Below the pieces are notes generated by a model, which saw nothing but the letters and a program-made list of their open reading frames with translations, was not told where the DNA came from and did not search any database. Of a DNA stretch of 64,000 nt, positions 1 through 64,000 are shown piece after piece; within the stretch, counting starts at the first letter, position 1, and each line of letters starts with the position of its first letter. Origin of the DNA: Streptomyces silaceus (lineage in GTDB: Bacteria > Actinomycetota > Actinomycetes > Streptomycetales > Streptomycetaceae); contig NZ_LIRJ01000034.1 of assembly GCF_001419745.1 (NCBI RefSeq), positions 62,001 to 126,000 of the forward strand, written 5' to 3'. A program made the position numbers and the translations under genes.

Positions 1-363
1 CGCCGCCCCACGGAGCGCGTCCTCGAAGTCTTCGGCAGTGGACTGGGTCTCACGGAAGAGGAGCAGAGGGAGCTGCTCCTCTCGTACGGCCTGTTCCGCA
101 CCCGCGATCTGCACGTTCCCGTGGGGTCCCTGTCCGCGGGGCAGCGCCGGCGGCTGGCTCTCGCGCGGCTGCTGGCCAGGCCCGCCGACCTGCTGCTGCT
201 CGACGAGCCCGCCAACCACCTGGCGCTCGGCCTGGTCGAGGACCTGGAGGCGGCGCTCGAGCAGTGGACGGGAGCCCTGGTCGTCGTCTCGCACGACCGG
301 TTGCTGCGCCGGCGCTTCACGGGCCGAATACGCCGGATGGAGTCCGGACGGCTACCCGACTGA
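1..363 (+). CDS. ABC-F family ATPase, C-terminal part (truncated by window edge)
   Basis: Only the last 120 residues are present, read in frame from base 1. They carry the second-half nucleotide-binding domain hallmarks: signature LSAGQ (about residue 43 of the fragment), Walker B LLLLDEPANHL and the switch histidine in VVSHDR. The run LDEPANHL followed by a short tail, with no membrane segment, is typical of ABC-F proteins. These are soluble tandem-ATPase proteins that act on the ribosome, for example in antibiotic protection or translation control. Which ABC-F subgroup this is cannot be told from the fragment. The gene ends 34 bases before the next start, so it may be co-transcribed with the phosphatase downstream. 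Confidence 0.85.
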   Translation, partial: RRPTERVLEVFGSGLGLTEEEQRELLLSYGLFRTRDLHVPVGSLSAGQRRRLALARLLARPADLLLLDEPANHLALGLVEDLEAALEQWTGALVVVSHDRLLRRRFTGRIRRMESGRLPD

Positions 364-397
364 GCCGCCCGGCAGGAACCCGATCTAGGGTTTCCGC

Positions 398-1075
398 ATG
401 GCACGCCCGCGGCGCATCATCCTGGTCCGGCACGGCGAGTCGGCCGGAAACGCCGACGACACCGTGTACGAGCGCGAGCCCGATCACGCGCTCGCGCTCA
501 CCGAGACGGGGTGGTCCCAAGCGGCTGACACGGGCAAACACCTGCGGGAACTGTTCGGCCGTGAGCGGGTGAGCGTGTACGTATCGCCGTACCGACGCAC
601 CCACGAGACCTTCCAGGCGTTCCGGCTCGATCCCGAGCTGGTGCGTGTGCGGGAGGAGCCGAGGCTGCGGGAGCAGGACTGGGGAAACTGGCAGGACCGG
701 GACGACGTACGCCTGCAGAAGGCGTACCGCGACGCCTACGGACACTTCTTCTATCGATTCGCCCAGGGTGAGTCGGGCGCGGATGTGTACGACAGGGTGG
801 GGGCCTTCCTGGAGAGCCTCTACCGGAGCTTCGAGGCCCCGGACCATCCGCCGAACGTCCTCCTGGTCACGCACGGACTGACCATGCGGCTGTTCTGCAT
901 GCGATGGTTCCACTGGTCCGTGGCCGAGTTCGAGTCGCTGTCCAACCCCGGGAACGGCGAGATGCGAATGCTCGTGCTGGGCGAGGACGGCAAGTACACG
1001 ATGGACCGGCCGTTCGAACGCTGGCGCGAGCCCGAGCCGTACGGAGACACGGGCTGGAGCGGTGTCACCGGATAG
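398..1075 (+). CDS. Histidine phosphatase family protein (phosphoglycerate mutase-like)
   Basis: A 225-residue protein of the histidine phosphatase superfamily. The phosphate-accepting histidine lies in LVRHGES at residues 9-15, and the second catalytic histidine in VTHGLTMRL around residue 160. The SPYRRTHET segment supplies the usual arginine. Family members dephosphorylate small metabolites or phosphoproteins through a phosphohistidine intermediate; the substrate here cannot be assigned. It starts at ATG 398 and ends 12 bases before the ADP-ribosylglycohydrolase, so the two are probably one transcript. Pairing with an ADP-ribose enzyme hints at nucleotide or ADP-ribose metabolism, but that is inference only. 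Confidence 0.85.
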   Translation: MARPRRIILVRHGESAGNADDTVYEREPDHALALTETGWSQAADTGKHLRELFGRERVSVYVSPYRRTHETFQAFRLDPELVRVREEPRLREQDWGNWQDRDDVRLQKAYRDAYGHFFYRFAQGESGADVYDRVGAFLESLYRSFEAPDHPPNVLLVTHGLTMRLFCMRWFHWSVAEFESLSNPGNGEMRMLVLGEDGKYTMDRPFERWREPEPYGDTGWSGVTG

Positions 1076-1087
1076 AGTGGCAGGGCG

Positions 1088-1996
1088 ATGACCGCTGACT
1101 CCTCTCCCGACCGGCGCCTGGAGCGCGCTCTGGCCAGCCTGCACGGACTGGCGGTGGGGGACGCGCTGGGCTCCCAGTTCTTCGTGCCCGCGCACTACCC
1201 ACTGCTCAAGAACCGACAGCTGCCGGATGCCCCTTGGCAGTGGACCGACGACACCGAGATGGCCTGCTCCGTGCTGGCCGTCCTCATCAAGCACCGACGG
1301 ATCGACCAGGACGCGCTCGCCCAGTCGTTCGCCGAGCACCATGACTTCGACCGTGGCTACGGCCCTGCCGTGAACCGCCTGCTCCGGCAGGTCAGGGAAG
1401 GCGGGGACTGGCGGGAGCTGGCCTCCGCGCTCTTCAAGGGACAGGGCTCCTGGGGGAACGGCGCCGCCATGCGGATCGCCCCGCTCGGCGCCTGGTACGC
1501 GGACGACCCGGAGCAGGCGACGCACCAGGCGGAGATCTCGGCCTACCCCACGCACCAGCACCGCGAGGCAGTCGTCGGGGCCATGGCCGTGGCGGCGGCC
1601 TCGGCACTGACGGCCGACCCCGCCGGGCCGCCCACGCCGAAGGCGCTGCTCGACGGCGTCATCGCGTTGGTGCCGCGCAGCGCGGTCGGAGCGGGGCTGC
1701 GCCGGGCGCGGGACATGCTCGACTATGGCGACGCCGGGACGGTCGCGGCGGTGCTCGGGTGCGGGCGGCGTACGACGGCTCATGACACGGTGCCGTTCGC
1801 GCTGTGGTCGGCCGCGCGTGGCCTCGGTGCGTACGAGCGGGCCATCTGGGACACCGCGCAGGTCGGCGGCGACATGGACACGACCTGCGCCATCGTGGGT
1901 GGTGTGGTCGCGTCCGGTGCGGGCGGGGCGCCGCCCGCGGAGTGGCTGGAGCGGACCGAGGCGCTGCCCGGATGGGTTCCCGTAGGCGCGGGCTGA
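1088..1996 (+). CDS. ADP-ribosylglycohydrolase family protein
   Basis: A 302-residue protein of the DraG/ARH fold, which removes ADP-ribose from proteins or hydrolyses related N-glycosides using two magnesium ions. Metal-binding signatures are visible: WTDDTEMA at residues 52-59, the GNGAAMR loop near residue 123, and the C-terminal GGDMDTT with its aspartates near residue 260. Length is normal for the family. Start ATG 1088 follows an AGGG motif and lies 12 bases after the phosphatase stop. Such enzymes reverse regulatory mono-ADP-ribosylation. No ADP-ribosyltransferase is visible nearby, so the target is unknown. Confidence 0.88.
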   Translation: MTADSSPDRRLERALASLHGLAVGDALGSQFFVPAHYPLLKNRQLPDAPWQWTDDTEMACSVLAVLIKHRRIDQDALAQSFAEHHDFDRGYGPAVNRLLRQVREGGDWRELASALFKGQGSWGNGAAMRIAPLGAWYADDPEQATHQAEISAYPTHQHREAVVGAMAVAAASALTADPAGPPTPKALLDGVIALVPRSAVGAGLRRARDMLDYGDAGTVAAVLGCGRRTTAHDTVPFALWSAARGLGAYERAIWDTAQVGGDMDTTCAIVGGVVASGAGGAPPAEWLERTEALPGWVPVGAG

Positions 1997-2281
1997 TCGG
2001 TCCGATCCGTTCCTCGGGTCCTCGGCTCGCCTTCCTGTTCTTAGACGCCTCGGCTCGTCACAATCGGTACAGGTGCCACGGGCGTCACGCGAGCCCCGCT
2101 TGTCACGGTCGTGCCACAGGCCCTGCAGGGCCGGGGCCATCGGGACGGGCTCCCACTACTCTGATGCGGGCCGCTAGTTGATCTTGACTCGCGTGCGTTG
2201 AACGAGATGCCGGTCCCGGCAGTCGTACGGCCCCCGCGCGTGCCGTGTGCTGTGCGGGCACACCGGCCGGGAGGGGGTCCC

Positions 2282-4207
2282 GTGTCCGACACGCCAGCCA
2301 GAGGCGACGGAGCAGATGCGTCCGAGGGCGCTCGTGCGTCCGACGGCACTCAGGCGTCCGAAGACGCCCATGCGACCGAGGATGCTCATCCGTCAGAGGT
2401 GGCGGGCATCTCTGGGGCGACTGATGCGCCCGAAATAGCTGAGACGTCTGGGGCTTCCGAGGCGTCTCAGCCGCCGGATGCGACTGCACTGCCGGGCTCT
2501 ACAGCGCCCCCGGACGACGAGGAGCCGCGCGACGCCCTCGAAAAGGCCAGCGCTGAGCGGCACGTCGACAGCGCGAGGGGAGACGAACCCGCAGACGCCG
2601 TCCCGGCCTCGGCCCCGAGCACGCCCCCCTCCCAGGCGCAGGCCCCGGCTGCCGGACCCGGACCGGCTCCGGCTGGACCTCAAGGCCATGCCCCGCGCTC
2701 CACCTGGGACTACCCCGCGCCCCAGCACACGCCGCTCCTCCACGACCTGAGGGCCGGGACGCCGGCTCCGGTGCGGACGGCGACGCTCTGCTCCGTACTC
2801 GCCACCGGTCTGCTGAGCATGCTCCTCGGTGACGGGCTTGCGCTGAACCTGCTCATCGTCGCCATCCCGGCCACGCTCGCCGCGTACTTCGCCGCCCGGA
2901 CGGCAGGTCGTCGTCCCCGCCCCTGGTCATTGACGTGGGCTGTCGGCGGGCTCCTGCTGCTGATCGTGCCCGCGCTGCGTGACGCGGGATGGCCGTCGTT
3001 CCTGGCGATCGTCGCGTCGCTCGCGCTGGCCTCGCTCGCGCTGCACGGCTGCCGGACCTGGCCCGGCGTACTCCTGAGCCCTCTCGGCATCTTCGATGCG
3101 GTCTTCACCAGCCTCGGGTGGGGCTGGCGTGGCGTGCGGGAGCGGGCGAGTGGTGCGCGCGGCGCTGCGCCCGTGTTGCGCGCGGTCGCCGTGGCCGCCG
3201 TACTCCTCCTGGTCTTCGGCGCGCTGTTCGCCGGCGCCGACGCAGCCTTCGCCGATCTGCTCGGCGACCTCATGCCCGACGCGTCGCTCTCCGGGAGCCC
3301 CTGGCGCGTCCTGCTCCTGATCGTCGGAGTGATCTGCGCGCTTGCCGCCGCGCACACGGCTGCGGCCCCCTTGCGCTGGGACCGGCTCGTGGTGAAGCCC
3401 GGCCGGGCCCGCGGCCGACTCGAGTGGGCGCTTCCGCTGATCGTGCTCAATGTGCTGTTCGCGGCGTTCAACGCCGTCCAACTGGCAGTGCTCTTCGGCG
3501 GGTACGACGCCGTCCTCGACAAGACCGGACTCTCGTACTCCGACTATGCGCGGCAGGGATTCTGGCAGCTGCTGCTCGCCACCCTCCTCACGCTGATCGT
3601 CATCGTGTTCGCTCTGCGCTGGGCGCCTCGCGGCGGCGCGCGGGACCGCACGCTGGTCCGGGCGGTGCTCGGCACGCTCTGCGCCCTGACGCTCGTCGTG
3701 GTGGCGTCCGCGGTGCGGCGCATGGACATGTACGTGGAGGCGTACGGCCTGACCAGGCTGCGGATATCGGTCGTCGCCATCGAGCTCTGGCTCGGCGTGA
3801 TCATTCTGTTGATCATGGCTGCGGGTGTCTGGGGCGCCCGGTGGCTGCCGCGCGGCGTCGCGGCCAGCGCGGCGGCCGGGGTGCTGGCCTTCGGCCTGGT
3901 GTCCCCCGATGCCCTGATCGCGGAGCGCAATGTGCAGCGCTTCGAGCAGACCGGCAAGTTCGACCTCGACTACACGCGCCAGCTGTCCGCCGACGCGGTG
4001 CCGGCCCTGGACAAGCTGCCGGAGCCGCAGCGTTCCTGCGCGCTCAGGCGCATAGCCGACGGCCTCGGGACGGATCCTGGCCCTTGGTACGCGACGAGCC
4101 TGGGGGAGTCCCGAGCCCGGCGGATCATCGACGAGCGACCGCCCTCGGTGGATCCGGGAGTGTGCGGTGAGCCGAGCGTGGACCCACCCTCCTACCCGTA
4201 CAACTGA
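2282..4207 (+). CDS. DUF4173/DUF4153 polytopic membrane protein
   Basis: Start GTG 2282 is preferred because a strong GGGAGGGGG ribosome site lies just upstream; an ATG at 2198 in the same frame lacks one. The product is about 641 residues. The first 150 or so are low-complexity and rich in Ala, Ser, Glu and Pro, with an 18-base repeat coding for an A-S-(E/D)-containing hexapeptide. The remainder holds roughly ten hydrophobic segments followed by a soluble tail with LDYTRQLS. The YARQGFWQLL motif near the middle is characteristic of the DUF4153/4173 group. Function is unknown; it is an integral membrane protein. It converges on the downstream exporter gene. Confidence 0.8.
   Translation: MSDTPARGDGADASEGARASDGTQASEDAHATEDAHPSEVAGISGATDAPEIAETSGASEASQPPDATALPGSTAPPDDEEPRDALEKASAERHVDSARGDEPADAVPASAPSTPPSQAQAPAAGPGPAPAGPQGHAPRSTWDYPAPQHTPLLHDLRAGTPAPVRTATLCSVLATGLLSMLLGDGLALNLLIVAIPATLAAYFAARTAGRRPRPWSLTWAVGGLLLLIVPALRDAGWPSFLAIVASLALASLALHGCRTWPGVLLSPLGIFDAVFTSLGWGWRGVRERASGARGAAPVLRAVAVAAVLLLVFGALFAGADAAFADLLGDLMPDASLSGSPWRVLLLIVGVICALAAAHTAAAPLRWDRLVVKPGRARGRLEWALPLIVLNVLFAAFNAVQLAVLFGGYDAVLDKTGLSYSDYARQGFWQLLLATLLTLIVIVFALRWAPRGGARDRTLVRAVLGTLCALTLVVVASAVRRMDMYVEAYGLTRLRISVVAIELWLGVIILLIMAAGVWGARWLPRGVAASAAAGVLAFGLVSPDALIAERNVQRFEQTGKFDLDYTRQLSADAVPALDKLPEPQRSCALRRIADGLGTDPGPWYATSLGESRARRIIDERPPSVDPGVCGEPSVDPPSYPYN
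2318..2401 (+). repeat. 18-bp tandem repeat in DUF4173 N-terminus
   Basis: Four to four and a half copies of an 18-base unit (consensus GCGTCCGA followed by ten variable bases) code for a hexapeptide beginning Ala-Ser-Glu/Asp. Divergence between copies is modest, which suggests in-frame slippage expansion of a disordered N-terminal tail. Confidence 0.75.
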
Positions 4208-4273
4208 CGTCGACGTGACCGGCCCATGGCAGAGCGGCAGCGGGCGCCGGGCCGGTCCGATCGACTCCCGGAC

Positions 4274-4301
4274 GGGGCCGACCGACTCGTCGATCGGCCC
4301 C
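4274..4301. terminator. Bidirectional hairpin between convergent genes
   Basis: GGGGCCGA and TCGGCCCC arms enclose an inner CGAC/GTCG stem. The hairpin sits between the convergent 3' ends at 4207 and 4343. There is no U-tract, as is usual for Streptomyces terminators. Confidence 0.55.
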
Positions 4302-4342
4302 ACCGATCTCTTGGCAGGCCCGGCGTCCGCAGCTTTCTCCAG

Positions 4343-5902
4343 TCAGCCGCCCGCCGGCCCCGCGGCGCTCGCCGTGCCCGAGAGTGCGTCGAGATCGCTC
4401 TTGCGCACGCGGATCACCAGCACGGCGGTGGCCAGGGCTATCAGGGCCATGACGACGGCCGGTATGAAGGCGGTCGATATGCCCTCGGCGAGTACTTCGT
4501 GACTCCAGGGCGCCGGGAGCTCGTGAGTCCTGGCGAATTCGGCCTTCTGCTCCGGTGTGGCGTGGGCCATGAAGTCGGCGACCTGCTCCTTGGCCTCGTC
4601 CCGGCTCGCCGTACCGAAGACCGTGGTGAGGATGGAGAGGCCGAGCGAGCCGCCCACCTGCTGGGTGGCGTTGAGCAGCCCGGATGCCGCGCCCGCCTCG
4701 TGGGGGGCCACTCCGGAGACGGCCGTCAGCGTCAGCGTCACGAAGTTCAGGCCCATGCCGAAGCCGAACAGCAGCATGGGGCCGAGCACCCCGCCGACGT
4801 AGGAACTGTCCGGGCTCAGCAGCGTCTGCCAGGTCAGTCCCAAGGCGACGATGATCGAACCCGCCACCATGAACGGCTTGGGGCCGAACACCGGAAGGAA
4901 CTTCTGCGAGAGCCCCGCACCGATCGCGATCACGAACGTGACCGGCAGGAAGGCCAGGCCTGCCTCGATCGGGGTGTAGTTCAAGACGTTCTGCACGAAG
5001 AGGACGATGAAAAAGAACATGCCGAACATCGCGGCCGCCAGGCTGAGCATGATCACGTACGTGCCCGAGCGGTTGCGGTCGGCGAACATCCGTAGTGGAG
5101 TGATCGGTTCTTTCGCCCGGTTCTCGATGATCACGAAGGCCACGAGCAGAACGGCCGCCGCCGCGAACGATCCCAGGGTGAGGCCGTCGCGCCAGCCCTC
5201 CTCGGACGCGCGGATGAATCCATAGACCAGGGAAGCCATGCCCGCTGTCGATGTGAGTGCGCCCAGGAGGTCGAAACGTCCAGGGTGGCGCTCGGATTCG
5301 CTGATGTACAGCGGGGCGAGGACGGCGATCAGAATGCCGATGGGCACGTTCACGAACAGCACCCAGCGCCAGTTGAGCCACTCGGTGAGCATGCCGCCCG
5401 CCAGCAGACCGATCGCGCCACCGCCCGCGGAGACGGCGGCGAAGACGCCGAACGCGCGGTTCCGCTCCGGGCCTTCGGGGAAGGTCGTCGTGATGAGCGC
5501 CAGCGAGGTCGGTGACGCGATGGCGCCCCCGACGCCCTGCAGGGCGCGCGCGGCCAGCAACTGCCACGGCTCCTGGGCGAATCCGCCGAGGAGGGAGGCG
5601 AAGGTGAAGAGGAGGATGCCGGCCATGAAGACCCGGCGGCGCCCCAGAATGTCACCGGCCCGGCCACCGAGCAGCAGCATTCCGCCGAAGGTGAGGGTGT
5701 ACGCGCTGACGACCCACGTGAGGTCGGTCGTGGAGAAGCTGAGCGCGCCCTGGATGTGGGGCAACGCGATGTTCACAATCGTCGCGTCCAGGACCACCAT
5801 GAGTTGGCAGGCCGCGATGACGGTGAGGGCTATGCCGGGATGTCCCTCCCGGCGTGCGGCCCCAGGCTTTCGATCTTGCGTCAGTTGAGAGGTGCTCGTC
5901 AT
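4343..5902 (-). CDS. MFS drug exporter, DHA2 (EmrB/QacA) 14-TM type
   Basis: A protein of about 519 residues with roughly 14 hydrophobic segments. The first segment (LMVVLDATIVNIALPHI) carries the DHA2 signature with a membrane aspartate. The next loop has the MFS GGRAGDILGRRR motif, and motif C-like glycine-rich sequence follows. The family expels drugs or secondary metabolites using the proton gradient. Start ATG 5902 is preferred over an in-frame TTG at 5914. It is divergent from a TetR regulator, with two palindromic operators in the shared upstream region. This is the classic layout of a ligand-induced efflux pump. The substrate is unknown. Confidence 0.9.
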   Translation of the reverse strand: MTSTSQLTQDRKPGAARREGHPGIALTVIAACQLMVVLDATIVNIALPHIQGALSFSTTDLTWVVSAYTLTFGGMLLLGGRAGDILGRRRVFMAGILLFTFASLLGGFAQEPWQLLAARALQGVGGAIASPTSLALITTTFPEGPERNRAFGVFAAVSAGGGAIGLLAGGMLTEWLNWRWVLFVNVPIGILIAVLAPLYISESERHPGRFDLLGALTSTAGMASLVYGFIRASEEGWRDGLTLGSFAAAAVLLVAFVIIENRAKEPITPLRMFADRNRSGTYVIMLSLAAAMFGMFFFIVLFVQNVLNYTPIEAGLAFLPVTFVIAIGAGLSQKFLPVFGPKPFMVAGSIIVALGLTWQTLLSPDSSYVGGVLGPMLLFGFGMGLNFVTLTLTAVSGVAPHEAGAASGLLNATQQVGGSLGLSILTTVFGTASRDEAKEQVADFMAHATPEQKAEFARTHELPAPWSHEVLAEGISTAFIPAVVMALIALATAVLVIRVRKSDLDALSGTASAAGPAGG

Positions 5903-5921
5903 GATCCCCCGCAAGTGCCTT

Positions 5922-5941
5922 AGTGAACGGCATCGTTCACT
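5922..5941. promoter_or_regulatory. TetR-type operator 1
   Basis: Perfect inverted repeat AGTGAACG-GCAT-CGTTCACT, 20 bases upstream of the exporter start codon. It shares both half-sites with operator 2. Confidence 0.8.
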
Positions 5942-5968
5942 GTTACCTACGACGGTAGTGACTCGCCT

Positions 5969-5992
5969 TCAGTGAACGCAAGCGTTCACTGA
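5969..5992. promoter_or_regulatory. TetR-type operator 2
   Basis: Perfect inverted repeat with 10-base arms (TCAGTGAACG and CGTTCACTGA) around CAAG. The core is the same 8-base half-site as operator 1, 49 bases away centre to centre. It lies 57 bases before the TetR start, so it is likely to autoregulate that gene. Confidence 0.8.
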
Positions 5993-6048
5993 AGCTTCTT
6001 GCTCGCTGCCTTCTCGCTTGCTCGATTTCGCTCAACGGAGAGAAAAAG

Positions 6049-6663
6049 ATGGTTACTTCGCGCTGGACGGACGCTCGCGCCCAGGAGGCCTCCTCGCGGC
6101 GTCGAGGGCCTGTGCTGGAGCGGGCGATCCTCGATGCCGCCCTGGAGCAGCTCAGCACCGTCGGCTGGAGCGGACTGACCATGGAGGGTGTGGCCGCGGG
6201 GGCGCAGACCGGCAAGGCGGCGGTGTATCGCCGCTGGCCGTCCAAGGAGGACCTCGTCGTGCACGCGCTGCGGTTCGGGCTGCCGCAGCTCCAGAGCGCT
6301 CCCGACCTGGGGGGCGTCCGAGAGGATCTGCTGCGGCTGTGCGGGCAGATGCGGGAGGCGATGTTCTCGCGCTCCGGATTCGCCCTGCGTTCAGTGCTTC
6401 ACGAGTGCGACTCGGCAACGGCTGAGCGCTTCCATGAAGTGATCTTCGAAGGTGTCATCGAACCGAGCGTGAAACTGATCAAGGAGGTGCTGAGCCGTGG
6501 GATCGAGCGCGGAGAGGTGCGTTCCGGAGGCCTGGACAGTTATGTGTGTGACGTCATTCCGGCCATGCTGATGTATCGCTCGAAGGTGTGCGGCAGCGAA
6601 TGGTCGGACGAGGAATTCGAGGCCTTGGTCGACCAGGTGATGATGCCGCTGCTGCGCCGCTGA
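6049..6663 (+). CDS. TetR/AcrR family transcriptional regulator
   Basis: A 204-residue regulator. The N-terminal TetR helix-turn-helix spans roughly residues 20-68, with recognition region GKAAVYRRWPSKEDL. The C-terminal ligand and dimerisation domain is variable, as usual. Start ATG 6049 follows GGAGAG at a good distance. The gene is divergent from the DHA2 exporter and the intergenic region holds two matching palindromes. The expected model is repression of both genes, relieved when an exporter substrate binds. The ligand cannot be inferred. Confidence 0.9.
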   Translation: MVTSRWTDARAQEASSRRRGPVLERAILDAALEQLSTVGWSGLTMEGVAAGAQTGKAAVYRRWPSKEDLVVHALRFGLPQLQSAPDLGGVREDLLRLCGQMREAMFSRSGFALRSVLHECDSATAERFHEVIFEGVIEPSVKLIKEVLSRGIERGEVRSGGLDSYVCDVIPAMLMYRSKVCGSEWSDEEFEALVDQVMMPLLRR

Positions 6664-6882
6664 CGAGCTGGTCGCGCAGGTCCGGTGAGCTGCCGAGGGT
6701 GGCTGATCACCGCCTCGGCGCCAGTCGGTGAGGCGTCGGTCCGCGTGTGCGGAAACCGCCCGCCCCCGCACTCGTGCAGGCGAGCGAAGGCATTCCGGCC
6801 AAGAGTGCGGAAAGAGCTCGGGGGCGACTCGGCGGGCCTGGGTGTCGCGGGTGGCCCTCGGCGGCGTACGCTGTCTGGCGCC

Positions 6883-7584
6883 ATGCCGTACGAAGCACCC
6901 ACCCACACTGTCGAGCGCTCCTTGCGCGCCACCACCGGAGCGAAGATCGTCGCCGGTGTCGACGAGGTCGGGCGCGGCGCGTGGGCGGGCCCGGTCACCG
7001 TCTGTGCGGCGGTCACGGGACTGCGCCGGCCGCCCGAAGGGCTCACCGACTCCAAGCTGATCAGTCCGAAGCGACGCAACGAGCTCGCGGAGGAACTGGA
7101 GAGCTGGGTCACGGCGCACGCCCTCGGTCACGCCTCGCACGACGAGATCGACGAACTGGGGATGACGGCCGCGCTGCGGCTCGCCGCGGTGCGTGCCCTG
7201 GAGGGGCTGCCGGTCCGGCCGGACGCGGTCATCCTCGACGGGAAGCACGACTATCTCGGGGCTCCCTGGCGGGTTCGTACGGTGATCAAAGGCGACCGGT
7301 CCTGTGTGGCCGTCGCGGCGGCTTCGGTGATCGCCAAAGTCCGGCGAGACAAAATGATGGCCGAACTGGGCATCGAACATGCAGACTTCGGTTTTGCGGC
7401 CAATGCCGGCTATCCCTCGCCGGTGCACAAGGCCGCGCTGGAGGAGCGGGGGCCCACCCCGTACCACCGGCTTTCATGGGCGTATCTTGATGCGCTGCCC
7501 CAGTGGCGGCACCTCAAGAAGGCCCGCAGCTGGGCGGACGGAAAAGTTCCGGAAATCGAGGGTCAGCTCGGCTTTGAGTTCTGA
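6883..7584 (+). CDS. rnhB: Ribonuclease HII
   Basis: A 233-residue enzyme that cleaves the RNA strand of RNA-DNA hybrids and starts removal of misincorporated ribonucleotides. The type 2 RNase H signature [13 protein letters not shown] lies at residues 26-38 and supplies the first Asp-Glu pair. Further acidic residues occur in ILDGKHD and near HDEIDEL. ATG 6883 is chosen because homology starts within 20 residues of it; the open frame continues upstream to 6685 with no recognisable sequence. It follows the TetR gene by about 220 bases and likely has its own promoter. Confidence 0.92.
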
Positions 7585-7664
7585 CGTCGTTCCCGGCACT
7601 TCCGATCGCACTCATGTGCCACCCGCCGACGCGATTCGCATCGGCGTTTGATAGACAACAACCC

Positions 7665-8348
7665 ATGCCTCTCATTCCCGAGGAGCCTCAGATTCACGAG
7701 AGTGCCCAGGGTCCCCGCGCCACGCCCGCCAGCGGCCGTACCGCGCCGACCCCTCGCCCCGTACCCGGCCCGCGTCCCGCGGCTCCGCCGCGCCCCGGCC
7801 GCCCGGGTCCCGCCCGGCCGATGCCGCCCGCGCAGCGCACGTCGCGCGACGCGGCCGCGAAGCCCGGGCCGTCCGCCCCAGCTGCCGCCGCCCCCGGTCC
7901 CGTCACTCCTGGAGTGACCGCTTCCGGAGCGTCTGCCGCCGGTGCGCCCGCCGCTTCGGTTCCGCAGATCCAGCTGATCCCGGCCTCGGCCGAGGGCGCG
8001 CTGGACGCGGCCGAGGAGGCCGTCGACCTGCTTCTGGACTCCGGGCGCGCGCCCGGAGACGTCCTGGTGATCACTACCGGTGAACCGCACCCGTGGGCCA
8101 CGCACGAGCTGTCCTTCGGCGAGGCCGCCTACTGGGCTCAGCTCGACGCGGGCGACGACGTCTTCTACGCCGACGCCGCCGCCCTGACCCGTGCCGTGAC
8201 CCGCCCCGTGGTCGTCGTCGCCGTCAACGGTGGCAGCGAAGAGACCGCGGTCGCGGCCCTGCCGGCGGCGCTCGCCCGGGCCGGTGCCCTGCTGATCGTG
8301 TGCGGTGACCCGCAGCGGATCAACTCGCTGCTGGGCGCGGGCGTCTGA
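7665..8348 (+). CDS. Conserved hypothetical protein with Pro/Ala-rich N-terminus
   Basis: Start ATG 7665 gives 227 residues. Residues 1-105 are low-complexity (Pro, Ala, Arg, Gly). The C-terminal 120 residues look folded, with alternating hydrophobic strands and helices (DVLVITTGEPHPWATHEL, PVVVVAVNGG, ALLIVCGDP). No catalytic motif is recognised. The ribosome site is weak; an alternative ATG at 7614 adds 17 residues. It lies directly after rnhB in the same direction and may be co-transcribed. I do not recognise a function. Confidence 0.65.
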   Translation: MPLIPEEPQIHESAQGPRATPASGRTAPTPRPVPGPRPAAPPRPGRPGPARPMPPAQRTSRDAAAKPGPSAPAAAAPGPVTPGVTASGASAAGAPAASVPQIQLIPASAEGALDAAEEAVDLLLDSGRAPGDVLVITTGEPHPWATHELSFGEAAYWAQLDAGDDVFYADAAALTRAVTRPVVVVAVNGGSEETAVAALPAALARAGALLIVCGDPQRINSLLGAGV

Positions 8349-8887
8349 CGTCAGCGTCCGGCAGCAGCGGTCGTCCGGCGCGGGTCGTCCGGCGGGTCGT
8401 GCGCTAGTGCCGCGCGGTCGGCCGGGTGGCCTTGCCGCGCGGTGCCCTGAGCGCCGTGCGGCCTGAGCCGGTGACGATGTCTCGCGCAGGGCAGGGCCAG
8501 GCCGGCGGAGTGCCTGTCTGTGCCGTGTCGTACGCGGAGTTGGGGTCGGTACGCGGAGTCGGGGTCGTACGCGGAGCTCGGTCGTGCTGGCGCGGCCGTT
8601 GCGTCGCCTGCGGCAGGTAGACAGACGGGTCCGGTGAGCGATGGGCTTGTCCGCGCTCGGCCCGTCGGTGCTCGGTCGGTCCGTGTCTGGTCGGTCTGTG
8701 CTCAGTCGGTCGGTGTCTGGCTGACCCGTGCCCGGAAGGTCGGCCTTCGGCTTCTCCAGGCCCCTCGCGTGGGTTTCGGTTCAGCGTCCGGACCGCTCGC
8801 GCGCGGGCGGCGTTGAGTGCGGTGGGCAGTGGGCGTGTGGTGAGGCTGTCGTCGGTGCGAGGTGGGGCTACGGGCGGCGACGCGGTA
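8349..8887. other. Gene-free stretch with degenerate short repeats
   Basis: No convincing gene in 539 bases; the open frames present lack normal Streptomyces codon bias. It contains three consecutive 18-19 base copies around the core TACGCGGAG at 8528-8582, and a second cluster of TCGGTC/GTGTCTGG words at about 8668-8722. It lies between genes whose 3' ends face each other. Confidence 0.6.
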
Positions 8888-9511
8888 TCAGCGCGCTGCC
8901 GCGCGACGCAGTACCTCGGAGGCGGCGCCTCCGGTACGAGGCGTCAGCGGCTCGGTCTCGGGGAAGAGCTCGGGCCGCGATCCGGCGCTCGGCCGACGTC
9001 CGCCCCGCCCCTCGCCGAGCACCTGCCAGCCGTCGCGCGTCAGCGTGATGTACGCGCCGCACCGCAGCCCGTGCAGCGTGCAGGCGTCCCGGAGCCCCCA
9101 CATCCAGGCTCCGTCCTCCTGGGTCCAACGGGCGTCCCCGTCACGGCAGTAGAGCAGCACCGCGGTGCGCACAGGTGTGCGGCGCCGCAGGTCGTGCGGG
9201 ATGACCCGACGCAACTGCGCGAGCAGGGCGTTGCGGAACACCCACCCGTCCATCGCGGTCGAACGCCGGGAGAACGAGGCGCTCGCCCGCAGCCGTTCAT
9301 CGGGGTCCAGTACGGCCACGACGGCCGTCGCGGGCGTCGGCCGGTGGCGGGAGTGCAGGCCGCTCACCACTTCGCGTGGATTGCGCAGCAGGGGGATTCC
9401 CGCGGCCGACCACTCCGCGGGTTCAAGCATCCGGGTCAATCGGTGGGCGGAATCGGCGGACATCTGGGCCGACGTCGATGCCGCGGCGGACGGAGCGAAT
9501 CCGAAGGTCAC
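8888..9511 (-). CDS. Conserved hypothetical protein
   Basis: Start GTG 9511 has a well-placed GGAGG ribosome site and gives 207 residues; an upstream in-frame ATG at 9568 has none. The protein is soluble. A central portion (AVVAVLDPDERLRASASF) resembles a beta-strand-rich domain, and a Cys-containing C-terminal half follows (VLLYCRDGDARWTQ, DACTLHGLRCGAYITL). No motif that assigns a function is recognised. It lies downstream of recQ on the same strand with about 217 bases between them. Confidence 0.65.
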   Translation of the reverse strand: MTFGFAPSAAASTSAQMSADSAHRLTRMLEPAEWSAAGIPLLRNPREVVSGLHSRHRPTPATAVVAVLDPDERLRASASFSRRSTAMDGWVFRNALLAQLRRVIPHDLRRRTPVRTAVLLYCRDGDARWTQEDGAWMWGLRDACTLHGLRCGAYITLTRDGWQVLGEGRGGRRPSAGSRPELFPETEPLTPRTGGAASEVLRRAAAR

Positions 9512-9728
9512 GGTCCTCCCTTCGGCTACGCGCCCATACGGGGGCGGGGGCGGACTGGGGGAGCGCACCGCGGCACAGCCCTACCGGACCACGGGGAGCC
9601 GCGCGGGGAGCGGCTCCAATTCTTCCCGTCGTAGTCGCTTGCGGCAACGCGCAATTGGGACCGCATTCCGGTATCGGACGATGCGACGTCTATATCCCTG
9701 CCCAATCAGCGGCCCATCGACGCCTGGG

Positions 9729-11918
9729 TCATCCCTGTACAGCCAGGACCAGCGGCAACACCCCCTTGGCTCCGGCGCGACGGAGCATGCGTGCTGCCAC
9801 CGCGAGGGTCCAGCCGCTGTCGGTCAGGTCGTCCACGAGGAACACCGGCCCGTCGGCCTCCTGGAGCGCGGCGGCGAGCGCGGGAGGCACCGTCAACGCG
9901 CCGTCGAGTGCGCGCAGACGCTGTGCGCTGTTGCTCCGAGGCACCCGTGCCGTATCCGCTCCCGCCGCGTACTCCAGTGACCCCAGGTGCGGCAGCCGGC
10001 CGATCTCGGCGATCCGCGCGCCCAGCGACTGGATCAACTGGGGGCGGGTGTGCGAGGTCATGGTCACCACGCCGACCGGGCGCGGCTGCGCGTCGCCCGC
10101 ACTCGAAGCCCATCCGCCGGGACCCTTCGCCCAGTCCGCGAGCACCTCCACCACTGCCGTCGCCACGTCGTCGGGCACCGGCCCGTCCGGGGCCTGCGGC
10201 GCGAGCATGGGACGGAGCCGGTTGCCCCAGCCGATGTCGGAGAGCCGCCCCAAGGCCCGCCCGGGACCGGCCTGCTCGCCCGCGGGGATGCGTCCCTTGA
10301 GATCCACGCCGACCGCGGCCAGGCCGGTCGGCCACATCCTCCGGGGCTCCACATCGACACCCGCGCGCTTGAGCTCGCCCTGCGCCGCGTCCAACGCAGA
10401 GGTGGACACCTCCTCGCCGAACCGCGCGCCCGCGCAGTTGTCGCAGCGTCCGCACGGGGCCGCGCCCTCGTCGTCCAGCTGGCGGCGCAGGAACTCCATG
10501 CGGCAGCCGGGTGCCGACGCGTACTCGCGCATCGCCTGCTGCTCGGCCTGCCGTTGCTTGGCGACCCAGGCATAGCGCTCGGTGTCGTACGCCCACGACT
10601 GGCCGGTGGAGATCCAGCCGCCCTTGACGCGCCGGACCGCGCCGTCCACGTCGAGGACCTTGAGCATGGTCTCGAGGCGCGAGCGGCGGAGCTCGACCAA
10701 GGGCTCGAGGGCGGGCAGGGACAGTGGCCTGTCGGCCTGGGCCAGCACGTCGAGCGTGCGCCGCACCTGCTCCTCGGGAGGGAAGGCGAGCGAGGCGAAA
10801 TAGTTCCAGATCGCCTCGTCCTCCTTGCCCGGCAGGAGCAGCACCTCGGCGTGGTCGACGCCACGGCCCGCACGCCCCACCTGCTGGTAGTAGGCGATCG
10901 GCGAGGACGGGGAGCCGAGGTGGACCACGAACCCCAGGTCGGGTTTGTCGAAGCCCATGCCGAGCGCCGAGGTGGCGACGAGCGCCTTGACGCGGTTGGC
11001 GAGCAGATCCTCCTCGGCCTGCTGACGGTCTGCGTTCTCGGTCTTCCCCGTGTACGAGGCCACGGTGTGCCCGCACTGCCGGAGGTAGGCGGTCACTTCC
11101 TCGGCGGTGGCGACCGTGAGGGTGTAGATGATGCCGGACCCCGGGAGGTCGTTCAGATGGTCGGCCAGCCAGGCCAAACGGTGTGCCGAGTTCGGCAGTT
11201 GGAGCACGTTCAGACTCAGGCTCTCCCGGTCGAGCGGGCCGCGTAGGACCAGGGCGTCCGAGCCGCCGCCCGTGCCGAGCTGCTCGGCCACGTCCGCCGT
11301 CACGCGCGCGTTGGCCGTCGCGGTGGTGGCCAGGACGGGCACGTCGGGCGGGAGGTCGGCGAGCATGGTGCGCAGCCGGCGGTAGTCGGGCCGGAAGTCG
11401 TGGCCCCAGTCGGAGATGCAGTGCGCCTCGTCGACCACGAGCAGGCCGGTGGCCGCGGCGAGCTTGGGCAGGACCTGGTCGCGGAAGTCCGGGTTGTTGA
11501 GCCGCTCCGGGCTCACCAGCAGCACGTCCACGTCACCCGCGGCGACCTCGGCCTGAACCGTCTCCCACTCCTCGGTGTTGGAGGAGTTGATCGTGCGGGC
11601 GCGGATCCCTGCCCGTGCGGCCGACTCGACCTGATTGCGCATGAGGGCGAGCAGCGGGGAGACGATCACGGTCGGGCCCGCGCCGCGCTCCCGCAGCAGG
11701 GCCGTCGCGACGAAGTACACCGCCGACTTGCCCCAGCCCGTGCGCTGCACGACCAGCGCCCGGCGCTTCTCCGCGACCAGCGCCTCGATGGCACGCCACT
11801 GGTCCTCGCGCAGCCGGGCGCCGCTGGACGGCGACGCCTCGCCGGATGCGGAGGAGGGGCCGCCGACGAGGCGGGCGAGGACGGCGTCGGCTGCCGTGCG
11901 CAGGTCTTCGTTGCTCAT
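9729..11918 (-). CDS. recQ: RecQ-family ATP-dependent DNA helicase with C-terminal phosphoribosyltransferase-like domain
   Basis: About 729 residues. Helicase motif I is [11 protein letters not shown], motif [20 protein letters not shown], and the later motifs lie in [16 protein letters not shown] and QVGRAGRG. Around residue 480-500 is a zinc cluster (CRMEF then CGRCDNC). Residues from about 570 on form a separate domain ending in [13 protein letters not shown], a textbook PRPP-binding motif. The protein therefore joins a 3'-5' DNA helicase to a ComF-like phosphoribosyltransferase module. ATG 11918 is chosen over a TTG four codons upstream. RecQ helicases act in recombination and repair of stalled forks; the role of the extra domain is unknown. 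Confidence 0.9.
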
Positions 11919-12051
11919 GCCCCCATGCAACCCGATGGGTCGGACATTAGGCGAACGAGCCCGCGAGGCTGTGGATAACTCTTGGCGTGGCCCTGACCGA
12001 GGTTATCCACAGGGTCAACCGGAATCTTGTGATCCGCGGGAGAGTCGGCGC

Positions 12052-13884
12052 ATGACGAATCACAGCGAAGCAGCCGGCCCGATCGACCCTGACGACTTCA
12101 CTCGCGGCGAGGACTCGGCTCGTGGCGAGCATTCGGCTCGTGCCGGGGACTCGGCTCGTCCCAGCGACTCTGCCGGTCCCAACGGCTCTGACCGGCACGG
12201 GACTTCCGGCGGGACGAGTGGGAACGGCGGCACGGGCCGGACTGGTGAAACAAGGCGGACCGGCGGGGCTTGCGGGCCTGTCGGGCCTGAGAGGGCTGTC
12301 GGACCCGAGGGGCTTGGCAGGCCCGGCGACGCAAGCGGTCCAAGTCCAAACGGCTCGGGGCTCAGCGGCCCGAGCCCGAGCGCCCAGGTCGGTCCGAGCG
12401 CTCAGGCCGGTGCGAGCGGGCGAACCGGCCTCGGCGACTCACAGGGCCTCGCCGGGTCACTCGACGAGCCCGTGGTCACGCTGCGCACGCCGGCCGAACT
12501 GGCGGACGCCTTGCCGTACTTGCTCGGTTTCAAGCCGGAGGAGAGCATCGTGCTCATCGCCATGCACGGTGATCGAGGGCGGTTCGGCGGTCGGGTGCGC
12601 CTCGGCATCCCCGACCGCGTCGGGGACTGGCCGTGCGTCGCGGAGCAGCTGGCCCAGTGCCTGGTGGGAGGCTGCGAGAGGAGGGGAGCCCGTCCCGACG
12701 GCGTCGTCGCCTTCCTGTGCCAGGAGCCCGTCGGCCCGGAATCGGGACGGCAGGTCATGGAGCGGCTGAGGCCGCTGGCACAGGTGATCCGCACGGCATG
12801 CGGCAGCCTCGACGTCCCGGTGTTCGAAGTCGTGTGCATCTCGGACGGGCGTTTCTGGACCTACTGCTGTCCCGACACCCGATGCTGCCCGCCAGAGGGC
12901 ATCCCCCTGCTCAGGCCGGGCACCTCGGTGCTGGCAGCCGCCGCGACCTACATGGGGGTCCGAGCGAGTGCCACGCAGAGGGAGATCAGGGCGCGGCTCG
13001 CCCCATGGGAGACCGCTGCGGCGACGGACCAGGAACGCGCGCTCGACGCCGCCGGTCTCACCCTCATCCCCAAGCTCCTCAGCGACGAAGAGGGCGACGT
13101 CGCGGCCGAAACCCTCGACCTGGCCCGCCGCGTCATGGGGCGCTTCGAAGCCGCACCCCCTGCCTCCGGCCCCGGCACACTGGAGGCCGACAACAGGGAC
13201 GACGAACTGATCGCACATGACGAGGCCGCCGCCTTGATCCTCGGCCTCCAGGTCCGTACGACCCGCGATTGCGCGGCCGAATGGATGGAAGGCGGGGAAG
13301 CGCTTCCCGCTCTGCGTCTCTGGAGGGCCCTGGCCCGACGCTGCGTCGGTGCCTACGGCGAGCACGCCGCGGCGCCTTTGACTCTCGCCGGCTGGGTCGC
13401 CTGGTCCCTCGGAGACCTCACGGAAGGCCAAGAAGCCCTGGACATGGCGCTGAGCGCCGACTCCGGCTACACCTTCGCCCGCCTCCTGAACCACGCGTGC
13501 AACGAGGACGTGGACCCGGAGTCGATCCGCCGCTGTCTGCGCAGGCAGCGCGACGAGCGCATCGCGGAGGCCGCCCAGGAGAGGGAGGACGCGGCAGAGC
13601 CACGGCTGGAGGGACCGGCGGAACCCCCGCAGCCTTCGCGGCCTGCCGAGGCGTTGGAGGAGGAAACGCCGGATGCGTCGGAAGGTGCTCCCCGGTGGCG
13701 CCGTCGCCGCCCGCCACGCTCTGCCGGAGGAGAGACACGGACCGCCGGCGGCTCCAGGGGCTCGGGACGTTCCCGAGCCGCCAGCACCGGCCCGGGCTCG
13801 GGCCCACGAACCTCCGGCGGCTCGGGTACAGGGCCGCAGAACCGTCGCCGCACCCTGCGGCGGAACGCGAGGAACGGACGATGA
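12052..13884 (+). CDS. DUF4192 domain-containing protein
   Basis: ATG 12052 follows GGGAGAG and gives 610 residues. The first 140 are low-complexity and start with a hexapeptide repeat. The DUF4192 domain starts near VVTLRTPAELADALPYLLGF (about residue 141) and runs to about residue 500. The region after residue 500 is Arg/Pro-rich and probably disordered. The function of DUF4192 is unknown; it is common in actinobacteria. It is divergent from recQ, sharing a 133-base upstream region. Confidence 0.8.
   Translation: MTNHSEAAGPIDPDDFTRGEDSARGEHSARAGDSARPSDSAGPNGSDRHGTSGGTSGNGGTGRTGETRRTGGACGPVGPERAVGPEGLGRPGDASGPSPNGSGLSGPSPSAQVGPSAQAGASGRTGLGDSQGLAGSLDEPVVTLRTPAELADALPYLLGFKPEESIVLIAMHGDRGRFGGRVRLGIPDRVGDWPCVAEQLAQCLVGGCERRGARPDGVVAFLCQEPVGPESGRQVMERLRPLAQVIRTACGSLDVPVFEVVCISDGRFWTYCCPDTRCCPPEGIPLLRPGTSVLAAAATYMGVRASATQREIRARLAPWETAAATDQERALDAAGLTLIPKLLSDEEGDVAAETLDLARRVMGRFEAAPPASGPGTLEADNRDDELIAHDEAAALILGLQVRTTRDCAAEWMEGGEALPALRLWRALARRCVGAYGEHAAAPLTLAGWVAWSLGDLTEGQEALDMALSADSGYTFARLLNHACNEDVDPESIRRCLRRQRDERIAEAAQEREDAAEPRLEGPAEPPQPSRPAEALEEETPDASEGAPRWRRRRPPRSAGGETRTAGGSRGSGRSRAASTGPGSGPRTSGGSGTGPQNRRRTLRRNARNGR
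12094..12183 (+). repeat. 18-bp tandem repeat in DUF4192 N-terminus
   Basis: Five 18-base units code for a hexapeptide of the form (D/H)-S-A-R-x-x. It is the same unit length and the same location (disordered N-terminus) as in the unrelated DUF4173 gene at 2318. Confidence 0.7.
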
Positions 13885-14100
13885 GTACGCCGCTCGGGTG
13901 GTGGGCCAGATGGGTGGCAAGGCCGCTGCCGGGCCTGGCACGACTGGTCGGTTGGCTCCACGTGTTCGGCTTCCTGCCGCAAGGGCGTGACTTGGGACAG
14001 GGGCGCTCCGTTCACCTGAGTGGCGGTACCCGTGGCCGGGTCGCGCCACCGCACCACTTTCGACCTTCCGTAGCGCAGACAACGCAGAAGAAGCCGCCCC

Positions 14101-16164
14101 ATGTCCCTTCCTGCTCCGTCTCCCGTCTCCGACAGAGAGGGGCCCCGGCGCATCGTGCAGGCCCCCGTGCACCAGCCAGGCGGGCCGACACCGGCTCCGG
14201 TGTCGCGTCCTCCCGCAGAGCTCCCACCGGCGCATGCCGTCCTCATGTGTGTCGCCCTGCCCGCCCTCGCGATCTCCACGGACCAAGGGCAGTTGACCGG
14301 TCGCGGACTGGAGGGCTTCTACCGCTCGGGGCGCCGGATCCTGTCCCGCTGCCAGCTGCGCGTGGCGGGACGCGAGCCGACCGCGGTGCAGGCCCGCATG
14401 CTCTCCGCGGACAGCGCCCGGTTCGTTGCGACGCTCCGCCTCTCCACGGACGGCGGCCCCGATCCGGAAGTCGTCGTCGAGCGGATCCGATACGCGGACG
14501 GCACCGAGCGGATCGCCCTGCACAGCGCGTCCGCGCGCCCCCTGCGACTGCCCGTCGAGATGTCGCTCGGCACGGACCTGGCCGAGGTGGGCCTGGTCGC
14601 GTCCGGCAGGGCCGGGCCCGAACTGCCCGCCAGCGTGCACGACTCCGGTATGCGCTGGTCCTCCGCCACGGCCCACTGCGTGGTCACGGCCGACCCCGCC
14701 CCCGAGGACGCCCTGGCGTCCGCCGGCCTGCTGCGCTGGGAGATCGACCTGCCGCCGGGGGCCTCACGGACCGTGGAGCTGCGGGTGCGTCCCGAAGGCG
14801 GCGGGCCGATTCGCGCGGCGGGACACAGCGCGCTGCGCTCCGCCGCCACGGCACGGGCCGTCGGCGACGACCCCCGGGTCCAGCCGCTCCTCGACCGGTC
14901 CGTCGAGGATCTGCAGGCGTTGCTGTTGCGCGACCCCGAGCACCCGACCGACACGTACCTGGCCGCGGGGGCACCGTGGCGCTGCGGGCTGGCACCGGCG
15001 GAGGCGCTGGCCGCCGCCCGTATGGCGCTGCCCCTTGGTACGCGCCTCGCGGCCGGAACACTGCGCACGCTCGCCCGGAGCCAACTCGCGGGACCCGGGC
15101 CGAAGTCGGGCATGATCCCGGGGCCGCTGCGGGACGCGGGACCGTATCTGCCGCCCGGTTGCACAGGTACGGAGGCGACCCTGCTCTTCCCGGTGCTTCT
15201 CGCGGAGGCGTGGCGTTGGGGGCTCCCTGGGCAGGAGGTGGCGCAGCTGCTGCCCACGGCGGAGCGCTGCCTGCGGTGGCTGTGCTCGGCGGTCGACGAC
15301 GGCGTGTTCCTGGTGGACGCGGCCCATCCGCGTGGCCCCGCGCGTTGCGAGGTCCAGGCGCACGCGCACCGGGCCGCGCTGCTCGGTGCCGATCTGCTCG
15401 ATGCCCACGGCCATGGGGACTCCCTCGGCCTGCGGCAGTGGGCGGGGCGGCTGCGGTCCGCGTTCCGGGAGGCTTTCTGGGCGGAGGACCGGGCGGGTGG
15501 GAGGCCTGCCGCCGCCCGCCTGGCCGACGGACGGCTCGTGCCTCATCTCGCGGGCGGAGCGGCTCACCTCTTGGACACGGGTCTGCTGGGGTCCGGCACG
15601 CTCGCCCCCGGGTTGCTCGACAAGGTGCAGACCGAGCAGCTGGCCAGGTTGCTCGGGGGGCCTGCGATGGACACCGGCTGGGGTCTGCGGAGCTTGGGGG
15701 CGAAGGAGGCCGCCTACAACCCGTTCGGACATCGCGGCGGGGCGGTCCGGGTCCATGAGACGGCGGTCGCCGTCGCCGGTCTGGCGGCGGCCGGGTACGA
15801 GAAGGAGGCGAGCTCGCTGCTGCGCGGCTTGCTGGCGGCGGCCGAGTCCTTCGGCCACCGGCTGCCCGAGATGTACGCGGGGGAGCAGCGGACGGAGGGC
15901 GGTGCCCCGCTGCCGCACCCGGCCGCATGCCGACCCGCGGCCACTGCCGCGGCCGCCGGGGTGCACGTCCTCACGGCACTCGCCGGGATCCGGCCGGACG
16001 CGCCGGCCGGGACGGTGACGTTGCGCCCGGTCCGCAGCGCCCCGCTCGGGGAGCTGGGACTGACCGCGCTCAGCGTCGCCGGTGCCCCCTTCTCCGTACG
16101 CGTGAGCCGGCTGGGCCTGGCCATGGTGGAGGAGGCGGCCGACGGGCTGCAGTTGGGCGTGTGA
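14101..16164 (+). CDS. Glycogen debranching enzyme N-terminal domain protein (amylo-alpha-1,6-glucosidase-like)
   Basis: A 687-residue protein. Residues about 55-240 form a beta-rich N-terminal domain of the glycogen-debranching type. Residues about 270-660 look like an (alpha/alpha)6 barrel of the GH63/GH133 type, with blocks such as VQAHAHRAALLGADLL, FWAEDR, and LRSLGAKEAAYNPFGHRGG followed by VHETAVAVAGLAAAG. The family trims alpha-1,6 branches or related glucosides. The exact substrate is not determined and the catalytic acids were not mapped. Start ATG 14101 is 216 bases after the DUF4192 gene. No glycogen genes are next to it. Confidence 0.78.
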   Translation: MSLPAPSPVSDREGPRRIVQAPVHQPGGPTPAPVSRPPAELPPAHAVLMCVALPALAISTDQGQLTGRGLEGFYRSGRRILSRCQLRVAGREPTAVQARMLSADSARFVATLRLSTDGGPDPEVVVERIRYADGTERIALHSASARPLRLPVEMSLGTDLAEVGLVASGRAGPELPASVHDSGMRWSSATAHCVVTADPAPEDALASAGLLRWEIDLPPGASRTVELRVRPEGGGPIRAAGHSALRSAATARAVGDDPRVQPLLDRSVEDLQALLLRDPEHPTDTYLAAGAPWRCGLAPAEALAAARMALPLGTRLAAGTLRTLARSQLAGPGPKSGMIPGPLRDAGPYLPPGCTGTEATLLFPVLLAEAWRWGLPGQEVAQLLPTAERCLRWLCSAVDDGVFLVDAAHPRGPARCEVQAHAHRAALLGADLLDAHGHGDSLGLRQWAGRLRSAFREAFWAEDRAGGRPAAARLADGRLVPHLAGGAAHLLDTGLLGSGTLAPGLLDKVQTEQLARLLGGPAMDTGWGLRSLGAKEAAYNPFGHRGGAVRVHETAVAVAGLAAAGYEKEASSLLRGLLAAAESFGHRLPEMYAGEQRTEGGAPLPHPAACRPAATAAAAGVHVLTALAGIRPDAPAGTVTLRPVRSAPLGELGLTALSVAGAPFSVRVSRLGLAMVEEAADGLQLGV

Positions 16165-16255
16165 TCCGGCCGCAGCCGGATCGGTGGCGCGCCATGGGGC
16201 GGACACGTGTGTCCGGTGAACCGGACCGGGAAGCAATGGGCGAAGGAGATGTTTA

Positions 16256-16270
16256 TCGTCAGGCAGACGA
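16256..16270. promoter_or_regulatory. Candidate NrtR-type operator (inverted repeat)
   Basis: TCGTC-AGGCA-GACGA lies 13 bases before ATG 16284 and inside a T-rich patch that is unusual for this sequence. Its position immediately before an NrtR-like regulator suggests autoregulation. Confidence 0.45.
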
Positions 16271-16283
16271 CTATGATCGCGGC

Positions 16284-17045
16284 ATGTCGCCCTACGACCC
16301 GTCGGCCTTCCCGCCCTTCGCTGTCACTGTCGACCTGGTCGTGCTGACCGTGCGCCGTCACGCGCTCTGCGCGCTGGCGGTTCGGCGCGGTGAGCAGCCG
16401 TTCCAGGGGCGTTGGGCGCTGCCGGGGGGATTCGTACGACAGGACGAGGACCTGTCGGCGGCGGCTGCGCGCGAGCTGATCGAGGAGACGGGGCTCTGCG
16501 CCCATGATCCCGACGGGCCGGTCCAGGCCAATGGGGCACACCTCGAACAGCTCGCCACGTACGGCGACCCCAAGCGCGATCCGCGCATGCGGGTGGTCAG
16601 CGTGGCGCACCTCGCGCTCGCTCCCGACCTGCCCGCTCCCCGGGCCGGCGGCGACGCGCACAGTGCGCGCTGGGCGCCGGTCGAGGCGCTGCTCCAGCAG
16701 GGGGGCTATGGACGCGAGGGCGAGCAGGCGGCTCCGCTCGCCTTCGACCACGCGCAGATCCTCGCGGACGGTGTGGAGCGCGCTCGTTCCAAGATCGAGT
16801 ACTCGTCGCTGGCCACGGCCTTCTGCCCGCCGGAGTTCACCGTCGGCGAGTTGCGACGGGTGTACGAGGCGGTCTGGGGCGTCGTCCTCGACCCGCGCAA
16901 CTTCCATCGCAAGGTGACCGGCACGCCCGGGTTCCTCGTGCCCACCGGCGGGACGACGACCCGGCAGGGCGGGCGCCCCGCGCAGCTCTTCCGTGCGGGT
17001 GGGGCGACGCTCCTCAACCCGCCGATGCTGCGTCCCGAGATCTGA
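16284..17045 (+). CDS. NrtR-like Nudix transcriptional regulator
   Basis: A 253-residue protein with two parts. Residues about 10-150 are a Nudix domain with an intact Nudix box (GFVRQDE then RELIEETGL). The C-terminal ~80 residues form a winged helix (FTVGELRRVYEAVWG, then RNFHRKVTGTPGFLV). This architecture is that of NrtR, which senses ADP-ribose or related NAD metabolites and represses NAD or ADP-ribose genes. The intact Nudix box means hydrolase activity is possible. ATG 16284 is used; an in-frame ATG at 16236 would place the palindrome inside the gene. Neither has a strong ribosome site. Confidence 0.85.
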   Translation: MSPYDPSAFPPFAVTVDLVVLTVRRHALCALAVRRGEQPFQGRWALPGGFVRQDEDLSAAAARELIEETGLCAHDPDGPVQANGAHLEQLATYGDPKRDPRMRVVSVAHLALAPDLPAPRAGGDAHSARWAPVEALLQQGGYGREGEQAAPLAFDHAQILADGVERARSKIEYSSLATAFCPPEFTVGELRRVYEAVWGVVLDPRNFHRKVTGTPGFLVPTGGTTTRQGGRPAQLFRAGGATLLNPPMLRPEI

Positions 17046-17233
17046 CGCCCGGGTTCGGCGTCACCTGCCGCTCCTGCCGTTCCGTGCTGGCTGTCGGACA
17101 CCCGTGGCTCATGCCCTGCCCGAAAAGCCGGAAATGTCGCGTTATCTTGCTGAAGTACCCACGGGGTTCGTCCGTCCCGAACCGGCGGACTGATCCCGGC
17201 CGCCGAGCGGTCGCACGTCCTGCGAGAGAAGCG

Positions 17234-19210
17234 ATGATCCAGGCCATCGGACTGACCAGCAATCCCCGTCAGGAGCTCCCGCCCGCCGTCGACGACGTGT
17301 CCTTCGAGGCACGCACCGGCCGTGTCACCGCGCTGCTCGGTGCGGAGGCAGCCGGCAAGACCACGGCACTGCGGCTGATGCTCGAACTTCAACAGGGCCG
17401 TGGAATCACGTACTTCAGAGGCCGCCCGCTGCACCGCATCGCCCAACCGACGCGTGAAGTCGGCGTTCTTCTGGGCGATGTCCCAGGGCATCCCGCGCGC
17501 TCGGTGCGCGGTCACCTGCGCATGCTCTGCGCGGCCGCTGGAGTGCCCGTCCAGCGCGCCGACGACGTCCTGGAGGCCGTCGGTCTCGTCAGCCTCAGAG
17601 ATCAGCGCCTCGGCACCCTCTCGCGCGGCATGGACCGCCGCCTGGGGCTGGGCTGCGCGCTGGTCGCCGATCCGCACACGCTCGTCCTGGACGGGCCCGC
17701 CGAGGGGCTCTCGGCGCGGGAGGGTGCGTGGCTGCACGGAATCCTGCGGGCTCACGCGGGCCAGGGCGGCACGGTGCTCTTCACCACGGCCGACCCCAAG
17801 GAAGCCGCCCGGACCGCCGACCGCGTCGTGACGCTGGAGGCAGGGCGGCTCGTCGCGGATCAAGAGGTCGCGGACTTCGCGCGCACCAGGCTGCGGCCCC
17901 GTGTCGCCGTCCGGAGCCCGCACGCCGTCCGCCTGGGCGCCCTCCTCGCCAAGGAGGCGCGCGCGGGGCAGCGCTCGATCGAAGTGGTCAAGGAGGACGG
18001 CAACCGGCTTTCCGTGTACGGCAGTAACTGTGCCGACGTTGGGGAGGCCGCGTATCGGCACAGCATCCTCGTGCACCAACTCGCCGATGAGGTCGGCGAT
18101 GCGGGACCGCCTGAGCGGCCGGAGACGGCCGAGCCCGCCGCGCGGGGGGAACGGGCGGAACCCTGCCCGCCCGAGGCTCAGGCCACAACCTCGACCGAAG
18201 GCTTGGGGGAGGCCGCGACTGACCGCGCAACGGCACGCGACGCAGAAGAGCAAGCGGACAGCACAGCAGAAGGGCAGGTCGAAGCAGCGCGGTCCCTGCT
18301 GGTCCCGCTGGCTCCGCTGGAGGCCGACGACACCATTCCGTTCGAGGGCGATGCCGTGCGCGTCACCGGGGCTCCTCCGGCGCGGCCCGCTCCTCGGGAC
18401 GCGGTCTCGTCCTTGCCGCCTCCCATCACCGTCCGCCCGAGCCGCAGCCCGCTTCGCCCGCTGCGCTACGAACTGCGTCGCCTGCTGGGTGTCGGCACCG
18501 GCTACCTGGCCTTGGCCGCCGTCCTCGCCACCTCCGCCCTGATCTGCGTCTTCCTGGCGCGGGCCGGCCACACGCCGCAGCCGCGCCTTCTCGCCGCCTG
18601 GCCCCAGGAGCTCCCGCTGCCACCCGCGGCCCTCGGTGCCGGACTGCTCGGCGCCCTCGCGTTCGGCGACGAGTTCCGCCATCCCGCCCTCGCCGCGGAC
18701 CGGGGAACGGTGCCCCGGCGCCTCGGTCTGCTCGCCGCCAAGCTGCTGGTCGCCGCCGCCACGGCGCTGCTGCTCGGCAGCCTCGCGGTGGCCTCCGACG
18801 CGGCGCTGCTCCACCTTGTATACGGAAACGAGCTCACGAGAGTTCCCGCCGACTGGTTGTCGCTCAGTGCGAGTTGGGGTGCTCTGGTGACGGGTTGTGC
18901 GTGGGCGGGCGTCCTCGCCGCGGGTGTCTTCAGGTCCACGACCGCCGGTCTTGCCGCTGTCCTCGCGGTGCCGATCATCGTCGTACCCGTCGTACAAAAG
19001 GCCGTCGAAGGACCGTCTGTGCGATCGGCCGCCGGACTTCCGGGGCGGTTGAGGGACCTCGCTCTGGTGCAGTGGCCGTTCGGAGCGGAGCGATATCTGG
19101 CGGCGGGAGTCCGCATGATCGCCCAACCCGTGGGCGGTGCGCTGATGTTGTCGCTGACCGCTCTGCTCTGCGCATATCTGCTCATGGCGATGCGCACGAG
19201 AGTCCGTTGA
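17234..19210 (+). CDS. ABC transporter ATPase fused to membrane domain, degenerate nucleotide-binding site
   Basis: 658 residues. Residues 1-225 form an ABC ATPase domain with intact Walker A GAEAAGKT (36-43). The signature is LSRGM (129-133) instead of LSGGQ, the Walker B is followed by Gly154 in place of the catalytic glutamate (LVLDGP), and the H-loop histidine is replaced (TTAD, 184-187). A charged linker spans about 300-400, then about six membrane segments to the C-terminus (YLALAAVLATSALICVFLA onward). The start has GAGAG upstream. It may bind ATP with little hydrolysis. It lies upstream of whiH in the same direction; the substrate is unknown. Confidence 0.8.
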   Translation: MIQAIGLTSNPRQELPPAVDDVSFEARTGRVTALLGAEAAGKTTALRLMLELQQGRGITYFRGRPLHRIAQPTREVGVLLGDVPGHPARSVRGHLRMLCAAAGVPVQRADDVLEAVGLVSLRDQRLGTLSRGMDRRLGLGCALVADPHTLVLDGPAEGLSAREGAWLHGILRAHAGQGGTVLFTTADPKEAARTADRVVTLEAGRLVADQEVADFARTRLRPRVAVRSPHAVRLGALLAKEARAGQRSIEVVKEDGNRLSVYGSNCADVGEAAYRHSILVHQLADEVGDAGPPERPETAEPAARGERAEPCPPEAQATTSTEGLGEAATDRATARDAEEQADSTAEGQVEAARSLLVPLAPLEADDTIPFEGDAVRVTGAPPARPAPRDAVSSLPPPITVRPSRSPLRPLRYELRRLLGVGTGYLALAAVLATSALICVFLARAGHTPQPRLLAAWPQELPLPPAALGAGLLGALAFGDEFRHPALAADRGTVPRRLGLLAAKLLVAAATALLLGSLAVASDAALLHLVYGNELTRVPADWLSLSASWGALVTGCAWAGVLAAGVFRSTTAGLAAVLAVPIIVVPVVQKAVEGPSVRSAAGLPGRLRDLALVQWPFGAERYLAAGVRMIAQPVGGALMLSLTALLCAYLLMAMRTRVR

Positions 19211-19257
19211 CGACCGTCCGTCGCCTTCCGGTGCGGGCCTGTGCGCAACTCCCCGGA

Positions 19258-19280
19258 TAACGCCCACTTCTTTCCGATAA
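19258..19280 (+). promoter_or_regulatory. Candidate WhiG-type sigma promoter of whiH
   Basis: TCCGATAA at 19273-19280 matches seven of eight bases of the WhiG -10 GCCGATAA. A TAAC at 19258 resembles the -35, but the spacer is 11 rather than the usual 15 or so, so the assignment is tentative. In S. coelicolor whiH is known to depend on sigma-WhiG. Confidence 0.4.
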
Positions 19281-19295
19281 GGCGTCAATTGCGGC

Positions 19296-19313
19296 AGGGT
19301 GAGCGATCACCCT
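19296..19313. promoter_or_regulatory. Candidate WhiH autoregulatory operator
   Basis: Perfect inverted repeat AGGGTGA-GCGA-TCACCCT, located between the putative promoter and the whiH start. The position and symmetry suit a dimeric GntR-family repressor. Confidence 0.5.
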
Positions 19314-19372
19314 TTCGTGTGCTTTTCACCAAAGACCTCAAGGGAGTTGGGGGCAGCGCCGACAACTGATCC

Positions 19373-20260
19373 GTGAGTACCCTTGCGCACACCATGATGA
19401 CCACCGCCCGCTCCGCCGACTCCGGTCTCGCCGGCCCGGGCGGCCTCGACCGATACCCCTACAGCGAGTCCCCTGGCGGCGAGCGCGTCGTCGCTCCCGT
19501 GTGGGACGGCGCCGAGCAGGACCTGGGGCGTGTGGGCCGCCGCACCGCCGGAAGCCGCGGCCGCGGGCTGCACGGCCAACTCGTCCAGCAGCTGGGGCAG
19601 ATGATCGTCTCCGGTGACCTGGGCGCCGACCGCCCGCTGGTCCCCGAGGAGATCGGCCAGCGGTTCGAGGTCTCCCGCACCGTCGTCCGCGAGTCCCTGC
19701 GCGTCCTCGAGGCCAAGGGCCTCGTCAGCGCGCGGCCCAACGTCGGCACGCGCGTGCGTCCCGTCAGCGACTGGAACCTCCTCGACCCGGACATCATCGA
19801 GTGGCGGGCCTTCGGGCCGCAGCGCGACGACCAGCGGCGCGAGCTCGGCGAGCTGCGCTGGATGATCGAGCCGCTCGCCGCCCGCCTCGCCGCGGGGCAC
19901 GGTCGCGAGGAGGTGCAGCAGCGCCTCGCCGACATGGTCGAGATCATGGGGCACGCGCTCGGGCAGGGCGACTCGATCACCTTCTCCCGCGCCGACGCGG
20001 AGTTCCACTCGCTGCTGATCCAGGTCGCGGGCAACCGCATGCTGGAGCACCTGTCCGGCATCGTCTCGGCCGCCCTGCAGGTCTCGGGCGGGCCGATCAC
20101 CGGCTGCGACCGCCCCAGCGAGGCCTCGCTCGCGCACCACTCCCGCATCGTCGACGCCCTCGCGGCGGGTGACGGGACCGCTGCCGAGACCGCCATGCGG
20201 CAGCTGCTCACCGTCCACCCGGAGGTGGAGCGCGTCGTGCCCGCCCCGCGCGAGCACTGA
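19373..20260 (+). CDS. whiH: GntR/FadR-family sporulation regulator WhiH
   Basis: 295 residues from GTG 19373; an ATG at 19394 is an alternative, and neither has a clear ribosome site. A 60-residue Ala/Gly/Arg-rich leader precedes the GntR winged helix (about 65-130), seen as GQLVQQLGQMIVSGDLG and FEVSRTVVRESLRVLEAKG. An FCD-type effector domain (about 150-285) follows, with WMIEPLAARLAAGHG and FHSLLIQVAGN. Position directly upstream of hrdB and family match identify it as WhiH, needed for sporulation septation in aerial hyphae. Identity rests on recognition of synteny and family, not on an alignment. Confidence 0.82.
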   Translation: MSTLAHTMMTTARSADSGLAGPGGLDRYPYSESPGGERVVAPVWDGAEQDLGRVGRRTAGSRGRGLHGQLVQQLGQMIVSGDLGADRPLVPEEIGQRFEVSRTVVRESLRVLEAKGLVSARPNVGTRVRPVSDWNLLDPDIIEWRAFGPQRDDQRRELGELRWMIEPLAARLAAGHGREEVQQRLADMVEIMGHALGQGDSITFSRADAEFHSLLIQVAGNRMLEHLSGIVSAALQVSGGPITGCDRPSEASLAHHSRIVDALAAGDGTAAETAMRQLLTVHPEVERVVPAPREH

Positions 20261-20740
20261 CCGCGCGGCCGCACCGCCGCCGCCGGTGCGCGCGTGGCGT
20301 GCGGTACCGCGACGTCGTCGCGTGCGTCGCTCCGTACGCCGTTCGACGGTTCTGCCGTCGTGTCCAGTCACTCCGTGTCGTCGGACCGCAGCGGGCTCCT
20401 CGGGGGCTCCGCGCGGTCCGAGGCACGGAGTGAGGGTTGCTTCGCCGGGTATCGGGGGATCATTCGTGCATGCGCATAGGTCGCTTGTGACCGTATCTGG
20501 ATGCTTTTGAGTACTTACGGGGTGTGACTCGGGCCACGTAGATTGGGCGTAACGCTCCAAGGAACAGCGCGATGACCTAAGAGGTGATAGCCGAGGAGGG
20601 AATACAGCAGTCGTTCGCGGCGCTGTGTAGCTCCCCGGCCCCGCCCGCGCCGTCGGCCCAATCCCCAGCCGCCGGTCGTCGGCTCCGGTCCACAATGGAC
20701 GGGGCCGGAAGCCGTTTTCCAACGTTCCGAGAGGTTGTTC
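20261..20740 (+). promoter_or_regulatory. hrdB upstream regulatory region
   Basis: 480 bases without a gene. Candidate promoter elements include TAGATT (20539-20544), with TTACGG 18 bases upstream as a weak -35. A GGGAAT at 20598-20603 resembles a sigma-R -35, but the expected GTT at the right spacing is not clear. The ribosome site GAGAGG lies at 20729-20734. The long leader fits a heavily regulated gene. Confidence 0.35.
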
Positions 20741-22279
20741 GTGTCGGCCAGCACATCCCGTACGCTCCCGCCGGAGATCGCCGAATCCGTCTCTGTCATG
20801 GCGCTCATCGAGCGGGGAAAGGCTGATGGGCAGATCGCCGGCGATGACGTGCGTCGTGCCTTCGAAGCTGACCAGATTCCGGCCACTCAGTGGAAGAACG
20901 TTCTGCGCAGCCTCAACCAGATCCTCGAGGAAGAGGGTGTGACGCTGATGGTCAGTGCCGCGGAGCCAAAGCGCCCCCGCAAGAGCGTCGCAGCGAAGAG
21001 CCCGGCCAAGCGCACCGCGACCAGGACGGTCGCGGCCAAGACCGTCACGGCGAAGCCCACCGCCACCGCCGCCACTGAGGCGCCGACCGCGGACGGCGCC
21101 GCCGAGGACGCGCCCGCGAAGAAGGTCGCCGCCAAGAAGACGACGGCCAAGAAGGCCGTCGCGAAGAAGACCACCGCCAAGAAGACGGCGGCCAAGAAGA
21201 CCTCCGCCAAGAAGGACGCCGACGAGCTCCTGGACGACGAGGCCACCGAGGAAGCACCCACCGCCGGCAAGCCCGGCGAGGGCGAGCCCGCCGAGGAGGG
21301 CGCCCAGGGCTTCGTGCTCTCCGACGAGGACGAGGACGACGCGCCGGCCCAGCAGGTCGCCGCGGCCGGCGCCACCGCCGACCCGGTCAAGGACTACCTC
21401 AAGCAGATCGGCAAGGTCCCGCTGCTCAACGCCGAGCAGGAGGTCGAGCTCGCCAAGCGCATCGAGGCCGGTCTGTTCGCCGAGGACAAGCTGGCCAACG
21501 CCGACAAGCTCGCGCCGAAGCTCAAGCGTGAGCTGGAGATCATCGCCGAGGACGGCCGCCGCGCCAAGAACCACCTTCTGGAGGCCAACCTCCGTCTGGT
21601 GGTCTCCCTGGCCAAGCGCTACACCGGCCGCGGCATGCTCTTCCTGGACCTCATCCAGGAGGGCAACCTCGGTCTGATCCGTGCGGTCGAGAAGTTCGAC
21701 TACACCAAGGGCTACAAGTTCTCCACGTACGCCACCTGGTGGATCCGTCAGGCGATCACCCGCGCCATGGCCGACCAGGCCCGCACCATCCGTATCCCGG
21801 TGCACATGGTCGAGGTCATCAACAAGCTCGCGCGCGTGCAGCGCCAGATGCTCCAGGACCTGGGCCGTGAGCCCACTCCGGAGGAGCTGGCCAAGGAACT
21901 CGACATGACCCCGGAGAAGGTCATCGAGGTCCAGAAGTACGGCCGTGAGCCGATCTCCCTCCACACCCCCCTGGGTGAGGACGGCGACAGCGAGTTCGGT
22001 GACCTCATCGAGGACTCCGAGGCGGTCGTGCCGGCCGACGCGGTCAGCTTCACGCTCCTCCAGGAGCAGCTGCACTCCGTCCTGGACACCCTGTCCGAGC
22101 GTGAGGCGGGCGTGGTCTCCATGCGCTTCGGCCTCACGGACGGCCAGCCCAAGACCCTCGACGAGATCGGCAAGGTCTACGGAGTGACGCGTGAGCGCAT
22201 CCGTCAGATCGAGTCGAAGACGATGTCGAAGCTGCGTCACCCGTCGCGTTCGCAGGTTCTGCGCGACTACCTCGACTAG
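20741..22279 (+). CDS. hrdB: Principal RNA polymerase sigma factor HrdB
   Basis: 512 residues from GTG 20741, which has GAGAGG six bases upstream. Region 1.1 is at the N-terminus ([18 protein letters not shown]). Residues about 75-200 are low-complexity: an Ala/Lys tract with repeated AKKT units near 126-162, then an acidic segment. Region 1.2 starts at [16 protein letters not shown]. Region 2 includes [17 protein letters not shown] and [17 protein letters not shown]. Region 4.2 is [19 protein letters not shown]. It directs RNA polymerase to housekeeping promoters and is essential in Streptomyces. A strong hairpin terminator follows. Confidence 0.97.
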
Positions 22280-22308
22280 GCGTCGGCACTCGCCGGAGTG
22301 CTCATCAG

Positions 22309-22344
22309 AAGGCCCGAAGTCCGCATCGCGTGACTTCGGGCCTT
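22309..22344 (+). terminator. hrdB terminator
   Basis: 12-base perfect stem AAGGCCCGAAGT/ACTTCGGGCCTT with a 12-base loop and a short T run after it, 29 bases downstream of the hrdB stop. Confidence 0.85.
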
Positions 22345-22419
22345 TTCGTGCGCGGGTGCGCTGTGTGCGGGGCTGAATGACTCTGGGTATGCCATGGCAA
22401 CCCAGAGTGAGGAGATCGC

Positions 22420-23250
22420 ATGCGTCGTCCCTTCGCCCGAGCGTGGACGGGGGCACTGGCCGCGGTGGCCGCTGCCGCCGCCCTGCCGCTGGCTTCCCCG
22501 GTGCCCGCGGCGGCCGACAGTGTGGTCATCGGGGGCAGACCGGTGGAGGTGTCCGACAGCCCATGGACGGTGGCGCTCTCCAGCCGTGACCGGTTCGGGG
22601 GTACCCGAGCGGGACAGTTCTGCGGCGGCGTGGTGGTGTCGCCCACGACGGTCCTGACGGCGGCCCACTGCATGAGTGAAGACGTGCTCGGCGTGCCCCT
22701 GGGCGAAGTGTCGGACCTGAAGGTCATCGCCGGCCGCGGGGATCTACGAGAGACGGACGGCAAGGAGATTCCCGTACGTGACGCCTGGGTCAATCCGGAG
22801 TACGACGGCTACACGAACTCCGGCGACGTGGCGGCGCTGACGCTGTCCGAGCCGCTTCCGGAGGGCTACGTGATCCCGATGGCCGGGGAGGGCGATCCCG
22901 CGTACGAGGCGGGCACAGGCGCTGCCGTGTACGGCTGGGGGGACACCACGGGGGCGGGCAACTACGCACACTCGCTGCGCTCGGCACGCGTGAAGGTCCT
23001 CCCCGATGCCGTGTGTGAGCGGGCGTATCCGGGCAGTGCCGACGGGAAGTACGTGGCCGAGACCATGCTCTGTGCCGGGGAGATGGACGGCCGACGGGAC
23101 GCATGCCAGGGGGACAGCGGCGGGCCGCTGGTCGCGCACGGGCGGCTCATCGGCCTGGTGTCCTGGGGGAGTGGATGCGGGCGCGCGGGGAGCCCGGGGG
23201 TCTACACGCGGATCTCGGATGTCGCCAGAGTGATGCGTGCGTACAGCTGA
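22420..23250 (+). CDS. Secreted trypsin-like serine protease
   Basis: 276 residues. The N-terminus has Arg residues, a hydrophobic stretch and a likely cleavage after AAA near residue 33, so it is exported. Catalytic triad: His in VLTAAHC (about 87), Asp in NSGDVAAL (about 130), Ser in DACQGDSGGP (about 230). The Asp six residues before the catalytic serine is the trypsin specificity residue, so cleavage after Arg or Lys is expected. The three pairs of cysteines suggest disulfides. Start ATG 22420 is preceded by GAGGAG. It stands alone between two terminators. Confidence 0.92.
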   Translation: MRRPFARAWTGALAAVAAAAALPLASPVPAAADSVVIGGRPVEVSDSPWTVALSSRDRFGGTRAGQFCGGVVVSPTTVLTAAHCMSEDVLGVPLGEVSDLKVIAGRGDLRETDGKEIPVRDAWVNPEYDGYTNSGDVAALTLSEPLPEGYVIPMAGEGDPAYEAGTGAAVYGWGDTTGAGNYAHSLRSARVKVLPDAVCERAYPGSADGKYVAETMLCAGEMDGRRDACQGDSGGPLVAHGRLIGLVSWGSGCGRAGSPGVYTRISDVARVMRAYS

Positions 23251-23433
23251 GGCGGTGCTCCGCCGCATGGCCGAGGCGGGTGCTCCAGAGCGGTAGGCCG
23301 GGCGGGTGGGTGGCCCGGGGCGGCTCCGTCGGAGTCGCCGGAAGCCCTTTCCGTCGAGGCCCTTGCTGTCGAGGCCCGCTGGGTGAGTGTCCAGGGCGGC
23401 CCTGAAGGGCCCTGGGTGCCGCTGTGACGAGAG

Positions 23434-23473
23434 CGGGCGGCCGCCCCTACCTGTTGGCAGGGGCGGCCGCCCG
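23434..23473. terminator. Bidirectional terminator between protease and small Cys-rich gene
   Basis: Perfect 14-base arms CGGGCGGCCGCCCC/GGGGCGGCCGCCCG with a 12-base loop, located between convergent 3' ends at 23250 and 23521. Confidence 0.85.
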
Positions 23474-23520
23474 TTCGCCGGCCTGGTGTGCCGGAGCTGG
23501 CTCGTCGTGAATGCGAGGTG

Positions 23521-23751
23521 TCAGCGTTCCTCGTCGGAGGCGCTTTCGGGAACGGCGGTCAGTCGCTCCGTCTCGTCCTGTATCTCAGCGGCGATCTTCT
23601 TGAGTTCCGGCTCGAACTTGCGGCCGTGGTGGGCGCAGAAGAGCAGTTCACCGCCGCTCAACAGGACGACGCGCAGGTATGCCTGGGCGCCGCAGCGGTC
23701 GCAGCGATCAGCGGCCGTCAGGGGGCTCGCGGGGGTCAGAACAGTAGTCAC
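23521..23751 (-). CDS. Small Cys-rich conserved protein (DUF7455-like)
   Basis: 76 residues. A CDRC pair near residues 17-20 and a later FCAHHG motif look like a zinc-ribbon: four metal ligands from two Cys, one Cys and one His. An acidic helical tail follows. This small protein is conserved beside hrdB in Streptomyces and has no known function. Start ATG 23751 has AGAGGCGAC just upstream. It lies divergent from parE across a 440-base gap. Confidence 0.75.
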   Translation of the reverse strand: MTTVLTPASPLTAADRCDRCGAQAYLRVVLLSGGELLFCAHHGRKFEPELKKIAAEIQDETERLTAVPESASDEER

Positions 23752-24192
23752 GTCGCCTCTTCTCTAGCTCGACGAGCTGTCGTACCAGGGTCAACATCCA
23801 ACCAGGCCGAAAACGTTCCCGCTCGTGGCTTTTCCTCGAAATTTCTTCTCGAGGAGGTTGTCCGTTGCCGGTTGGCGGCGAATGTGCCGTATTGCGTCTC
23901 TTACGTGTCTTACGGTTTCGCGCTGTCTGTCAGGTCAGGTCCTCCCCGGCTGGCTTGCCGGTTGTTCATGAGGACGTGCCCGGAGCCTAAATGGTTCATG
24001 CCTGGAAGGGAACGTGACGTGCGCTTCACTCCATCGAGGGATCGAACATGTATGCGAGCCTGGACTAGTCTGAGTTGAGACGAGGGTGGCGTTACAACGG
24101 CTCTACCAGGCCTCGGTACCCTCTGAGCGGCAACCGAAGCCGCGTCCTTACCCCAAAGGACTCCCTTTGAAATTCAGCGAGGAGCGAACCGC
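23752..24192. promoter_or_regulatory. parE upstream region
   Basis: 440 bases with no gene, less GC-rich than its surroundings. A possible promoter is TCGAAC (24042) with 17-base spacing to TAGTCT (24065). TCGAAC-ATGT-ATGCGA at 24042-24057 also partly resembles the actinobacterial LexA box (second half matches 4 of 6). No stronger element was found. Confidence 0.3.
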
Positions 24193-26316
24193 GTGACCGC
24201 CGAGACGTCCGTGCCGTCCACAGCGTTGCTGACCGGAGCAGACCGGGACGGTTCCAACTACACCGCGCGGCACCTGCTCGTCCTGGAGGGGCTCGAGGCC
24301 GTCCGCAAGCGTCCGGGCATGTACATCGGGTCGACGGACAGTCGTGGCCTGATGCACTGCCTGTGGGAGATCATCGACAACTCCGTCGATGAGGCTCTGG
24401 GCGGGTACTGCGACCGCATCGAGGTCATCCTCCACGACGACGCGTCCGTGCAGGTCCGGGACAACGGCCGTGGCATCCCCGTGGACACCGAGCCCAGGAC
24501 GGGTCTCTCCGGAGTGGAGATCGTCATGACCAAGCTCCACGCGGGCGGCAAGTTCGGCGGTGGCTCCTACGCGGCCTCGGGCGGTCTGCACGGCGTGGGC
24601 GCGTCCGTGGTGAACGCGCTCTCCGCGCGCCTGGACGTCGAGGTGGACCGCGCCGGCCACACGCACGCGATCAGCTTCCGGCGCGGTGTCCCGGGCGCCT
24701 TCGCCAAGCCGGGGCCCGACGCTGCGTTCGACCCCTCGGCCAAGCTGAGCAAGGTCAAGAAGATCCCCAAGGCGCGCAGCGGCACGCGCGTCCGGTACTG
24801 GGCCGACCGCCAGATCTTCCTCAAGGACGCCAAGCTCTCCCTGGAGAACCTGCACCAGCGCGCCCGTCAGACCGCGTTCCTGGTCCCGGGGCTGACCATC
24901 GTCGTCCGAGACGAGTTCGGCCTCGGCGAGGGCGGCACCAAGGGTGAGGAATCCTTCCGTTTCGATGGCGGTATCAGCGAGTTCTGTGAGTACCTGGCGC
25001 AGGACAAGGCGGTGTGCGACGTCCTCCGGTTCTCGGGGCAGGGGACGTTCAAGGAGACCGTGCCGGTACTGGACGAGCACGGGCAGATGACGCCGACGGA
25101 GGTCACCCGGGAACTGGGCGTCGATGTCGCGCTGCGCTGGGGCACCGGGTACGACACGACGGTGCGGTCGTTCGTGAACATCATCGCCACGCCCAAGGGC
25201 GGCACCCATGTGAGTGGGTTCGAGCGGTCGCTGACCAAGACGATGAACGAGGCGCTGCGGGCGCAGAAGGTGTTGCGGGTGGCCGAGGACGACATCGTCA
25301 AGGACGACGCGTTGGAGGGGCTGACCGCGGTGGTGACGGTGCGGCTGGCGGAGCCGCAGTTCGAGGGCCAGACCAAGGAGGTGCTGGGTACCTCGGCGGC
25401 GAACCGGATCGTGGCCACGGTGATCGCTCGTGAGCTGAAGGCGTTCTTGACGTCGACCAAGCGGGATGCGAAGGCGCAGGCCCGGGCGGTGATGGACAAG
25501 GCGGTGGCGGCGGCGCGGACGCGGATCGCGGCGCGTCAGCACAAGGATGCGCAGCGGCGCAAGACGGCGCTGGAGTCGTCTTCGTTGCCGGCGAAGCTGG
25601 CGGACTGCCGCAGTGATGACGTGGGGCGCAGTGAGCTGTTCATCGTGGAGGGCGACTCGGCGCTGGGCACGGCGAAGCTGGCGCGGAACTCGGAGTTCCA
25701 GGCGCTACTGCCGATCCGCGGGAAGATCTTGAACGTGCAGAAGGCGTCCGTGACGGACATGCTGAAGAACGCCGAGTGCGGGGCGATCATCCAGGTGATA
25801 GGGGCGGGGTCGGGGCGTACCTTCGATCTGGACGCGGCCCGCTACGGCAAGATCATTCTGCTGGTGGATGCGGATGTGGACGGGGCGCACATCCGGATTC
25901 TGCTGCTGACGTTGTTCCAGCGGTACATGCGGCCGATGGTGGAGGCGGGGCGGGTGTTCGCGGCGGTGCCGCCGTTGCACCGGATCGAGCTGAGCCAGCC
26001 GAAGAAGGGGCAGGACAAGTACCTGTACACGTACTCGGACCGGGAGCTGCGGGAGACGCTGCTGGAGCTGCAGCGTACGAATGTGCGGTACAAGGACTCG
26101 ATCCAGCGGTACAAGGGTCTGGGTGAGATGGATGCCGATCAGTTGGCGGAGACGACGATGGATCCGCGGTTCCGGACGCTGCGGCGGATCAACATCTCCG
26201 ATCTGGAGGCGGCCGAGCAGGTCTTCGACCTGCTGATGGGCAACGACGTCGCGCCCCGCAAGGAGTTCATCACCAGCTCCGCCGCCACACTCGACCGCTC
26301 GCGCATCGACGCGTGA
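24193..26316 (+). CDS. parE: DNA topoisomerase IV subunit B (GyrB/ParE family)
   Basis: 707 residues from GTG 24193, with GAGGAGCG upstream. The GHKL ATPase site shows EIIDNSVDEALGG and GGLHGVGASVVNAL. The QTK loop residue appears in QTKEVLGTS. The TOPRIM domain has EGDSALGTAK and DADVDGAHI, which bind magnesium. Together with ParC (minus strand, 44062 to 41609) it forms topoisomerase IV, which decatenates daughter chromosomes. Databases often label such genes gyrB; the partner in this window and the location after hrdB favour parE. Codon use shifts to G-ending in the middle third (about 25.2-26.2 kb). Confidence 0.9.
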   Translation: MTAETSVPSTALLTGADRDGSNYTARHLLVLEGLEAVRKRPGMYIGSTDSRGLMHCLWEIIDNSVDEALGGYCDRIEVILHDDASVQVRDNGRGIPVDTEPRTGLSGVEIVMTKLHAGGKFGGGSYAASGGLHGVGASVVNALSARLDVEVDRAGHTHAISFRRGVPGAFAKPGPDAAFDPSAKLSKVKKIPKARSGTRVRYWADRQIFLKDAKLSLENLHQRARQTAFLVPGLTIVVRDEFGLGEGGTKGEESFRFDGGISEFCEYLAQDKAVCDVLRFSGQGTFKETVPVLDEHGQMTPTEVTRELGVDVALRWGTGYDTTVRSFVNIIATPKGGTHVSGFERSLTKTMNEALRAQKVLRVAEDDIVKDDALEGLTAVVTVRLAEPQFEGQTKEVLGTSAANRIVATVIARELKAFLTSTKRDAKAQARAVMDKAVAAARTRIAARQHKDAQRRKTALESSSLPAKLADCRSDDVGRSELFIVEGDSALGTAKLARNSEFQALLPIRGKILNVQKASVTDMLKNAECGAIIQVIGAGSGRTFDLDAARYGKIILLVDADVDGAHIRILLLTLFQRYMRPMVEAGRVFAAVPPLHRIELSQPKKGQDKYLYTYSDRELRETLLELQRTNVRYKDSIQRYKGLGEMDADQLAETTMDPRFRTLRRINISDLEAAEQVFDLLMGNDVAPRKEFITSSAATLDRSRIDA

Positions 26317-26417
26317 GGCGTCATGCGCATCGCGGGCCGGGCACGGGCATCGAGCCTCGTCGGGGTCCGCGTCGCGACCTGAGCCTCGCACGTCGTCGGA
26401 GCTCGTAAAGAGTCATG

Positions 26418-26457
26418 GGAGCCGTGCTCTCCACCCTCGGGTGGAGAGCACGGCTCC
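26418..26457 (+). terminator. parE terminator
   Basis: Perfect 18-base stem GGAGCCGTGCTCTCCACC with its complement and a 4-base loop (CTCG), about 100 bases after the parE stop. Confidence 0.85.
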
Positions 26458-26567
26458 ACCCATGTTCCACCCCTGCTCCGATCTCATGATCCGGCCTTTT
26501 CCGTAGCGTCGAAGGCGTCGATCCTCCCCGGATCGGCCTGGTTCCTGCTCGCCGTACGGAGGCTGAC

Positions 26568-27110
26568 ATGTCCGGGTTCACCAACGCACTGGTGATCTGC
26601 GCCGTCGTGGTGCTCGTGGTCGTCCGTCAGTTCAAGCCACAGCAGATCAGCACGGACAGGAGCTGGTGGGTGATACCGGCGGTGCTGATCTTCATGTCCG
26701 TGCGCGAGCCCGATCTGATCGACCCCGGGCACGAGGCGTCATCAGTGGCCCTGCTCGCCGTCGAACTGCTCGTGGGGCTGGCCATGGGAGTCGGCTGGGC
26801 GCGCACCTCGCACGTGTGGACCGAGCGGGACGGCACGGCATGGAGCAAGGGCACCAAGGCCACCGCGGTCGTCTGGGGCGTCGGGATCGGCCTGCGGGCC
26901 GCTCTGTTCGGCGTCGGCGAGCTGCTGCACGTGCGGCAGGGAAGCGCCGCGCTGATGCTGGCTCTCGCGGCCACCCTGCTGGTCCGCAGCGGTCTGCTCC
27001 TGCTCCGGACCAGGACCACGACGGGCATGGGTATCGGCGGGGCGGCCGGGCACTCGACGTACGGTGTGGGCGACGCGGCGTACGAGCCGATGCGGAAGGA
27101 CCCCGTGTGA
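26568..27110 (+). CDS. DUF1453/CcdC-like membrane protein
   Basis: 180 residues with about five hydrophobic segments, at roughly residues 5-20, 35-47, 60-78, 98-118 and 125-145. The sequence pattern (FKPQQIS after the first segment) fits DUF1453, which is related to CcdC and to membrane helpers of unknown function. It overlaps the sensor kinase by four bases (GTGTGA) and so is translationally coupled to it. It may therefore be an accessory membrane component of that two-component system; this is inference. Confidence 0.75.
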   Translation: MSGFTNALVICAVVVLVVVRQFKPQQISTDRSWWVIPAVLIFMSVREPDLIDPGHEASSVALLAVELLVGLAMGVGWARTSHVWTERDGTAWSKGTKATAVVWGVGIGLRAALFGVGELLHVRQGSAALMLALAATLLVRSGLLLLRTRTTTGMGIGGAAGHSTYGVGDAAYEPMRKDPV

Positions 27111-28252
27111 CGTGGGAAACCTGGACGAGATGGCCCTCCCGGGAGGCGCTGACCTGGGCGGGGCTGAGCCTGGCCCGGCTGTGGTTCGTCAGAGTCGTGC
27201 GCGTGGTGGTCCTCGCCTGCCTGCTGTGGGACGCGTTCCACGCGGACCGCGGCTGGCGCCTGGCGGCCGGAGTGCTCATGGTCCTGGCCGTCACGTTCGT
27301 GGGATGGGCGTTCTTCCGTGTCTCGTACGGCCATCGGCTGTGGCCCTCCCTGGGGCTGATGGCGCTGCTCATGGGGGCGGCGTTCGCCGCGGAGTTCGGC
27401 GGCTGGCGGATGCTCGCCATGGTGCTGTGGTGCGGCTCGGCCGTATCCGCCCTGGAGCGGTTGCCGCTCGCCGCGTGCGTGCCGTGCGTCGCCGCCGCGA
27501 TGACCGGATACGTCGCGTACATCAACGACAGCTGGCTCGTCACGGGGCTCACCGTTGTCGGCCTGATCCTCGCCGGGTACACCCTGCGGCTGGACGCCGA
27601 GGCGCGGGGCAGTGCCCATCGTCTGCTCGCCCAGGAGCGGGCCGCGCGCGCTGCGGAGGCGGAGTCGGCCGCACTGGCCGAGCGGGCCCGGATCGCCCGT
27701 GAGATCCACGACGTGCTCGCGCACAGCCTCTCCGCGCAGCTCGTCCACCTGGAGGCGGCCCGGCTGCTGATCGAGAGGGACGCGACCAAGGAGCAGGTCC
27801 TGGACCGAGTCGTGGCGGCGCGGTCCATGGCGAGAGAGGGGCTCGCCGAGACCAGGCAGGCGCTGTCCGCGCTGCGTGGGGAGATGACACCGGTCGAGGA
27901 CTTCCTGCGGGAGCTGGTCAGCGCGGACCGCGCGGCGGTGACCGTGACGGGGGAGCGGCGGGCCTTGCCGGCCGAGGCGTCCCAGGCGGTGCGCAGGGTG
28001 GCGCAGGAGGCCCTGACGAACGTGCGCAAGCACGCGCCGGGCGCGAAGGTGCAGGTGTGCCTTCAGTACGGGGAGGGTGAAGTGAGGCTCGACGTAAGGG
28101 ATTCGGGAGGGAGCTCGCCGGGGGAACTGGCCGCGTCCGGAGGCGGGTACGGTCTGCTCGGCATGCGGGAGCGCGCCGAGTTGCTGGGCGGGTCCCTGGA
28201 GGCGGGGCCGGGCGAGGAGGGCTTCGTGGTGACGTTGAGGGTGCCGGGATGA
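27107..28252 (+). CDS. NarL/DesK-type sensor histidine kinase
   Basis: 381 residues. Five to six membrane segments fill residues about 20-160. A HisKA_3 dimerisation domain follows, with the phosphoacceptor in AREIHDVLAHSLS (about residue 205). The C-terminal ATPase domain shows AVRRVAQEALTNVRKHA (N-box) and GYGLLGMRERAELLGG (G-box). Start GTG 27107 overlaps the previous stop and follows AAGGA. Its 3' end overlaps the response regulator start (ATGA), so the three genes form one operon. The signal is unknown; the many membrane helices suggest intramembrane or lipid sensing, as in DesK. Confidence 0.9.
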   Translation: MTWETWTRWPSREALTWAGLSLARLWFVRVVRVVVLACLLWDAFHADRGWRLAAGVLMVLAVTFVGWAFFRVSYGHRLWPSLGLMALLMGAAFAAEFGGWRMLAMVLWCGSAVSALERLPLAACVPCVAAAMTGYVAYINDSWLVTGLTVVGLILAGYTLRLDAEARGSAHRLLAQERAARAAEAESAALAERARIAREIHDVLAHSLSAQLVHLEAARLLIERDATKEQVLDRVVAARSMAREGLAETRQALSALRGEMTPVEDFLRELVSADRAAVTVTGERRALPAEASQAVRRVAQEALTNVRKHAPGAKVQVCLQYGEGEVRLDVRDSGGSSPGELAASGGGYGLLGMRERAELLGGSLEAGPGEEGFVVTLRVPG

Positions 28253-29241
28253 CGAGGGACGACGGCGCCGTGAGGGCCGCGGGTGACGGGGTGATGAGGT
28301 TCGTGGGTGACACGGCGGGCGGGGGCGCGAAGGCCGGGAAGGTCAGGCCTGAAGGGGGCAGGCCGGTCAGGCCCGAGGTGGAGAGACGGGACGGCTCGGT
28401 GGGCGGCGGCCCGGAGAGATCCGAAGGTGGCGGCAGCCTGCGGAGATCCGATCAGGGGGGCAGCCCGGAGAGGTCCGAGGGACAAGGTGGTTCAGGGGCG
28501 TCCGGCAAGGCGTGCGGTGCCGAGACGGTCGACGGACGTGACCCCAAGGGCGCGGCCGGCGGGGGCGGTGGCAAGCCACCCGCGCGGGTGGTCGTGATCG
28601 ACGATCAGACCGTGGTGCGCGAGGGGATCGTGATGCTGCTGGGGCTGCTGCCCGGGATCGAGGTCGTGGGTTCCGGGGGTGACGGGGAGGAGGCTGTCCG
28701 TCTGGTCGGTGAACTCTCCCCGGACGTGGTCCTGATGGACCTGCGCATGCCCCGATGCGACGGCGCGGAGGCCACGCGACGGATCCGCGCCCAGTATCCG
28801 GGGACGCAGGTCGTGGTGCTCACCACCTACGCCGACGACGATTCGCTGTTCCCGGCGCTCAAGGCGGGTGCGCGGGGGTATCTGACCAAGGACGCCGGCG
28901 GGGACGAGATCGTGCGGGCCGTCGAGGACGTGCTCTCGGGGGACGCGGGGCTGTCTCCGAAGATCCAACGGCGGCTTCTCGAGCGGCTGTCGGAGCCTGA
29001 GCCCGTCTCCGCTCCGGAGCCGCCCGACGGCCTCACCGGACGGGAGACCGAGGTGCTCGCCCTGATCGCCGAGGGGATGAGCAACCACGAGATCGCCCGG
29101 ACGCTTCAGGTCTCCACCGCGACGGTGAAGACGCACATCAACAATCTCTTCGCGAAGGCGGGGCTCAAGGACCGTGCGCAGGCGGTGCGTTACGCCTACC
29201 AGCACGGGATCGCCAAGCCCCCAGGAGGCCGCCGTGCCTGA
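28249..29241 (+). CDS. NarL/LuxR-type response regulator with low-complexity N-terminal extension
   Basis: 330 residues, about 110 longer than normal. The receiver starts only at RVVVIDDQ (about residue 113); its phosphorylated Asp lies in DVVLMDLRMP and the conserved Lys in YLTKDAG. The LuxR helix-turn-helix is LTGRETEVLALIAEGMSNHEIA onward. Residues 1-110 are rich in Gly, Arg, Glu and Ser, with GG-x-P-E-R-S-E-G repeats. ATG 28249 overlaps the kinase stop, so this start is likely real; no in-frame internal start nearer the receiver has a good ribosome site. Confidence 0.88.
   Translation: MTRDDGAVRAAGDGVMRFVGDTAGGGAKAGKVRPEGGRPVRPEVERRDGSVGGGPERSEGGGSLRRSDQGGSPERSEGQGGSGASGKACGAETVDGRDPKGAAGGGGGKPPARVVVIDDQTVVREGIVMLLGLLPGIEVVGSGGDGEEAVRLVGELSPDVVLMDLRMPRCDGAEATRRIRAQYPGTQVVVLTTYADDDSLFPALKAGARGYLTKDAGGDEIVRAVEDVLSGDAGLSPKIQRRLLERLSEPEPVSAPEPPDGLTGRETEVLALIAEGMSNHEIARTLQVSTATVKTHINNLFAKAGLKDRAQAVRYAYQHGIAKPPGGRRA
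28405..28482 (+). repeat. 27-bp tandem repeat coding GGSPERSEG
   Basis: Three imperfect 27-base units in the N-terminal extension of the response regulator, each coding for a Gly-Gly-x-x-x-Arg-Ser-x-x motif. Confidence 0.65.
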
Positions 29242-29352
29242 TGAGCCTTCACCTGATGGGGTGAAGAGCGTGGGGAGAAGAGTTGGGGATCTTTCCGTTC
29301 TGTCCATCCTTGGGCACGTGGCCGAACAGGGCTGCGGACTAAGGAGAGTTCG

Positions 29353-29907
29353 GTGGAGAAGCACGACGGCCCCGCTGCGGCGCCGGGCCGGGGCGAGGCC
29401 GGCCGGGATCGCCCCGGTGAGCTGAGAGACCCCTGGTACGACGCGTTCGCCGCCGGCTGGGGCGAGGTGGACGGCGCGGGCGCCACGGCTTCGGTGGTGG
29501 CGCCCCGGGACGGGGGCCGACAGCGGGGCGCGAGTGCGGCGGACATCTACCTGGAGGTGCAGCGCAGCGCCGCCTTCCAGGAGGTGCGCCGGCGGTACCG
29601 GAGATTCGTGGTGCCGGCGGTCGCCGTCTTCTTCACCTGGTACGTGGCGTACGTCGTGACCGCGACGGCGGCGCCGGGGCTGATGGCGCGGCCCGTCGCC
29701 GGAGCCGTGAATGTGGCGATGGTGGCGGGGCTCGGACAGTTCCTCACGACGTTCCTGCTGACCTGGGCGTACTCGCGGCATGCGCGGTTGCGTCGGGACA
29801 GGGCGGCGATGGAGCTGCGCTGGGCCGTGTTCGAGCAGGAGAGGGAGCAGGAGCAGGAGAAGCGGCGAGGGCCCGGCGCGGTGCGGGAGCGGGGGGAGGG
29901 GCGATGA
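29353..29907 (+). CDS. DUF485 membrane protein (YjcH-like)
   Basis: 184 residues from GTG 29353, with GGAGAG upstream. A soluble N-terminal half is followed by two membrane helices (about 90-110 and 120-145), the core of DUF485, then a Glu/Gln/Arg-rich coiled tail. In many bacteria a DUF485 protein is encoded immediately before an acetate-type sodium symporter, as in yjcH-actP. The same is seen here: its stop overlaps the symporter start (ATGA). It is probably an accessory subunit of that symporter. Confidence 0.85.
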   Translation: MEKHDGPAAAPGRGEAGRDRPGELRDPWYDAFAAGWGEVDGAGATASVVAPRDGGRQRGASAADIYLEVQRSAAFQEVRRRYRRFVVPAVAVFFTWYVAYVVTATAAPGLMARPVAGAVNVAMVAGLGQFLTTFLLTWAYSRHARLRRDRAAMELRWAVFEQEREQEQEKRRGPGAVRERGEGR

Positions 29908-31496
29908 GGGGAGACCACCAGTCCCTGGCTCTGCTGCTGTTCGGGGTATTCGTGGCCGTCACGCTCGCGATCACCACGTGGGCGAGTCGGAAGAGGCACG
30001 GTTCGGCGGAGGAGTTCTATGCGGGAGGGCGGCTCTTCTCCCCCATGGAGAACGGTTTCGCCATCGCGGGCGACTACATGTCGGCCGCCTCCTTCCTCGG
30101 TATCTCGGGGCTGATCGCGCTCTTCGGGTACGACGGGCTGCTCTACTCGGTGGGGTTCCTCGTCGCCTGGCTCGTCGTGCTGTTCCTCGTGGCGGAACTG
30201 GTGCGCAACTGCGGGCGGTTCACGCTCGCCGACGTGGTCGCCGCGCGGATGAAGGAGCGTCCCGTACGGATCGCGGCGGGAACGTCCTCGGTGACCGTGT
30301 CCGTTCTTTATCTGGTGGCGCAGATGGTGGGTGCGGGCTCGCTGGTGGCGCTGCTGCTCGGGGGGACGAACGGGGTGGCGCAGACCTGGACGGTGATCGG
30401 CGTCGGCGCGCTCATGGTGATCTATGTGTCGTTGGGAGGGATGCGGGCCACCACGTGGATCCAGATCGTCAAGGCGGTCCTGCTGATGGGCGGTGCGATC
30501 GCGCTGACCGTGCTCGTTCTGGTGCGCTTCCACGGGGACTTCGACCAGTTGCTGCGGACGGCGGCCGATCGCAGCGGTCACGGTGAGAGGTTCCTCGCGC
30601 CCGGACTGAAGTACGGCGGCGACTGGACCGCGCGGCTCGACTTCATCAGCCTCGGGCTCGCGCTCGTGCTCGGCACCGCGGGGCTGCCGCACATCCTCTC
30701 CCGCTTCTACACCGTGCCGACCGCGCGGGCCGCCCGTCGCTCGGTCGTCTGGTCCATCGGGCTCATCGGCGGCTTCTACCTGATGACGATCGTGCTCGGG
30801 TTCGGCGCGGCCGCGATCGTGGGATCCGACGCGGTGCGGGGTTCGAACGCCGCGGGGAACACGGCGGTTCCGCTGCTCGCGCTCGATCTGGGAGGCGGCC
30901 CGGACTCCACCGGGGGAACGGTTCTGTTCGCGGTCGTCGCCGCCATCGCCTTCGCGACGATCCTCGCCGTGGTCGCGGGCATCACGCTCGCCTCGTCGGC
31001 GTCCGTGGCCCACGACCTGTACGCGTCGTTGCGGCGCAGGGACGCGAAGCCGCGCAGCGAGGTGGCGGTGGCGCGCATCGCCGCGGCCGGGGTCGGTGTG
31101 GTCGCGATCGGCCTCGGGCTGCTGGCACAGGATCTCAATGTGGCGTTCCTGGTGGGCCTCGCCTTCGCGGTGGCCGCGTCCGCCAACCTGCCGGTGCTGC
31201 TCTACTCGCTGTTCTGGCGGAACTTCACCACGCGCGGTGCGGTGTGGTCGGTGTACGGCGGACTGCTGCCCGCGCTCGCGCTGGTGCTCCTGTCACCCGT
31301 GGTCTCCGGAGGGCCGAGCTCCTTGTTCCCCGGAGTGGACTTCCAGTACTTCCCCCTGGAGAACCCGGGCCTCGTCTCGATTCCGTTGGGCTTCCTCGCG
31401 GGCTGGCTCGGCACGGTGACTTCGCGCGAGGAGGCGGACGAGGCCAAGCATGCGGAGACGGAGGTGCGTTCGCTCACCGGCGCCGGCGCGGTGTAA
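29904..31496 (+). CDS. Sodium:solute symporter, acetate/monocarboxylate permease type
   Basis: 530 residues with about 13 membrane segments. The SSS family pattern is clear: EEFYAGGRLFSPMENGFAIAGDYMSAASFLG near the N-terminus and GTAGLPHILSRFYTVPTARAARRS in the middle. This subgroup (ActP-like) takes up acetate and other short carboxylates with sodium. It is co-translated with the DUF485 protein. The convergent two-component system downstream is of the DcuS/CitA class, which commonly regulates carboxylate transporters, and two citrate synthases lie a few genes away. An organic-acid uptake role is a reasonable inference. Confidence 0.88.
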   Translation: MRGDHQSLALLLFGVFVAVTLAITTWASRKRHGSAEEFYAGGRLFSPMENGFAIAGDYMSAASFLGISGLIALFGYDGLLYSVGFLVAWLVVLFLVAELVRNCGRFTLADVVAARMKERPVRIAAGTSSVTVSVLYLVAQMVGAGSLVALLLGGTNGVAQTWTVIGVGALMVIYVSLGGMRATTWIQIVKAVLLMGGAIALTVLVLVRFHGDFDQLLRTAADRSGHGERFLAPGLKYGGDWTARLDFISLGLALVLGTAGLPHILSRFYTVPTARAARRSVVWSIGLIGGFYLMTIVLGFGAAAIVGSDAVRGSNAAGNTAVPLLALDLGGGPDSTGGTVLFAVVAAIAFATILAVVAGITLASSASVAHDLYASLRRRDAKPRSEVAVARIAAAGVGVVAIGLGLLAQDLNVAFLVGLAFAVAASANLPVLLYSLFWRNFTTRGAVWSVYGGLLPALALVLLSPVVSGGPSSLFPGVDFQYFPLENPGLVSIPLGFLAGWLGTVTSREEADEAKHAETEVRSLTGAGAV

Positions 31497-31505
31497 CGAT
31501 TCCCC

Positions 31506-31568
31506 CGGGTGCCGGGTGCCGGGTGCCGGGTGCCGGGTGCCGGGTGCCGGGTGCCGGGTGCCGGGTGC
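31506..31568. repeat. Nine perfect copies of a 7-bp tandem repeat
   Basis: CGGGTGC repeated nine times without a mismatch, filling most of the 81 bases between the convergent symporter and response regulator genes. Perfect identity implies recent slippage expansion. There is no hairpin terminator here. Confidence 0.95.
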
Positions 31569-31577
31569 GGTGGCCGG

Positions 31578-32255
31578 TCAGGCGCTGGCCGCCCACTCGT
31601 AGCGGTGCTCGGGGCGGCCCGTGTCGCCGTACTTGAGGCTCAGCCTGACCCGGCCCGTGCGCTCCAGGAGCTTCAGATAGCGCTGTGCCGTCTGTCGGCT
31701 CAACCGTGTGCGGTCCGCCAGCTCCTGGGCGGAGAGCGGCCCGTCCGCGGCCATCAGCGCCCGGCGCACCAGCTCCGCCGTCGTGGGGGAGTGGCCCTTG
31801 GGCAGCTCCGGTGCCGGAGTCGCCGAGAGGGCGCCGAAGATCCGGTCGACCTCGGCCTGTTCGGCCTCGCCGCCGCCGTCCAGGGTGCGGCGCAGGGTCG
31901 CGTACGCGTCGAGCTTGGCGCGCAGACCGGCAAACGAGAACGGCTTGACCAGGTACTGGAGCGCGCCGTGCCGCATCGCCGCCTGGACCGTGGCGACATC
32001 GCGCGCGGCGGTCACCATGATCACGTCGGTCTGGTGGCCGCGCTCACGCAACGTACGGACGACCGAAAGACCCGTCTCGTCCGGCAGATAGTGATCCAGC
32101 AGCACCAGGTCGACGGGGACGTCCTCGACGAGGCGCAGCGCCTCGGCGGCGTTGTGGGCCTTGGCCGTCACCCGGAAGCCGGGGATCTTCTCCACGTAGG
32201 CGGCGTTGACGTCCGCGACCCGGGGGTCGTCGTCCACGACCAGGACGTCGATCAC
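31578..32255 (-). CDS. CitB/DcuR-type response regulator
   Basis: 225 residues. The receiver domain starts MIDVLVVDDDPRVADVN; the phosphorylation Asp is in DLVLLDHYLPDETGL (near residue 54) and the Lys in YLVKPFSF. The C-terminal DNA-binding part uses a helix-turn-helix with AQELADRTRLSRQTAQRYL, typical of the CitB/DcuR group. The start overlaps the kinase stop (ATGA), so the pair is co-translated. The likely target is the carboxylate symporter convergent with it, judged by class and proximity only. Confidence 0.9.
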   Translation of the reverse strand: MIDVLVVDDDPRVADVNAAYVEKIPGFRVTAKAHNAAEALRLVEDVPVDLVLLDHYLPDETGLSVVRTLRERGHQTDVIMVTAARDVATVQAAMRHGALQYLVKPFSFAGLRAKLDAYATLRRTLDGGGEAEQAEVDRIFGALSATPAPELPKGHSPTTAELVRRALMAADGPLSAQELADRTRLSRQTAQRYLKLLERTGRVRLSLKYGDTGRPEHRYEWAASA

Positions 32256-33892
32256 CGTGCCTCCTCCGTGACGGTGAGTTCCGGCTCGGTCAGTGCTTCC
32301 GGCAGGGCGACGGTGAACTCCGCGCCCCCGTCGGGTGCTTCGCCGACCTCCGCGCTGCCGCCCTGTCGCTCGGCGAGCCGGCGGACCAGGGCGAGGCCGA
32401 TGCCGCGCTTGCCGTGGGCCGGCGGCTCCTTCGTGGTCCAGCCCTCGGTGAAGATCGTCTCGCGTCGCTCGGCGGGGACTCCGGGGCCGGTGTCGCGCAC
32501 CCGGAGGATCACGGCACGTTCCTCGGTGCGCACAGCGACCTCCACGCGCGCGTGGCGGGTGCCCGCGGCGGCGTCGAGGGCATTGTCGACGAGGTTGCCG
32601 ACGATCGTGACGAGGCCGCTCGGGTCGACGAGCCGGTCGGGCAGCGCGGTGTCGCGCGGCACGGACAGGGCCACGCCGCGCTCCGCCGCGACCGTGGCCT
32701 TGCCGACCAGCAGGGCCGCGAGCAGCGGGTCCCGGATCTTCTCGGTGATCTGCTCGGCGGTCACGCGGTGCGCGCCCGCCACCTCGCCGACGAACTCCGC
32801 GGCCTCCTCGTACATCTCCAGTTCGAGCAGGCCGAGAAGCGTGTGCATGCGGTTGGCGTGCTCGTGGTCCTGGGCGCGCAGGGCGTCGATGAGACCGCGC
32901 GTGGAGTCGAGTTCGCGGCCGAGCTGCTCCAGCTCCGTGCGGTCGCGCAGGGTGGCGACGGCGCCTCCGTCGTCGGTGGGCATGCGGTTGGCGACCAGGA
33001 CGCGCTGTCCGCGCACGGTCAGCAGGTCCGTGCCGGTGACCCGGCCGGCCAGGACATCGGTCGTACGTCCCGGGCCGAGCGCCTCGTCGAGCGGCTGCCC
33101 GATCACCTCCGTGCCGAGGCCCAGGAGGCGCTGCGCCTCGTCGTTGAGCAGCCGGATCCGGCCGCCGCGGTCCAGGGCGACGACTCCCTCGCGGATGCCG
33201 TGCAGCATGGCCTCGCGCTCCGCCAGCAGGGCGGAGATGTCGGAGAAGGCCAGATCACGGGTCTGTCGCTGCACCCTGCGGGAGATCAGATACGCGGCCA
33301 GCGCACCGACGGCGAGCGCACCGCCCGCGTAGGCGAGCAGCCCCGGGATGGAGTGGATCAGGCGGTCCCGCACGCTGTCGTACTCGATGCCCACGGAGAC
33401 GGCGCCCACGATGTCCCCGCCCGCGTCCCGCAGCGGCACCTTGCCGCGCGCCGAGCGGCCCAGCGTGCCGTTGTCGATCTCCATGACGTCGCGGCCCGCG
33501 AGCGCGTCGCTGGGATCCGTCGAGACGACCTTGCCGATCTGGTCGCGGTCGGTGTGGGACCAGCGCACCCCGTCCTTGTTCATGATCACGACGTACTCGG
33601 CGCCGCTGGCCCGCCGGATCCGTTCGGCCGCCGTCTGCACCGGCCCGTCGGCCGTGGGCCGCGAGGTCTTCAGGTCCGCCGCGATACGCGGCTGGGCGGC
33701 CGTCGTCTGGGCGATGGCCAGCGCGCGGCGCATGGCCTGGTCGTCGAGCTGGTCGCTCAGCGGCGCGAGGAAGAGGCCCGTGGCGAGCACCGCGACCCCG
33801 GCGGCGATCGCCAGCTGCATCAGGAGCACCTGCGAGAACACGCGCCGTGGCAGGCCGAGGCGCAGGCGTCGCGCGGGGGAGGTCGGGCTCAT
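32252..33892 (-). CDS. CitA/DcuS-family sensor histidine kinase
   Basis: 546 residues. The first membrane helix is at about 20-42 (VLLMQLAIAAGVAVLATGLFL), followed by an extracytoplasmic sensor domain (about 43-180) and a second helix at about 183-205. A PAS domain follows (LLAEREAMLHGIREGVVALD onward). The phosphoacceptor box is the SpoB-like QDHEHANRMHTLLGLLE. The ATPase motifs are VGNLVDNALDAA, DTGPGVP and GIGLALVRRLAE. Family members sense citrate, C4-dicarboxylates or other carboxylates outside the cell. The specific ligand is not known. Confidence 0.92.
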   Translation of the reverse strand: MSPTSPARRLRLGLPRRVFSQVLLMQLAIAAGVAVLATGLFLAPLSDQLDDQAMRRALAIAQTTAAQPRIAADLKTSRPTADGPVQTAAERIRRASGAEYVVIMNKDGVRWSHTDRDQIGKVVSTDPSDALAGRDVMEIDNGTLGRSARGKVPLRDAGGDIVGAVSVGIEYDSVRDRLIHSIPGLLAYAGGALAVGALAAYLISRRVQRQTRDLAFSDISALLAEREAMLHGIREGVVALDRGGRIRLLNDEAQRLLGLGTEVIGQPLDEALGPGRTTDVLAGRVTGTDLLTVRGQRVLVANRMPTDDGGAVATLRDRTELEQLGRELDSTRGLIDALRAQDHEHANRMHTLLGLLELEMYEEAAEFVGEVAGAHRVTAEQITEKIRDPLLAALLVGKATVAAERGVALSVPRDTALPDRLVDPSGLVTIVGNLVDNALDAAAGTRHARVEVAVRTEERAVILRVRDTGPGVPAERRETIFTEGWTTKEPPAHGKRGIGLALVRRLAERQGGSAEVGEAPDGGAEFTVALPEALTEPELTVTEEAR

Positions 33893-33920
33893 GTGTACGA
33901 ACGGTACGGCCGCGGGCGGT

Positions 33921-34988
33921 CTACTCCGAAGTCACTGTGGCGCGGATCTCCTGCCCGTCGGGCTCCGCGCCTGGCTTGCCGCTGCCCTGCCCGTCGGGCT
34001 CCGCGCCGGGCCTGCCGCTGCCTTGCCCGCCCTCGCCCCGGCTCTGCCCGCCCTCGCCCCCGTCGGGACCGTCGGCGCTCTCCTCCGGAAGGCCGCGCAC
34101 CGCCACCACGTCCATCCGTGCCGGGGACCCGAGTGCCGCGCCGCAGCTCTCGGGGCGGGGCGGCAGCGAGGTGCCCTGCGCGACGGTGACCCGCCAACGG
34201 CGGCCGTCGGTGTGGGCGACGGTCACCTCCCAGGTCGGGGCCGCGCCGTCCGCGCGGACGACGCTCAGGGCCCCGGCGGCGTCCTCGCCCGTCGCCTCGC
34301 GCACCGCCAGCTCCGCGGCCTGGCCGGGGCGGTCCCACGCGGAGACGCCCCGGCAGCCCTCGGTGACGACGCGATCCGCGCGGACGGCTTCGAGGATCTC
34401 CTTGACGGCGCGGGCGCCGGTCCGGCCGTACGCGTATCCGTACGGCAGCACGAGCAGCGTCGGCGAGAAGCGGTGGCCACCCAGATGAGTGATTTCCCAG
34501 GCACCCTCCTCACCGGCGTCGGCGAGCTCGGCGGCGAGGGGCCTGCCGAGCAGGGCGCAGCAGCGGTCGCGCTTGCCGTTGGTGCACACGAGCGCGAGCG
34601 GCGCGCCCGTGTGCGGGGTGCCGAAGCCGCCGTGGTCGCCCGCGCCTAGGGCTGCGAAGTCGAGGTCCAGCAGTTCACGCGGGTCGTCGGTCACCGCGCC
34701 GCGCAGCCAGGTGCTGCCGGGCACGGTGTGCGCCACGTACACCTGGTGGCGGGTCGGCGTGTGGCAGTCCGCGTGACGGCCGGGGCGGCGGATGAGCGCG
34801 ACGCGTACGCCGGTCCCCTCGGCCGCGGCCTCCAGGGCGCGGCCGACCTCCGGGTCGAGGTGGCTGGAGGTCAACGCCTTGGCGCCCCAGGGGCCGGACT
34901 GTTCCAGCAGAAGCCATGTCCTGGCGGTGGCCGCGGTCCCCGCGAGAGGCTCGTCCAGGTCCCGCGAGGCGGTCGCGCACGTACTCAC
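33921..34988 (-). CDS. Sucrase/ferredoxin-like family protein
   Basis: GTG 34988 gives 355 residues. The open frame continues up to 35060, but those codons lie in a 25-base tandem repeat, so the shorter start is preferred. The protein has thioredoxin-like ferredoxin features: LVCTNGKRDRCCALLGRPLA with a C-x6-CC cluster near the middle, and THLGGHRFSPTLLVLPYG, which is characteristic of sucrase/ferredoxin-like proteins. A possible iron-sulfur or redox role is inferred from the family. The C-terminal 60 residues contain Gly/Glu/Gln repeats (GEGGQ, PGAEPDGQ). Its function in Streptomyces is unknown. Confidence 0.82.
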   Translation of the reverse strand: MSTCATASRDLDEPLAGTAATARTWLLLEQSGPWGAKALTSSHLDPEVGRALEAAAEGTGVRVALIRRPGRHADCHTPTRHQVYVAHTVPGSTWLRGAVTDDPRELLDLDFAALGAGDHGGFGTPHTGAPLALVCTNGKRDRCCALLGRPLAAELADAGEEGAWEITHLGGHRFSPTLLVLPYGYAYGRTGARAVKEILEAVRADRVVTEGCRGVSAWDRPGQAAELAVREATGEDAAGALSVVRADGAAPTWEVTVAHTDGRRWRVTVAQGTSLPPRPESCGAALGSPARMDVVAVRGLPEESADGPDGGEGGQSRGEGGQGSGRPGAEPDGQGSGKPGAEPDGQEIRATVTSE

Positions 34989-35016
34989 GCAGGTGAGCCT
35001 AACCCGCGCCTCTTCC

Positions 35017-35113
35017 CGGCCATTTCGCGCCTCACAGGGCACGGCCATTTCACGCCTCACACGTCGCGGCCATTTCGCGCCTCACGGGTCACGGCTGTTT
35101 CATGCCTCGTGCG
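35017..35113. repeat. 25-bp tandem repeat overlapping the citrate synthase 3' end
   Basis: Four copies start at 35017, 35042, 35067 and 35092, with consensus CGGCCATTTCGCGCCTCAC plus six variable bases. The fourth, more divergent copy contains the stop codon of the HTH-citrate synthase gene. The repeat fills the gap to the sucrase/ferredoxin-like gene. Confidence 0.9.
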
Positions 35114-36371
35114 AGGTGTCCGCCGTGGTGGGCAGGGGCTGGGGCGGGCACAGTCCCACGTACTGGCCGCTGGGGCGCATGCGCAGCGGCCGTTCCTCGT
35201 ACTCCTCCAGGGCGTGGGCGATCCAGCCCGCCGTGCGGGCCACGGCGAAGATCGTCTCGCCGGCCTCCGCGGGCATCCCGGAGGAGGCGGTGAGGACGGC
35301 GAGGGCGAGGTCGACGTTGGCGTGCAGGTCCGTGTGGCGGGCGGTCGTGGCCACCACGTCGCAGGCCGCGGCGAGGGCGGGCCCGGCCTTCGGGATCACT
35401 TCCAGGAGGCCGAACAGGGTCTGTGCGCGCGGGTCCTCGCCCGGGTAGAGGCGGTGGCCGAGGCCTGGGACGCGGCGGCCCGCGCGGAGCTCGTCGGCCA
35501 CCACGGGGGTGGCGCTGCCCCGGTCGAGCACGTCGAGGAGCATGCGGTGGGCGAGGGCGCTGGCCGCTCCGTGCAGCGGGCCCTCCAGGACGCCGAGCCC
35601 CGCCGACACCGCGGCGTAGGGATGGGAGCGCGCCGACGCGGCGACCCGTACGGCGAGCGTCGACGCGGCGAGGTCGTGGTCGACGAGGAGTGCGAGGGCC
35701 GTGTCCAGCGCGCGCAGCGAGGCCTCGTCGGGTTCCCTGCCGGTGAGCCGGGCCCACAGGCGGCGGGCCAGCGGGCCCTCGTCCCGGTGGCCGCGCAGGA
35801 CCGGCGGAAGCGCGGTGACGAGTGTGGGGATCAGTGTGCGCGCGGTGCCGATGACCGCCTCTTCGGAGAGGTCGAAGCGGAGCGGGTCGGCGGTCGCGGC
35901 GGAGATGGCCGCGACGCGCAGCCGGTCGGTCGGGCCGCTGTGCTCGGGCAGCGCGCCGACGGCGCGGCGGGCCGCGGAGACGGTCTCCTTGGGGGCGGTG
36001 AAGGCGACGCCGGGGCGCAGGACGCCGGTCCACAGCCACTCGGCGACCTCTTCGTAGGAGTGCGCCAGGGCGAGTTCCGCCGCGTCGACCCCGCGGTAGT
36101 AGTAGCGGTCCTTGTCGATGAGCGTGATGCGGGTGCGTACGGAGAGTTCGTCGGCCGATGTCGACGCGGCGGGCTCCCGCCGGTTCCTGCGGGCCAGCGC
36201 CTCGACCTCCTTCGCGTCGAACGTGCTGCCCCGTGACCCCGGGCCGCGGCGGCTGCTGAGCTGGCCGCGGCTCACGTACGCGTACACGGTCTCGGGCTTC
36301 ACGCCGAGCAGCTCGGCGGCTTCCTTAGTGCTCAGCCGTCGGCCGTCGTGCGTGGTTCCTTGCTCCGTCAT
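35100..36371 (-). CDS. Citrate synthase family protein with N-terminal MerR-like helix-turn-helix
   Basis: ATG 36371 gives 423 residues; a GTG three codons earlier is possible. Residues about 12-60 form a helix-turn-helix (LSTKEAAELLGVKPETVYAYVSRGQ) like the excisionase/MerR class. Residues about 80-415 are citrate synthase. The catalytic residues appear intact: His in DHDLAASTL, His in GPLHGAAS, His in GLGHRLYPGEDPR and Asp in HANVDLALA. It could condense oxaloacetate, or another oxo-acid, with acetyl- or propionyl-CoA. The fused DNA-binding domain and the divergent second citrate synthase suggest self-regulation. That is inference. Confidence 0.88.
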   Translation of the reverse strand: MTEQGTTHDGRRLSTKEAAELLGVKPETVYAYVSRGQLSSRRGPGSRGSTFDAKEVEALARRNRREPAASTSADELSVRTRITLIDKDRYYYRGVDAAELALAHSYEEVAEWLWTGVLRPGVAFTAPKETVSAARRAVGALPEHSGPTDRLRVAAISAATADPLRFDLSEEAVIGTARTLIPTLVTALPPVLRGHRDEGPLARRLWARLTGREPDEASLRALDTALALLVDHDLAASTLAVRVAASARSHPYAAVSAGLGVLEGPLHGAASALAHRMLLDVLDRGSATPVVADELRAGRRVPGLGHRLYPGEDPRAQTLFGLLEVIPKAGPALAAACDVVATTARHTDLHANVDLALAVLTASSGMPAEAGETIFAVARTAGWIAHALEEYEERPLRMRPSGQYVGLCPPQPLPTTADTSHEA

Positions 36372-36412
36372 GGGCGCCACCGTATCCGCATCGCGATGAG
36401 TGGATCGTCATG

Positions 36413-36446
36413 TTGATTCAATCAATATTGACAGAGCTTCAGTCAA
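36413..36446. promoter_or_regulatory. Divergent citrate synthase promoter/operator region
   Basis: An AT-rich patch in the 120-base gap between the two divergent citrate synthases. It holds the perfect palindrome TTGATT-C-AATCAA (36413-36425) and an interrupted repeat TTGAC...GTCAA (36428-36446). TTGAC at 36428 could also be a -35 for the rightward gene. It is a plausible binding site for the HTH domain of the leftward product. Confidence 0.55.
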
Positions 36447-36491
36447 GCATGGACAGTCGAATCAAGTCCAGGGAGGAAGTCGAGGAAGAAC

Positions 36492-37682
36492 ATGCCGATC
36501 AATGGCTCCGCCGCCACCCCCACCGAGCCCGTCCAGGTCCCACGAGGACTCGCGGGCGTCGTCGTCACCGAGACCGAACTCGGCGACGTCCGGGGATACG
36601 AGGGCTTCTACCACTACCGCCAGTACTCGGCCGTCGAGCTCGCCCAGAGCCGCAGCTTCGAGGACGTATGGCATCTGATGTTCCACGGCGGGCTGCCGGA
36701 CGCCGGGCGGAGCGCCGCCTTCGCCGCGCGGTCCGCGCGGCTGCGGCATCTGCCCGACGAGGTGCGCGACGCGCTGCCCGCCATCGCGCGCGCCAGTGTG
36801 CTGTCGGGGCCGCTCTCCGGGCTGCGCACGGCCCTGTCGCTCTTCGGGGCGTCGAAGGGCTTCCGTCCGGTGTACGACATCGACGACGACCGGCGCCGCG
36901 AGGACGCGCTCGCCGCGTCCGCCGTGGTGCCGACGCTGCTCACCGCGCTGTACCGGCTCGGCCAGGGCCTCGACCCCGTCGAGCCGCGCGACGACCTGTC
37001 GTACGCCGCCAACTACCTGTACATGTTGACCGGTTCGGAGCCGGACGCCGCGCGTGCGCGGGCGATCGAGCAGTACTTGATCTCGACCATTGACCACGGG
37101 TTCAACGCGTCAACGTTCACTGCGCGGGTCATCACCTCGACGGGCGCGGACGTGGCGGGCTGTCTGGTGGGTGCGGTCGGCGCGCTGTCGGGTCCGCTGC
37201 ACGGCGGGGCGCCGAGCCGGGCCCTGGACACGCTCGACGCGATCGGTACGCCCGAGCGCATCGACGGCTGGATCCGGGAGCGCGTCCTGGCGGGCGACCG
37301 CATCATGGGCTTCGGGCACCCCGTCTACCGCACCGAGGACCCGCGGTCGCGCATGCTGCGGGACATCGCCCGGCGGTTCGGCGGCGACATGGTGGAGTTC
37401 GCGGTCGAGGTCGAGGGGCGCGTCGAGGCGATCCTGGCGGAGCTGAAGCCGGGGCGGGAGCTGCACACGAACGTGGAGTTCTACGCCGGCGTGGTCATGG
37501 AGCTGTGCGGTCTGCCGCGCGAGATGTTCACGCCGACGTTCGCCTCGGCGCGGGTGGTCGGCTGGAGCGCCAACATCCTGGAACAGGCGCGGGATTCGAA
37601 GATCATTCGTCCGGCGGCGCGGTACGTGGGGGCGGCGGCGCCGGTTCCGGTACCGCCTGGGGCGGTGTCGCAAGAGGTCTGA
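36492..37682 (+). CDS. Citrate synthase
   Basis: 396 residues from ATG 36492, with GGAGGAAG and GAGGAAG upstream. The substrate-binding histidines are present: His202 in IDHGFNAST, His237 in GPLHGGAPS and His276 in GFGHPVYRTEDPR. The usual catalytic aspartate of the NVDFYSG motif is replaced by glutamate here (NVEFYAG, Glu329), which could lower activity or change specificity. It is divergent from the HTH-containing citrate synthase. The role is TCA-cycle or methylcitrate-cycle entry. The gene ends in a tandem repeat and a hairpin terminator. Confidence 0.9.
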   Translation: MPINGSAATPTEPVQVPRGLAGVVVTETELGDVRGYEGFYHYRQYSAVELAQSRSFEDVWHLMFHGGLPDAGRSAAFAARSARLRHLPDEVRDALPAIARASVLSGPLSGLRTALSLFGASKGFRPVYDIDDDRRREDALAASAVVPTLLTALYRLGQGLDPVEPRDDLSYAANYLYMLTGSEPDAARARAIEQYLISTIDHGFNASTFTARVITSTGADVAGCLVGAVGALSGPLHGGAPSRALDTLDAIGTPERIDGWIRERVLAGDRIMGFGHPVYRTEDPRSRMLRDIARRFGGDMVEFAVEVEGRVEAILAELKPGRELHTNVEFYAGVVMELCGLPREMFTPTFASARVVGWSANILEQARDSKIIRPAARYVGAAAPVPVPPGAVSQEV

Positions 37683-37790
37683 CGGCCTGCGGGGGGGGGA
37701 GAGAGAGAGAGCCGACAGCCTGCGGGACAGGTCTGACGCCAGGCGGGAGAGGTCTGACGGCAGGCAGGCGAGGTTCGAACAGCGGGCGGG
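37673..37790. repeat. Degenerate ~20-22 bp tandem repeat starting in the citrate synthase stop region
   Basis: Four to five diverged copies of AGAGGTCTGACGGC(C/A)(T/G)GCGGG. The first copy includes the stop codon at 37680-37682. It is interrupted by a (GA)n run at 37700-37710. Confidence 0.65.
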
Positions 37791-37818
37791 CCTGGCCCCT
37801 CGTGAGGTGGCCAGGCCC
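37788..37818 (+). terminator. Citrate synthase terminator
   Basis: GGGCCTGGCC/GGCCAGGCCC arms with an inner CCTC/GAGG stem and a one-base bulge, 105 bases after the stop codon. Confidence 0.7.
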
Positions 37819-37888
37819 TGGTGGTGGATATGTCGAGCTCCAGATCGCCCGCGCGAGGCGGCGTGCTTGCCGGAGGGTGACTCATCGG

Positions 37889-38134
37889 TCAGACATCAGG
37901 GATGTCGATCTTGGCGCGAAGTAGCGTCTCGCGGGTGATGACCACGATCCGTTCTTCACTCGAACGCCCGGCGTCGGACGGGAGCTTGCTGTCAAGTGCG
38001 GCTGTCCTGTCGGCTCCGATGACAGCGAAAGAGCCATCACTGAGCTCAAAGATGTCGGGGCACGTATTGCCGTCGAGGCTGCCGCGCTGACGAGGGGAGG
38101 CGCCGATGCGGCGGGTGATGTCTGGTGTCGTCAC
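37889..38134 (-). CDS. Small conserved protein of unknown function, cassette copy 2
   Basis: GTG 38134 gives 81 residues; an earlier GTG at 38239 would give 116, and no start has a strong ribosome site. It is a close paralogue of the product encoded on the same strand at 39414-39079. Shared blocks are RRIGASPRQRGSL, CPDIFELSDGSFAVIG, LPSDA, and a C-terminal ERIVV(I/V)TRETL(L/I)RAK(I/A)DIPD. It has no membrane segment, one cysteine, and is probably a small alpha/beta protein. It lies directly after a DUF6082 gene, as does its paralogue. I recognise this as a recurring Streptomyces small-protein family without known function. Confidence 0.7.
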   Translation of the reverse strand: MTTPDITRRIGASPRQRGSLDGNTCPDIFELSDGSFAVIGADRTAALDSKLPSDAGRSSEERIVVITRETLLRAKIDIPDV

Positions 38135-38268
38135 GAGCGGTAGGTTCCCATCTGTCGAGGGCGCGATTTCGCCAATATCACCCAAGAGGACAGGCGAGAA
38201 TGAGCCAACCTGCGCTCTGATGTGCCGACAGGCGGGCACGTCTGCGGGCCGTCGCCGGAGGAAGGCCC

Positions 38269-38973
38269 TCAGGAGGCGCCGGGCGGCGCGGCCGGAGGGG
38301 GCGCGGCCGGGCGAGGCGCGGCCGGAGGAGGCGGGGTCGGCTCCACGAAGTACGCGGTGGACGGCACGGGCGGCCCCGTGGACACGGCGGCGGCGTACGC
38401 CTCGTCGGCGATCCGCACGAAACGGCAGAGCCGGCGGTCGGCGCCCGACTCCGTGAGCCGGTGCCAGGACGGTGCGCTGTTCGCCCAGTAGGCGCGGCCG
38501 ACCTCGCCGCGGAAGTAGTCCAGCAGCGTGGACCGGATCGTGGGCTCGTCGCACAGGTTCAGCTTGAAGTCGGTGCTCCACATGCTGACGATCAGGTTGC
38601 TCACGAGGAGCTGGCGCCAACGCTCCTGTGTGACCGGCGTGTTGGGCGGCTCCCAGCAGACCAGGAACGCGGGGTCGTTCAAGGTGAGCAGGGTGAGCTC
38701 GCGGTGCGCGGACCGGTGGGCCTCTTCGTGCTGTATGCGGGTCTGTCGCGCTTGGTGCGCGATGGAGAGCACGATGCCCACCAGGGCGGCGGCGGAGAAG
38801 ATCGCGGACAGGGCGCCGTACGTCTGGCTGATGTCGCTGAGGCGGTTCCAGTCCATCCCGTGCGGCGCGAGGCCGTCGAGAAGGAAGGGAGTCGCGGAGA
38901 TGGCGGCGAGCGAGGCCAGGGCCGCGCCGCTCCATATCGCCGCGCCGCGGGACCTGCTGCTGGGTGGTGTCAC
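38269..38973 (-). CDS. DUF6082-type membrane protein, cassette copy 2
   Basis: 234 residues from GTG 38973, with GGAGGA upstream. Two membrane helices at about residues 12-30 and 52-70 are followed by a cytosolic domain with a DPAFLVCWEP motif, LVSNLIVSMWS and LLDYFRGEVGRAYWANS. The C-terminus is a Pro/Ala tail. The cytosolic domain aligns by eye with the product at 40081-39521 (EDPALAAVL, LFANALYTNALL, LRGTLQNPIFREYWEA). The function of DUF6082 is unknown. The gene is paired with a small paralogous protein immediately downstream. Confidence 0.75.
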   Translation of the reverse strand: MTPPSSRSRGAAIWSGAALASLAAISATPFLLDGLAPHGMDWNRLSDISQTYGALSAIFSAAALVGIVLSIAHQARQTRIQHEEAHRSAHRELTLLTLNDPAFLVCWEPPNTPVTQERWRQLLVSNLIVSMWSTDFKLNLCDEPTIRSTLLDYFRGEVGRAYWANSAPSWHRLTESGADRRLCRFVRIADEAYAAAVSTGPPVPSTAYFVEPTPPPPAAPRPAAPPPAAPPGAS

Positions 38974-39033
38974 GGTGTGCCTCCTCCGGCCACGCCATGG
39001 GCGTAGCCGCCCTGTTCGTCGCTGGAAGGCGCA

Positions 39034-39062
39034 CTGCGGTACGGACGGCGTCCGTACCGCAG
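39034..39062. terminator. Hairpin between the two DUF6082 cassettes
   Basis: Perfect 13-base arms CTGCGGTACGGAC/GTCCGTACCGCAG with a 3-base loop, 16 bases after the stop of the first small-protein gene on the minus strand. It could end or attenuate transcription between the cassette copies. Confidence 0.7.
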
Positions 39063-39078
39063 AACGGTCACTGCATTG

Positions 39079-39414
39079 CTAGCTGTCGGGAATGTCGGCC
39101 TTGGCCCGGATCAACGTTTCTCGGGTGACGACGACGATGCGTTCGTAGTCGGCTCGTGCGGCGTCGGACGGCAGCTCTGGTTCCAGCAGCTCGGTCTGAT
39201 CTGTGCCGATGACGGCGAAGCTGCCGTCGGACAACTCGAAGACGTCGGGGCAGTTCTGCCCGGAGAGGCTGCCCCGTTGACGGGGGGACGCACCGATGCG
39301 GCGCACGATCTTCAAAGGGATCCCGGTCCTGTGAATGCAGCGGATGGGTCGGCGGAAGGGTACTGGTGACGTGAGGGGATATTCCGCTGATGCAGCGACA
39401 AAAGTCGGATTCAC
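39079..39414 (-). CDS. Small conserved protein of unknown function, cassette copy 1
   Basis: 111 residues if GTG 39414 is used. The conserved core (RRIGASPRQRGSL to the C-terminal DIPDS) is only about the last 80 residues, so a shorter start such as a TTG near 39324 is possible. It is the paralogue of the product at 38134-37889: identical at most positions of CPD(V/I)FELSDGSFAVIG and ERIVVVTRETLIRAK. It follows the upstream DUF6082 gene by 106 bases and ends at a strong hairpin. Function is unknown. Confidence 0.65.
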   Translation of the reverse strand: MNPTFVAASAEYPLTSPVPFRRPIRCIHRTGIPLKIVRRIGASPRQRGSLSGQNCPDVFELSDGSFAVIGTDQTELLEPELPSDAARADYERIVVVTRETLIRAKADIPDS

Positions 39415-39520
39415 AGGAGAACTACATCCACTCGTGATGCCTCGGCTCCGCCTGTGACGTCTCGGCCCCGCGCACCGGCCCGGCCGGCTGTTCCGTCGTA
39501 CCGGGCGATGACCTCGTCCG

Positions 39521-40081
39521 TCATTCCGGTGGCGTGCCTACGACCCACCATTCCTCTGTGTCGGCCTCGTCCAGGTCGTGGACCAACTCGTCGACCATCC
39601 TGCCTATTCGGGCCTCGACGGAGTCCTCTCCGAGGCTTGCCCGGGCAGGCCTCGTGGCCTCCCAGTACTCGCGGAAGATGGGGTTCTGGAGTGTCCCGCG
39701 CAGGTGGCCGAAGAGCTCCGCCCGGCTGACGTTGCCGATGCGGTAGGCCAGCAGGGCGTTGGTGTAGAGGGCGTTGGCGAAGAGGAACTGGCGGTGCTTC
39801 GCGGGCGGGACGGAACCCTCGTAGGTGTCGAGCACGGCGGCCAGCGCGGGATCCTCCATCGCCTTGCTCAACAGTTCCCACTGGAGGCGCTGCTGGTTGG
39901 CGAGGTCGATGTGCCGCTGCTGTTCGCTCCGGTCCGTCTGCTCGTATCGGTAGATCCGCAGCCGCAACTTCTTGAGCTGGTGTTGCTGGTTGATGAGGGC
40001 ACCGACGGTGCCCACGGTCAAGGCCAGGCCCGCCGCCGCGGCAGGGCCCACCCCCCGTGTCCAACAGTTCTGTGTGGCCAT
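39521..40081 (-). CDS. DUF6082-type membrane protein, cassette copy 1
   Basis: ATG 40081 is preceded by a GGGGG site and gives 186 residues; the longer open frame up to 40246 looks non-coding. One membrane helix (about residues 13-32, AAAAGLALTVGTVGALI) is followed by a Gln/Arg-rich helical segment, then the DUF6082 core. The C-terminus is acidic (DELVHDLDEADTEEWW). The family is frequent and often multi-copy in Streptomyces, and its role is not known. Together with the next gene it forms cassette copy 1. Confidence 0.75.
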   Translation of the reverse strand: MATQNCWTRGVGPAAAAGLALTVGTVGALINQQHQLKKLRLRIYRYEQTDRSEQQRHIDLANQQRLQWELLSKAMEDPALAAVLDTYEGSVPPAKHRQFLFANALYTNALLAYRIGNVSRAELFGHLRGTLQNPIFREYWEATRPARASLGEDSVEARIGRMVDELVHDLDEADTEEWWVVGTPPE

Positions 40082-40397
40082 GTCAACCCCCGAATCGGCG
40101 ACCGTCCGCCGGTCGTCGGGCGCGGGTCGACAGGGAGCGGACCGGCGAGCGGTGGGCGGTGCGCTTGCCGCCTCCCAGGGTGCCGAGCGGCTCTGATCGG
40201 CGGGGGAGGCGGAGAGGAGGCGCACGGAAGGAAGCGGCGGTCGCACATCCCGGCGCCGTGCCAGATGTGTGCCCCGCGAGCGCCGCTAACAATCGTTCAC
40301 TTCGTGGCCCGACTACGCACACCTATCCTGGGGCGGTCTTCCATCGTCGTACGGGATCCGCCCGGTTTCCGTACGAATGTCGGCACGAGAGGTCCAC
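40082..40397. other. Intergenic region between cassette and CobW gene
   Basis: 316 bases without a gene, separating divergent genes. A possible rightward -10 TATCCT lies at 40324-40329 with a weak -35. No clear operator or Zur-type palindrome was seen. Confidence 0.4.
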
Positions 40398-41603
40398 GTG
40401 AACAAGCAGCAGATCCCGGTCGTCGTCCTCGCCGGCTTCCTGGGTTCTGGCAAGACGACCCTGCTCAACCATCTGCTGCACCGCAGCGGCGGCACCCGGA
40501 TCGGTGCGATCGTCAACGACTTCGGGTCCATCGAGATCGACGCCATGTCGGTCGCGGGGCAGCTCGGCGACTCGACCGTCTCCCTGGGCAACGGCTGTCT
40601 CTGCTGTGCCGTGGACGCGAGCGAACTCGACGAGTACCTGGAGCGGCTCGCCCGGCCCGCCGCCGGGATCGACGTCATCGTCATCGAGGCGAGCGGGCTC
40701 GCCGAGCCGCAGGAGCTCGTGAAGATGCTGCTCGCCAGCGAGAACGCGCACATCGTCTACGGAGGGCTCGTCGAGGTCGTCGACGCCGCCGAGTTCGACA
40801 CCACCAGGGAGCGGCACCCCGAGCTGGACCGGCATCTGGGCATCGCCGATCTCGTCGTGGTCAACAAGGCCGACCGGGTGGCCCCGGCGGAGTACGAGCG
40901 GGTTCTCGGGGTGGTCGCCGGGCTGACGGACCGGGCGGCCGTGGTGCCCGCCTCGTACGGGCGCGTGGACGTGGAGATGATCCTCGACCGCAAGCCCGTG
41001 GGGGAGCGGATCGGGCAGTTGTCGTTCGAGGACCTGCGTGAGGACGGTGGCGCGGGTGAGGGGGAGGACGAGGACGGTGGGAGCGGCCGCGGCTCTTGCG
41101 ATCACCCGCACTGCGAGGGCAGCCACGACGCGCACTCCGAAGGCAGCCACGGACACCCGCACTCCGGAGGTGGCCACGGCCACCTGCACTCCGCCTACGA
41201 AAGCCTCTCCTTCACCTCCGAAGCGCCCCTGGGCCCCCGCCCCTTGATGGCCTTCCTGGACAGCAGGCCCGAGGGGCTCTACCGCATCAAGGGGTACGTC
41301 GACTTCGGCCCGGCCGACCCGAAGAACCGGTACGAGGTGCACGCCGTCGGGCGGTTCCTGCGCTTCTATCCGGAGCCCTGGGGTCCGGGCGAGCCGCGGC
41401 TGACGCAGCTCGTGCTCATCGGGGCGGGCATCGACGTACCCGCCCTGGAGAAGGGGCTCCAGGCCTGTCGTGAGAACGCCCCACAGGCCGATGAGCACGG
41501 CATGTGGGGCGTCCTGCGGTACGTCCAGGAGGTCCAGGAGGTCCAGGAGGTCCAGGAGGTCCAGGAGGTCCAAGAACTCCAGGACCTTCAGCCGGAGGAC
41601 TGA
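40398..41603 (+). CDS. CobW/G3E-family GTPase (metal chaperone type)
   Basis: GTG 40398 follows GAGAGG and gives 401 residues; an ATG at 40377 is an alternative. The P-loop is GFLGSGKTT, the zinc-binding CLCC lies at about residues 68-71, and the guanine-specificity motif is NKAD. A His-rich stretch (about residues 235-260, with HPH, HSEGSHGH and HGHLH) is a likely metal-binding loop. The CobW C-terminal domain follows. The protein ends with a run of Val-Gln-Glu repeats. The family delivers zinc, cobalt or other metals to target enzymes. Its 3' end is only five bases from the convergent parC stop. Confidence 0.9.
   Translation: MNKQQIPVVVLAGFLGSGKTTLLNHLLHRSGGTRIGAIVNDFGSIEIDAMSVAGQLGDSTVSLGNGCLCCAVDASELDEYLERLARPAAGIDVIVIEASGLAEPQELVKMLLASENAHIVYGGLVEVVDAAEFDTTRERHPELDRHLGIADLVVVNKADRVAPAEYERVLGVVAGLTDRAAVVPASYGRVDVEMILDRKPVGERIGQLSFEDLREDGGAGEGEDEDGGSGRGSCDHPHCEGSHDAHSEGSHGHPHSGGGHGHLHSAYESLSFTSEAPLGPRPLMAFLDSRPEGLYRIKGYVDFGPADPKNRYEVHAVGRFLRFYPEPWGPGEPRLTQLVLIGAGIDVPALEKGLQACRENAPQADEHGMWGVLRYVQEVQEVQEVQEVQEVQELQDLQPED
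41523..41585 (+). repeat. 9-bp tandem repeat coding Val-Gln-Glu
   Basis: Five perfect GTCCAGGAG units followed by two to three degenerate ones, at the extreme 3' end of the CobW gene. It adds a charged helical tail of variable-length type. Confidence 0.9.
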
Positions 41604-41608
41604 GCCGG

Positions 41609-44062
41609 CTACACCGGACCCGCCACCGCCGCCACCGGCTTCTTGAGGGAGACGCCCGAGCCGTCACGGCGCGGGTCGACCTCCGGGAGCTCGGCCGGCG
41701 TGCCGTTGCGCTGCGCCGCGTGCGGCGGCGTCGGGCCCGCCCAGGCGAAGCTCAGACAGTCCTCGCCCTTCAGGAACCGCTGGACCCGCACACCACCGGT
41801 GGCACGCCCCTTGCGCGGGTACTGGTCGAACGGCGTGAGCTTGGCGGTCGTCTGCACCGAGTCGTCCAGCGTGCCGCGCGAGCCCGCCACCGTGAAGACG
41901 ACCCCGTCCGTCGCCGGGTCCACCGCGGTGAAGGAGATGACCTTCGCGCCGTCGGCGAGCTTGATGCCCGCCATGCCGCCCGCCGGACGGCCCTGCGGGC
42001 GTACCTGCGAGGCCTGATAGCGCAGCAGCTGGGCGTCGTCCGTGATGAAGACGAGGTCCTCCTCGCCGGTGCGCAGCTCGGCCGCGCCGACGATCCGGTC
42101 GCCGTCCTTGAGGGTGATGACCTCCAACTCCTCCTTGTTGGACGGATAGTCGGGGACCACGCGCTTGACGACGCCCTGCGCGGTGCCGAGCGCGAGCCCC
42201 GGGGACGACTCGTCGAGCGTCATCAGACAGATCAGCGTCTCGTCGCCCTCCAGGGAGAGCAGCTCCGAAACGGGTGCCCCTCCGGAGAGGTTGGGCGCGC
42301 CCGCCGTCTCCGGGAGCTGCGGAAGGTCCACTACGGAGAGGCGCAGCAGCCGTCCCTCGGAGGTGACCGCGCCGACCTCGCCGCGCGCCGTCGCCGGCAC
42401 CGCGGAGACGATCACGTCGTGCTTGACGCGCTTGGTGTCGCCGTCGGCGAAGGGCTCGCCGTTCGCCGTGCGGGCCAGCAGGCCCGTCGAGGACAGGAGC
42501 ACCCGGCACGGGTCGTCCGCGACCTGGAGGGGGACCGCGGTGGCCGCGGTGCCGGAGGACTCCAGGAGCACCGTGCGCCGGTCGGTGCCGAACTTCTTCG
42601 CCACGGCGGCCAGTTCGGAGGAGACCAGCTTGCGCAGCTCGGCGTCCGACTCCAGGATGCCGGTCAGCTCGTCGATCTCGCCGTTGAGCTTGTCGCGCTC
42701 GGACTCCAGCTCGATGCGGTCGTACTTGGTCAGACGGCGCAGCGGGGTGTCCAGGATGTACTGCGTCTGGACGTCGCTCAGCGAGAAGCGCTCCATCAGG
42801 CGCTCCTTGGCCTGCGCGGAGTTCTCGCTGGAGCGGATGAGGCGGATGACCTCGTCGATGTCCAGGAGGGCGACCAGGAGGCCCTCGACCAGGTGCAAGC
42901 GGTCGCGCTTCTTGCCCCGGCGGAACTCGCTGCGGCGGCGCACCACGTTGAACCGGTGGTCGAGGTAGACCTCCAGGAGCTCCTTGAGGCCGAGCGTCAG
43001 GGGCTGGCCGTCCACCAGTGCCACATTGTTGATGCCGAAGGACTCCTCCATCGGCGTCAGCTTGTAGAGCTGCTCCAGGACGGCCTCGGGGACGAAGCCG
43101 TTCTTGATCTCGATGACCAGGCGCAGGCCGTGCGCGCGGTCGGTGAGGTCCTTGACGTCGGCGATGCCCTGCAGCTTCTTCGAGCCGACCAGGTCCTTGA
43201 TCTTGGAGATGACCTTCTCGGGGCCGACCGTGAAGGGCAGTTCGGTGACGACGAGGCCCTTGCGGCGCGGCGTCACGTTCTCCACGGAGACCGTGGCGCG
43301 GGTCTTGAAGGTGCCGCGGCCCGATTCGTACGCGTCCCTGATGCCGCTCAGGCCGACGATCCGGCCGCCCGTGGGCAGGTCGGGGCCCGGCACGAACTTC
43401 ATCAGCGTCTCGAGGTCGGCCCCCGGGTGCTTGATGAGGTGGCGGGCGGCGGCGATGACCTCGCCGAGGTTGTGCGGCGCCATGTTCGTCGCCATGCCGA
43501 CCGCGATGCCCGACGAGCCGTTCACCAGGAGGTTCGGGTACGCGGCCGGGAGGGCGGACGGCTCCATCTCCTGGCCGTCGTAGTTCGGCGTGAAGTCGAC
43601 CGTGTCCTCGTCGATCGACTCCGTCATCAGGGAGGTGGCGTCGGCCATCCGGCACTCGGTGTACCGCATGGCGGCCGGCGGGTCGTCGTTGCCCAGCGAG
43701 CCGAAGTTGCCGTGGCCGTCGACCATCGGCAGGCGCATGGAGAAGGGCTGGGCCATACGGACCAGCGCGTCGTAGATCGACGCGTCGCCGTGGGGGTGCA
43801 ACTTACCCATGACCTCGCCGACGACGCGGGCACACTTCACGTAGCCGCGGTCGGGGCGCAGGCCCATCTCGTTCATCTGGTACACGATCCGGCGCTGCAC
43901 GGGCTTCATGCCGTCGCGCGCGTCCGGCAGGGCACGGGAGTAGATGACCGAATACGCGTACTCGAGGAAGGAGCCCTGCATCTCGTCGACGACGTCGATG
44001 TCGAGGATCTTCTCCTCGTACGAGTCGTCGGGCGGCGGGGTCTTCGTGCTGCGGCGGGCCAT
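41609..44062 (-). CDS. parC: DNA topoisomerase IV subunit A
   Basis: 817 residues from ATG 44062, which has GAAGGAG ten bases upstream. The breakage-reunion domain has [29 protein letters not shown] and the active-site tyrosine in MRYTECRMA (about residue 124). A coiled-coil and hinge follow, then a shortened C-terminal beta-pinwheel region with repeats such as [16 protein letters not shown]. No clear GyrA-box (QRRGGKG) is seen, which supports ParC rather than GyrA. It pairs with ParE at 24193 to decatenate chromosomes. It converges on the CobW gene with almost no spacer. Confidence 0.92.
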
Positions 44063-44276
44063 CGCTGCTGCGGCTCCTTCACCAGGCAAGTGCGGGATCT
44101 GACGCCGACCATTGTGGACCGTCCCACTGACAACGCCGACCACGACCCGTGCCACGGCGCTGTCACCCGCGACTACGCCGAGGGCGGACCGGGAACTTCG
44201 TCAGGTGTCAGCACGCTTGCATACAGTGGCAGGACTGGCAGGAAAGTTCTGAAAAGCAGCGATCGAAGGGACGTAC

Positions 44277-45653
44277 ATGCCCATGGGTCACACGGCCACG
44301 GCCGAGGCCGGCTCCGGCGGCCTGACAGCGACCGAGCACCGGCTGGCCAACGGCCTGCGGGTGGTGCTCTCGGAGGACCATCTGACCCCGGTCGCCGCGG
44401 TCTGCCTCTGGTACGACGTCGGCTCGCGCCACGAGGTCAAGGGCCGTACCGGCCTCGCCCACCTCTTCGAGCACCTCATGTTCCAGGGCTCGCAGCAGGT
44501 GCACGGCAATGGCCACTTCGAGCTGGTCCAGGGAGCGGGCGGCTCGCTGAACGGCACGACGAGCTTCGAGCGCACCAACTACTTCGAGACCATGCCGGCC
44601 CACCAGTTGGAGCTGGCCCTGTGGCTCGAGGCCGACCGCATGGGCTCGCTGCTCTCCGCGCTCGACGACGAGTCGATGGAGAACCAGCGGGACGTGGTGA
44701 AGAACGAGCGCCGCCAGCGCTACGACAACGTGCCCTACGGCACGGCGTTCGAGAAGCTGGTCGCCCTCGCGTACCCGGAGGGGCACCCCTACCACCACAC
44801 GCCGATCGGCTCGATGGCCGACCTGGACGCGGCCACCCTGGAAGACGCGCGGCACTTCTTCCGCACGTACTACGCGCCCAACAACGCCGTCCTGTCGGTC
44901 GTCGGCGACATCGACCCGGAGCAGACGCTCGCCTGGGTCGAGAAGTACTTCGGGTCGATCCCCTCGCACGACGGAAAGCAGCCGCCGCGCGACGGCGCCC
45001 TGCCCGAGCGCATCGGCGAGCAGCTGCGCGAGGTCGTCGAGGAGGACGTCCCGGCCCGCGCCCTGATGTCCGCCTACCGCCTCCCGCACGACGGCACGCG
45101 CGCGTGCGACGCCGCCGACCTGGCCCTGACCGTCCTCGGCAGCGGCGAGTCCTCCCGGCTGTACAACCGGCTCGTGCGCCGCGACCGCACCGCCGTCGCC
45201 GCCGGGTTCGGCCTGCTGCGCCTGGCCGGCGCGCCGTCGCTCGGCTGGCTGGACGTGAAGACCTCCGGCGACGTCGAGGTGCCCGTCATCGAGGCCGCCG
45301 TCGACGAGGAGCTCGCCCGCTTCGCCGAGGAGGGCCCCACCGCGGAGGAGATGGAGCGCGCGCAGGCGCAGCTGGAGCGCGAGTGGCTCGACCGCCTCGG
45401 CACGGTCGCGGGCCGCGCCGACGAACTGTGCCGGTACGCCGTCCTGTTCGGCGACCCGCAGCTCGCCCTCACCGCCGTGCGGCGCGTCCTCGACGTCACC
45501 GCGGAAGAGGTCAAGGAGGTCGCGGCCGCCTGCCTGCGCCCGGACAACCGCGCGGTGCTCGTGTACGAGCCCGTGACCGCCGACGAGGCCGACACCGACG
45601 AGACCGCATCCGCCGCCGACGCGAGCGCACAGGAAGAGGAGGCGGCGAAGTGA
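44277..45653 (+). CDS. M16 family zinc metallopeptidase, catalytic subunit
   Basis: 458 residues. The inverted zinc motif HLFEH (about residues 63-67) with the downstream glutamate in ENQRDVVKNERRQ identifies an active M16 (pitrilysin/processing-peptidase) subunit. ATG 44277 follows GAAGGG. The C-terminal tail is acidic and Ala-rich. The stop overlaps the start of the next M16 gene (GTGA). That product lacks the zinc motif, so the two likely form a heterodimer like mitochondrial processing peptidase. The substrates of bacterial pairs are mostly unknown. Confidence 0.92.
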   Translation: MPMGHTATAEAGSGGLTATEHRLANGLRVVLSEDHLTPVAAVCLWYDVGSRHEVKGRTGLAHLFEHLMFQGSQQVHGNGHFELVQGAGGSLNGTTSFERTNYFETMPAHQLELALWLEADRMGSLLSALDDESMENQRDVVKNERRQRYDNVPYGTAFEKLVALAYPEGHPYHHTPIGSMADLDAATLEDARHFFRTYYAPNNAVLSVVGDIDPEQTLAWVEKYFGSIPSHDGKQPPRDGALPERIGEQLREVVEEDVPARALMSAYRLPHDGTRACDAADLALTVLGSGESSRLYNRLVRRDRTAVAAGFGLLRLAGAPSLGWLDVKTSGDVEVPVIEAAVDEELARFAEEGPTAEEMERAQAQLEREWLDRLGTVAGRADELCRYAVLFGDPQLALTAVRRVLDVTAEEVKEVAAACLRPDNRAVLVYEPVTADEADTDETASAADASAQEEEAAK

Positions 45654-47035
45654 CCGAGGCCGCGACGATGCAGTTCCACCCCCAGCCGCAGGCCGGCCCG
45701 GCCCGGCCGTGGGCCTTCCCCGCGCCCGAGCGCGGCGCGCTCGCCAACGGCCTCACCGTGCTGCGCTGCCACCGCCCCGGCCAGCAGGTCGTCGCCGTCG
45801 AGATCCACCTGGAGGCGCCGCTGGACGCCGAGCCGGAGGGCCTGGACGGCGTCGCCACCATCATGGCGAGGGCTCTCTCCGAAGGCACCGACAAGCACTC
45901 CGCGGAGGAGTTCGCCGCCGAGCTCGACCGCTGCGGCGCCACCTTCGACGCGCACGCCGACCACCCCGGCGTCCGCGTCTCCCTCGAAGTGCCCGTATCC
46001 CGCCTGCCGAAGGCGCTCGGCCTGGTCGCCGACGCCCTGCGGGCCCCGGCCTTCGACGACAGCGAGGTCGAGCGCCTCGTACGCAACCGCCTGGACGAGA
46101 TCCCGCACGAGGCCGCCAACCCGGCGCGCCGCGCCGCCAAGGAGCTCTTCCGGCAGCTCTTCCCCGCCTCCGCGCGCATGTCGCGGCCGCGCCAGGGCAC
46201 CGAGGAGACGGTCACCGCCATCGACTCGGCGGCCGTGCGCGCCTTCTACGAGAAGCACGTGCGGCCCGCCACGGCCACGCTCGTCGTGGTCGGCGACCTC
46301 ACGGGCACCGACCTGGACGCCGTCCTCGCGGACACCGTCGGCGCCTGGACGGGCTCCGCGGCCGAGCCGCGCCCGGTGCCGCCGGTGACCGCCGACGACC
46401 ACGGCCGCGTCGTCATCGTGGACCGCCCCGGCGCCGTCCAGACGCAGCTGCTGATCGGCCGCATCGGCGCGGACCGGCACGACCGCGTGTGGCCCGCCCA
46501 GGTCCTCGGCACGTACTGCCTGGGCGGCACCCTCACCTCCCGCCTGGACCGCGTCCTGCGCGAGGAGAAGGGATACACCTACGGCGTACGGGCGTTCGGC
46601 CAGGTGCTGCGTTCGGCGCCGGACGGATCGGGCGCCGCCATGCTCGGCATCAGCGGCTCGGTGGACACGCCGAACACCGGCCCGGCCCTCGACGACCTCT
46701 GGAAGGTCCTGCGCACCCTCGCCGCCGAGGGCCTCACGGACGCCGAGCGCGACGTGGCCGTGCAGAACCTCGTGGGCGTCGCCCCGCTGAAGTTCGAGAT
46801 GGCCGCCTCCGTGGCGGCCACGCTCGCCGACCAGGTCGAGCAGCACCTGCCGGACGACTTCCAGGCGCGCCTGTACCAGCAGTTGGCCACCACGGGCACC
46901 GTGGAGGCCACCGCCGCCGTCGTGAACGCCTTCCCGGAGGACCGTCTGGTGACGGTCCTGGTCGGCGACGCCGCGCAGATCGAGGAGCCCGTCAAGGCGC
47001 TCGGGATCGGCGAGGTGACGGTCGTCACCGGCTGA
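45650..47035 (+). CDS. M16 family peptidase, non-catalytic partner subunit
   Basis: 461 residues from GTG 45650, overlapping the stop of the catalytic subunit by four bases. The M16 fold is evident (VVAVEIHLEAPLDAEPEGLDGVATIMARAL), but the HxxEH zinc site is absent. The Arg/Tyr pair typical of partner subunits occurs in EEKGYTYGVRAFG. It probably shapes the substrate chamber of the heterodimer. A hairpin terminator follows the stop. Confidence 0.9.
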   Translation: MTEAATMQFHPQPQAGPARPWAFPAPERGALANGLTVLRCHRPGQQVVAVEIHLEAPLDAEPEGLDGVATIMARALSEGTDKHSAEEFAAELDRCGATFDAHADHPGVRVSLEVPVSRLPKALGLVADALRAPAFDDSEVERLVRNRLDEIPHEAANPARRAAKELFRQLFPASARMSRPRQGTEETVTAIDSAAVRAFYEKHVRPATATLVVVGDLTGTDLDAVLADTVGAWTGSAAEPRPVPPVTADDHGRVVIVDRPGAVQTQLLIGRIGADRHDRVWPAQVLGTYCLGGTLTSRLDRVLREEKGYTYGVRAFGQVLRSAPDGSGAAMLGISGSVDTPNTGPALDDLWKVLRTLAAEGLTDAERDVAVQNLVGVAPLKFEMAASVAATLADQVEQHLPDDFQARLYQQLATTGTVEATAAVVNAFPEDRLVTVLVGDAAQIEEPVKALGIGEVTVVTG

Positions 47036-47103
47036 GTGACCGTCAGACGGTCCGGCCCCCGGGTGCCCGGGAGGCGGACCGCCGGACAGTCAGGACATTT
47101 CGT

Positions 47104-47134
47104 GACCCCGGCGACCGTTTCGGCCGCCGGGGTC
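47104..47134 (+). terminator. M16 operon terminator
   Basis: GACCCCGGCG/CGCCGGGGTC arms with an inner CCG-TTT-CGG stem, 68 bases after the stop. Confidence 0.75.
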
Positions 47135-47282
47135 CTCATATGTCCGAATTCATATGGAGGTTGCCTGTCTGGTGTGTGGCGTGCGCTACAAAACACCGGT
47201 TCTGTTTGTCGATCGAAAGATGCCCCGTTTAGCGTCGGTCCGGCTGTCCGTCACGCAGTACGTCGCATCCGCGACACCGGAC

Positions 47283-47445
47283 AGTCATCGCCGAGTCCCC
47301 GTACGGCGCGAGCCAGGGGAGCCGGGGACCCACACGTCCCTTGGGGTGAATCGGACACCTTGCCGCGAGGCGAGGGATCCGTAGGAGACCTTCCTGCTCC
47401 GAACCCGTCAGCTAACCCGGTAGGCGAGAGGGAAGGAAAGGACCA
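47283..47445 (+). promoter_or_regulatory. c-di-AMP riboswitch (ydaO/yuaA type)
   Basis: The leader just before the M23 peptidase carries the conserved ydaO-class blocks in order: CGCGAGCCAGGGGAGCCGGG, GGACCCA, TTGGGGTGAATC, TAGGAGACCTTCCT, and AACCCGTCAGCTAACCCGG followed by TAGGCGAGAGGGAAGG. Such elements bind cyclic di-AMP and usually turn off expression of cell-wall hydrolases in actinobacteria. The ligand and direction are from knowledge of the class. The 5' boundary is approximate. Confidence 0.92.
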
Positions 47446-47453
47446 GCCGCTTC

Positions 47454-48257
47454 ATGGCGTTCACCCGTGCCACCGGGAAGCACCGTCGTCCGAGCCGACT
47501 GACGCGCACCACGGCGAACGCCGCGGGTGTCGCGGCGCTCACCACCACCGGCGTCATCGGAGGCCTCGCGGGCCAGGCGTTCGCCGCCCCCGACGACATG
47601 GCCGTCGAGCACACCGGACTCACCCAGGCCGTCTCCGTGGGCGACTCGCTCGCCGCGGGCGTCGACGCGCAGGCCGTCGCGCAGAAGCAGGCGGCCGCCG
47701 ACGCCGCTGCCGCCGAGCAGGCCGAAGAGGCCGCCAAGAAGAAGGCGGCGGAGCAGAAGCGCAAGGCCGAGGCCGAGGCCAAGGCGAAGGCCAAGAAGGA
47801 GCGCGAGGCCAAGGAGCGCGCCGCCCGCGAGGCCGAGCGCAAGCGCCTGAACACCTACGTCTCCCCGATCTCCGGCAGCTACGTCTCCACGGGCTACCAG
47901 ACCGGAGGCGCCATGTGGTCCTCCGGCAGCCACACCGGCGTCGACTTCCACGCCGCGTCCGGCACCACGGTCCACGCGGTCGGCTCCGGCACCGTCGTCG
48001 AGGCCGGCTGGGGCGGCGCCTACGGCAACAACGTCGTCATCAAGATGAACGACGGCACGTACACCCAATACGGCCACATGTCGTCCCTCAGCGTCACCGT
48101 CGGCCAGACGGTCACCCCGGGTCAGCAGATAGGCCTCTCGGGCTCCACCGGCAACTCCAGTGGCCCGCACCTCCACTTCGAGGCCCGCACCGGCGCCGAC
48201 TACGGCTCGGACATCGACCCGGTCTCGTACCTGCGCTCGCACGGCGTCAACGTCTGA
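47454..48257 (+). CDS. Secreted M23 family peptidoglycan endopeptidase
   Basis: 267 residues. A signal sequence ends near AFAAPDD (about residue 45). Residues about 75-130 form a highly charged Ala/Lys/Glu coiled coil. The LytM-type M23 domain (about 140-260) has the zinc ligands in SHTGVDF and HLHFEA, plus GHMSS. It cleaves peptide cross-links in peptidoglycan. The c-di-AMP riboswitch in its leader ties its expression to that second messenger. This resembles Streptomyces hydrolases involved in germination and growth. A strong terminator follows. Confidence 0.92.
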   Translation: MAFTRATGKHRRPSRLTRTTANAAGVAALTTTGVIGGLAGQAFAAPDDMAVEHTGLTQAVSVGDSLAAGVDAQAVAQKQAAADAAAAEQAEEAAKKKAAEQKRKAEAEAKAKAKKEREAKERAAREAERKRLNTYVSPISGSYVSTGYQTGGAMWSSGSHTGVDFHAASGTTVHAVGSGTVVEAGWGGAYGNNVVIKMNDGTYTQYGHMSSLSVTVGQTVTPGQQIGLSGSTGNSSGPHLHFEARTGADYGSDIDPVSYLRSHGVNV

Positions 48258-48310
48258 CCGACGCGACCCGCGGCGCCCTCGCGCCCACGCGGCGCACCCC
48301 GCACCACCTC

Positions 48311-48343
48311 GAAAGCCCCGGCTCGCCCCGAGCCGGGGCTTTC
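48311..48343 (+). terminator. M23 peptidase terminator
   Basis: Perfect 14-base arms GAAAGCCCCGGCTC/GAGCCGGGGCTTTC with a 5-base loop, 53 bases after the stop. Confidence 0.88.
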
Positions 48344-48541
48344 GCCGTTCACCGCCCGGGGCGCCTTCCGGACCTTCGTGTACTCCACGTCTTCCGGGCC
48401 TTCCTGCCCGTCCCCGCCTTCTTGGCCAAAAGATATCCATGGATTCCCGCCCGCCGTCGGAAATTGCGGCGCTCTGCAATAGAGTCGCAGAACGAGCGTC
48501 GGTCGACCGCGTTTCGCGGGGATTAAGGCGGAGGTCCGGTC

Positions 48542-49228
48542 ATGCGCATTCCGGCGCATTCGGTATGCACGGCGATCCGGGACGACATTGTGTCCGGTGT
48601 GTATGAAAGAGGCGGCCGCCTCACCGAGGACCTCCTCGCGCGCCGCTACGGCGTCTCCCGCGTCCCCGTGCGCGAGGCGCTGCGCACCCTGGAGGCCGAG
48701 GGCTTCGTCGTCACCCGCAGGCACGCGGGCGCGTGCGTGGCCGAACCGACGGAGGAGGAGGCCGCCGACCTCCTGGAGATCCGGCTGCTGCTCGAACCGC
48801 TCGCCGCGGCCCGCGCCGCGCAGCGCCGCACCGAGGCGCACCTCAAGGTCCTGCGCGGCCTCGTCAGGCTGGGCCAGGAGCGGTGCAGGAGCGGCCGGGG
48901 GGAGGATCTGGCGTCCCTGGGCGGCTGGTTCCACGAGACGCTCGCCCAGGCGTCCGGCAGCGCCGGGCTCGGTACCCTGCTCACCCAGCTCCGCCACAAG
49001 ATCGCCTGGATGTACGTCGTACGGCCGTCGGCGGCGCCGGCCGAGTCCTGGGCCGAGCACGCCGCGATCGTCGACGCGGTGGCCCGCGGGGACGCGGAGC
49101 GGGCCAGGACGCTCACCGCGGCGCACGCCGAGCGCGTGGCGGCGGCGCATCAGTGGCGCCCCGTGCGGCCGGGCATCCCGGTGAGGGATTCGCAACATGC
49201 CGTAAACACGGTGAGCCTCCCGAATTAA
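48542..49228 (+). CDS. GntR family transcriptional regulator, FCD type
   Basis: 228 residues from ATG 48542, with GGAGG upstream. The winged helix spans about residues 5-68 (IRDDIVSGVYERGGRLTEDLL, YGVSRVPVREALRTLEAEG). The FCD ligand domain follows, with possible metal-binding histidines in WFHETLAQASG and EHAAIVDAV. It lies between a cell-wall hydrolase and the HPr gene. In Streptomyces a GntR gene in this position is conserved. Control of sugar or PTS metabolism is plausible but not shown. A short hairpin CTCCCG/CGGGAG spans its stop codon. Confidence 0.88.
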   Translation: MRIPAHSVCTAIRDDIVSGVYERGGRLTEDLLARRYGVSRVPVREALRTLEAEGFVVTRRHAGACVAEPTEEEAADLLEIRLLLEPLAAARAAQRRTEAHLKVLRGLVRLGQERCRSGRGEDLASLGGWFHETLAQASGSAGLGTLLTQLRHKIAWMYVVRPSAAPAESWAEHAAIVDAVARGDAERARTLTAAHAERVAAAHQWRPVRPGIPVRDSQHAVNTVSLPN

Positions 49229-49396
49229 CGGGAGCGCCGTATACAAAGAGAGGTGCGCGTTCGTCGCATGTAAAAGCAATTGCGGAGGCGCCGTATGTGG
49301 CGGTGATTGCGTAATCTTCGCGCGCGGAGTAATTGTGGAAGCCTCGTGCGCGAAGGTGATGAATTCCGTGCGGCTACGTCATCGCGCGTGCGCGCA

Positions 49397-49442
49397 AACG
49401 TCGAGGGGGTCGCCCGGAATTCCGGGCGACCCCCTCGACGTT
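49397..49442. terminator. 46-bp perfect palindrome, HPr terminator
   Basis: Two 23-base arms centred on GGAATTCC pair without a mismatch, starting 18 bases after the HPr stop on the minus strand. It can form a very stable hairpin or a DNA cruciform and also faces the GntR gene, so it may act in both directions. Confidence 0.85.
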
Positions 49443-49459
49443 CTGCGGGGAAACGTGTC

Positions 49460-49741
49460 CTAGACCGTCTCCGGAAGCTCCTCGAGCCCCTCCGCGACCA
49501 GCTTCGCCAGACGGTCGAGCGCGGCGTCCGCGCCCTCGGCGTCGGAGGCCAGGACGACCTCCTCGCCGCCCTGGGCACCCAGGCCGAGCACCGCGAGCAT
49601 CGAGGCGGCGTTGACCGGGTTGCCGTCGGCCTTGGCGATCGTCACGGGGACGCCGGCGGCCGTGGCCGCACGGACGAAGATGGAGGCGGGTCGGGCGTGA
49701 AGGCCCTCGGCCCAGCCGACGTTGACGCGGCGCTCAGCCAT
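49460..49741 (-). CDS. ptsH: Phosphocarrier protein HPr
   Basis: 93 residues from ATG 49741, with GAAGGG upstream. The phosphorylated histidine is His15 in AEGLHARPAS. The regulatory-serine region is NAASMLAVLGLGAQGGEEV, in the actinobacterial form. HPr passes phosphate from enzyme I to sugar-specific EII components of the phosphotransferase system. The start choice matches the normal HPr length; an in-frame ATG nine codons earlier lacks support. No other PTS genes are in the window. Confidence 0.93.
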   Translation of the reverse strand: MAERRVNVGWAEGLHARPASIFVRAATAAGVPVTIAKADGNPVNAASMLAVLGLGAQGGEEVVLASDAEGADAALDRLAKLVAEGLEELPETV

Positions 49742-49940
49742 GTGTTGCTGCCCTTCCAGGTGTCTCACACTTGTCTAGACCAGTGTCTCATGCCGTCGCG
49801 GGTGCTCCGTCGGACTCACGTCCGGACCTGCCCGGACGTGAGTCCATGGCCGCCCGGCCGTACGCCCCGCGCCCGGCCGCCGTTCGACCCGTCCTAGCCT
49901 GCCCCGGCCCCGGCGGCCGCGCGACCCGTACCCTGGCCCC

Positions 49941-52862
49941 ATGCAGACCCCGTCGGATCAGCAGGATCGGCACGACTATCCCTCCCACTGGGAAGCCGAC
50001 GTGGTGCTGCGCGACGGGGGCACCGCCCGCATCAGGCCCATCACGGCCGAGGACGCGGACCGCCTGGTCAGCTTCTACGAACAGGTCTCGGACGAGTCGA
50101 AGTACTACCGCTTCTTCGCGCCCTACCCGCGCCTGTCCGCCAAGGACGTGCACCGCTTCACCCATCACGACCACGTCGACCGGGTGGGCCTCGCCGCGAC
50201 CGTGGGCGGCGAGTTCATCGCCACCGTGCGCTACGACCGCATCGACGCGCGCGGCATGGCCGCCAGCGCCCCCGCCGACGAGGCCGAGGTCGCCTTCCTC
50301 GTGCAGGACGCCCACCAGGGCAGGGGCGTCGCCTCCACTCTCCTGGAGCACATCGCGGCCGTCGCCAGGGAGCGCGGCATCCGCCGCTTCGCCGCCGAGG
50401 TGCTGCCCGCCAACACCAAGATGATCAAGGTGTTCACCGACGCGGGCTACCAGCAGAAGCGCAGCTTCGAGGACGGCGTCGTCCGCCTGGAGTTCGACCT
50501 GGAGCCGACCGACCGGTCGCTGGCCGTGCAGCGCGCCCGTGAGCACCGCGCCGAGGCCCGGTCGGTGCAGCGGCTGCTCACACCGGGGTCGGTGGCCGTG
50601 ATCGGCGTGGGCCGCACCCCCGGCGGCGTGGGCCGCAGCGTGCTGCGCAACCTCCGGGAGGCCGGCTTCACCGGGCGCCTGTACGCGGTGAACGCCGCGT
50701 TCACCGAGGGCACCGAGATCGACGGGCTGCCGGCGCACCGCTCCGTGGCGGCCGTCGAGGAGCCCGTGGACCTCGCCGTGATCGCCGTACCCGCCGACCG
50801 GGTGCCCCAGGTCGTCGCCGAGTGCGGCGAGCGCGGGGTGCGGGGCCTCGTGGTGCTCTCCGCCGGGTACGGGGAGAGCGGCGCCGAGGGCCGCGAGCGG
50901 CAGCGCGAACTGGTGCGCCAGGCCCGGTCGTACGGCATGCGCCTGATCGGCCCCAACGCCTTCGGCGTCATCAACACCTCGCCCGGGACGCGGCTCAACG
51001 CCTCACTCGCCCCGCAGCCGCCCGCGCGCGGGCGCATCGGTCTGTTCACCCAGTCCGGCGCGATCGGCATCGCCCTGCTCTCCGGTCTGCACCGGCGGGG
51101 CGCGGGCCTGTCCACCTTCGTCGGCTCCGGCAACCGCGCGGACGTGTCCGGCAACGACGTCCTCCAGTACTGGTACGAGGACCCGGACACCGACGTCACG
51201 CTGATGTACCTGGAGACCATCGGCAACCCGCGCAAGTTCACCCGCCTCGCCCGGCGCTCGGCCACCGCCAAGCCGCTCGTCGTCGTGCAGGGCGCCCGGC
51301 ACAGCGGCATCGCCCCCACGGGGCACGCCGTGCAGGCCACGCGGCTGCCGCACGCCACCGTCTCGGCGCTGCTGCGCCAGGCGGGGGTCATCCGTGTCGA
51401 CACCGTCACCGAGATGGTCGACGCGGGCCTGCTGCTCGCGGGGCAGCCGCTGCCGGCCGGGCCCCGCGTGGGCATCCTCGGGAACTCGGAGTCCCTCGGG
51501 CTCCTCACGTACGACGCGTGCGTCGCCGACGGACTGCGGCCGCTGCCGCCGCGCGACCTGACGACCGGTGCCACTCCGGCCGACTTCCGGGCCGCGCTCG
51601 CCGAGGCGCTCTCGGACGACACCTGCGACGCGGTGATCGTGAACGCGATCCCCTGGGTGGGCGAGGACGGGGACACGGCGGACCCCGAGACGCTGGCCAC
51701 GGAGCTGCGGGCCGCCGCCGCGGGGTGCCCCGCCAAGCCGGTCGCCGTGGTCCACGTCGAGCTCGGCGGCCTCGCCGACGCGCTGGCCGCCGCCGCGAGC
51801 ACCCGGCCCGACGCCCCCGCCCCCGGGACGGCCACTCCGGAGCAGCGCTCCACGGAACGCCCGCCCACGGAACGCCTGCCCTCGGCAGAAGCGGAACACA
51901 CGTCCCGGCCAGGAGCGGAACACCCGTCCTCGCCAGAAGCGGAGCACCCGCACCCGCCGGAGGCGGCCCCCGCCGACCCCCTCGCCGAGCAGTACCGCAT
52001 CCCCGCCTACCCCGCCGCCGAGCGGGCCGTCCGGGCGCTCTCCGAAGCCGTGAAGTACGCGCAGTGGCGGGGCGAGGCCGCCGAGCCCGGCCGGGTGCAC
52101 GAGTACGACGACATCGACGAGAACGGCGCCGCCGACCGCATCACCGAGCTCCTCGCCAAGGACGGCGATCCGCGCGGGGTCACCCTCGCCCCGGCCGACG
52201 CCCACGAACTCCTCGGGCGGTACGGCATCCCCGTACGGCAGGCCCTGCCCGCGCCCGATCCCGACGCGGCGGTGGCGGCCGCCCGCACGCTCGGCTACCC
52301 GGTGGCCCTGAAGACCACGGCCCCGCACCTGCGCCACCGCGCCGACCTCGGGGGAGTGCGCCTCGACCTCGCCGACGAGGAACAACTGCGCCGGGCGTAC
52401 CAGGAGTTGACGGACCTCTTCGGAAGGCCCGCCGAGCTGCGGCCGGTCGTCCAGGGCATGGTGCCGCGGGGTGTCGACACCGTCGTGCGCGCGGTCATCG
52501 ACCCGGCGGCCGGAGCGGTGCTCTCGTTCGGGCTCGCGGGCGCCCCGTCCGAACTGCTGGGCGACACGGCACACCGCCTCATCCCGGTGACCGACCGCGA
52601 GGCCACCTCCTTGGTCAGGTCGATCCGGACCGCACCTCTCCTGTTCGGCTGGCGGGGCTCGGCCCCCGTGGACACCCCCGCCCTCGAAGAACTGCTCCAG
52701 AGGGTCTCCCGGCTCGTCGACGACCACCCCGAGGTGGTCGCCGTCTCCCTGGAGCCCGTGGTCGTCGCCCAGCACGGCCTCTCCGTGCTCGGCGCCACGG
52801 TCCGTCTCGCGCCGCCGCCCGCGCGCGACGACCTCGGCCCGCGCACACTGCCCGGGTACTGA
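49941..52862 (+). CDS. GNAT acetyltransferase / NDP-forming acyl-CoA synthetase fusion (Pat-like)
   Basis: 973 residues. Residues about 15-180 are a GNAT domain (EAEVAFLVQDAHQGRGVAS is the acetyl-CoA loop). Then follow a CoA-binding domain (about 205-330, SVAVIGVGRTPGGVGRSVLRN), a succinyl-CoA-ligase-like domain with SGAIGIALLSG, a low-complexity insert (about 630-690), and a C-terminal ATP-grasp domain (about 750-960). Related proteins acetylate lysines of enzymes such as acetyl-CoA synthetase, with the synthetase-like part acting as regulator. Whether the ligase part is active was not checked. It is a single-gene unit with a weak ribosome site. Confidence 0.88.
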   Translation: MQTPSDQQDRHDYPSHWEADVVLRDGGTARIRPITAEDADRLVSFYEQVSDESKYYRFFAPYPRLSAKDVHRFTHHDHVDRVGLAATVGGEFIATVRYDRIDARGMAASAPADEAEVAFLVQDAHQGRGVASTLLEHIAAVARERGIRRFAAEVLPANTKMIKVFTDAGYQQKRSFEDGVVRLEFDLEPTDRSLAVQRAREHRAEARSVQRLLTPGSVAVIGVGRTPGGVGRSVLRNLREAGFTGRLYAVNAAFTEGTEIDGLPAHRSVAAVEEPVDLAVIAVPADRVPQVVAECGERGVRGLVVLSAGYGESGAEGRERQRELVRQARSYGMRLIGPNAFGVINTSPGTRLNASLAPQPPARGRIGLFTQSGAIGIALLSGLHRRGAGLSTFVGSGNRADVSGNDVLQYWYEDPDTDVTLMYLETIGNPRKFTRLARRSATAKPLVVVQGARHSGIAPTGHAVQATRLPHATVSALLRQAGVIRVDTVTEMVDAGLLLAGQPLPAGPRVGILGNSESLGLLTYDACVADGLRPLPPRDLTTGATPADFRAALAEALSDDTCDAVIVNAIPWVGEDGDTADPETLATELRAAAAGCPAKPVAVVHVELGGLADALAAAASTRPDAPAPGTATPEQRSTERPPTERLPSAEAEHTSRPGAEHPSSPEAEHPHPPEAAPADPLAEQYRIPAYPAAERAVRALSEAVKYAQWRGEAAEPGRVHEYDDIDENGAADRITELLAKDGDPRGVTLAPADAHELLGRYGIPVRQALPAPDPDAAVAAARTLGYPVALKTTAPHLRHRADLGGVRLDLADEEQLRRAYQELTDLFGRPAELRPVVQGMVPRGVDTVVRAVIDPAAGAVLSFGLAGAPSELLGDTAHRLIPVTDREATSLVRSIRTAPLLFGWRGSAPVDTPALEELLQRVSRLVDDHPEVVAVSLEPVVVAQHGLSVLGATVRLAPPPARDDLGPRTLPGY
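51891..51962 (+). repeat. 24-bp tandem repeat (Ala-Glu-His octapeptide)
   Basis: Three consecutive 24-base units coding for AEH-x-(S/H)-x-P-x in the disordered insert of the GNAT fusion protein. Confidence 0.8.
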
Positions 52863-52999
52863 CGCACGCCCCTTCCGGGTGCCGAAGGGCGCATCTCGGG
52901 TACGGGAGCACGTGTCCCGGGTACGTGAGCACCCCGCCCGGGAGCGAGGCGGCCCACGGGGGCACCGTGCGCCCCGCACCGGGCCGTAGGATGGAGGGC

Positions 53000-53587
53000 A
53001 TGGCAAAGACCGGTACGACGACCCAGGGGCTGCGCGCGGCGATCGAGCGCAGCGGCTACTACCCGGCCCTCGTGGCCGAGGCGGTGGAGGCCGCGATCGG
53101 CGGCGAGGCCATCGGGTCGTATCTGGTCCACCAGGAGACGACGTTCGACGCCAACGAGGTGCGCAGGCACGTCACGGTCCTCGTGCTGACCGGCACGCGC
53201 TTCATCGTCAGCCACACCGACGAGCAGGCGGCGGACAGCACCTCCCCGACGCCGTACGCGACGACCTCCACCGAGTCGGTCGAGATCGGCCGCATCTCCT
53301 CCGTCGTGGTCAGCCGCGTCGTCGCCAACCCCGAGAAGTACGTGCCGGGGACGCTGCCCCGCGAGGTCGTCCTGACCATCGGCTGGGGTGCGGTGTCCCG
53401 CATCGACCTGGAGCCCGCCGCCTGCGGCGACCCCAACTGCGAGGCGGACCACGGCTACACCGGCAGCTCCACCGCCGACGACCTGAGCCTGCGCGTCAGC
53501 GAGGCGGGCGACGGCCCCGACGCCGTGCGGCAGACCCTCGCCTTCGCCCAGGCGCTGTCCGAGGCGACCGCGGACACCGCGCGCTGA
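53000..53587 (+). CDS. DUF5998 family protein
   Basis: 195 residues from ATG 53000, with GGAGGG just upstream. The soluble protein has an N-terminal helix pair (LRAAIERSGYYPALVAEAVEAAIGG), a beta-rich middle (VTVLVLTGTRFIVSHTDE, SVEIGRISSVVVSRVV) and a Cys pair in CGDPNCEADHG. The function is unknown. Its stop overlaps the start of the phosphodiesterase gene (TGATG), so the two are co-translated. Confidence 0.8.
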   Translation: MAKTGTTTQGLRAAIERSGYYPALVAEAVEAAIGGEAIGSYLVHQETTFDANEVRRHVTVLVLTGTRFIVSHTDEQAADSTSPTPYATTSTESVEIGRISSVVVSRVVANPEKYVPGTLPREVVLTIGWGAVSRIDLEPAACGDPNCEADHGYTGSSTADDLSLRVSEAGDGPDAVRQTLAFAQALSEATADTAR

Positions 53588-54777
53588 TGGCGCTGCCTTC
53601 CTGGGACGACGTACAGCCCCTCGCCCTCGACACCGCCCCCGTGCCCCAGTACGGCGCGGGATCGCTCGCCGACCTGCTGCCCACGCTGGTGGCCCACCAG
53701 GGCGTGCCCGGCTACGACACCCCGGCCATCGCCGAACTCGCCCCGGCCGACCGGAACTGCGTGTTCCTGATCGACGGCCTGGGCTGGGAGCAGCTCAAGG
53801 CGCACCCGGCCGAGGCGCCCTTTCTGACCTCGCTGCTGCGGAGCTCGCGCGGCGGCACGGGCCGGCCCATCACCGCGGGCTTCCCGGCCACCACCGCGAC
53901 CTCCCTGGCCTCGGTGGGCACCGGCCTGCCGCCCGGCGCGCACGGCCTGCCCGGCTACACCGTCCGCAACCCGGCCACCGACGAGCTGATGAACCAGCTC
54001 CGCTGGAACCCGTGGACCGAGCCGCACGCCTGGCAGCCGCACCCCACCGTCTTCCAGCGGGCCCACGAGGCCGGCGTGCACACCGCCCAGGTGTCCTCGC
54101 CGACCTTCGAGCACACCCCGCTCACCAAGGTCGCCCTCAGCGGCGGCACCTTCCGGGGCAAGCTCTCAGGAGAGGACCGCATGGACCTCGCCGCCGAGCA
54201 ACTGGCCGCGGGGGACCGTTCGTTGGTCTACACCTACTACGCCGAGGTGGACGGCAAGGGCCACCGCTTCGGTGTCGACTCCGACGCCTGGCGCGGCCAG
54301 CTCATGTACGTCGACCGGCTCGTCCAGCGCCTCGCCGAGCAGTTGCCCCCGCGCAGCGCGCTGTACGTCACCGCCGACCACGGCATGCTCGACATCCCCT
54401 TCGAGGAGAGCGCCCGCATCGACTTCGACGAGGACTGGGAGCTGCGCGCGGGCGTCGCCCTGCTCGGCGGCGAGGGCCGCGCCCGGCACGTCTACGCGGT
54501 GCCCGGCGCCGCGAACGACGTCCTGACGGTGTGGCGCGAGGTCCTCGGCGAACAGTTCTGGGTGGCGGGCCGTGACGAGGCCATCGCGGCGGGCTGGTTC
54601 GGTCCACACATTGATCAACGTGTGTACGACCGCATCGGCGACGTCGTCGCGGCGGCCCACGACGACGTGGCGATCATCGCCACCGAGCGCGAGCCCAAGG
54701 AGTCCGCCCTGGTCGGCATGCACGGCTCCATGACCCCCGTCGAGCAGCTCGTCCCCCTTCTCGAAGTCCGCACCTGA
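53587..54777 (+). CDS. Nucleotide pyrophosphatase / alkaline-phosphatase-superfamily phosphodiesterase
   Basis: 396 residues. The metal-site Asp lies in VFLIDGLGWEQL and the Thr nucleophile region in FPATTATSLASVGTG. Further metal ligands are in YYAEVDGKGHRFG and TADHGMLD. This is the NPP branch of the alkaline phosphatase superfamily, which hydrolyses nucleotide or phospholipid phosphodiesters. No signal peptide is evident, so it probably works in the cytoplasm. It is translationally coupled to the DUF5998 protein, suggesting a shared job. Confidence 0.88.
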   Translation: MALPSWDDVQPLALDTAPVPQYGAGSLADLLPTLVAHQGVPGYDTPAIAELAPADRNCVFLIDGLGWEQLKAHPAEAPFLTSLLRSSRGGTGRPITAGFPATTATSLASVGTGLPPGAHGLPGYTVRNPATDELMNQLRWNPWTEPHAWQPHPTVFQRAHEAGVHTAQVSSPTFEHTPLTKVALSGGTFRGKLSGEDRMDLAAEQLAAGDRSLVYTYYAEVDGKGHRFGVDSDAWRGQLMYVDRLVQRLAEQLPPRSALYVTADHGMLDIPFEESARIDFDEDWELRAGVALLGGEGRARHVYAVPGAANDVLTVWREVLGEQFWVAGRDEAIAAGWFGPHIDQRVYDRIGDVVAAAHDDVAIIATEREPKESALVGMHGSMTPVEQLVPLLEVRT

Positions 54778-54848
54778 CCGCCCCGCGTCCGCCGCGCCCG
54801 TCCACTCCCTCTCTCCCTCCGCCCGACCCGAAAGGTCCCCGACTTCCC

Positions 54849-55511
54849 ATGCCCGAGCTGGTGTTCTTCTCCGGAACGATGGACTGCGGAAAGAGCACAC
54901 TGGCTCTGCAGATCGAGCACAACCGTTCCGCGCGCGGGCTCCAGGGGATGATCTTCACCAGGGACGACCGCGCGGGTGAGGGCAAGCTCTCCTCGCGGCT
55001 CGGTCTGGTCACCGACGCGATCGAGGCCGCGGACGACTTCGACTTCTACGCCCACCTCGTCGACCACCTCTCCAAGGGCGGCCGCGCGGACTACGTCATC
55101 GCCGACGAGGCGCAGTTCCTCGCTCCGGAGCAGATCGACCAGCTCGCCCGGATCGTCGACGACCTCGGCCTCGACGTCTTCGCCTTCGGCATCACCACGG
55201 ACTTCCGCTCCAAGCTCTTCCCCGGCTCGCAGCGCCTGGTCGAACTCGCCGACCGCGTCGAGGTCCTCCAGGTCGAGGCGCTGTGCTGGTGCGGAGCCCG
55301 CGCCACGCACAACGCCCGCACCATAGGCGGCGAGATGGTGGTCGAGGGCGCCCAGGTCGTCATCGGTGACGTCAACCAGTCGCCGGACGAGGTCGGTTAC
55401 GAAGTGCTGTGCCGCCGCCATCACCTGCGCAGGACGACGGCGGCGACCGCGCGTGCCGGAGCCCTGTCGCCCGACGTGCTGCCGGTCGACACGGCCCCAG
55501 CCCGCCCCTGA
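54849..55511 (+). CDS. tdk: Thymidine kinase
   Basis: 220 residues. The P-loop is FSGTMDCGKST (residues 7-17). The catalytic acid lies in ADEAQFL, typical of type II thymidine kinases. The zinc-site cysteines appear in LCWCGARATH and near the C-terminus (LCRRHH). It phosphorylates thymidine for DNA synthesis by salvage. Start ATG 54849 follows a GAAAGG site. It is 71 bases downstream of the phosphodiesterase and could be in the same operon. Confidence 0.93.
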   Translation: MPELVFFSGTMDCGKSTLALQIEHNRSARGLQGMIFTRDDRAGEGKLSSRLGLVTDAIEAADDFDFYAHLVDHLSKGGRADYVIADEAQFLAPEQIDQLARIVDDLGLDVFAFGITTDFRSKLFPGSQRLVELADRVEVLQVEALCWCGARATHNARTIGGEMVVEGAQVVIGDVNQSPDEVGYEVLCRRHHLRRTTAATARAGALSPDVLPVDTAPARP

Positions 55512-55614
55512 ACCGGGTGCCTCGACGCCCGGGTCGACCTGGCGCGTCGGCGCACAGAGGGCACGGAAGGCACAGAAGGCATGAACGGCGCGGAATCGGC
55601 GTCGGCGCGCGGAA

Positions 55615-56466
55615 TCAGTCGTCGGTGTGCGAGCACACCACCGTGAACACCGCGCCCTCCGGATCCGCGACCGTCGCCATGCGGCCGTGCGTGCCGACCC
55701 GGGCCGGCCGGACGACGTGGCCGCCCAGTTCGATGACGCGGTTCACCGCCTCGTCCACGTCGGTGACCTCGAAGTACGTCATCCAGTGCGCGCCGCGGTC
55801 GCGCGGCAGCGCCTGGCCCACGCCGTGCACGGACGCCACCGGGCGGCCCTCGACGTGCAGGGTCAGATGGTCGAAGTCGGCCGAGACGACGGCCTCTTCG
55901 GTGTAGCCGAACACCGTCTCGTAGAACTTCGCGACGCCGGCGGTCTCCCGGGTCACCAGCTCGTTCCACGTCGACGTGCCAGGCCTGCCGACCACCGCGC
56001 TGCCCAGGTGGGCCGCGGCCTGCCAGATGCCGAACACGGCGCCCGCCGGGTCCGACGCGATCGCCATGCGGCCCGCCTCGCCCGCGTCGATCGGGCCGAC
56101 CCCGACCGTGCCGCCGCAGTGCCGCACCGCCTCGGCCGTCGCGTCCGCGTCGTCCGTCGCCAGATAGGGCGTCCAGGCGATGGGCAGCTGGCGGTCGGGC
56201 GGCAGCTGGCCGATGCCGGCCACCTCGCGGCCGTCCAGGAGCGCCCGTACGTAGGGGCCGAGCTGCTCGGGGCCGGGACGGAACTCCCAGCCGAAGAGCG
56301 CGCCGTAGAACTCCTGTGTCGCACTCAGGTCGTGTGCCATCAGGCTCACCCAGCACGGTGTGCCGGGCGTGCGCCGACCGGTCTCCGCGCCATCGCGCGG
56401 CTCCGGCCGCAAGGACTCCGACGAGCTCTGTCCGGAGGAGAGCCCATCCGCCCGCGCCTCGGTCAT
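55615..56466 (-). CDS. VOC (glyoxalase/dioxygenase fold) family protein with two domains
   Basis: ATG 56466 has GAGGAGAGG upstream and gives 283 residues. Two vicinal-oxygen-chelate domains follow one another: about 30-150 (PCWVSLMAHDLSATQEFYGALFGWEF) and about 160-280 (TWNELVTRETAGVAKFYETVFGY). This tandem arrangement is common in actinobacterial glyoxalase-like proteins, including some that hydroxylate or bind antibiotics. No substrate can be assigned. It stands alone between the thymidine kinase and sulfurtransferase genes. Confidence 0.85.
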   Translation of the reverse strand: MTEARADGLSSGQSSSESLRPEPRDGAETGRRTPGTPCWVSLMAHDLSATQEFYGALFGWEFRPGPEQLGPYVRALLDGREVAGIGQLPPDRQLPIAWTPYLATDDADATAEAVRHCGGTVGVGPIDAGEAGRMAIASDPAGAVFGIWQAAAHLGSAVVGRPGTSTWNELVTRETAGVAKFYETVFGYTEEAVVSADFDHLTLHVEGRPVASVHGVGQALPRDRGAHWMTYFEVTDVDEAVNRVIELGGHVVRPARVGTHGRMATVADPEGAVFTVVCSHTDD

Positions 56467-56787
56467 CGTCACCCTCTCCTCGGCCCTCTGGGAGGCCGCT
56501 CAGCTTCCGCTCTCGCACGTGCGTACCCGCGCCGTGCGCATGCGCGCCCGTGCAGATGCTCGCACCACCTGCCGCGCCTCGCGCCCCGGCCGCGCCGCAC
56601 TGTCCGGCTTCCCGCGGAAGATGCCCGATTTCCGGTTGCTCATCCGTGAACGCGTCATTGCCGCGCGGTGTCCGTGCGCCGTACGGCGCGTGCATGGTTC
56701 CACACGCCCCGTGTCCGGGCGTGGTCCGGCGGAGCAGGCTAGCCGGACCTTGGCGGCACGGCCACCCCGTACGCAAGGATGGGGACC

Positions 56788-57615
56788 ATGAATGCCATCA
56801 TCTCCGCATCCGAACTCGCGAGCGACCTGGCGGGCGCGAACCCGCCGGTCGTGCTGGACGTCCGCTGGCAGCACGAGGGCTCGATGCGCTCGGCGTACGA
56901 AGAAGGGCACATCCCTTCCGCCGTCTTCGTCGACCTGGACGCCGACCTCGCGGGTCCGGCCGGTGCCGGCGGCCGCCACCCGCTCCCCGACCTGGACCGC
57001 TTCGGCGCCGTGATGCGGGCCGCGGGGGTCTCGCAGGACCGCGCCGTCGTCGTATACGACGGTGGCCAGAACTGGGCGGCGGCCCGTCTGTGGTGGATGC
57101 TGCGCTGGACGGGTCACTCGTCCGTCCGTGTCCTGGACGGCGGCATCGCCCTGTGGACGGGCCCGCTGGAGCAGGGCGCGGCCGCCGCCCCGGCCGAGGG
57201 TTCCTTCGTGCCCGCCCCGAACGACGCCGACCTCCTGGACGCGGACTCCGCGGCGGCCCTGGCCCGCTCGGGTCTGCTCCTCGACGCCCGCGCGGCCGAG
57301 CGCTACCGCGGCGAGGTCGAGCCCATCGACAGCGTGGCCGGGCACATCCCGGGCGCGGTGTCCGCGCCGACCACGGAGAACGTCGCCGCGGACGGCCGTT
57401 TCAAGCCCGCCGGCGAGCTGGCGGACCGTTTCAAGGCGCTGGGCGCGTCAGGTACTTCGGAGATCGGCGTCTACTGCGGCTCGGGCGTCTCGGGCGCCCA
57501 TGAGGTGCTCGCCCTCGCGGTGGCGGGGATCCCGGCCGCGCTGTACGTCGGCTCGTGGTCGGAGTGGTCCTCCGACGCGTCGCGTCCGGTGGCCACAGGA
57601 CCTGACCCGCAGTAG
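56788..57615 (+). CDS. Rhodanese-type sulfurtransferase
   Basis: 275 residues with two rhodanese domains. The first is inactive (DLAGANPPVVLDVRW onward). The second has the active-site cysteine in IGVYCGSGVSG (about residue 232). The enzyme transfers sulfur from thiosulfate or mercaptopyruvate to thiol acceptors. ATG 56788 is chosen; an ATG nine bases upstream is possible. It converges on sepH, and a bidirectional hairpin lies between them. Confidence 0.9.
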   Translation: MNAIISASELASDLAGANPPVVLDVRWQHEGSMRSAYEEGHIPSAVFVDLDADLAGPAGAGGRHPLPDLDRFGAVMRAAGVSQDRAVVVYDGGQNWAAARLWWMLRWTGHSSVRVLDGGIALWTGPLEQGAAAAPAEGSFVPAPNDADLLDADSAAALARSGLLLDARAAERYRGEVEPIDSVAGHIPGAVSAPTTENVAADGRFKPAGELADRFKALGASGTSEIGVYCGSGVSGAHEVLALAVAGIPAALYVGSWSEWSSDASRPVATGPDPQ

Positions 57616-57629
57616 GGCGGTCCCGCGAC

Positions 57630-57670
57630 GGCGAGGGGCCCCGCACCTCATGGGTGCGGGGCCCCTCGCC
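57630..57670. terminator. Bidirectional terminator between sulfurtransferase and sepH
   Basis: Perfect 18-base arms GGCGAGGGGCCCCGCACC with the complement and a 5-base loop, between convergent stops at 57615 and 57714. Confidence 0.9.
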
Positions 57671-57713
57671 GTACGACGGGCGCGGCAGCCGGCCGAACCG
57701 GCCGGGCGAGCCG

Positions 57714-58814
57714 CTACTCCTGCTTCTTGCGGCGCGTACCGAAGACGATCTCGTCCCAGCTGGGCACCGCGGCGCGGCGCCCGGGGCGGACGCCGTCGGC
57801 CTCGGCCTGGCGGTCCGTGGAGCCGACGAGCCGGTCACGGTGGCTGGCCACCGAGCGCGGCATGAGCACGTCCGCGTACGCCGCGCCGGCGCCGGCCGAC
57901 GCCGCGGGCGGCTCCTCGGCCTCCGGTTCCTGCTCCGGCTCGTCCGGAACGGCCTGCGGCAGCTCCGTGGTGGGCGCGGTCGTGGGGCGCTCGGGCACGA
58001 CCATGTCGCCGCGGAAGCTCGGCACCGCCTCCAGGAGGCTGGTCAGCGAGTCGCGCTCCTGCTCGGCGACCGCGGTGCCCGCGCCGGTGCCCTCCTCGGG
58101 TGGATCGACGGGGGCCGCGGGGATGCTCGGGCGGTCCAGCTGACGGTCCAGGGCGCGGTCGAGCGGCCGGTCCAGCGGGCGGTCCCGGGGCAGCCGGGCG
58201 ATGCGCGGCACGAACGGGAAGCTCGGCTCGGGCGCGGCGATGTCGTCCGTCTCGCCGATCAGCGAACGAGCCTCGTCGTCCACGGCCTGGACGAGCCGCC
58301 GGGGCGGGTCGTACGTCCAGCTCGCGGCGTGGGGCTCGGTCGCGACGCGGTAGACGAGCAGGACCTCCCAGGTGCCGTCGTCACGGCGCCAGGAGTCCCA
58401 CTGCACGCTGTCCTTGTCGGCGCCGCGCAGCAGCAGCCGCTCCTGGACGGCCTCGCCCAGCTGGGGTCCGGTGTTCTCGCCGGGACGGCGCACGGGGGTC
58501 TTCCTGGCCCGCTCCGCCATGAAGGCGCGCTCGGCGAGCACGGGGCCCTCGAAGCGGCGGACGCGATCGACGGGGATGCCGGCGAGCTGGGCCACTTCTT
58601 CCGCGCTGGCACCGGCACGTATCCGTGCCTGGATGTCGCGCGGCCGGAGGTGGCTCTCCACCTCGATCTCGATCTGGCCGAGTCGGGGCCGGTCGCCGCG
58701 GACGGCCGCACGCAGCCGCTCGTCGATCGGAAGCGTGTACTCCGTGCTGTCCGCAGCCTTCAGCACCAGCCGTGTGCCGTCGTTGCTGACGGCCACGACA
58801 CGCAGTTCGGGCAT
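57714..58814 (-). CDS. sepH: SepH, cell division regulator
   Basis: 366 residues from ATG 58814, with GGGAGG upstream. The N-terminal DUF3071 domain (about 1-175) contains a helix-turn-helix-like segment (SAEEVAQLAGIPVDRVRRFEG). A disordered middle includes a DRPLDR repeat and a long acidic stretch. The conserved C-terminal motif AVPSWDEIVFGTRRK ends the protein. In Streptomyces, SepH binds FtsZ and promotes stable Z-rings, especially during sporulation septation. The identity is firm from domain layout and context. Confidence 0.92.
   Translation of the reverse strand: MPELRVVAVSNDGTRLVLKAADSTEYTLPIDERLRAAVRGDRPRLGQIEIEVESHLRPRDIQARIRAGASAEEVAQLAGIPVDRVRRFEGPVLAERAFMAERARKTPVRRPGENTGPQLGEAVQERLLLRGADKDSVQWDSWRRDDGTWEVLLVYRVATEPHAASWTYDPPRRLVQAVDDEARSLIGETDDIAAPEPSFPFVPRIARLPRDRPLDRPLDRALDRQLDRPSIPAAPVDPPEEGTGAGTAVAEQERDSLTSLLEAVPSFRGDMVVPERPTTAPTTELPQAVPDEPEQEPEAEEPPAASAGAGAAYADVLMPRSVASHRDRLVGSTDRQAEADGVRPGRRAAVPSWDEIVFGTRRKKQE
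58131..58190 (-). repeat. 12-bp tandem repeat coding Leu-Asp-Arg-x
   Basis: About four 12-base units in sepH coding for (P/A/Q)-LDR, in the disordered linker between the N-terminal domain and the C-terminal motif. Confidence 0.6.
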
Positions 58815-59276
58815 GGGGACCTCCCGGGTGGTGCCTGCCGACGTCACGTGCGTCGCTGCTTCCGCTAGTCGAGTGTGGCCTGCCCGGGTGCAGCCTGCCA
58901 CAACCTTGCCGAGTTGCCCGGCGTGTCGGGCAGGGGCCCTGGAGCGCCGTTATGGCACGGTTACCTGTTCGCAACTCTAAGTGACGACCTTCGTCACTCT
59001 GTGCAATGAGCCCCCCACCCGGCGGTCCTTGGAGGCCCCGGGCACCCTGGCGGGAGACCGGACCCAGGGCTCGCAACAGTACTCCATTCGGGCCACGCGG
59101 GTGGACCGCCGCGCCGCCGAAGTTCGCTCCGGAAATGGGAGTTGATGCCCGCCCCTGCCCCGCTCGCCCCGCGCGCGGGTGGCGCACTTCACGGAAACAC
59201 CAGAAACGGAACTAATCGCTTCGCCCGTACGTCCCCTCTCGTGAACTCGGTCGCGAAAGGCAGGCAAGGGTAGGAG
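58815..59276. promoter_or_regulatory. sepH / divergent membrane protein intergenic region
   Basis: 462 bases without a gene. A perfect inverted repeat AGTGACGA-CCT-TCGTCACT lies at 58980-58998, about 165 bases upstream of sepH. It could be an operator or a short hairpin. Other parts show no clear features. Confidence 0.45.
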
Positions 59277-60473
59277 ATGCGTGAAAAGCCGGATTCCGGC
59301 AAGGAGTCGAAGGACCAGGAACCGAAGAACCAGGGGGAGCCGGAGGAGAAGCGGCGCCTCGACCTGAGTGTGCCGCAGGTGGCGGGAAGCGCCATCGCCG
59401 CGGTCGTGGCGGCGAAGCTCGCCTCGAACCTCGGTGTCTACGGGACGATCCTCGGCGCCGGCGTCGTCAGCGCGATCGCGACCTGCGGCGGCACGATCTT
59501 CCAGCACTTCTTCAAGCGCACGGGTGAGCAGATACGTGACGTCACGGTGCAGGCCAAGCCGAAGGCGCGCCAGGTTCCGGTGACGGCCGCGACACAGGTC
59601 CCCGAGACGTTCCGGGCCACCGCCCACATGGGCGCGGTGTCCGCCACCGGGCCCGTGACCACGACGTGGGGAAGGCCACAGGCCGCCGAGGCCGACGAGA
59701 CCACGGTCCTGCCGACGACGGGTGACGCGGACCCCACCACGGTGCTGCCCTCGACGGCGGCGGACGCCACCACCGTCCTCCCCTCGGTCCCCGTCGACCC
59801 CGACGCCGAGCGCACCCAACTCCTCGGAGCGGTCGACGCCACCCGGGCGCTGCCGCGCGACGACGCCACGCGCGTGCTCCGCGCGGGCGCCCCGGTCCCC
59901 GCCCCGACGGCGCCAGCCGAACCGCCGCTCCCGTCGGACGAGTTCACCGAGGCCACCATGCACCGCGCGGAGATCCGCAGCTGGAAGCGGCCGTTGATCG
60001 CCGCGGCCGTCGTCTTCGGTGTCTCCATGGCCGGCATCACCACGTACGAACTGGTCTCCGACAAGAGCTTCAGCGGCGACGACAAGAGCACCACCATCAC
60101 GGACTTCTTCAAGAGGAACAACACGTCTCCGGAGGAGCCGTCGAATCCGCCGGCCGACCCCTCCGAGCAGCCGTCGGACAACGGCACGTCGGGCACGGGC
60201 GACGGAACCGGCACGGACGGCGGGGCCACGCAGGACCCGAACGGGACCGGTGGGCAGACGCCCGACAAGGACAACGGCACGGGATCCGGCTCCAAGGAGG
60301 ACCCGGACGAGGGCACCGGCACGGACCCCGACAAGGACAAGGACACCGGCTCCGGGGACGACGGCGGCAAGACCGACCCGACGCCCACGCCGACCCCGAC
60401 GCCCACTCCGTCGAGCGGCACCGGAACCGGCACGGGCGACGACGCCCGGCAGGGCGAGACCCCCGCGTCCTGA
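59277..60473 (+). CDS. Membrane protein with acidic Gly/Asp/Thr-rich tail
   Basis: 398 residues. A basic N-terminus and two hydrophobic helices (about 35-75, SAIAAVVAAKLASNLGVYG and GAGVVSAIATCGGTIFQHFF) are followed by a Thr-rich linker with TVLP repeats (about 140-180). A further hydrophobic helix (about 242-260, LIAAAVVFGVSMAGITTYEL) precedes a highly acidic tail of about 110 residues ending in PTPTPTPTPSSG. The tail is probably outside the membrane. The conserved function is unknown. It lies beside sepH but on the opposite strand. Confidence 0.8.
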   Translation: MREKPDSGKESKDQEPKNQGEPEEKRRLDLSVPQVAGSAIAAVVAAKLASNLGVYGTILGAGVVSAIATCGGTIFQHFFKRTGEQIRDVTVQAKPKARQVPVTAATQVPETFRATAHMGAVSATGPVTTTWGRPQAAEADETTVLPTTGDADPTTVLPSTAADATTVLPSVPVDPDAERTQLLGAVDATRALPRDDATRVLRAGAPVPAPTAPAEPPLPSDEFTEATMHRAEIRSWKRPLIAAAVVFGVSMAGITTYELVSDKSFSGDDKSTTITDFFKRNNTSPEEPSNPPADPSEQPSDNGTSGTGDGTGTDGGATQDPNGTGGQTPDKDNGTGSGSKEDPDEGTGTDPDKDKDTGSGDDGGKTDPTPTPTPTPTPSSGTGTGTGDDARQGETPAS

Positions 60474-60489
60474 CCGGCCTCCGGCGGGA

Positions 60490-61821
60490 TCAGTCGCCGA
60501 GGACGCGCCGCAGGTAGTCGTTGGCGAACACGCGGTCCGGGTCGAGGCGGTCGCGCAGGGCGGTGAACTCGCCGAAGCGGGGGTACGCCTTGGAGAAGTA
60601 CTCCGCGTCGCGCGTGTGCACCTTGCCCCAGTGCGGCCGTCCCTCGTGCGCGGTGAAGATCCGCTCGGCGGCCGTGAAGTACGCCTGGTAGGGCGTGCCC
60701 TTGTACATGTGGACGGCGATGTACGCGCTCTCCCGGCCCGAGGCCGTGGAGAGCGCGATGTCGTCCGCGGGGGCCGTGCGGACCTCCACGGGGAAGCTGA
60801 TCCGCAGCCGCGAGCGGTCCACCATCGCTTTCAGCTCGCGCAGGGTCGCCACGAGCGCCTCGCGCGGAACGGCGTACTCCATCTCGATGAACCGGACGCG
60901 GCGCGGGCTGGTGAAGACCTTGTACGGGATGTCCGTGTACGTACGGGCGGAGAGCGCCTTGCTGGAGATCTTGGCGATGCCCGGGATGGTCGCGGGCACG
61001 GCGCGGCCGACGGAGTTGACCACCTGGAAGAGGCCATTGGAGAGCAGCTCGTCCTCCACGAAGGCGGAGATCCGGCCGGGCGGGGCCGCCGGTCCGGCGC
61101 TGCGGTTGTTGCGCTTGGTGTTGCAGTTGCCGGTGTGCGGGAACCAGTAGAACTCGAAGTGCTCGTTCTCGGTGAAGAGCGCGTCGAACTCGTCGGTGAC
61201 CCTGTCGAAGGTCATCGGCTCCTCGCGGGCCGTGAGGTAGAAGATCGGCTCGACCGCGAAGGTGATCGCGGTGAGGACGCCGAGCGCCCCGAGCCCGATG
61301 CGGGCGGCGGCGAAGACGTCGGTGTTCTCCTCGGCGGAGCAGGTCAGGACCGTGCCGTCCGCGGTGACCAGTTCGAGTTCCTTGATCTGGGCGGCGATCG
61401 AGGCCGAGTCGCGGCCGGTGCCGTGCGTGCCGGTGCTCACCGCCCCGGAGACGGTCTGCTCCATGATGTCGCCCATGTTCGTGAGGGACAGACCCTCGCG
61501 GGCGAGCGCCGCGTTCAGCCGCTTGAGCGGGGTGCCGGCCTCCACGGTGACGGTGCCCGCCGCGCGGTCGATCCGGCGGATGCCGGTGAGCAGGTCGGGG
61601 CGTATGAGCAACCCGTCGGTCGCGGCGGTCGCCGTGAAGGAGTGGCCCGTGCCGACGGGCTTGGCCCGCAGGCCGTCGGCCTTGGCCTGCCGCAGCGCGG
61701 CGGCCAGCTCGTCGACGGACGCGGGGGTGACCTCCCTGGCCGGACGCGCGGTGACGTTGCCCGCCCAGTTACGCCACGCCGCTGTGCTCTTCCCGCTGCC
61801 CGTGCCCGTTCCCGTGCTCAT
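60490..61821 (-). CDS. FAD-dependent oxidoreductase, D-arabinono-1,4-lactone oxidase family
   Basis: 443 residues from ATG 61821, with GGAGGG upstream. The PCMH-type FAD domain (about 20-190) has GTGHSFTATAATDG and GTHGTGRDS. The C-terminal ALO domain has the GKVH motif in HWGKVHTRDAEYF. Members oxidise sugar lactones or alditols with oxygen as acceptor. The start lies inside the 3' end of the MFS gene upstream, so the two form an operon. A sugar or sugar-lactone substrate is likely but not identified. Confidence 0.88.
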   Translation of the reverse strand: MSTGTGTGSGKSTAAWRNWAGNVTARPAREVTPASVDELAAALRQAKADGLRAKPVGTGHSFTATAATDGLLIRPDLLTGIRRIDRAAGTVTVEAGTPLKRLNAALAREGLSLTNMGDIMEQTVSGAVSTGTHGTGRDSASIAAQIKELELVTADGTVLTCSAEENTDVFAAARIGLGALGVLTAITFAVEPIFYLTAREEPMTFDRVTDEFDALFTENEHFEFYWFPHTGNCNTKRNNRSAGPAAPPGRISAFVEDELLSNGLFQVVNSVGRAVPATIPGIAKISSKALSARTYTDIPYKVFTSPRRVRFIEMEYAVPREALVATLRELKAMVDRSRLRISFPVEVRTAPADDIALSTASGRESAYIAVHMYKGTPYQAYFTAAERIFTAHEGRPHWGKVHTRDAEYFSKAYPRFGEFTALRDRLDPDRVFANDYLRRVLGD

Positions 61822-63019
61822 GGGTCCCTCCCCGTTGCGGAACCGGCCGCTTCAGCCGGCGATACCCCAGGAACCCGACCGCGACCGCGACGGCACCGGA
61901 GATCCCCGGCACCCCGTACCCGGCGTCCGAGCCCGCGGCGTCGATGACCCAGCCGGCCGCGGAGGAGCCGAGCGCGACGCCGACCGCGAGGCCGGTGCTC
62001 ACCCAGGTCATGCCCTCGGTCAGTTTCGCGCGTGGTACGTGCTGCTCGACGAGGGCCATCGTCGTGATCATTGTCGGTGCGATGGAGAGGCCCGCGACGA
62101 ACAACGCCACGGCCAGAAACGGAAGGTTCCCGACCAGTTGAAGCGGGATCATACTCACGGCCATCGCACAGACACCCAGCAGCCATCGCGGGGCCGGTGC
62201 TCCCTTGAAGTGCAGCAGACCGAAGACCGCCCCGGCCAGGCAGGAACCGAGCGCGTAGACCGCGAGGACAAGGCTCGCCATGGACTTGTGCCCCTGGTCC
62301 TCCGCGTACGCCACGGTCACCACGTCGATCGACCCGAAGATCGCGCCGGTCGCGACGAAGGTGGCGACCAGCACCTGCAGGCCGCCCGAGCGCAACGCCG
62401 AGCCCCCGGTGTGGTGTTCGCGCGGGTGCGGCACCGGCTCGGTGGCCTTCTGGGCCGTCAGCCAGAAGACGCCCACGGCCAGGAAGGCCCCGGCGAGCAG
62501 CGGCCCCGCCTCGGGGAACCACACCGTGGACAGACCGATCGAGATGATCGGCCCGAAGATGAAGCAGACCTCGTCCACCACCGACTCGAACGAGTACGCG
62601 GTGTGCAGCTGCGGGGTGTCCCGGTAGAGGACCGCCCAGCGCGCCCTGATCATCGAGCCGACGCTCGGCACGCAGCCGACGAGGGCGGCGAAGACGAACA
62701 GCGTCCAGTCGGGCGCCTCGAACTTCGCGCAGAGCAGCAGCCCGGTGACCGCGGCCAGGGACACCAGTGTCGCGGGCCGCAGCACACGGCGCTGGCCGTG
62801 CCGGTCCACGAGCCGGGAGATCTGCGGGCCGATCGCGGCGGCGGACAGCGCGACGGTCGCCGACAGGGCGCCCGCGAGGCCGTACCGGCCGGTCAGCTGG
62901 GACACCATCGTCACGATGCCGATGCCCATCATCGACAGCGGCATGCGGCCGAGGAACCCGGCGGTCGAGAAGGACTTGGTGCCGGGGGCGGCGAAGATGG
63001 CGCGGTAGGGGCTGGGCAC
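61769..63019 (-). CDS. MFS transporter
   Basis: 416 residues with about 12 membrane segments. GTG 63019 has a CGGAG site upstream. The loop between helices 2 and 3 (RLVDRHGQRRV) is the MFS signature. The C-terminus is His/Gly-rich (HEHGNGHGQREEHS). The substrate is unknown. It is translationally linked with the FAD oxidase (53-base overlap), so it may import or export the oxidase substrate or product. Confidence 0.85.
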   Translation of the reverse strand: MPSPYRAIFAAPGTKSFSTAGFLGRMPLSMMGIGIVTMVSQLTGRYGLAGALSATVALSAAAIGPQISRLVDRHGQRRVLRPATLVSLAAVTGLLLCAKFEAPDWTLFVFAALVGCVPSVGSMIRARWAVLYRDTPQLHTAYSFESVVDEVCFIFGPIISIGLSTVWFPEAGPLLAGAFLAVGVFWLTAQKATEPVPHPREHHTGGSALRSGGLQVLVATFVATGAIFGSIDVVTVAYAEDQGHKSMASLVLAVYALGSCLAGAVFGLLHFKGAPAPRWLLGVCAMAVSMIPLQLVGNLPFLAVALFVAGLSIAPTMITTMALVEQHVPRAKLTEGMTWVSTGLAVGVALGSSAAGWVIDAAGSDAGYGVPGISGAVAVAVGFLGYRRLKRPVPQRGGTHEHGNGHGQREEHSGVA

Positions 63020-63187
63020 GTGGACTCCGCGGAAGCTCCGGCACGGCTCCGTGGGCGGGAGCGGTCCGGGTAAGGCGTAAAGGTGGCCGATACAGCTTAC
63101 GGCTCGGCGGGAGTGCGCGCACCGGGATTCTTCCGGACGGCGGAGCCTGTTTTCCGGCTGTCAGTGCCGGGTGGCAGGATCGGAGAC

Positions 63188-64000
63188 ATGTCCGATGCGC
63201 TGGAGTCCACTCCCTACGACGCCCTGCTGTTGCTCTCCTTCGGCGGCCCCGAAGGTCCCGACGACGTGGTCCCGTTCCTGGAGAACGTGACACGGGGGCG
63301 CGGCATCCCCACGGAGCGGCTCAAGGAGGTGGGGCAGCACTACTTCCTGTTCGGCGGGGTCAGCCCGATCAACGACCAGAACCGCGCCCTGCTCGACGCC
63401 CTGCGCAAGGACTTCGCGGACCACGGCCTGGACCTGCCGGTCTACTGGGGCAACCGCAACTGGGCGCCGTACCTGACCGACACCCTGCGCGAGATGGTCA
63501 CCGACGGCCACCGCCGCATCCTCGTCCTCGCCACCAGCGCGTACGCCTCGTACTCGGGCTGCCGCCAGTACCGCGAGAACCTCGCGGACTCCCTGGCCGT
63601 CCTGGAGGCCGAGGGTCTGGAGCTGCCGAAGATCGACAAGCTCCGGCACTACTTCAACCACCCCGGCTTCGTGCGCCCCATGATCGACGGCGTCCTGAAG
63701 TCCCTCGCCGACCTCCCCGAGGACGTGCGGGCGGGCGCCCACCTGGCCTTCACCACGCACTCCATCCCGGACGCCGCGGCGGACACCTCGGGCCCCGTGG
63801 AGGACCACGGCGACGGCGGCGCGTACGTGAAGCAGCACCTGGACGTGGCCCGCCTCATCGCCGACGCGGTGCGCGAGGAGACGGGCACCGAGCACCCCTG
63901 GCAGCTCGTCTACCAGTCGCGCAGCGGCGCGCCGCACATCCCGTGGCTGGAGCCCGACATCTGCGACCACCTGGAGGAGCGGCACGGCGCGGGCGCGCCC
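63188..64000 (+). CDS. hemH: Ferrochelatase, 5' part (cut by window end)
   Basis: ATG 63188 opens a frame that runs off the window after 271 codons. Ferrochelatase features are clear: [25 protein letters not shown] at the start, [16 protein letters not shown], a catalytic His region in [10 protein letters not shown], and [17 protein letters not shown]. The enzyme inserts iron; in actinobacteria it often acts on coproporphyrin III in the coproporphyrin-dependent haem pathway. The gene is divergent from the MFS transporter. Confidence 0.93.

Follow-up and report, generated by a model that had tools for sequence, protein, structure and literature searches.

DUF6082-A and small A, two neighbouring minus-strand genes in the window (the whole 64,000-nucleotide stretch of Streptomyces silaceus DNA analysed here), are a genuine unit, and pairs of their type occur in four or more genomic contexts and in both relative orientations. 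The pair is undescribed: the small proteins have no match in Pfam or NCBIfam, yet relatives of the small family occur in 63 of the 150 Streptomyces genomes sampled.

Four minus-strand genes called in an earlier, sequence-only reading of this DNA are indeed present, with predicted start codons. DUF6082-A (39521..40081, 186 aa) and DUF6082-B (38269..38973, 234 aa, putative GTG start) are both DUF6082 proteins, as had been claimed (PF19560; E 2e-56 and 190.5 bits for A, E 1.7e-36 and 125.7 bits for B), far above the curated cut-off of 26.7 bits. Small A (39079..39315, 78 aa, putative TTG start) belongs to a family with the pattern CPD..DG..AVIG..ERIVV..TRETL. The blocks that it was said to have in common with small B (37889..38134, 81 aa, putative GTG start) are real, 56 of 75 residues (75%) being identical, and dN of 0.26 against dS of 1.32 indicates purifying selection. 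DUF6082-A is preceded by a conserved, non-coding leader on the same strand (40082..40294; covariance model R1, 40098-40262). The flanks are conserved and consist of a citrate synthase gene here named citA (36492..37682, plus strand; PF00285, E 1.1e-107), a CobW-type GTPase gene, cobW (40377..41603, plus strand; PF02492, E 1.5e-44), and a topoisomerase IV/gyrase subunit A gene, parC (41609..44155, minus strand; PF00521, E 1.8e-152). By position these correspond to SCO5832, SCO5835 and SCO5836, the last of which is parC in PMC3905888, and the putative S. coelicolor pair, again by position, is SCO5833/SCO5834, with SCO5834 as the DUF6082 member.

Linkage and co-variation of the two genes

Across the 150 genomes, 63 of the 65 small genes of branch 1, to which the window genes belong, have a DUF6082 gene within 2.5 kb: upstream on the same strand in 53, downstream on the same strand in 4, and convergent in 6 (first-look searches scored 14, or at most 9, candidates per genome, and may miss weak matches). 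Among 80 named loci, which as best matches are biased to one locus, DUF6082 lies in the fetched stretch of 79, with 76 upstream on the same strand and a gap of more than 500 bases in 3. The convergent pairs, together with a gap of 2.9 kb between the pair genes in L178, argue against a strict operon. The contexts of the 65 small genes include citA-cobW-parC (locus 1), a 2-oxoacid:ferredoxin oxidoreductase (korAB)-HxlR site (locus 2), and sites beside histidine kinase (L121, L122) and TerD (L264) genes; more distant small genes adjoin MetRS/pectate lyase (L113) and Exo_endo_phos (L275). We take the korAB product at locus 2 to be specific for 2-oxoglutarate.

The linkage is not universal for either family. 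No small gene lies within 2.5 kb of 39 of 113 DUF6082 matches, some of which are fragments, and those fetched are mostly of another lineage than DUF6082-A. These orphans have no common neighbour, the commonest family accounting for 4 of 130 neighbour proteins at 25 loci (genes within 2.2 kb, proteins cut to 350 aa). The earlier reading had asked whether the small family is found mostly without DUF6082 neighbours, and the answer divides: branch 1 keeps DUF6082, while in the wider family branch 2 neighbours DUF6879 and distant matches have DUF6082 nearby in only 7 of 36 cases (weak small matches of G023 and G031 were left out of the fetched loci).

The two genes also co-vary. Given citA, cobW and parC, the partial r between small gene and DUF6082 is 0.68 (29 loci; 0/1000 permutations), against 0.14 for small gene and citA and 0.12 for DUF6082 and cobW; a companion test took 31 locus-1 loci. 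Block co-transfer of the pair could be another source of equal co-variation. The proposal that the genes work together is supported by this linkage, by the several unrelated contexts and by co-variation above that of equally close neighbours, but not by the duplication from which it had originally been argued.

Origin of the double copy

The window had been read as carrying a duplicated two-gene cassette. We reject this on pairwise identity, trees and the locus of a relative. DUF6082-A and DUF6082-B are only 22% identical (37/168) and fall in separate clades, DUF6082-B being placed in a 6-row set with 5 orphan-type rows (local support 98%). On the tree of small genes, the sister of small B (support 99%) is the second of two tandem small genes in S. 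apricus (L160), the closest relative found, and no DUF6082 separates those two; tandem small copies are also found at L081 and L082. The double copy is better read, from these comparisons, as a probable duplication of the small gene, with a DUF6082 from a different lineage lying between its two copies. As DUF6082-B is no duplicate of DUF6082-A, the argument from pair order retained across a duplication fails.

The block had further been described as sitting like an insertion between core genes. In keeping with this, citA adjoins cobW without the pair in 19 of 30 fetched loci; on the citA tree (53 loci), however, the presence of the pair takes 4 changes, compared with a shuffled mean of 16.2 (0/500 as low), which points to a pair that is mostly vertically inherited at this site, with no recent insertion.

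The leader and late expression

The conserved leader, of about 215 nt and with some covariation, lies upstream of this DUF6082. It is present in 42 of 44 locus-1 pair loci and in none of the 19 empty loci, out of 30 fetched, that were tested; it occurs at both main loci and at 0 of 24 orphan DUF6082 loci (243 sequences searched). Where the small gene is upstream, the leader sits between it and DUF6082 (L271, E 0.0012; L276, E 0.021; the search took in the window and 62 of about 300 loci). In 41 genomes, 15 of 16 matches to the leader model lie upstream of DUF6082 or of a DUF6082 remnant, in a scan with stricter filters that scored 70 candidates per genome, out of roughly 10,000 to 22,000, and may miss weak matches. 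Elsewhere in the S. silaceus genome the next DNA match spans 26 bases (E 0.003; 40 scored out of 135 candidates), and no Rfam 15 family matched within 37500-40500 at E values up to 1.

The leader may be a structured RNA, a reading that is not secure. Double-change cells number 12, where shuffles give 2.6 and slid structures no more than 7. The alignment behind these figures (A5) was hand-chosen and contains 33 rows out of the 39 remaining after thinning; L268, L123, L115, L150, L152 and L218 were left out and the 3' ends of L139, L074, L161, L154, L212 and L144 trimmed, so that the counts rest on the chosen row set. The fold of the window leader itself is no better than that of shuffles (z -0.79, 36/200). 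A DNA operator would be an alternative to RNA, with GAACGATTGTTAGC as a candidate sequence. A coding extension was considered and rejected, the frame being broken by single-base length changes in C-runs.

For S. coelicolor, PMC3610822 gives log2 values for SCO5834 of 1.5, 3.1 and 3.2 in MII at 24, 48 and 72 h relative to MI at 16 h, and an increase of more than 8-fold in the second mycelium at 48-72 h. Late expression of the pair would be expected in S. silaceus as well, and the leader may control it. SCO5833 was not named in any paper found, nor were the words DUF6082 and DUF6879 found in the literature searched.

Features of the proteins and the DUF6879-linked branch of small genes

DUF6082-A has a single N-terminal hydrophobic segment (residues 12-30, by hydropathy) and is probably membrane-tethered. 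Its AlphaFold model (mean pLDDT 86.6, pTM 0.67) shows a long helix, 13-76, and a helical domain, and has no significant structural match among solved PDB chains or in BFVD, an absence that is not proof. DUF6082-B has its hydrophobic segment at residues 54-72 and a proline-rich C-terminus without the WW tail; a crude hydropathy test finds an N-terminal segment in only 57 of 90 DUF6082s. Two lineages can be told apart, a small-linked one, mostly with leader and WW tail, and an orphan one, mostly without. The tail, which in DUF6082-A ends ...DTEEWWVVG, is present as EWWVVG in 60 of 74 linked and 4 of 19 unlinked DUF6082s (matches above 60 bits). Over 4 independent pairs (90 rows, matches above 60 bits and 300 bases), tail and adjacency changed the same way in 0.0, opposite ways in 0.5 on average, and showed no difference in 3.5. 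The tail tracks the DUF6082 tree rather than adjacency; the association is explained by the tree and was dismissed as docking evidence, leaving a docking site as a guess only. The model of small A is of moderate confidence (mean pLDDT 78.3, pTM 0.52) and has no significant match to solved PDB folds, which for such a model is again not proof of absence.

In branch 2, the neighbour is DUF6879 (PF21806) in 26 of 30 loci, often beside NB-ARC/TPR genes. The stop of the small gene and the start of DUF6879 overlap in all 26 of these loci, by 8 bases in 24, and one plasmid (L249) carries a DUF6879-NB-ARC-TPR fusion of 1014 aa. A relic of the DUF6879 start codon was sought in branch-1 small genes and none was seen, the penultimate codon being GAC in 48 of 54. 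NB-ARC/TPR proteins adjoining branch 2 have N-terminal VYQ..GDQHI-like motifs, with a similar C-terminal motif in a neighbouring small gene; we presume these to be linked to NLR-associated amyloid signalling (BASS).

Model and alternative explanations

We propose that small A and DUF6082-A together make up a module that has its own leader and exchangeable partners, a model to which we give about an even chance. It draws on the observed linkage, co-variation, conserved leader, phylogeny, mostly vertical inheritance and branch-2/DUF6879 overlap. DUF6082 would be anchored by its N-terminal hydrophobic helix with the helical domain facing the cytosol, and the small protein would be a soluble adaptor binding that domain, with the acidic EWWVVG tail as a possible contact site, so that an activity in signalling or regulation is kept at the membrane. 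Expression would be set by the leader and rise in late (second) mycelium. Branch 2 of the adaptor family appears translationally coupled to DUF6879, itself found with or fused to NB-ARC/TPR sensors, and since it pairs with DUF6879 the adaptor would swap partners. In the window, the ancestral pair would have been extended by a tandem small copy and an other-lineage DUF6082 between the copies. A broader proposal, possible but doubtful, is that small adaptors connect two kinds of actinobacterial sensor, NB-ARC/TPR via DUF6879 and membrane-tethered DUF6082, with the DUF6082 branch a developmental membrane switch under a new structured mRNA leader dedicated to one gene.

The pair might instead be a toxin-immunity system, one of the hypotheses of the sequence-only reading, or a toxin-antitoxin system, with DUF6082 damaging the membrane and the small protein neutralising it. 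A small protein beside a larger, probably membrane-bound one, the tandem small copies, and NB-ARC/TPR genes near branch 2, typical of conflict loci, would all fit. We nevertheless judge it improbable, as it is weakened by the DUF6082 matches that lack a small gene (most of other lineages), by the few changes on the citA tree, and by the scarcity of plasmid and phage matches: for each protein, the 72,556 plasmid records gave a match in only 2 and the 50,697 phage records in none. PADLOC profiles did not match the four window proteins (E 0.1), and of the comparable XRE-DUF397 pairs, proposed as toxin-antitoxin, 0 of 14 behaved so in PMC10364602. Less probable still is that two old neighbours were kept vertically without joint function: pair presence does track the citA tree closely, but adjacency persists in unrelated contexts and both orientations, and co-variation is well above that of other adjacent genes.

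Lower again we place the idea that the small protein is a divergent, BldB-like DUF397 and the pair a variant XRE-DUF397 developmental regulator. Size is similar, strands and a C-terminal helix are predicted as in DUF397, with C-P-D in place of CxE (PMC7159879), and SCO5834 is expressed late. This by-eye resemblance failed the profile test: hhalign against DUF397 (PF04149) gave a probability of 1.2% (E 0.042, 17 columns), barely above the best of ten column shuffles (0.8%, E 0.067); none of 18 family members matched Pfam DUF397 (E 5), and a one-sequence XRE profile detected no XRE gene in the stretches fetched around the citA and korAB pairs. Least probable is a role in central carbon metabolism, for which the main homes beside citrate synthase genes (locus 1) and korAB (locus 2) speak, as do predicted MtrA sites by SCO5831/SCO5832 and SCO4595, the latter a 2-oxoglutarate oxidoreductase subunit (PMC12323332) and perhaps the locus-2 gene; against it, the other homes are unrelated and citA without the pair is common. 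On the module that we prefer, the late-mycelium gene SCO5834 becomes one half of a pair open to testing, its partner and control region being defined. An attractive but mistaken interpretation of the local double copy is also set right.

Comparison with known systems

Both large proteins of the window are well within PF19560, whose Pfam entry gives no function; unlike that entry, our analysis separates two lineages. DUF6879 with NB-ARC/TPR resembles the present system as the partner of branch 2, but was not found at the window locus or at the other citA/korAB pair loci. The likeness to BASS loci (as defined in PMC12261475) lies in the VYQ..GDQHI-like motifs by branch-2 NB-ARC/TPR genes, a resemblance by eye; unlike in those loci, no such motif was seen in the part of the window that was examined. 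Like the XRE-DUF397 pairs and BldB, the system has a small protein beside a partner, in Streptomyces, with more than one copy in a genome; DUF397 itself has 14 matches in this one. It differs from them in having no sequence support for homology and in its partner, which here is a probable membrane protein and there an XRE regulator.

Gene content and predicted structures

The four minus-strand genes recognised in the sequence-only reading, DUF6082-A (39521-40081), small A (39079-39315), DUF6082-B (38269-38973) and small B (37889-38134), were confirmed as stated, and a profile match confirmed both large proteins as members of DUF6082. For small A and small B, searches of Pfam and NCBIfam at E 1 gave no match. 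The cluster is flanked by genes for citrate synthases, a CobW GTPase and a topoisomerase IV/gyrase A subunit. Searches of the S. silaceus genome found no small or DUF6082 genes outside this cluster, which has two of each.

The DUF6082-A model (mean pLDDT 86.6) shows a long helix at residues 13-76 and more helices up to residue 173. A hydrophobic segment spans residues 12-30 in DUF6082-A and 54-72 in DUF6082-B, and a crude test detected one in 57 of 90 DUF6082s. Because basic residues come after this segment, the sequence suggests that the C-terminal domain may be cytosolic. Small A was modelled with strands at 3-7, 24-28 and 33-36 and helices at 41-47 and 65-73 (pLDDT 78.3, pTM 0.52). Neither the DUF6082-A nor the small A model matched a solved fold.

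Origin of the four genes

These genes had been read as a duplicated two-gene cassette, a view that is not borne out: the small proteins are identical at 56 of 75 residues versus 37 of 168 for the DUF6082s, and both the trees and the gene order of S. apricus (L160), the closest relative found, disagree with it. In a FastTree phylogeny of 143 DUF6082s (local support values, long branches flagged), DUF6082-A is the sister of the S. apricus protein (100%), among the types found at the parC/cobW to citrate synthase (citA) site, hereafter locus 1. DUF6082-B falls in a 6-row group (98% local support) with "orphan" DUF6082s, meaning ones that lack an adjacent small gene, and has neither the C-terminal EWWVVG tail nor the leader described below. 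In the small-protein tree, small B is the sister of the second tandem small gene of S. apricus (99%); small A and the first were not resolved as sisters in this tree of short proteins. The S. apricus order is DUF6082-small-small, with about 150 bases separating its two small genes. The most economical explanation places the duplication of the small gene ahead of the split between the S. silaceus lineage and S. apricus, with DUF6082-B either inserted later in the former or lost in the latter.

Linkage and distribution of the pair

Among 101 small-family matches in 150 Streptomyces genomes, 65 reach at least 55% identity to small A, and 63 of these have a DUF6082 within 2.5 kb. The exceptions are L262, where no DUF6082 was found, and L263, which lies near a contig edge and has a DUF6082 remnant. 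A nearby DUF6082 was seen at 7 of the 36 more distant small matches, and a nearby small gene at 74 of 113 DUF6082 matches. DUF6082 was present at 79 of 80 named loci (79 Streptomyces, one Kitasatospora), which are best matches and so biased toward one locus; it is upstream on the same strand in 76, and the gap exceeds 500 bases in 3 of the 79. At L178, 2947 bases (~2.9 kb, between 2069 and 5004) separate the two genes, unlike at most loci. At L053 and L180 (same genome), L070 and L190, the small gene is intact and the DUF6082 match next to it is split or interrupted by an internal stop.

The pair sits between parC/cobW and the citrate synthase genes at locus 1, and between 2-oxoacid:ferredoxin oxidoreductase (korAB) and an HxlR regulator at locus 2. 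It also adjoins a histidine kinase (L121, L122) or TerD (L264), and more distant small genes are paired with DUF6082 beside other neighbours (L113, L274, L275). Overall, the small family occurs in 63 and DUF6082 in 69 of the 150 Streptomyces genomes. Phylum-wide, with few candidates scored per genome, they were found in 6 of 396 genomes (all six Streptomyces) and 9 of 396 (the sole non-Streptomyces case a weak match under the cut-off), respectively. Plasmid records gave two matches for each protein and phage records none for either; a text search of one literature collection gave no papers on DUF6082 or DUF6879.

A conserved leader and co-variation of the two genes

A non-coding leader (40082-40294, minus strand) lies 5' of DUF6082-A and is conserved before small-linked DUF6082 genes, with some covariation. 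Allowing up to 6 mismatches, its 26-base core occurs at 42 of the 44 locus-1 loci that carry the pair and at none of the 19 empty ones. A profile search found the leader at 9 of the 13 locus-2 loci with the pair. It found none at the 24 orphan loci, at L251, L252 and L279, or at any locus of the DUF6879-linked branch of the small family (branch 2); at L113, L121, L122, L264, L274 and L275 the leader was not found at E 1e-3. A covariance model added two loci in which the small gene is upstream and the leader lies between it and DUF6082: L271 (E 0.0012) and L276 (E 0.021). Applied to 41 whole genomes (70 first-look candidates scored per genome), the model gave 16 matches at E <=0.01, of which 15 are directly upstream of DUF6082 or its remnant (remnants in G009 and G022:C166). 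The sixteenth match (G013:C1:562370-562535, E 0.007) is borderline and lies far from the DUF6082 match of its genome. An Rfam search with the leader returned no matches.

Across five leader helices, 93.8% of cells are paired (only 77.8% in helix 2), and 12 double-change cells were counted versus 2.6 in shuffles (0/500) and at most 7 in slid structures. The RNA reading is weakened because the window leader's own fold is not better than shuffles (z -0.79) and the RNAalifold covariation term is small (-0.74); the stretch could equally carry DNA sites.

As for inheritance, of 30 retrieved citA loci 9 carry either the pair or its small gene, and 19 have citA adjoining cobW without it; the remainder are L238, with a DUF6082 remnant, and L239, with no cobW within reach. 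On a citA tree of 53 loci, of which 33 carry the pair, its presence requires 4 changes versus 16.2 in shuffles, with 0 of 500 as low. Across 29 locus-1 loci, small and DUF6082 distances correlate at 0.71, and at 0.68 when controlling for citA, cobW and parC (0/1000 permutations); two other adjacent pairs taken as controls, small-citA and DUF6082-cobW, give 0.14 (28/1000) and 0.12 (45/1000). Joint transfer of the pair as a single block would also give such co-variation. Together, we conclude that DUF6082-A and small A are a real gene pair, mostly vertically inherited, co-varying and with its own leader; its function is inferred.

Probable counterparts in S. coelicolor

SCO5831 and SCO5832 are adjoining putative citrate synthase genes (PMC12323332), and parC is SCO5836 (PMC3905888). 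Because S. violaceoruber (L214) has cobW, DUF6082 and the small gene between parC and citA, SCO5834 should, by position, be the DUF6082 gene and SCO5833 the small gene. PMC3610822 annotates SCO5834 as 'hypothetical protein membrane spanning' and gives log2 values for second mycelium, relative to first mycelium at 16 h, of 1.5 (24 h), 3.1 (48 h) and 3.2 (72 h). On the same positional grounds, these late-mycelium data would apply to the DUF6082 of the pair.

A second branch of the small family

We examined 30 branch-2 loci (L085-L104, L253-L261, L249). DUF6879 lies immediately downstream of the small gene in 26 of them (the L091 copy is truncated). The stop of the small gene and the likely start of DUF6879 overlap by 8 bases at 24 of these loci and by 14 bases at the other 2. 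Genes of one NB-ARC/TPR cluster, four members of which were Pfam-confirmed, are near 16 of the first 20 loci. L249 is on a Kitasatospora plasmid, where DUF6879, NB-ARC and TPR are fused in a single 1014-aa protein. At L089 and L092, small, DUF6879 and DUF6082 genes are consecutive, bridging both branches of the small family. At L088, L090, L095, L100 and L104, NB-ARC/TPR proteins carry an N-terminal VYQ..GDQHI motif, and the small helical gene adjoining them has a similar C-terminal motif, VYQAGRDQHI. We take these motif-sharing neighbours to resemble amyloid-signalling pairs.
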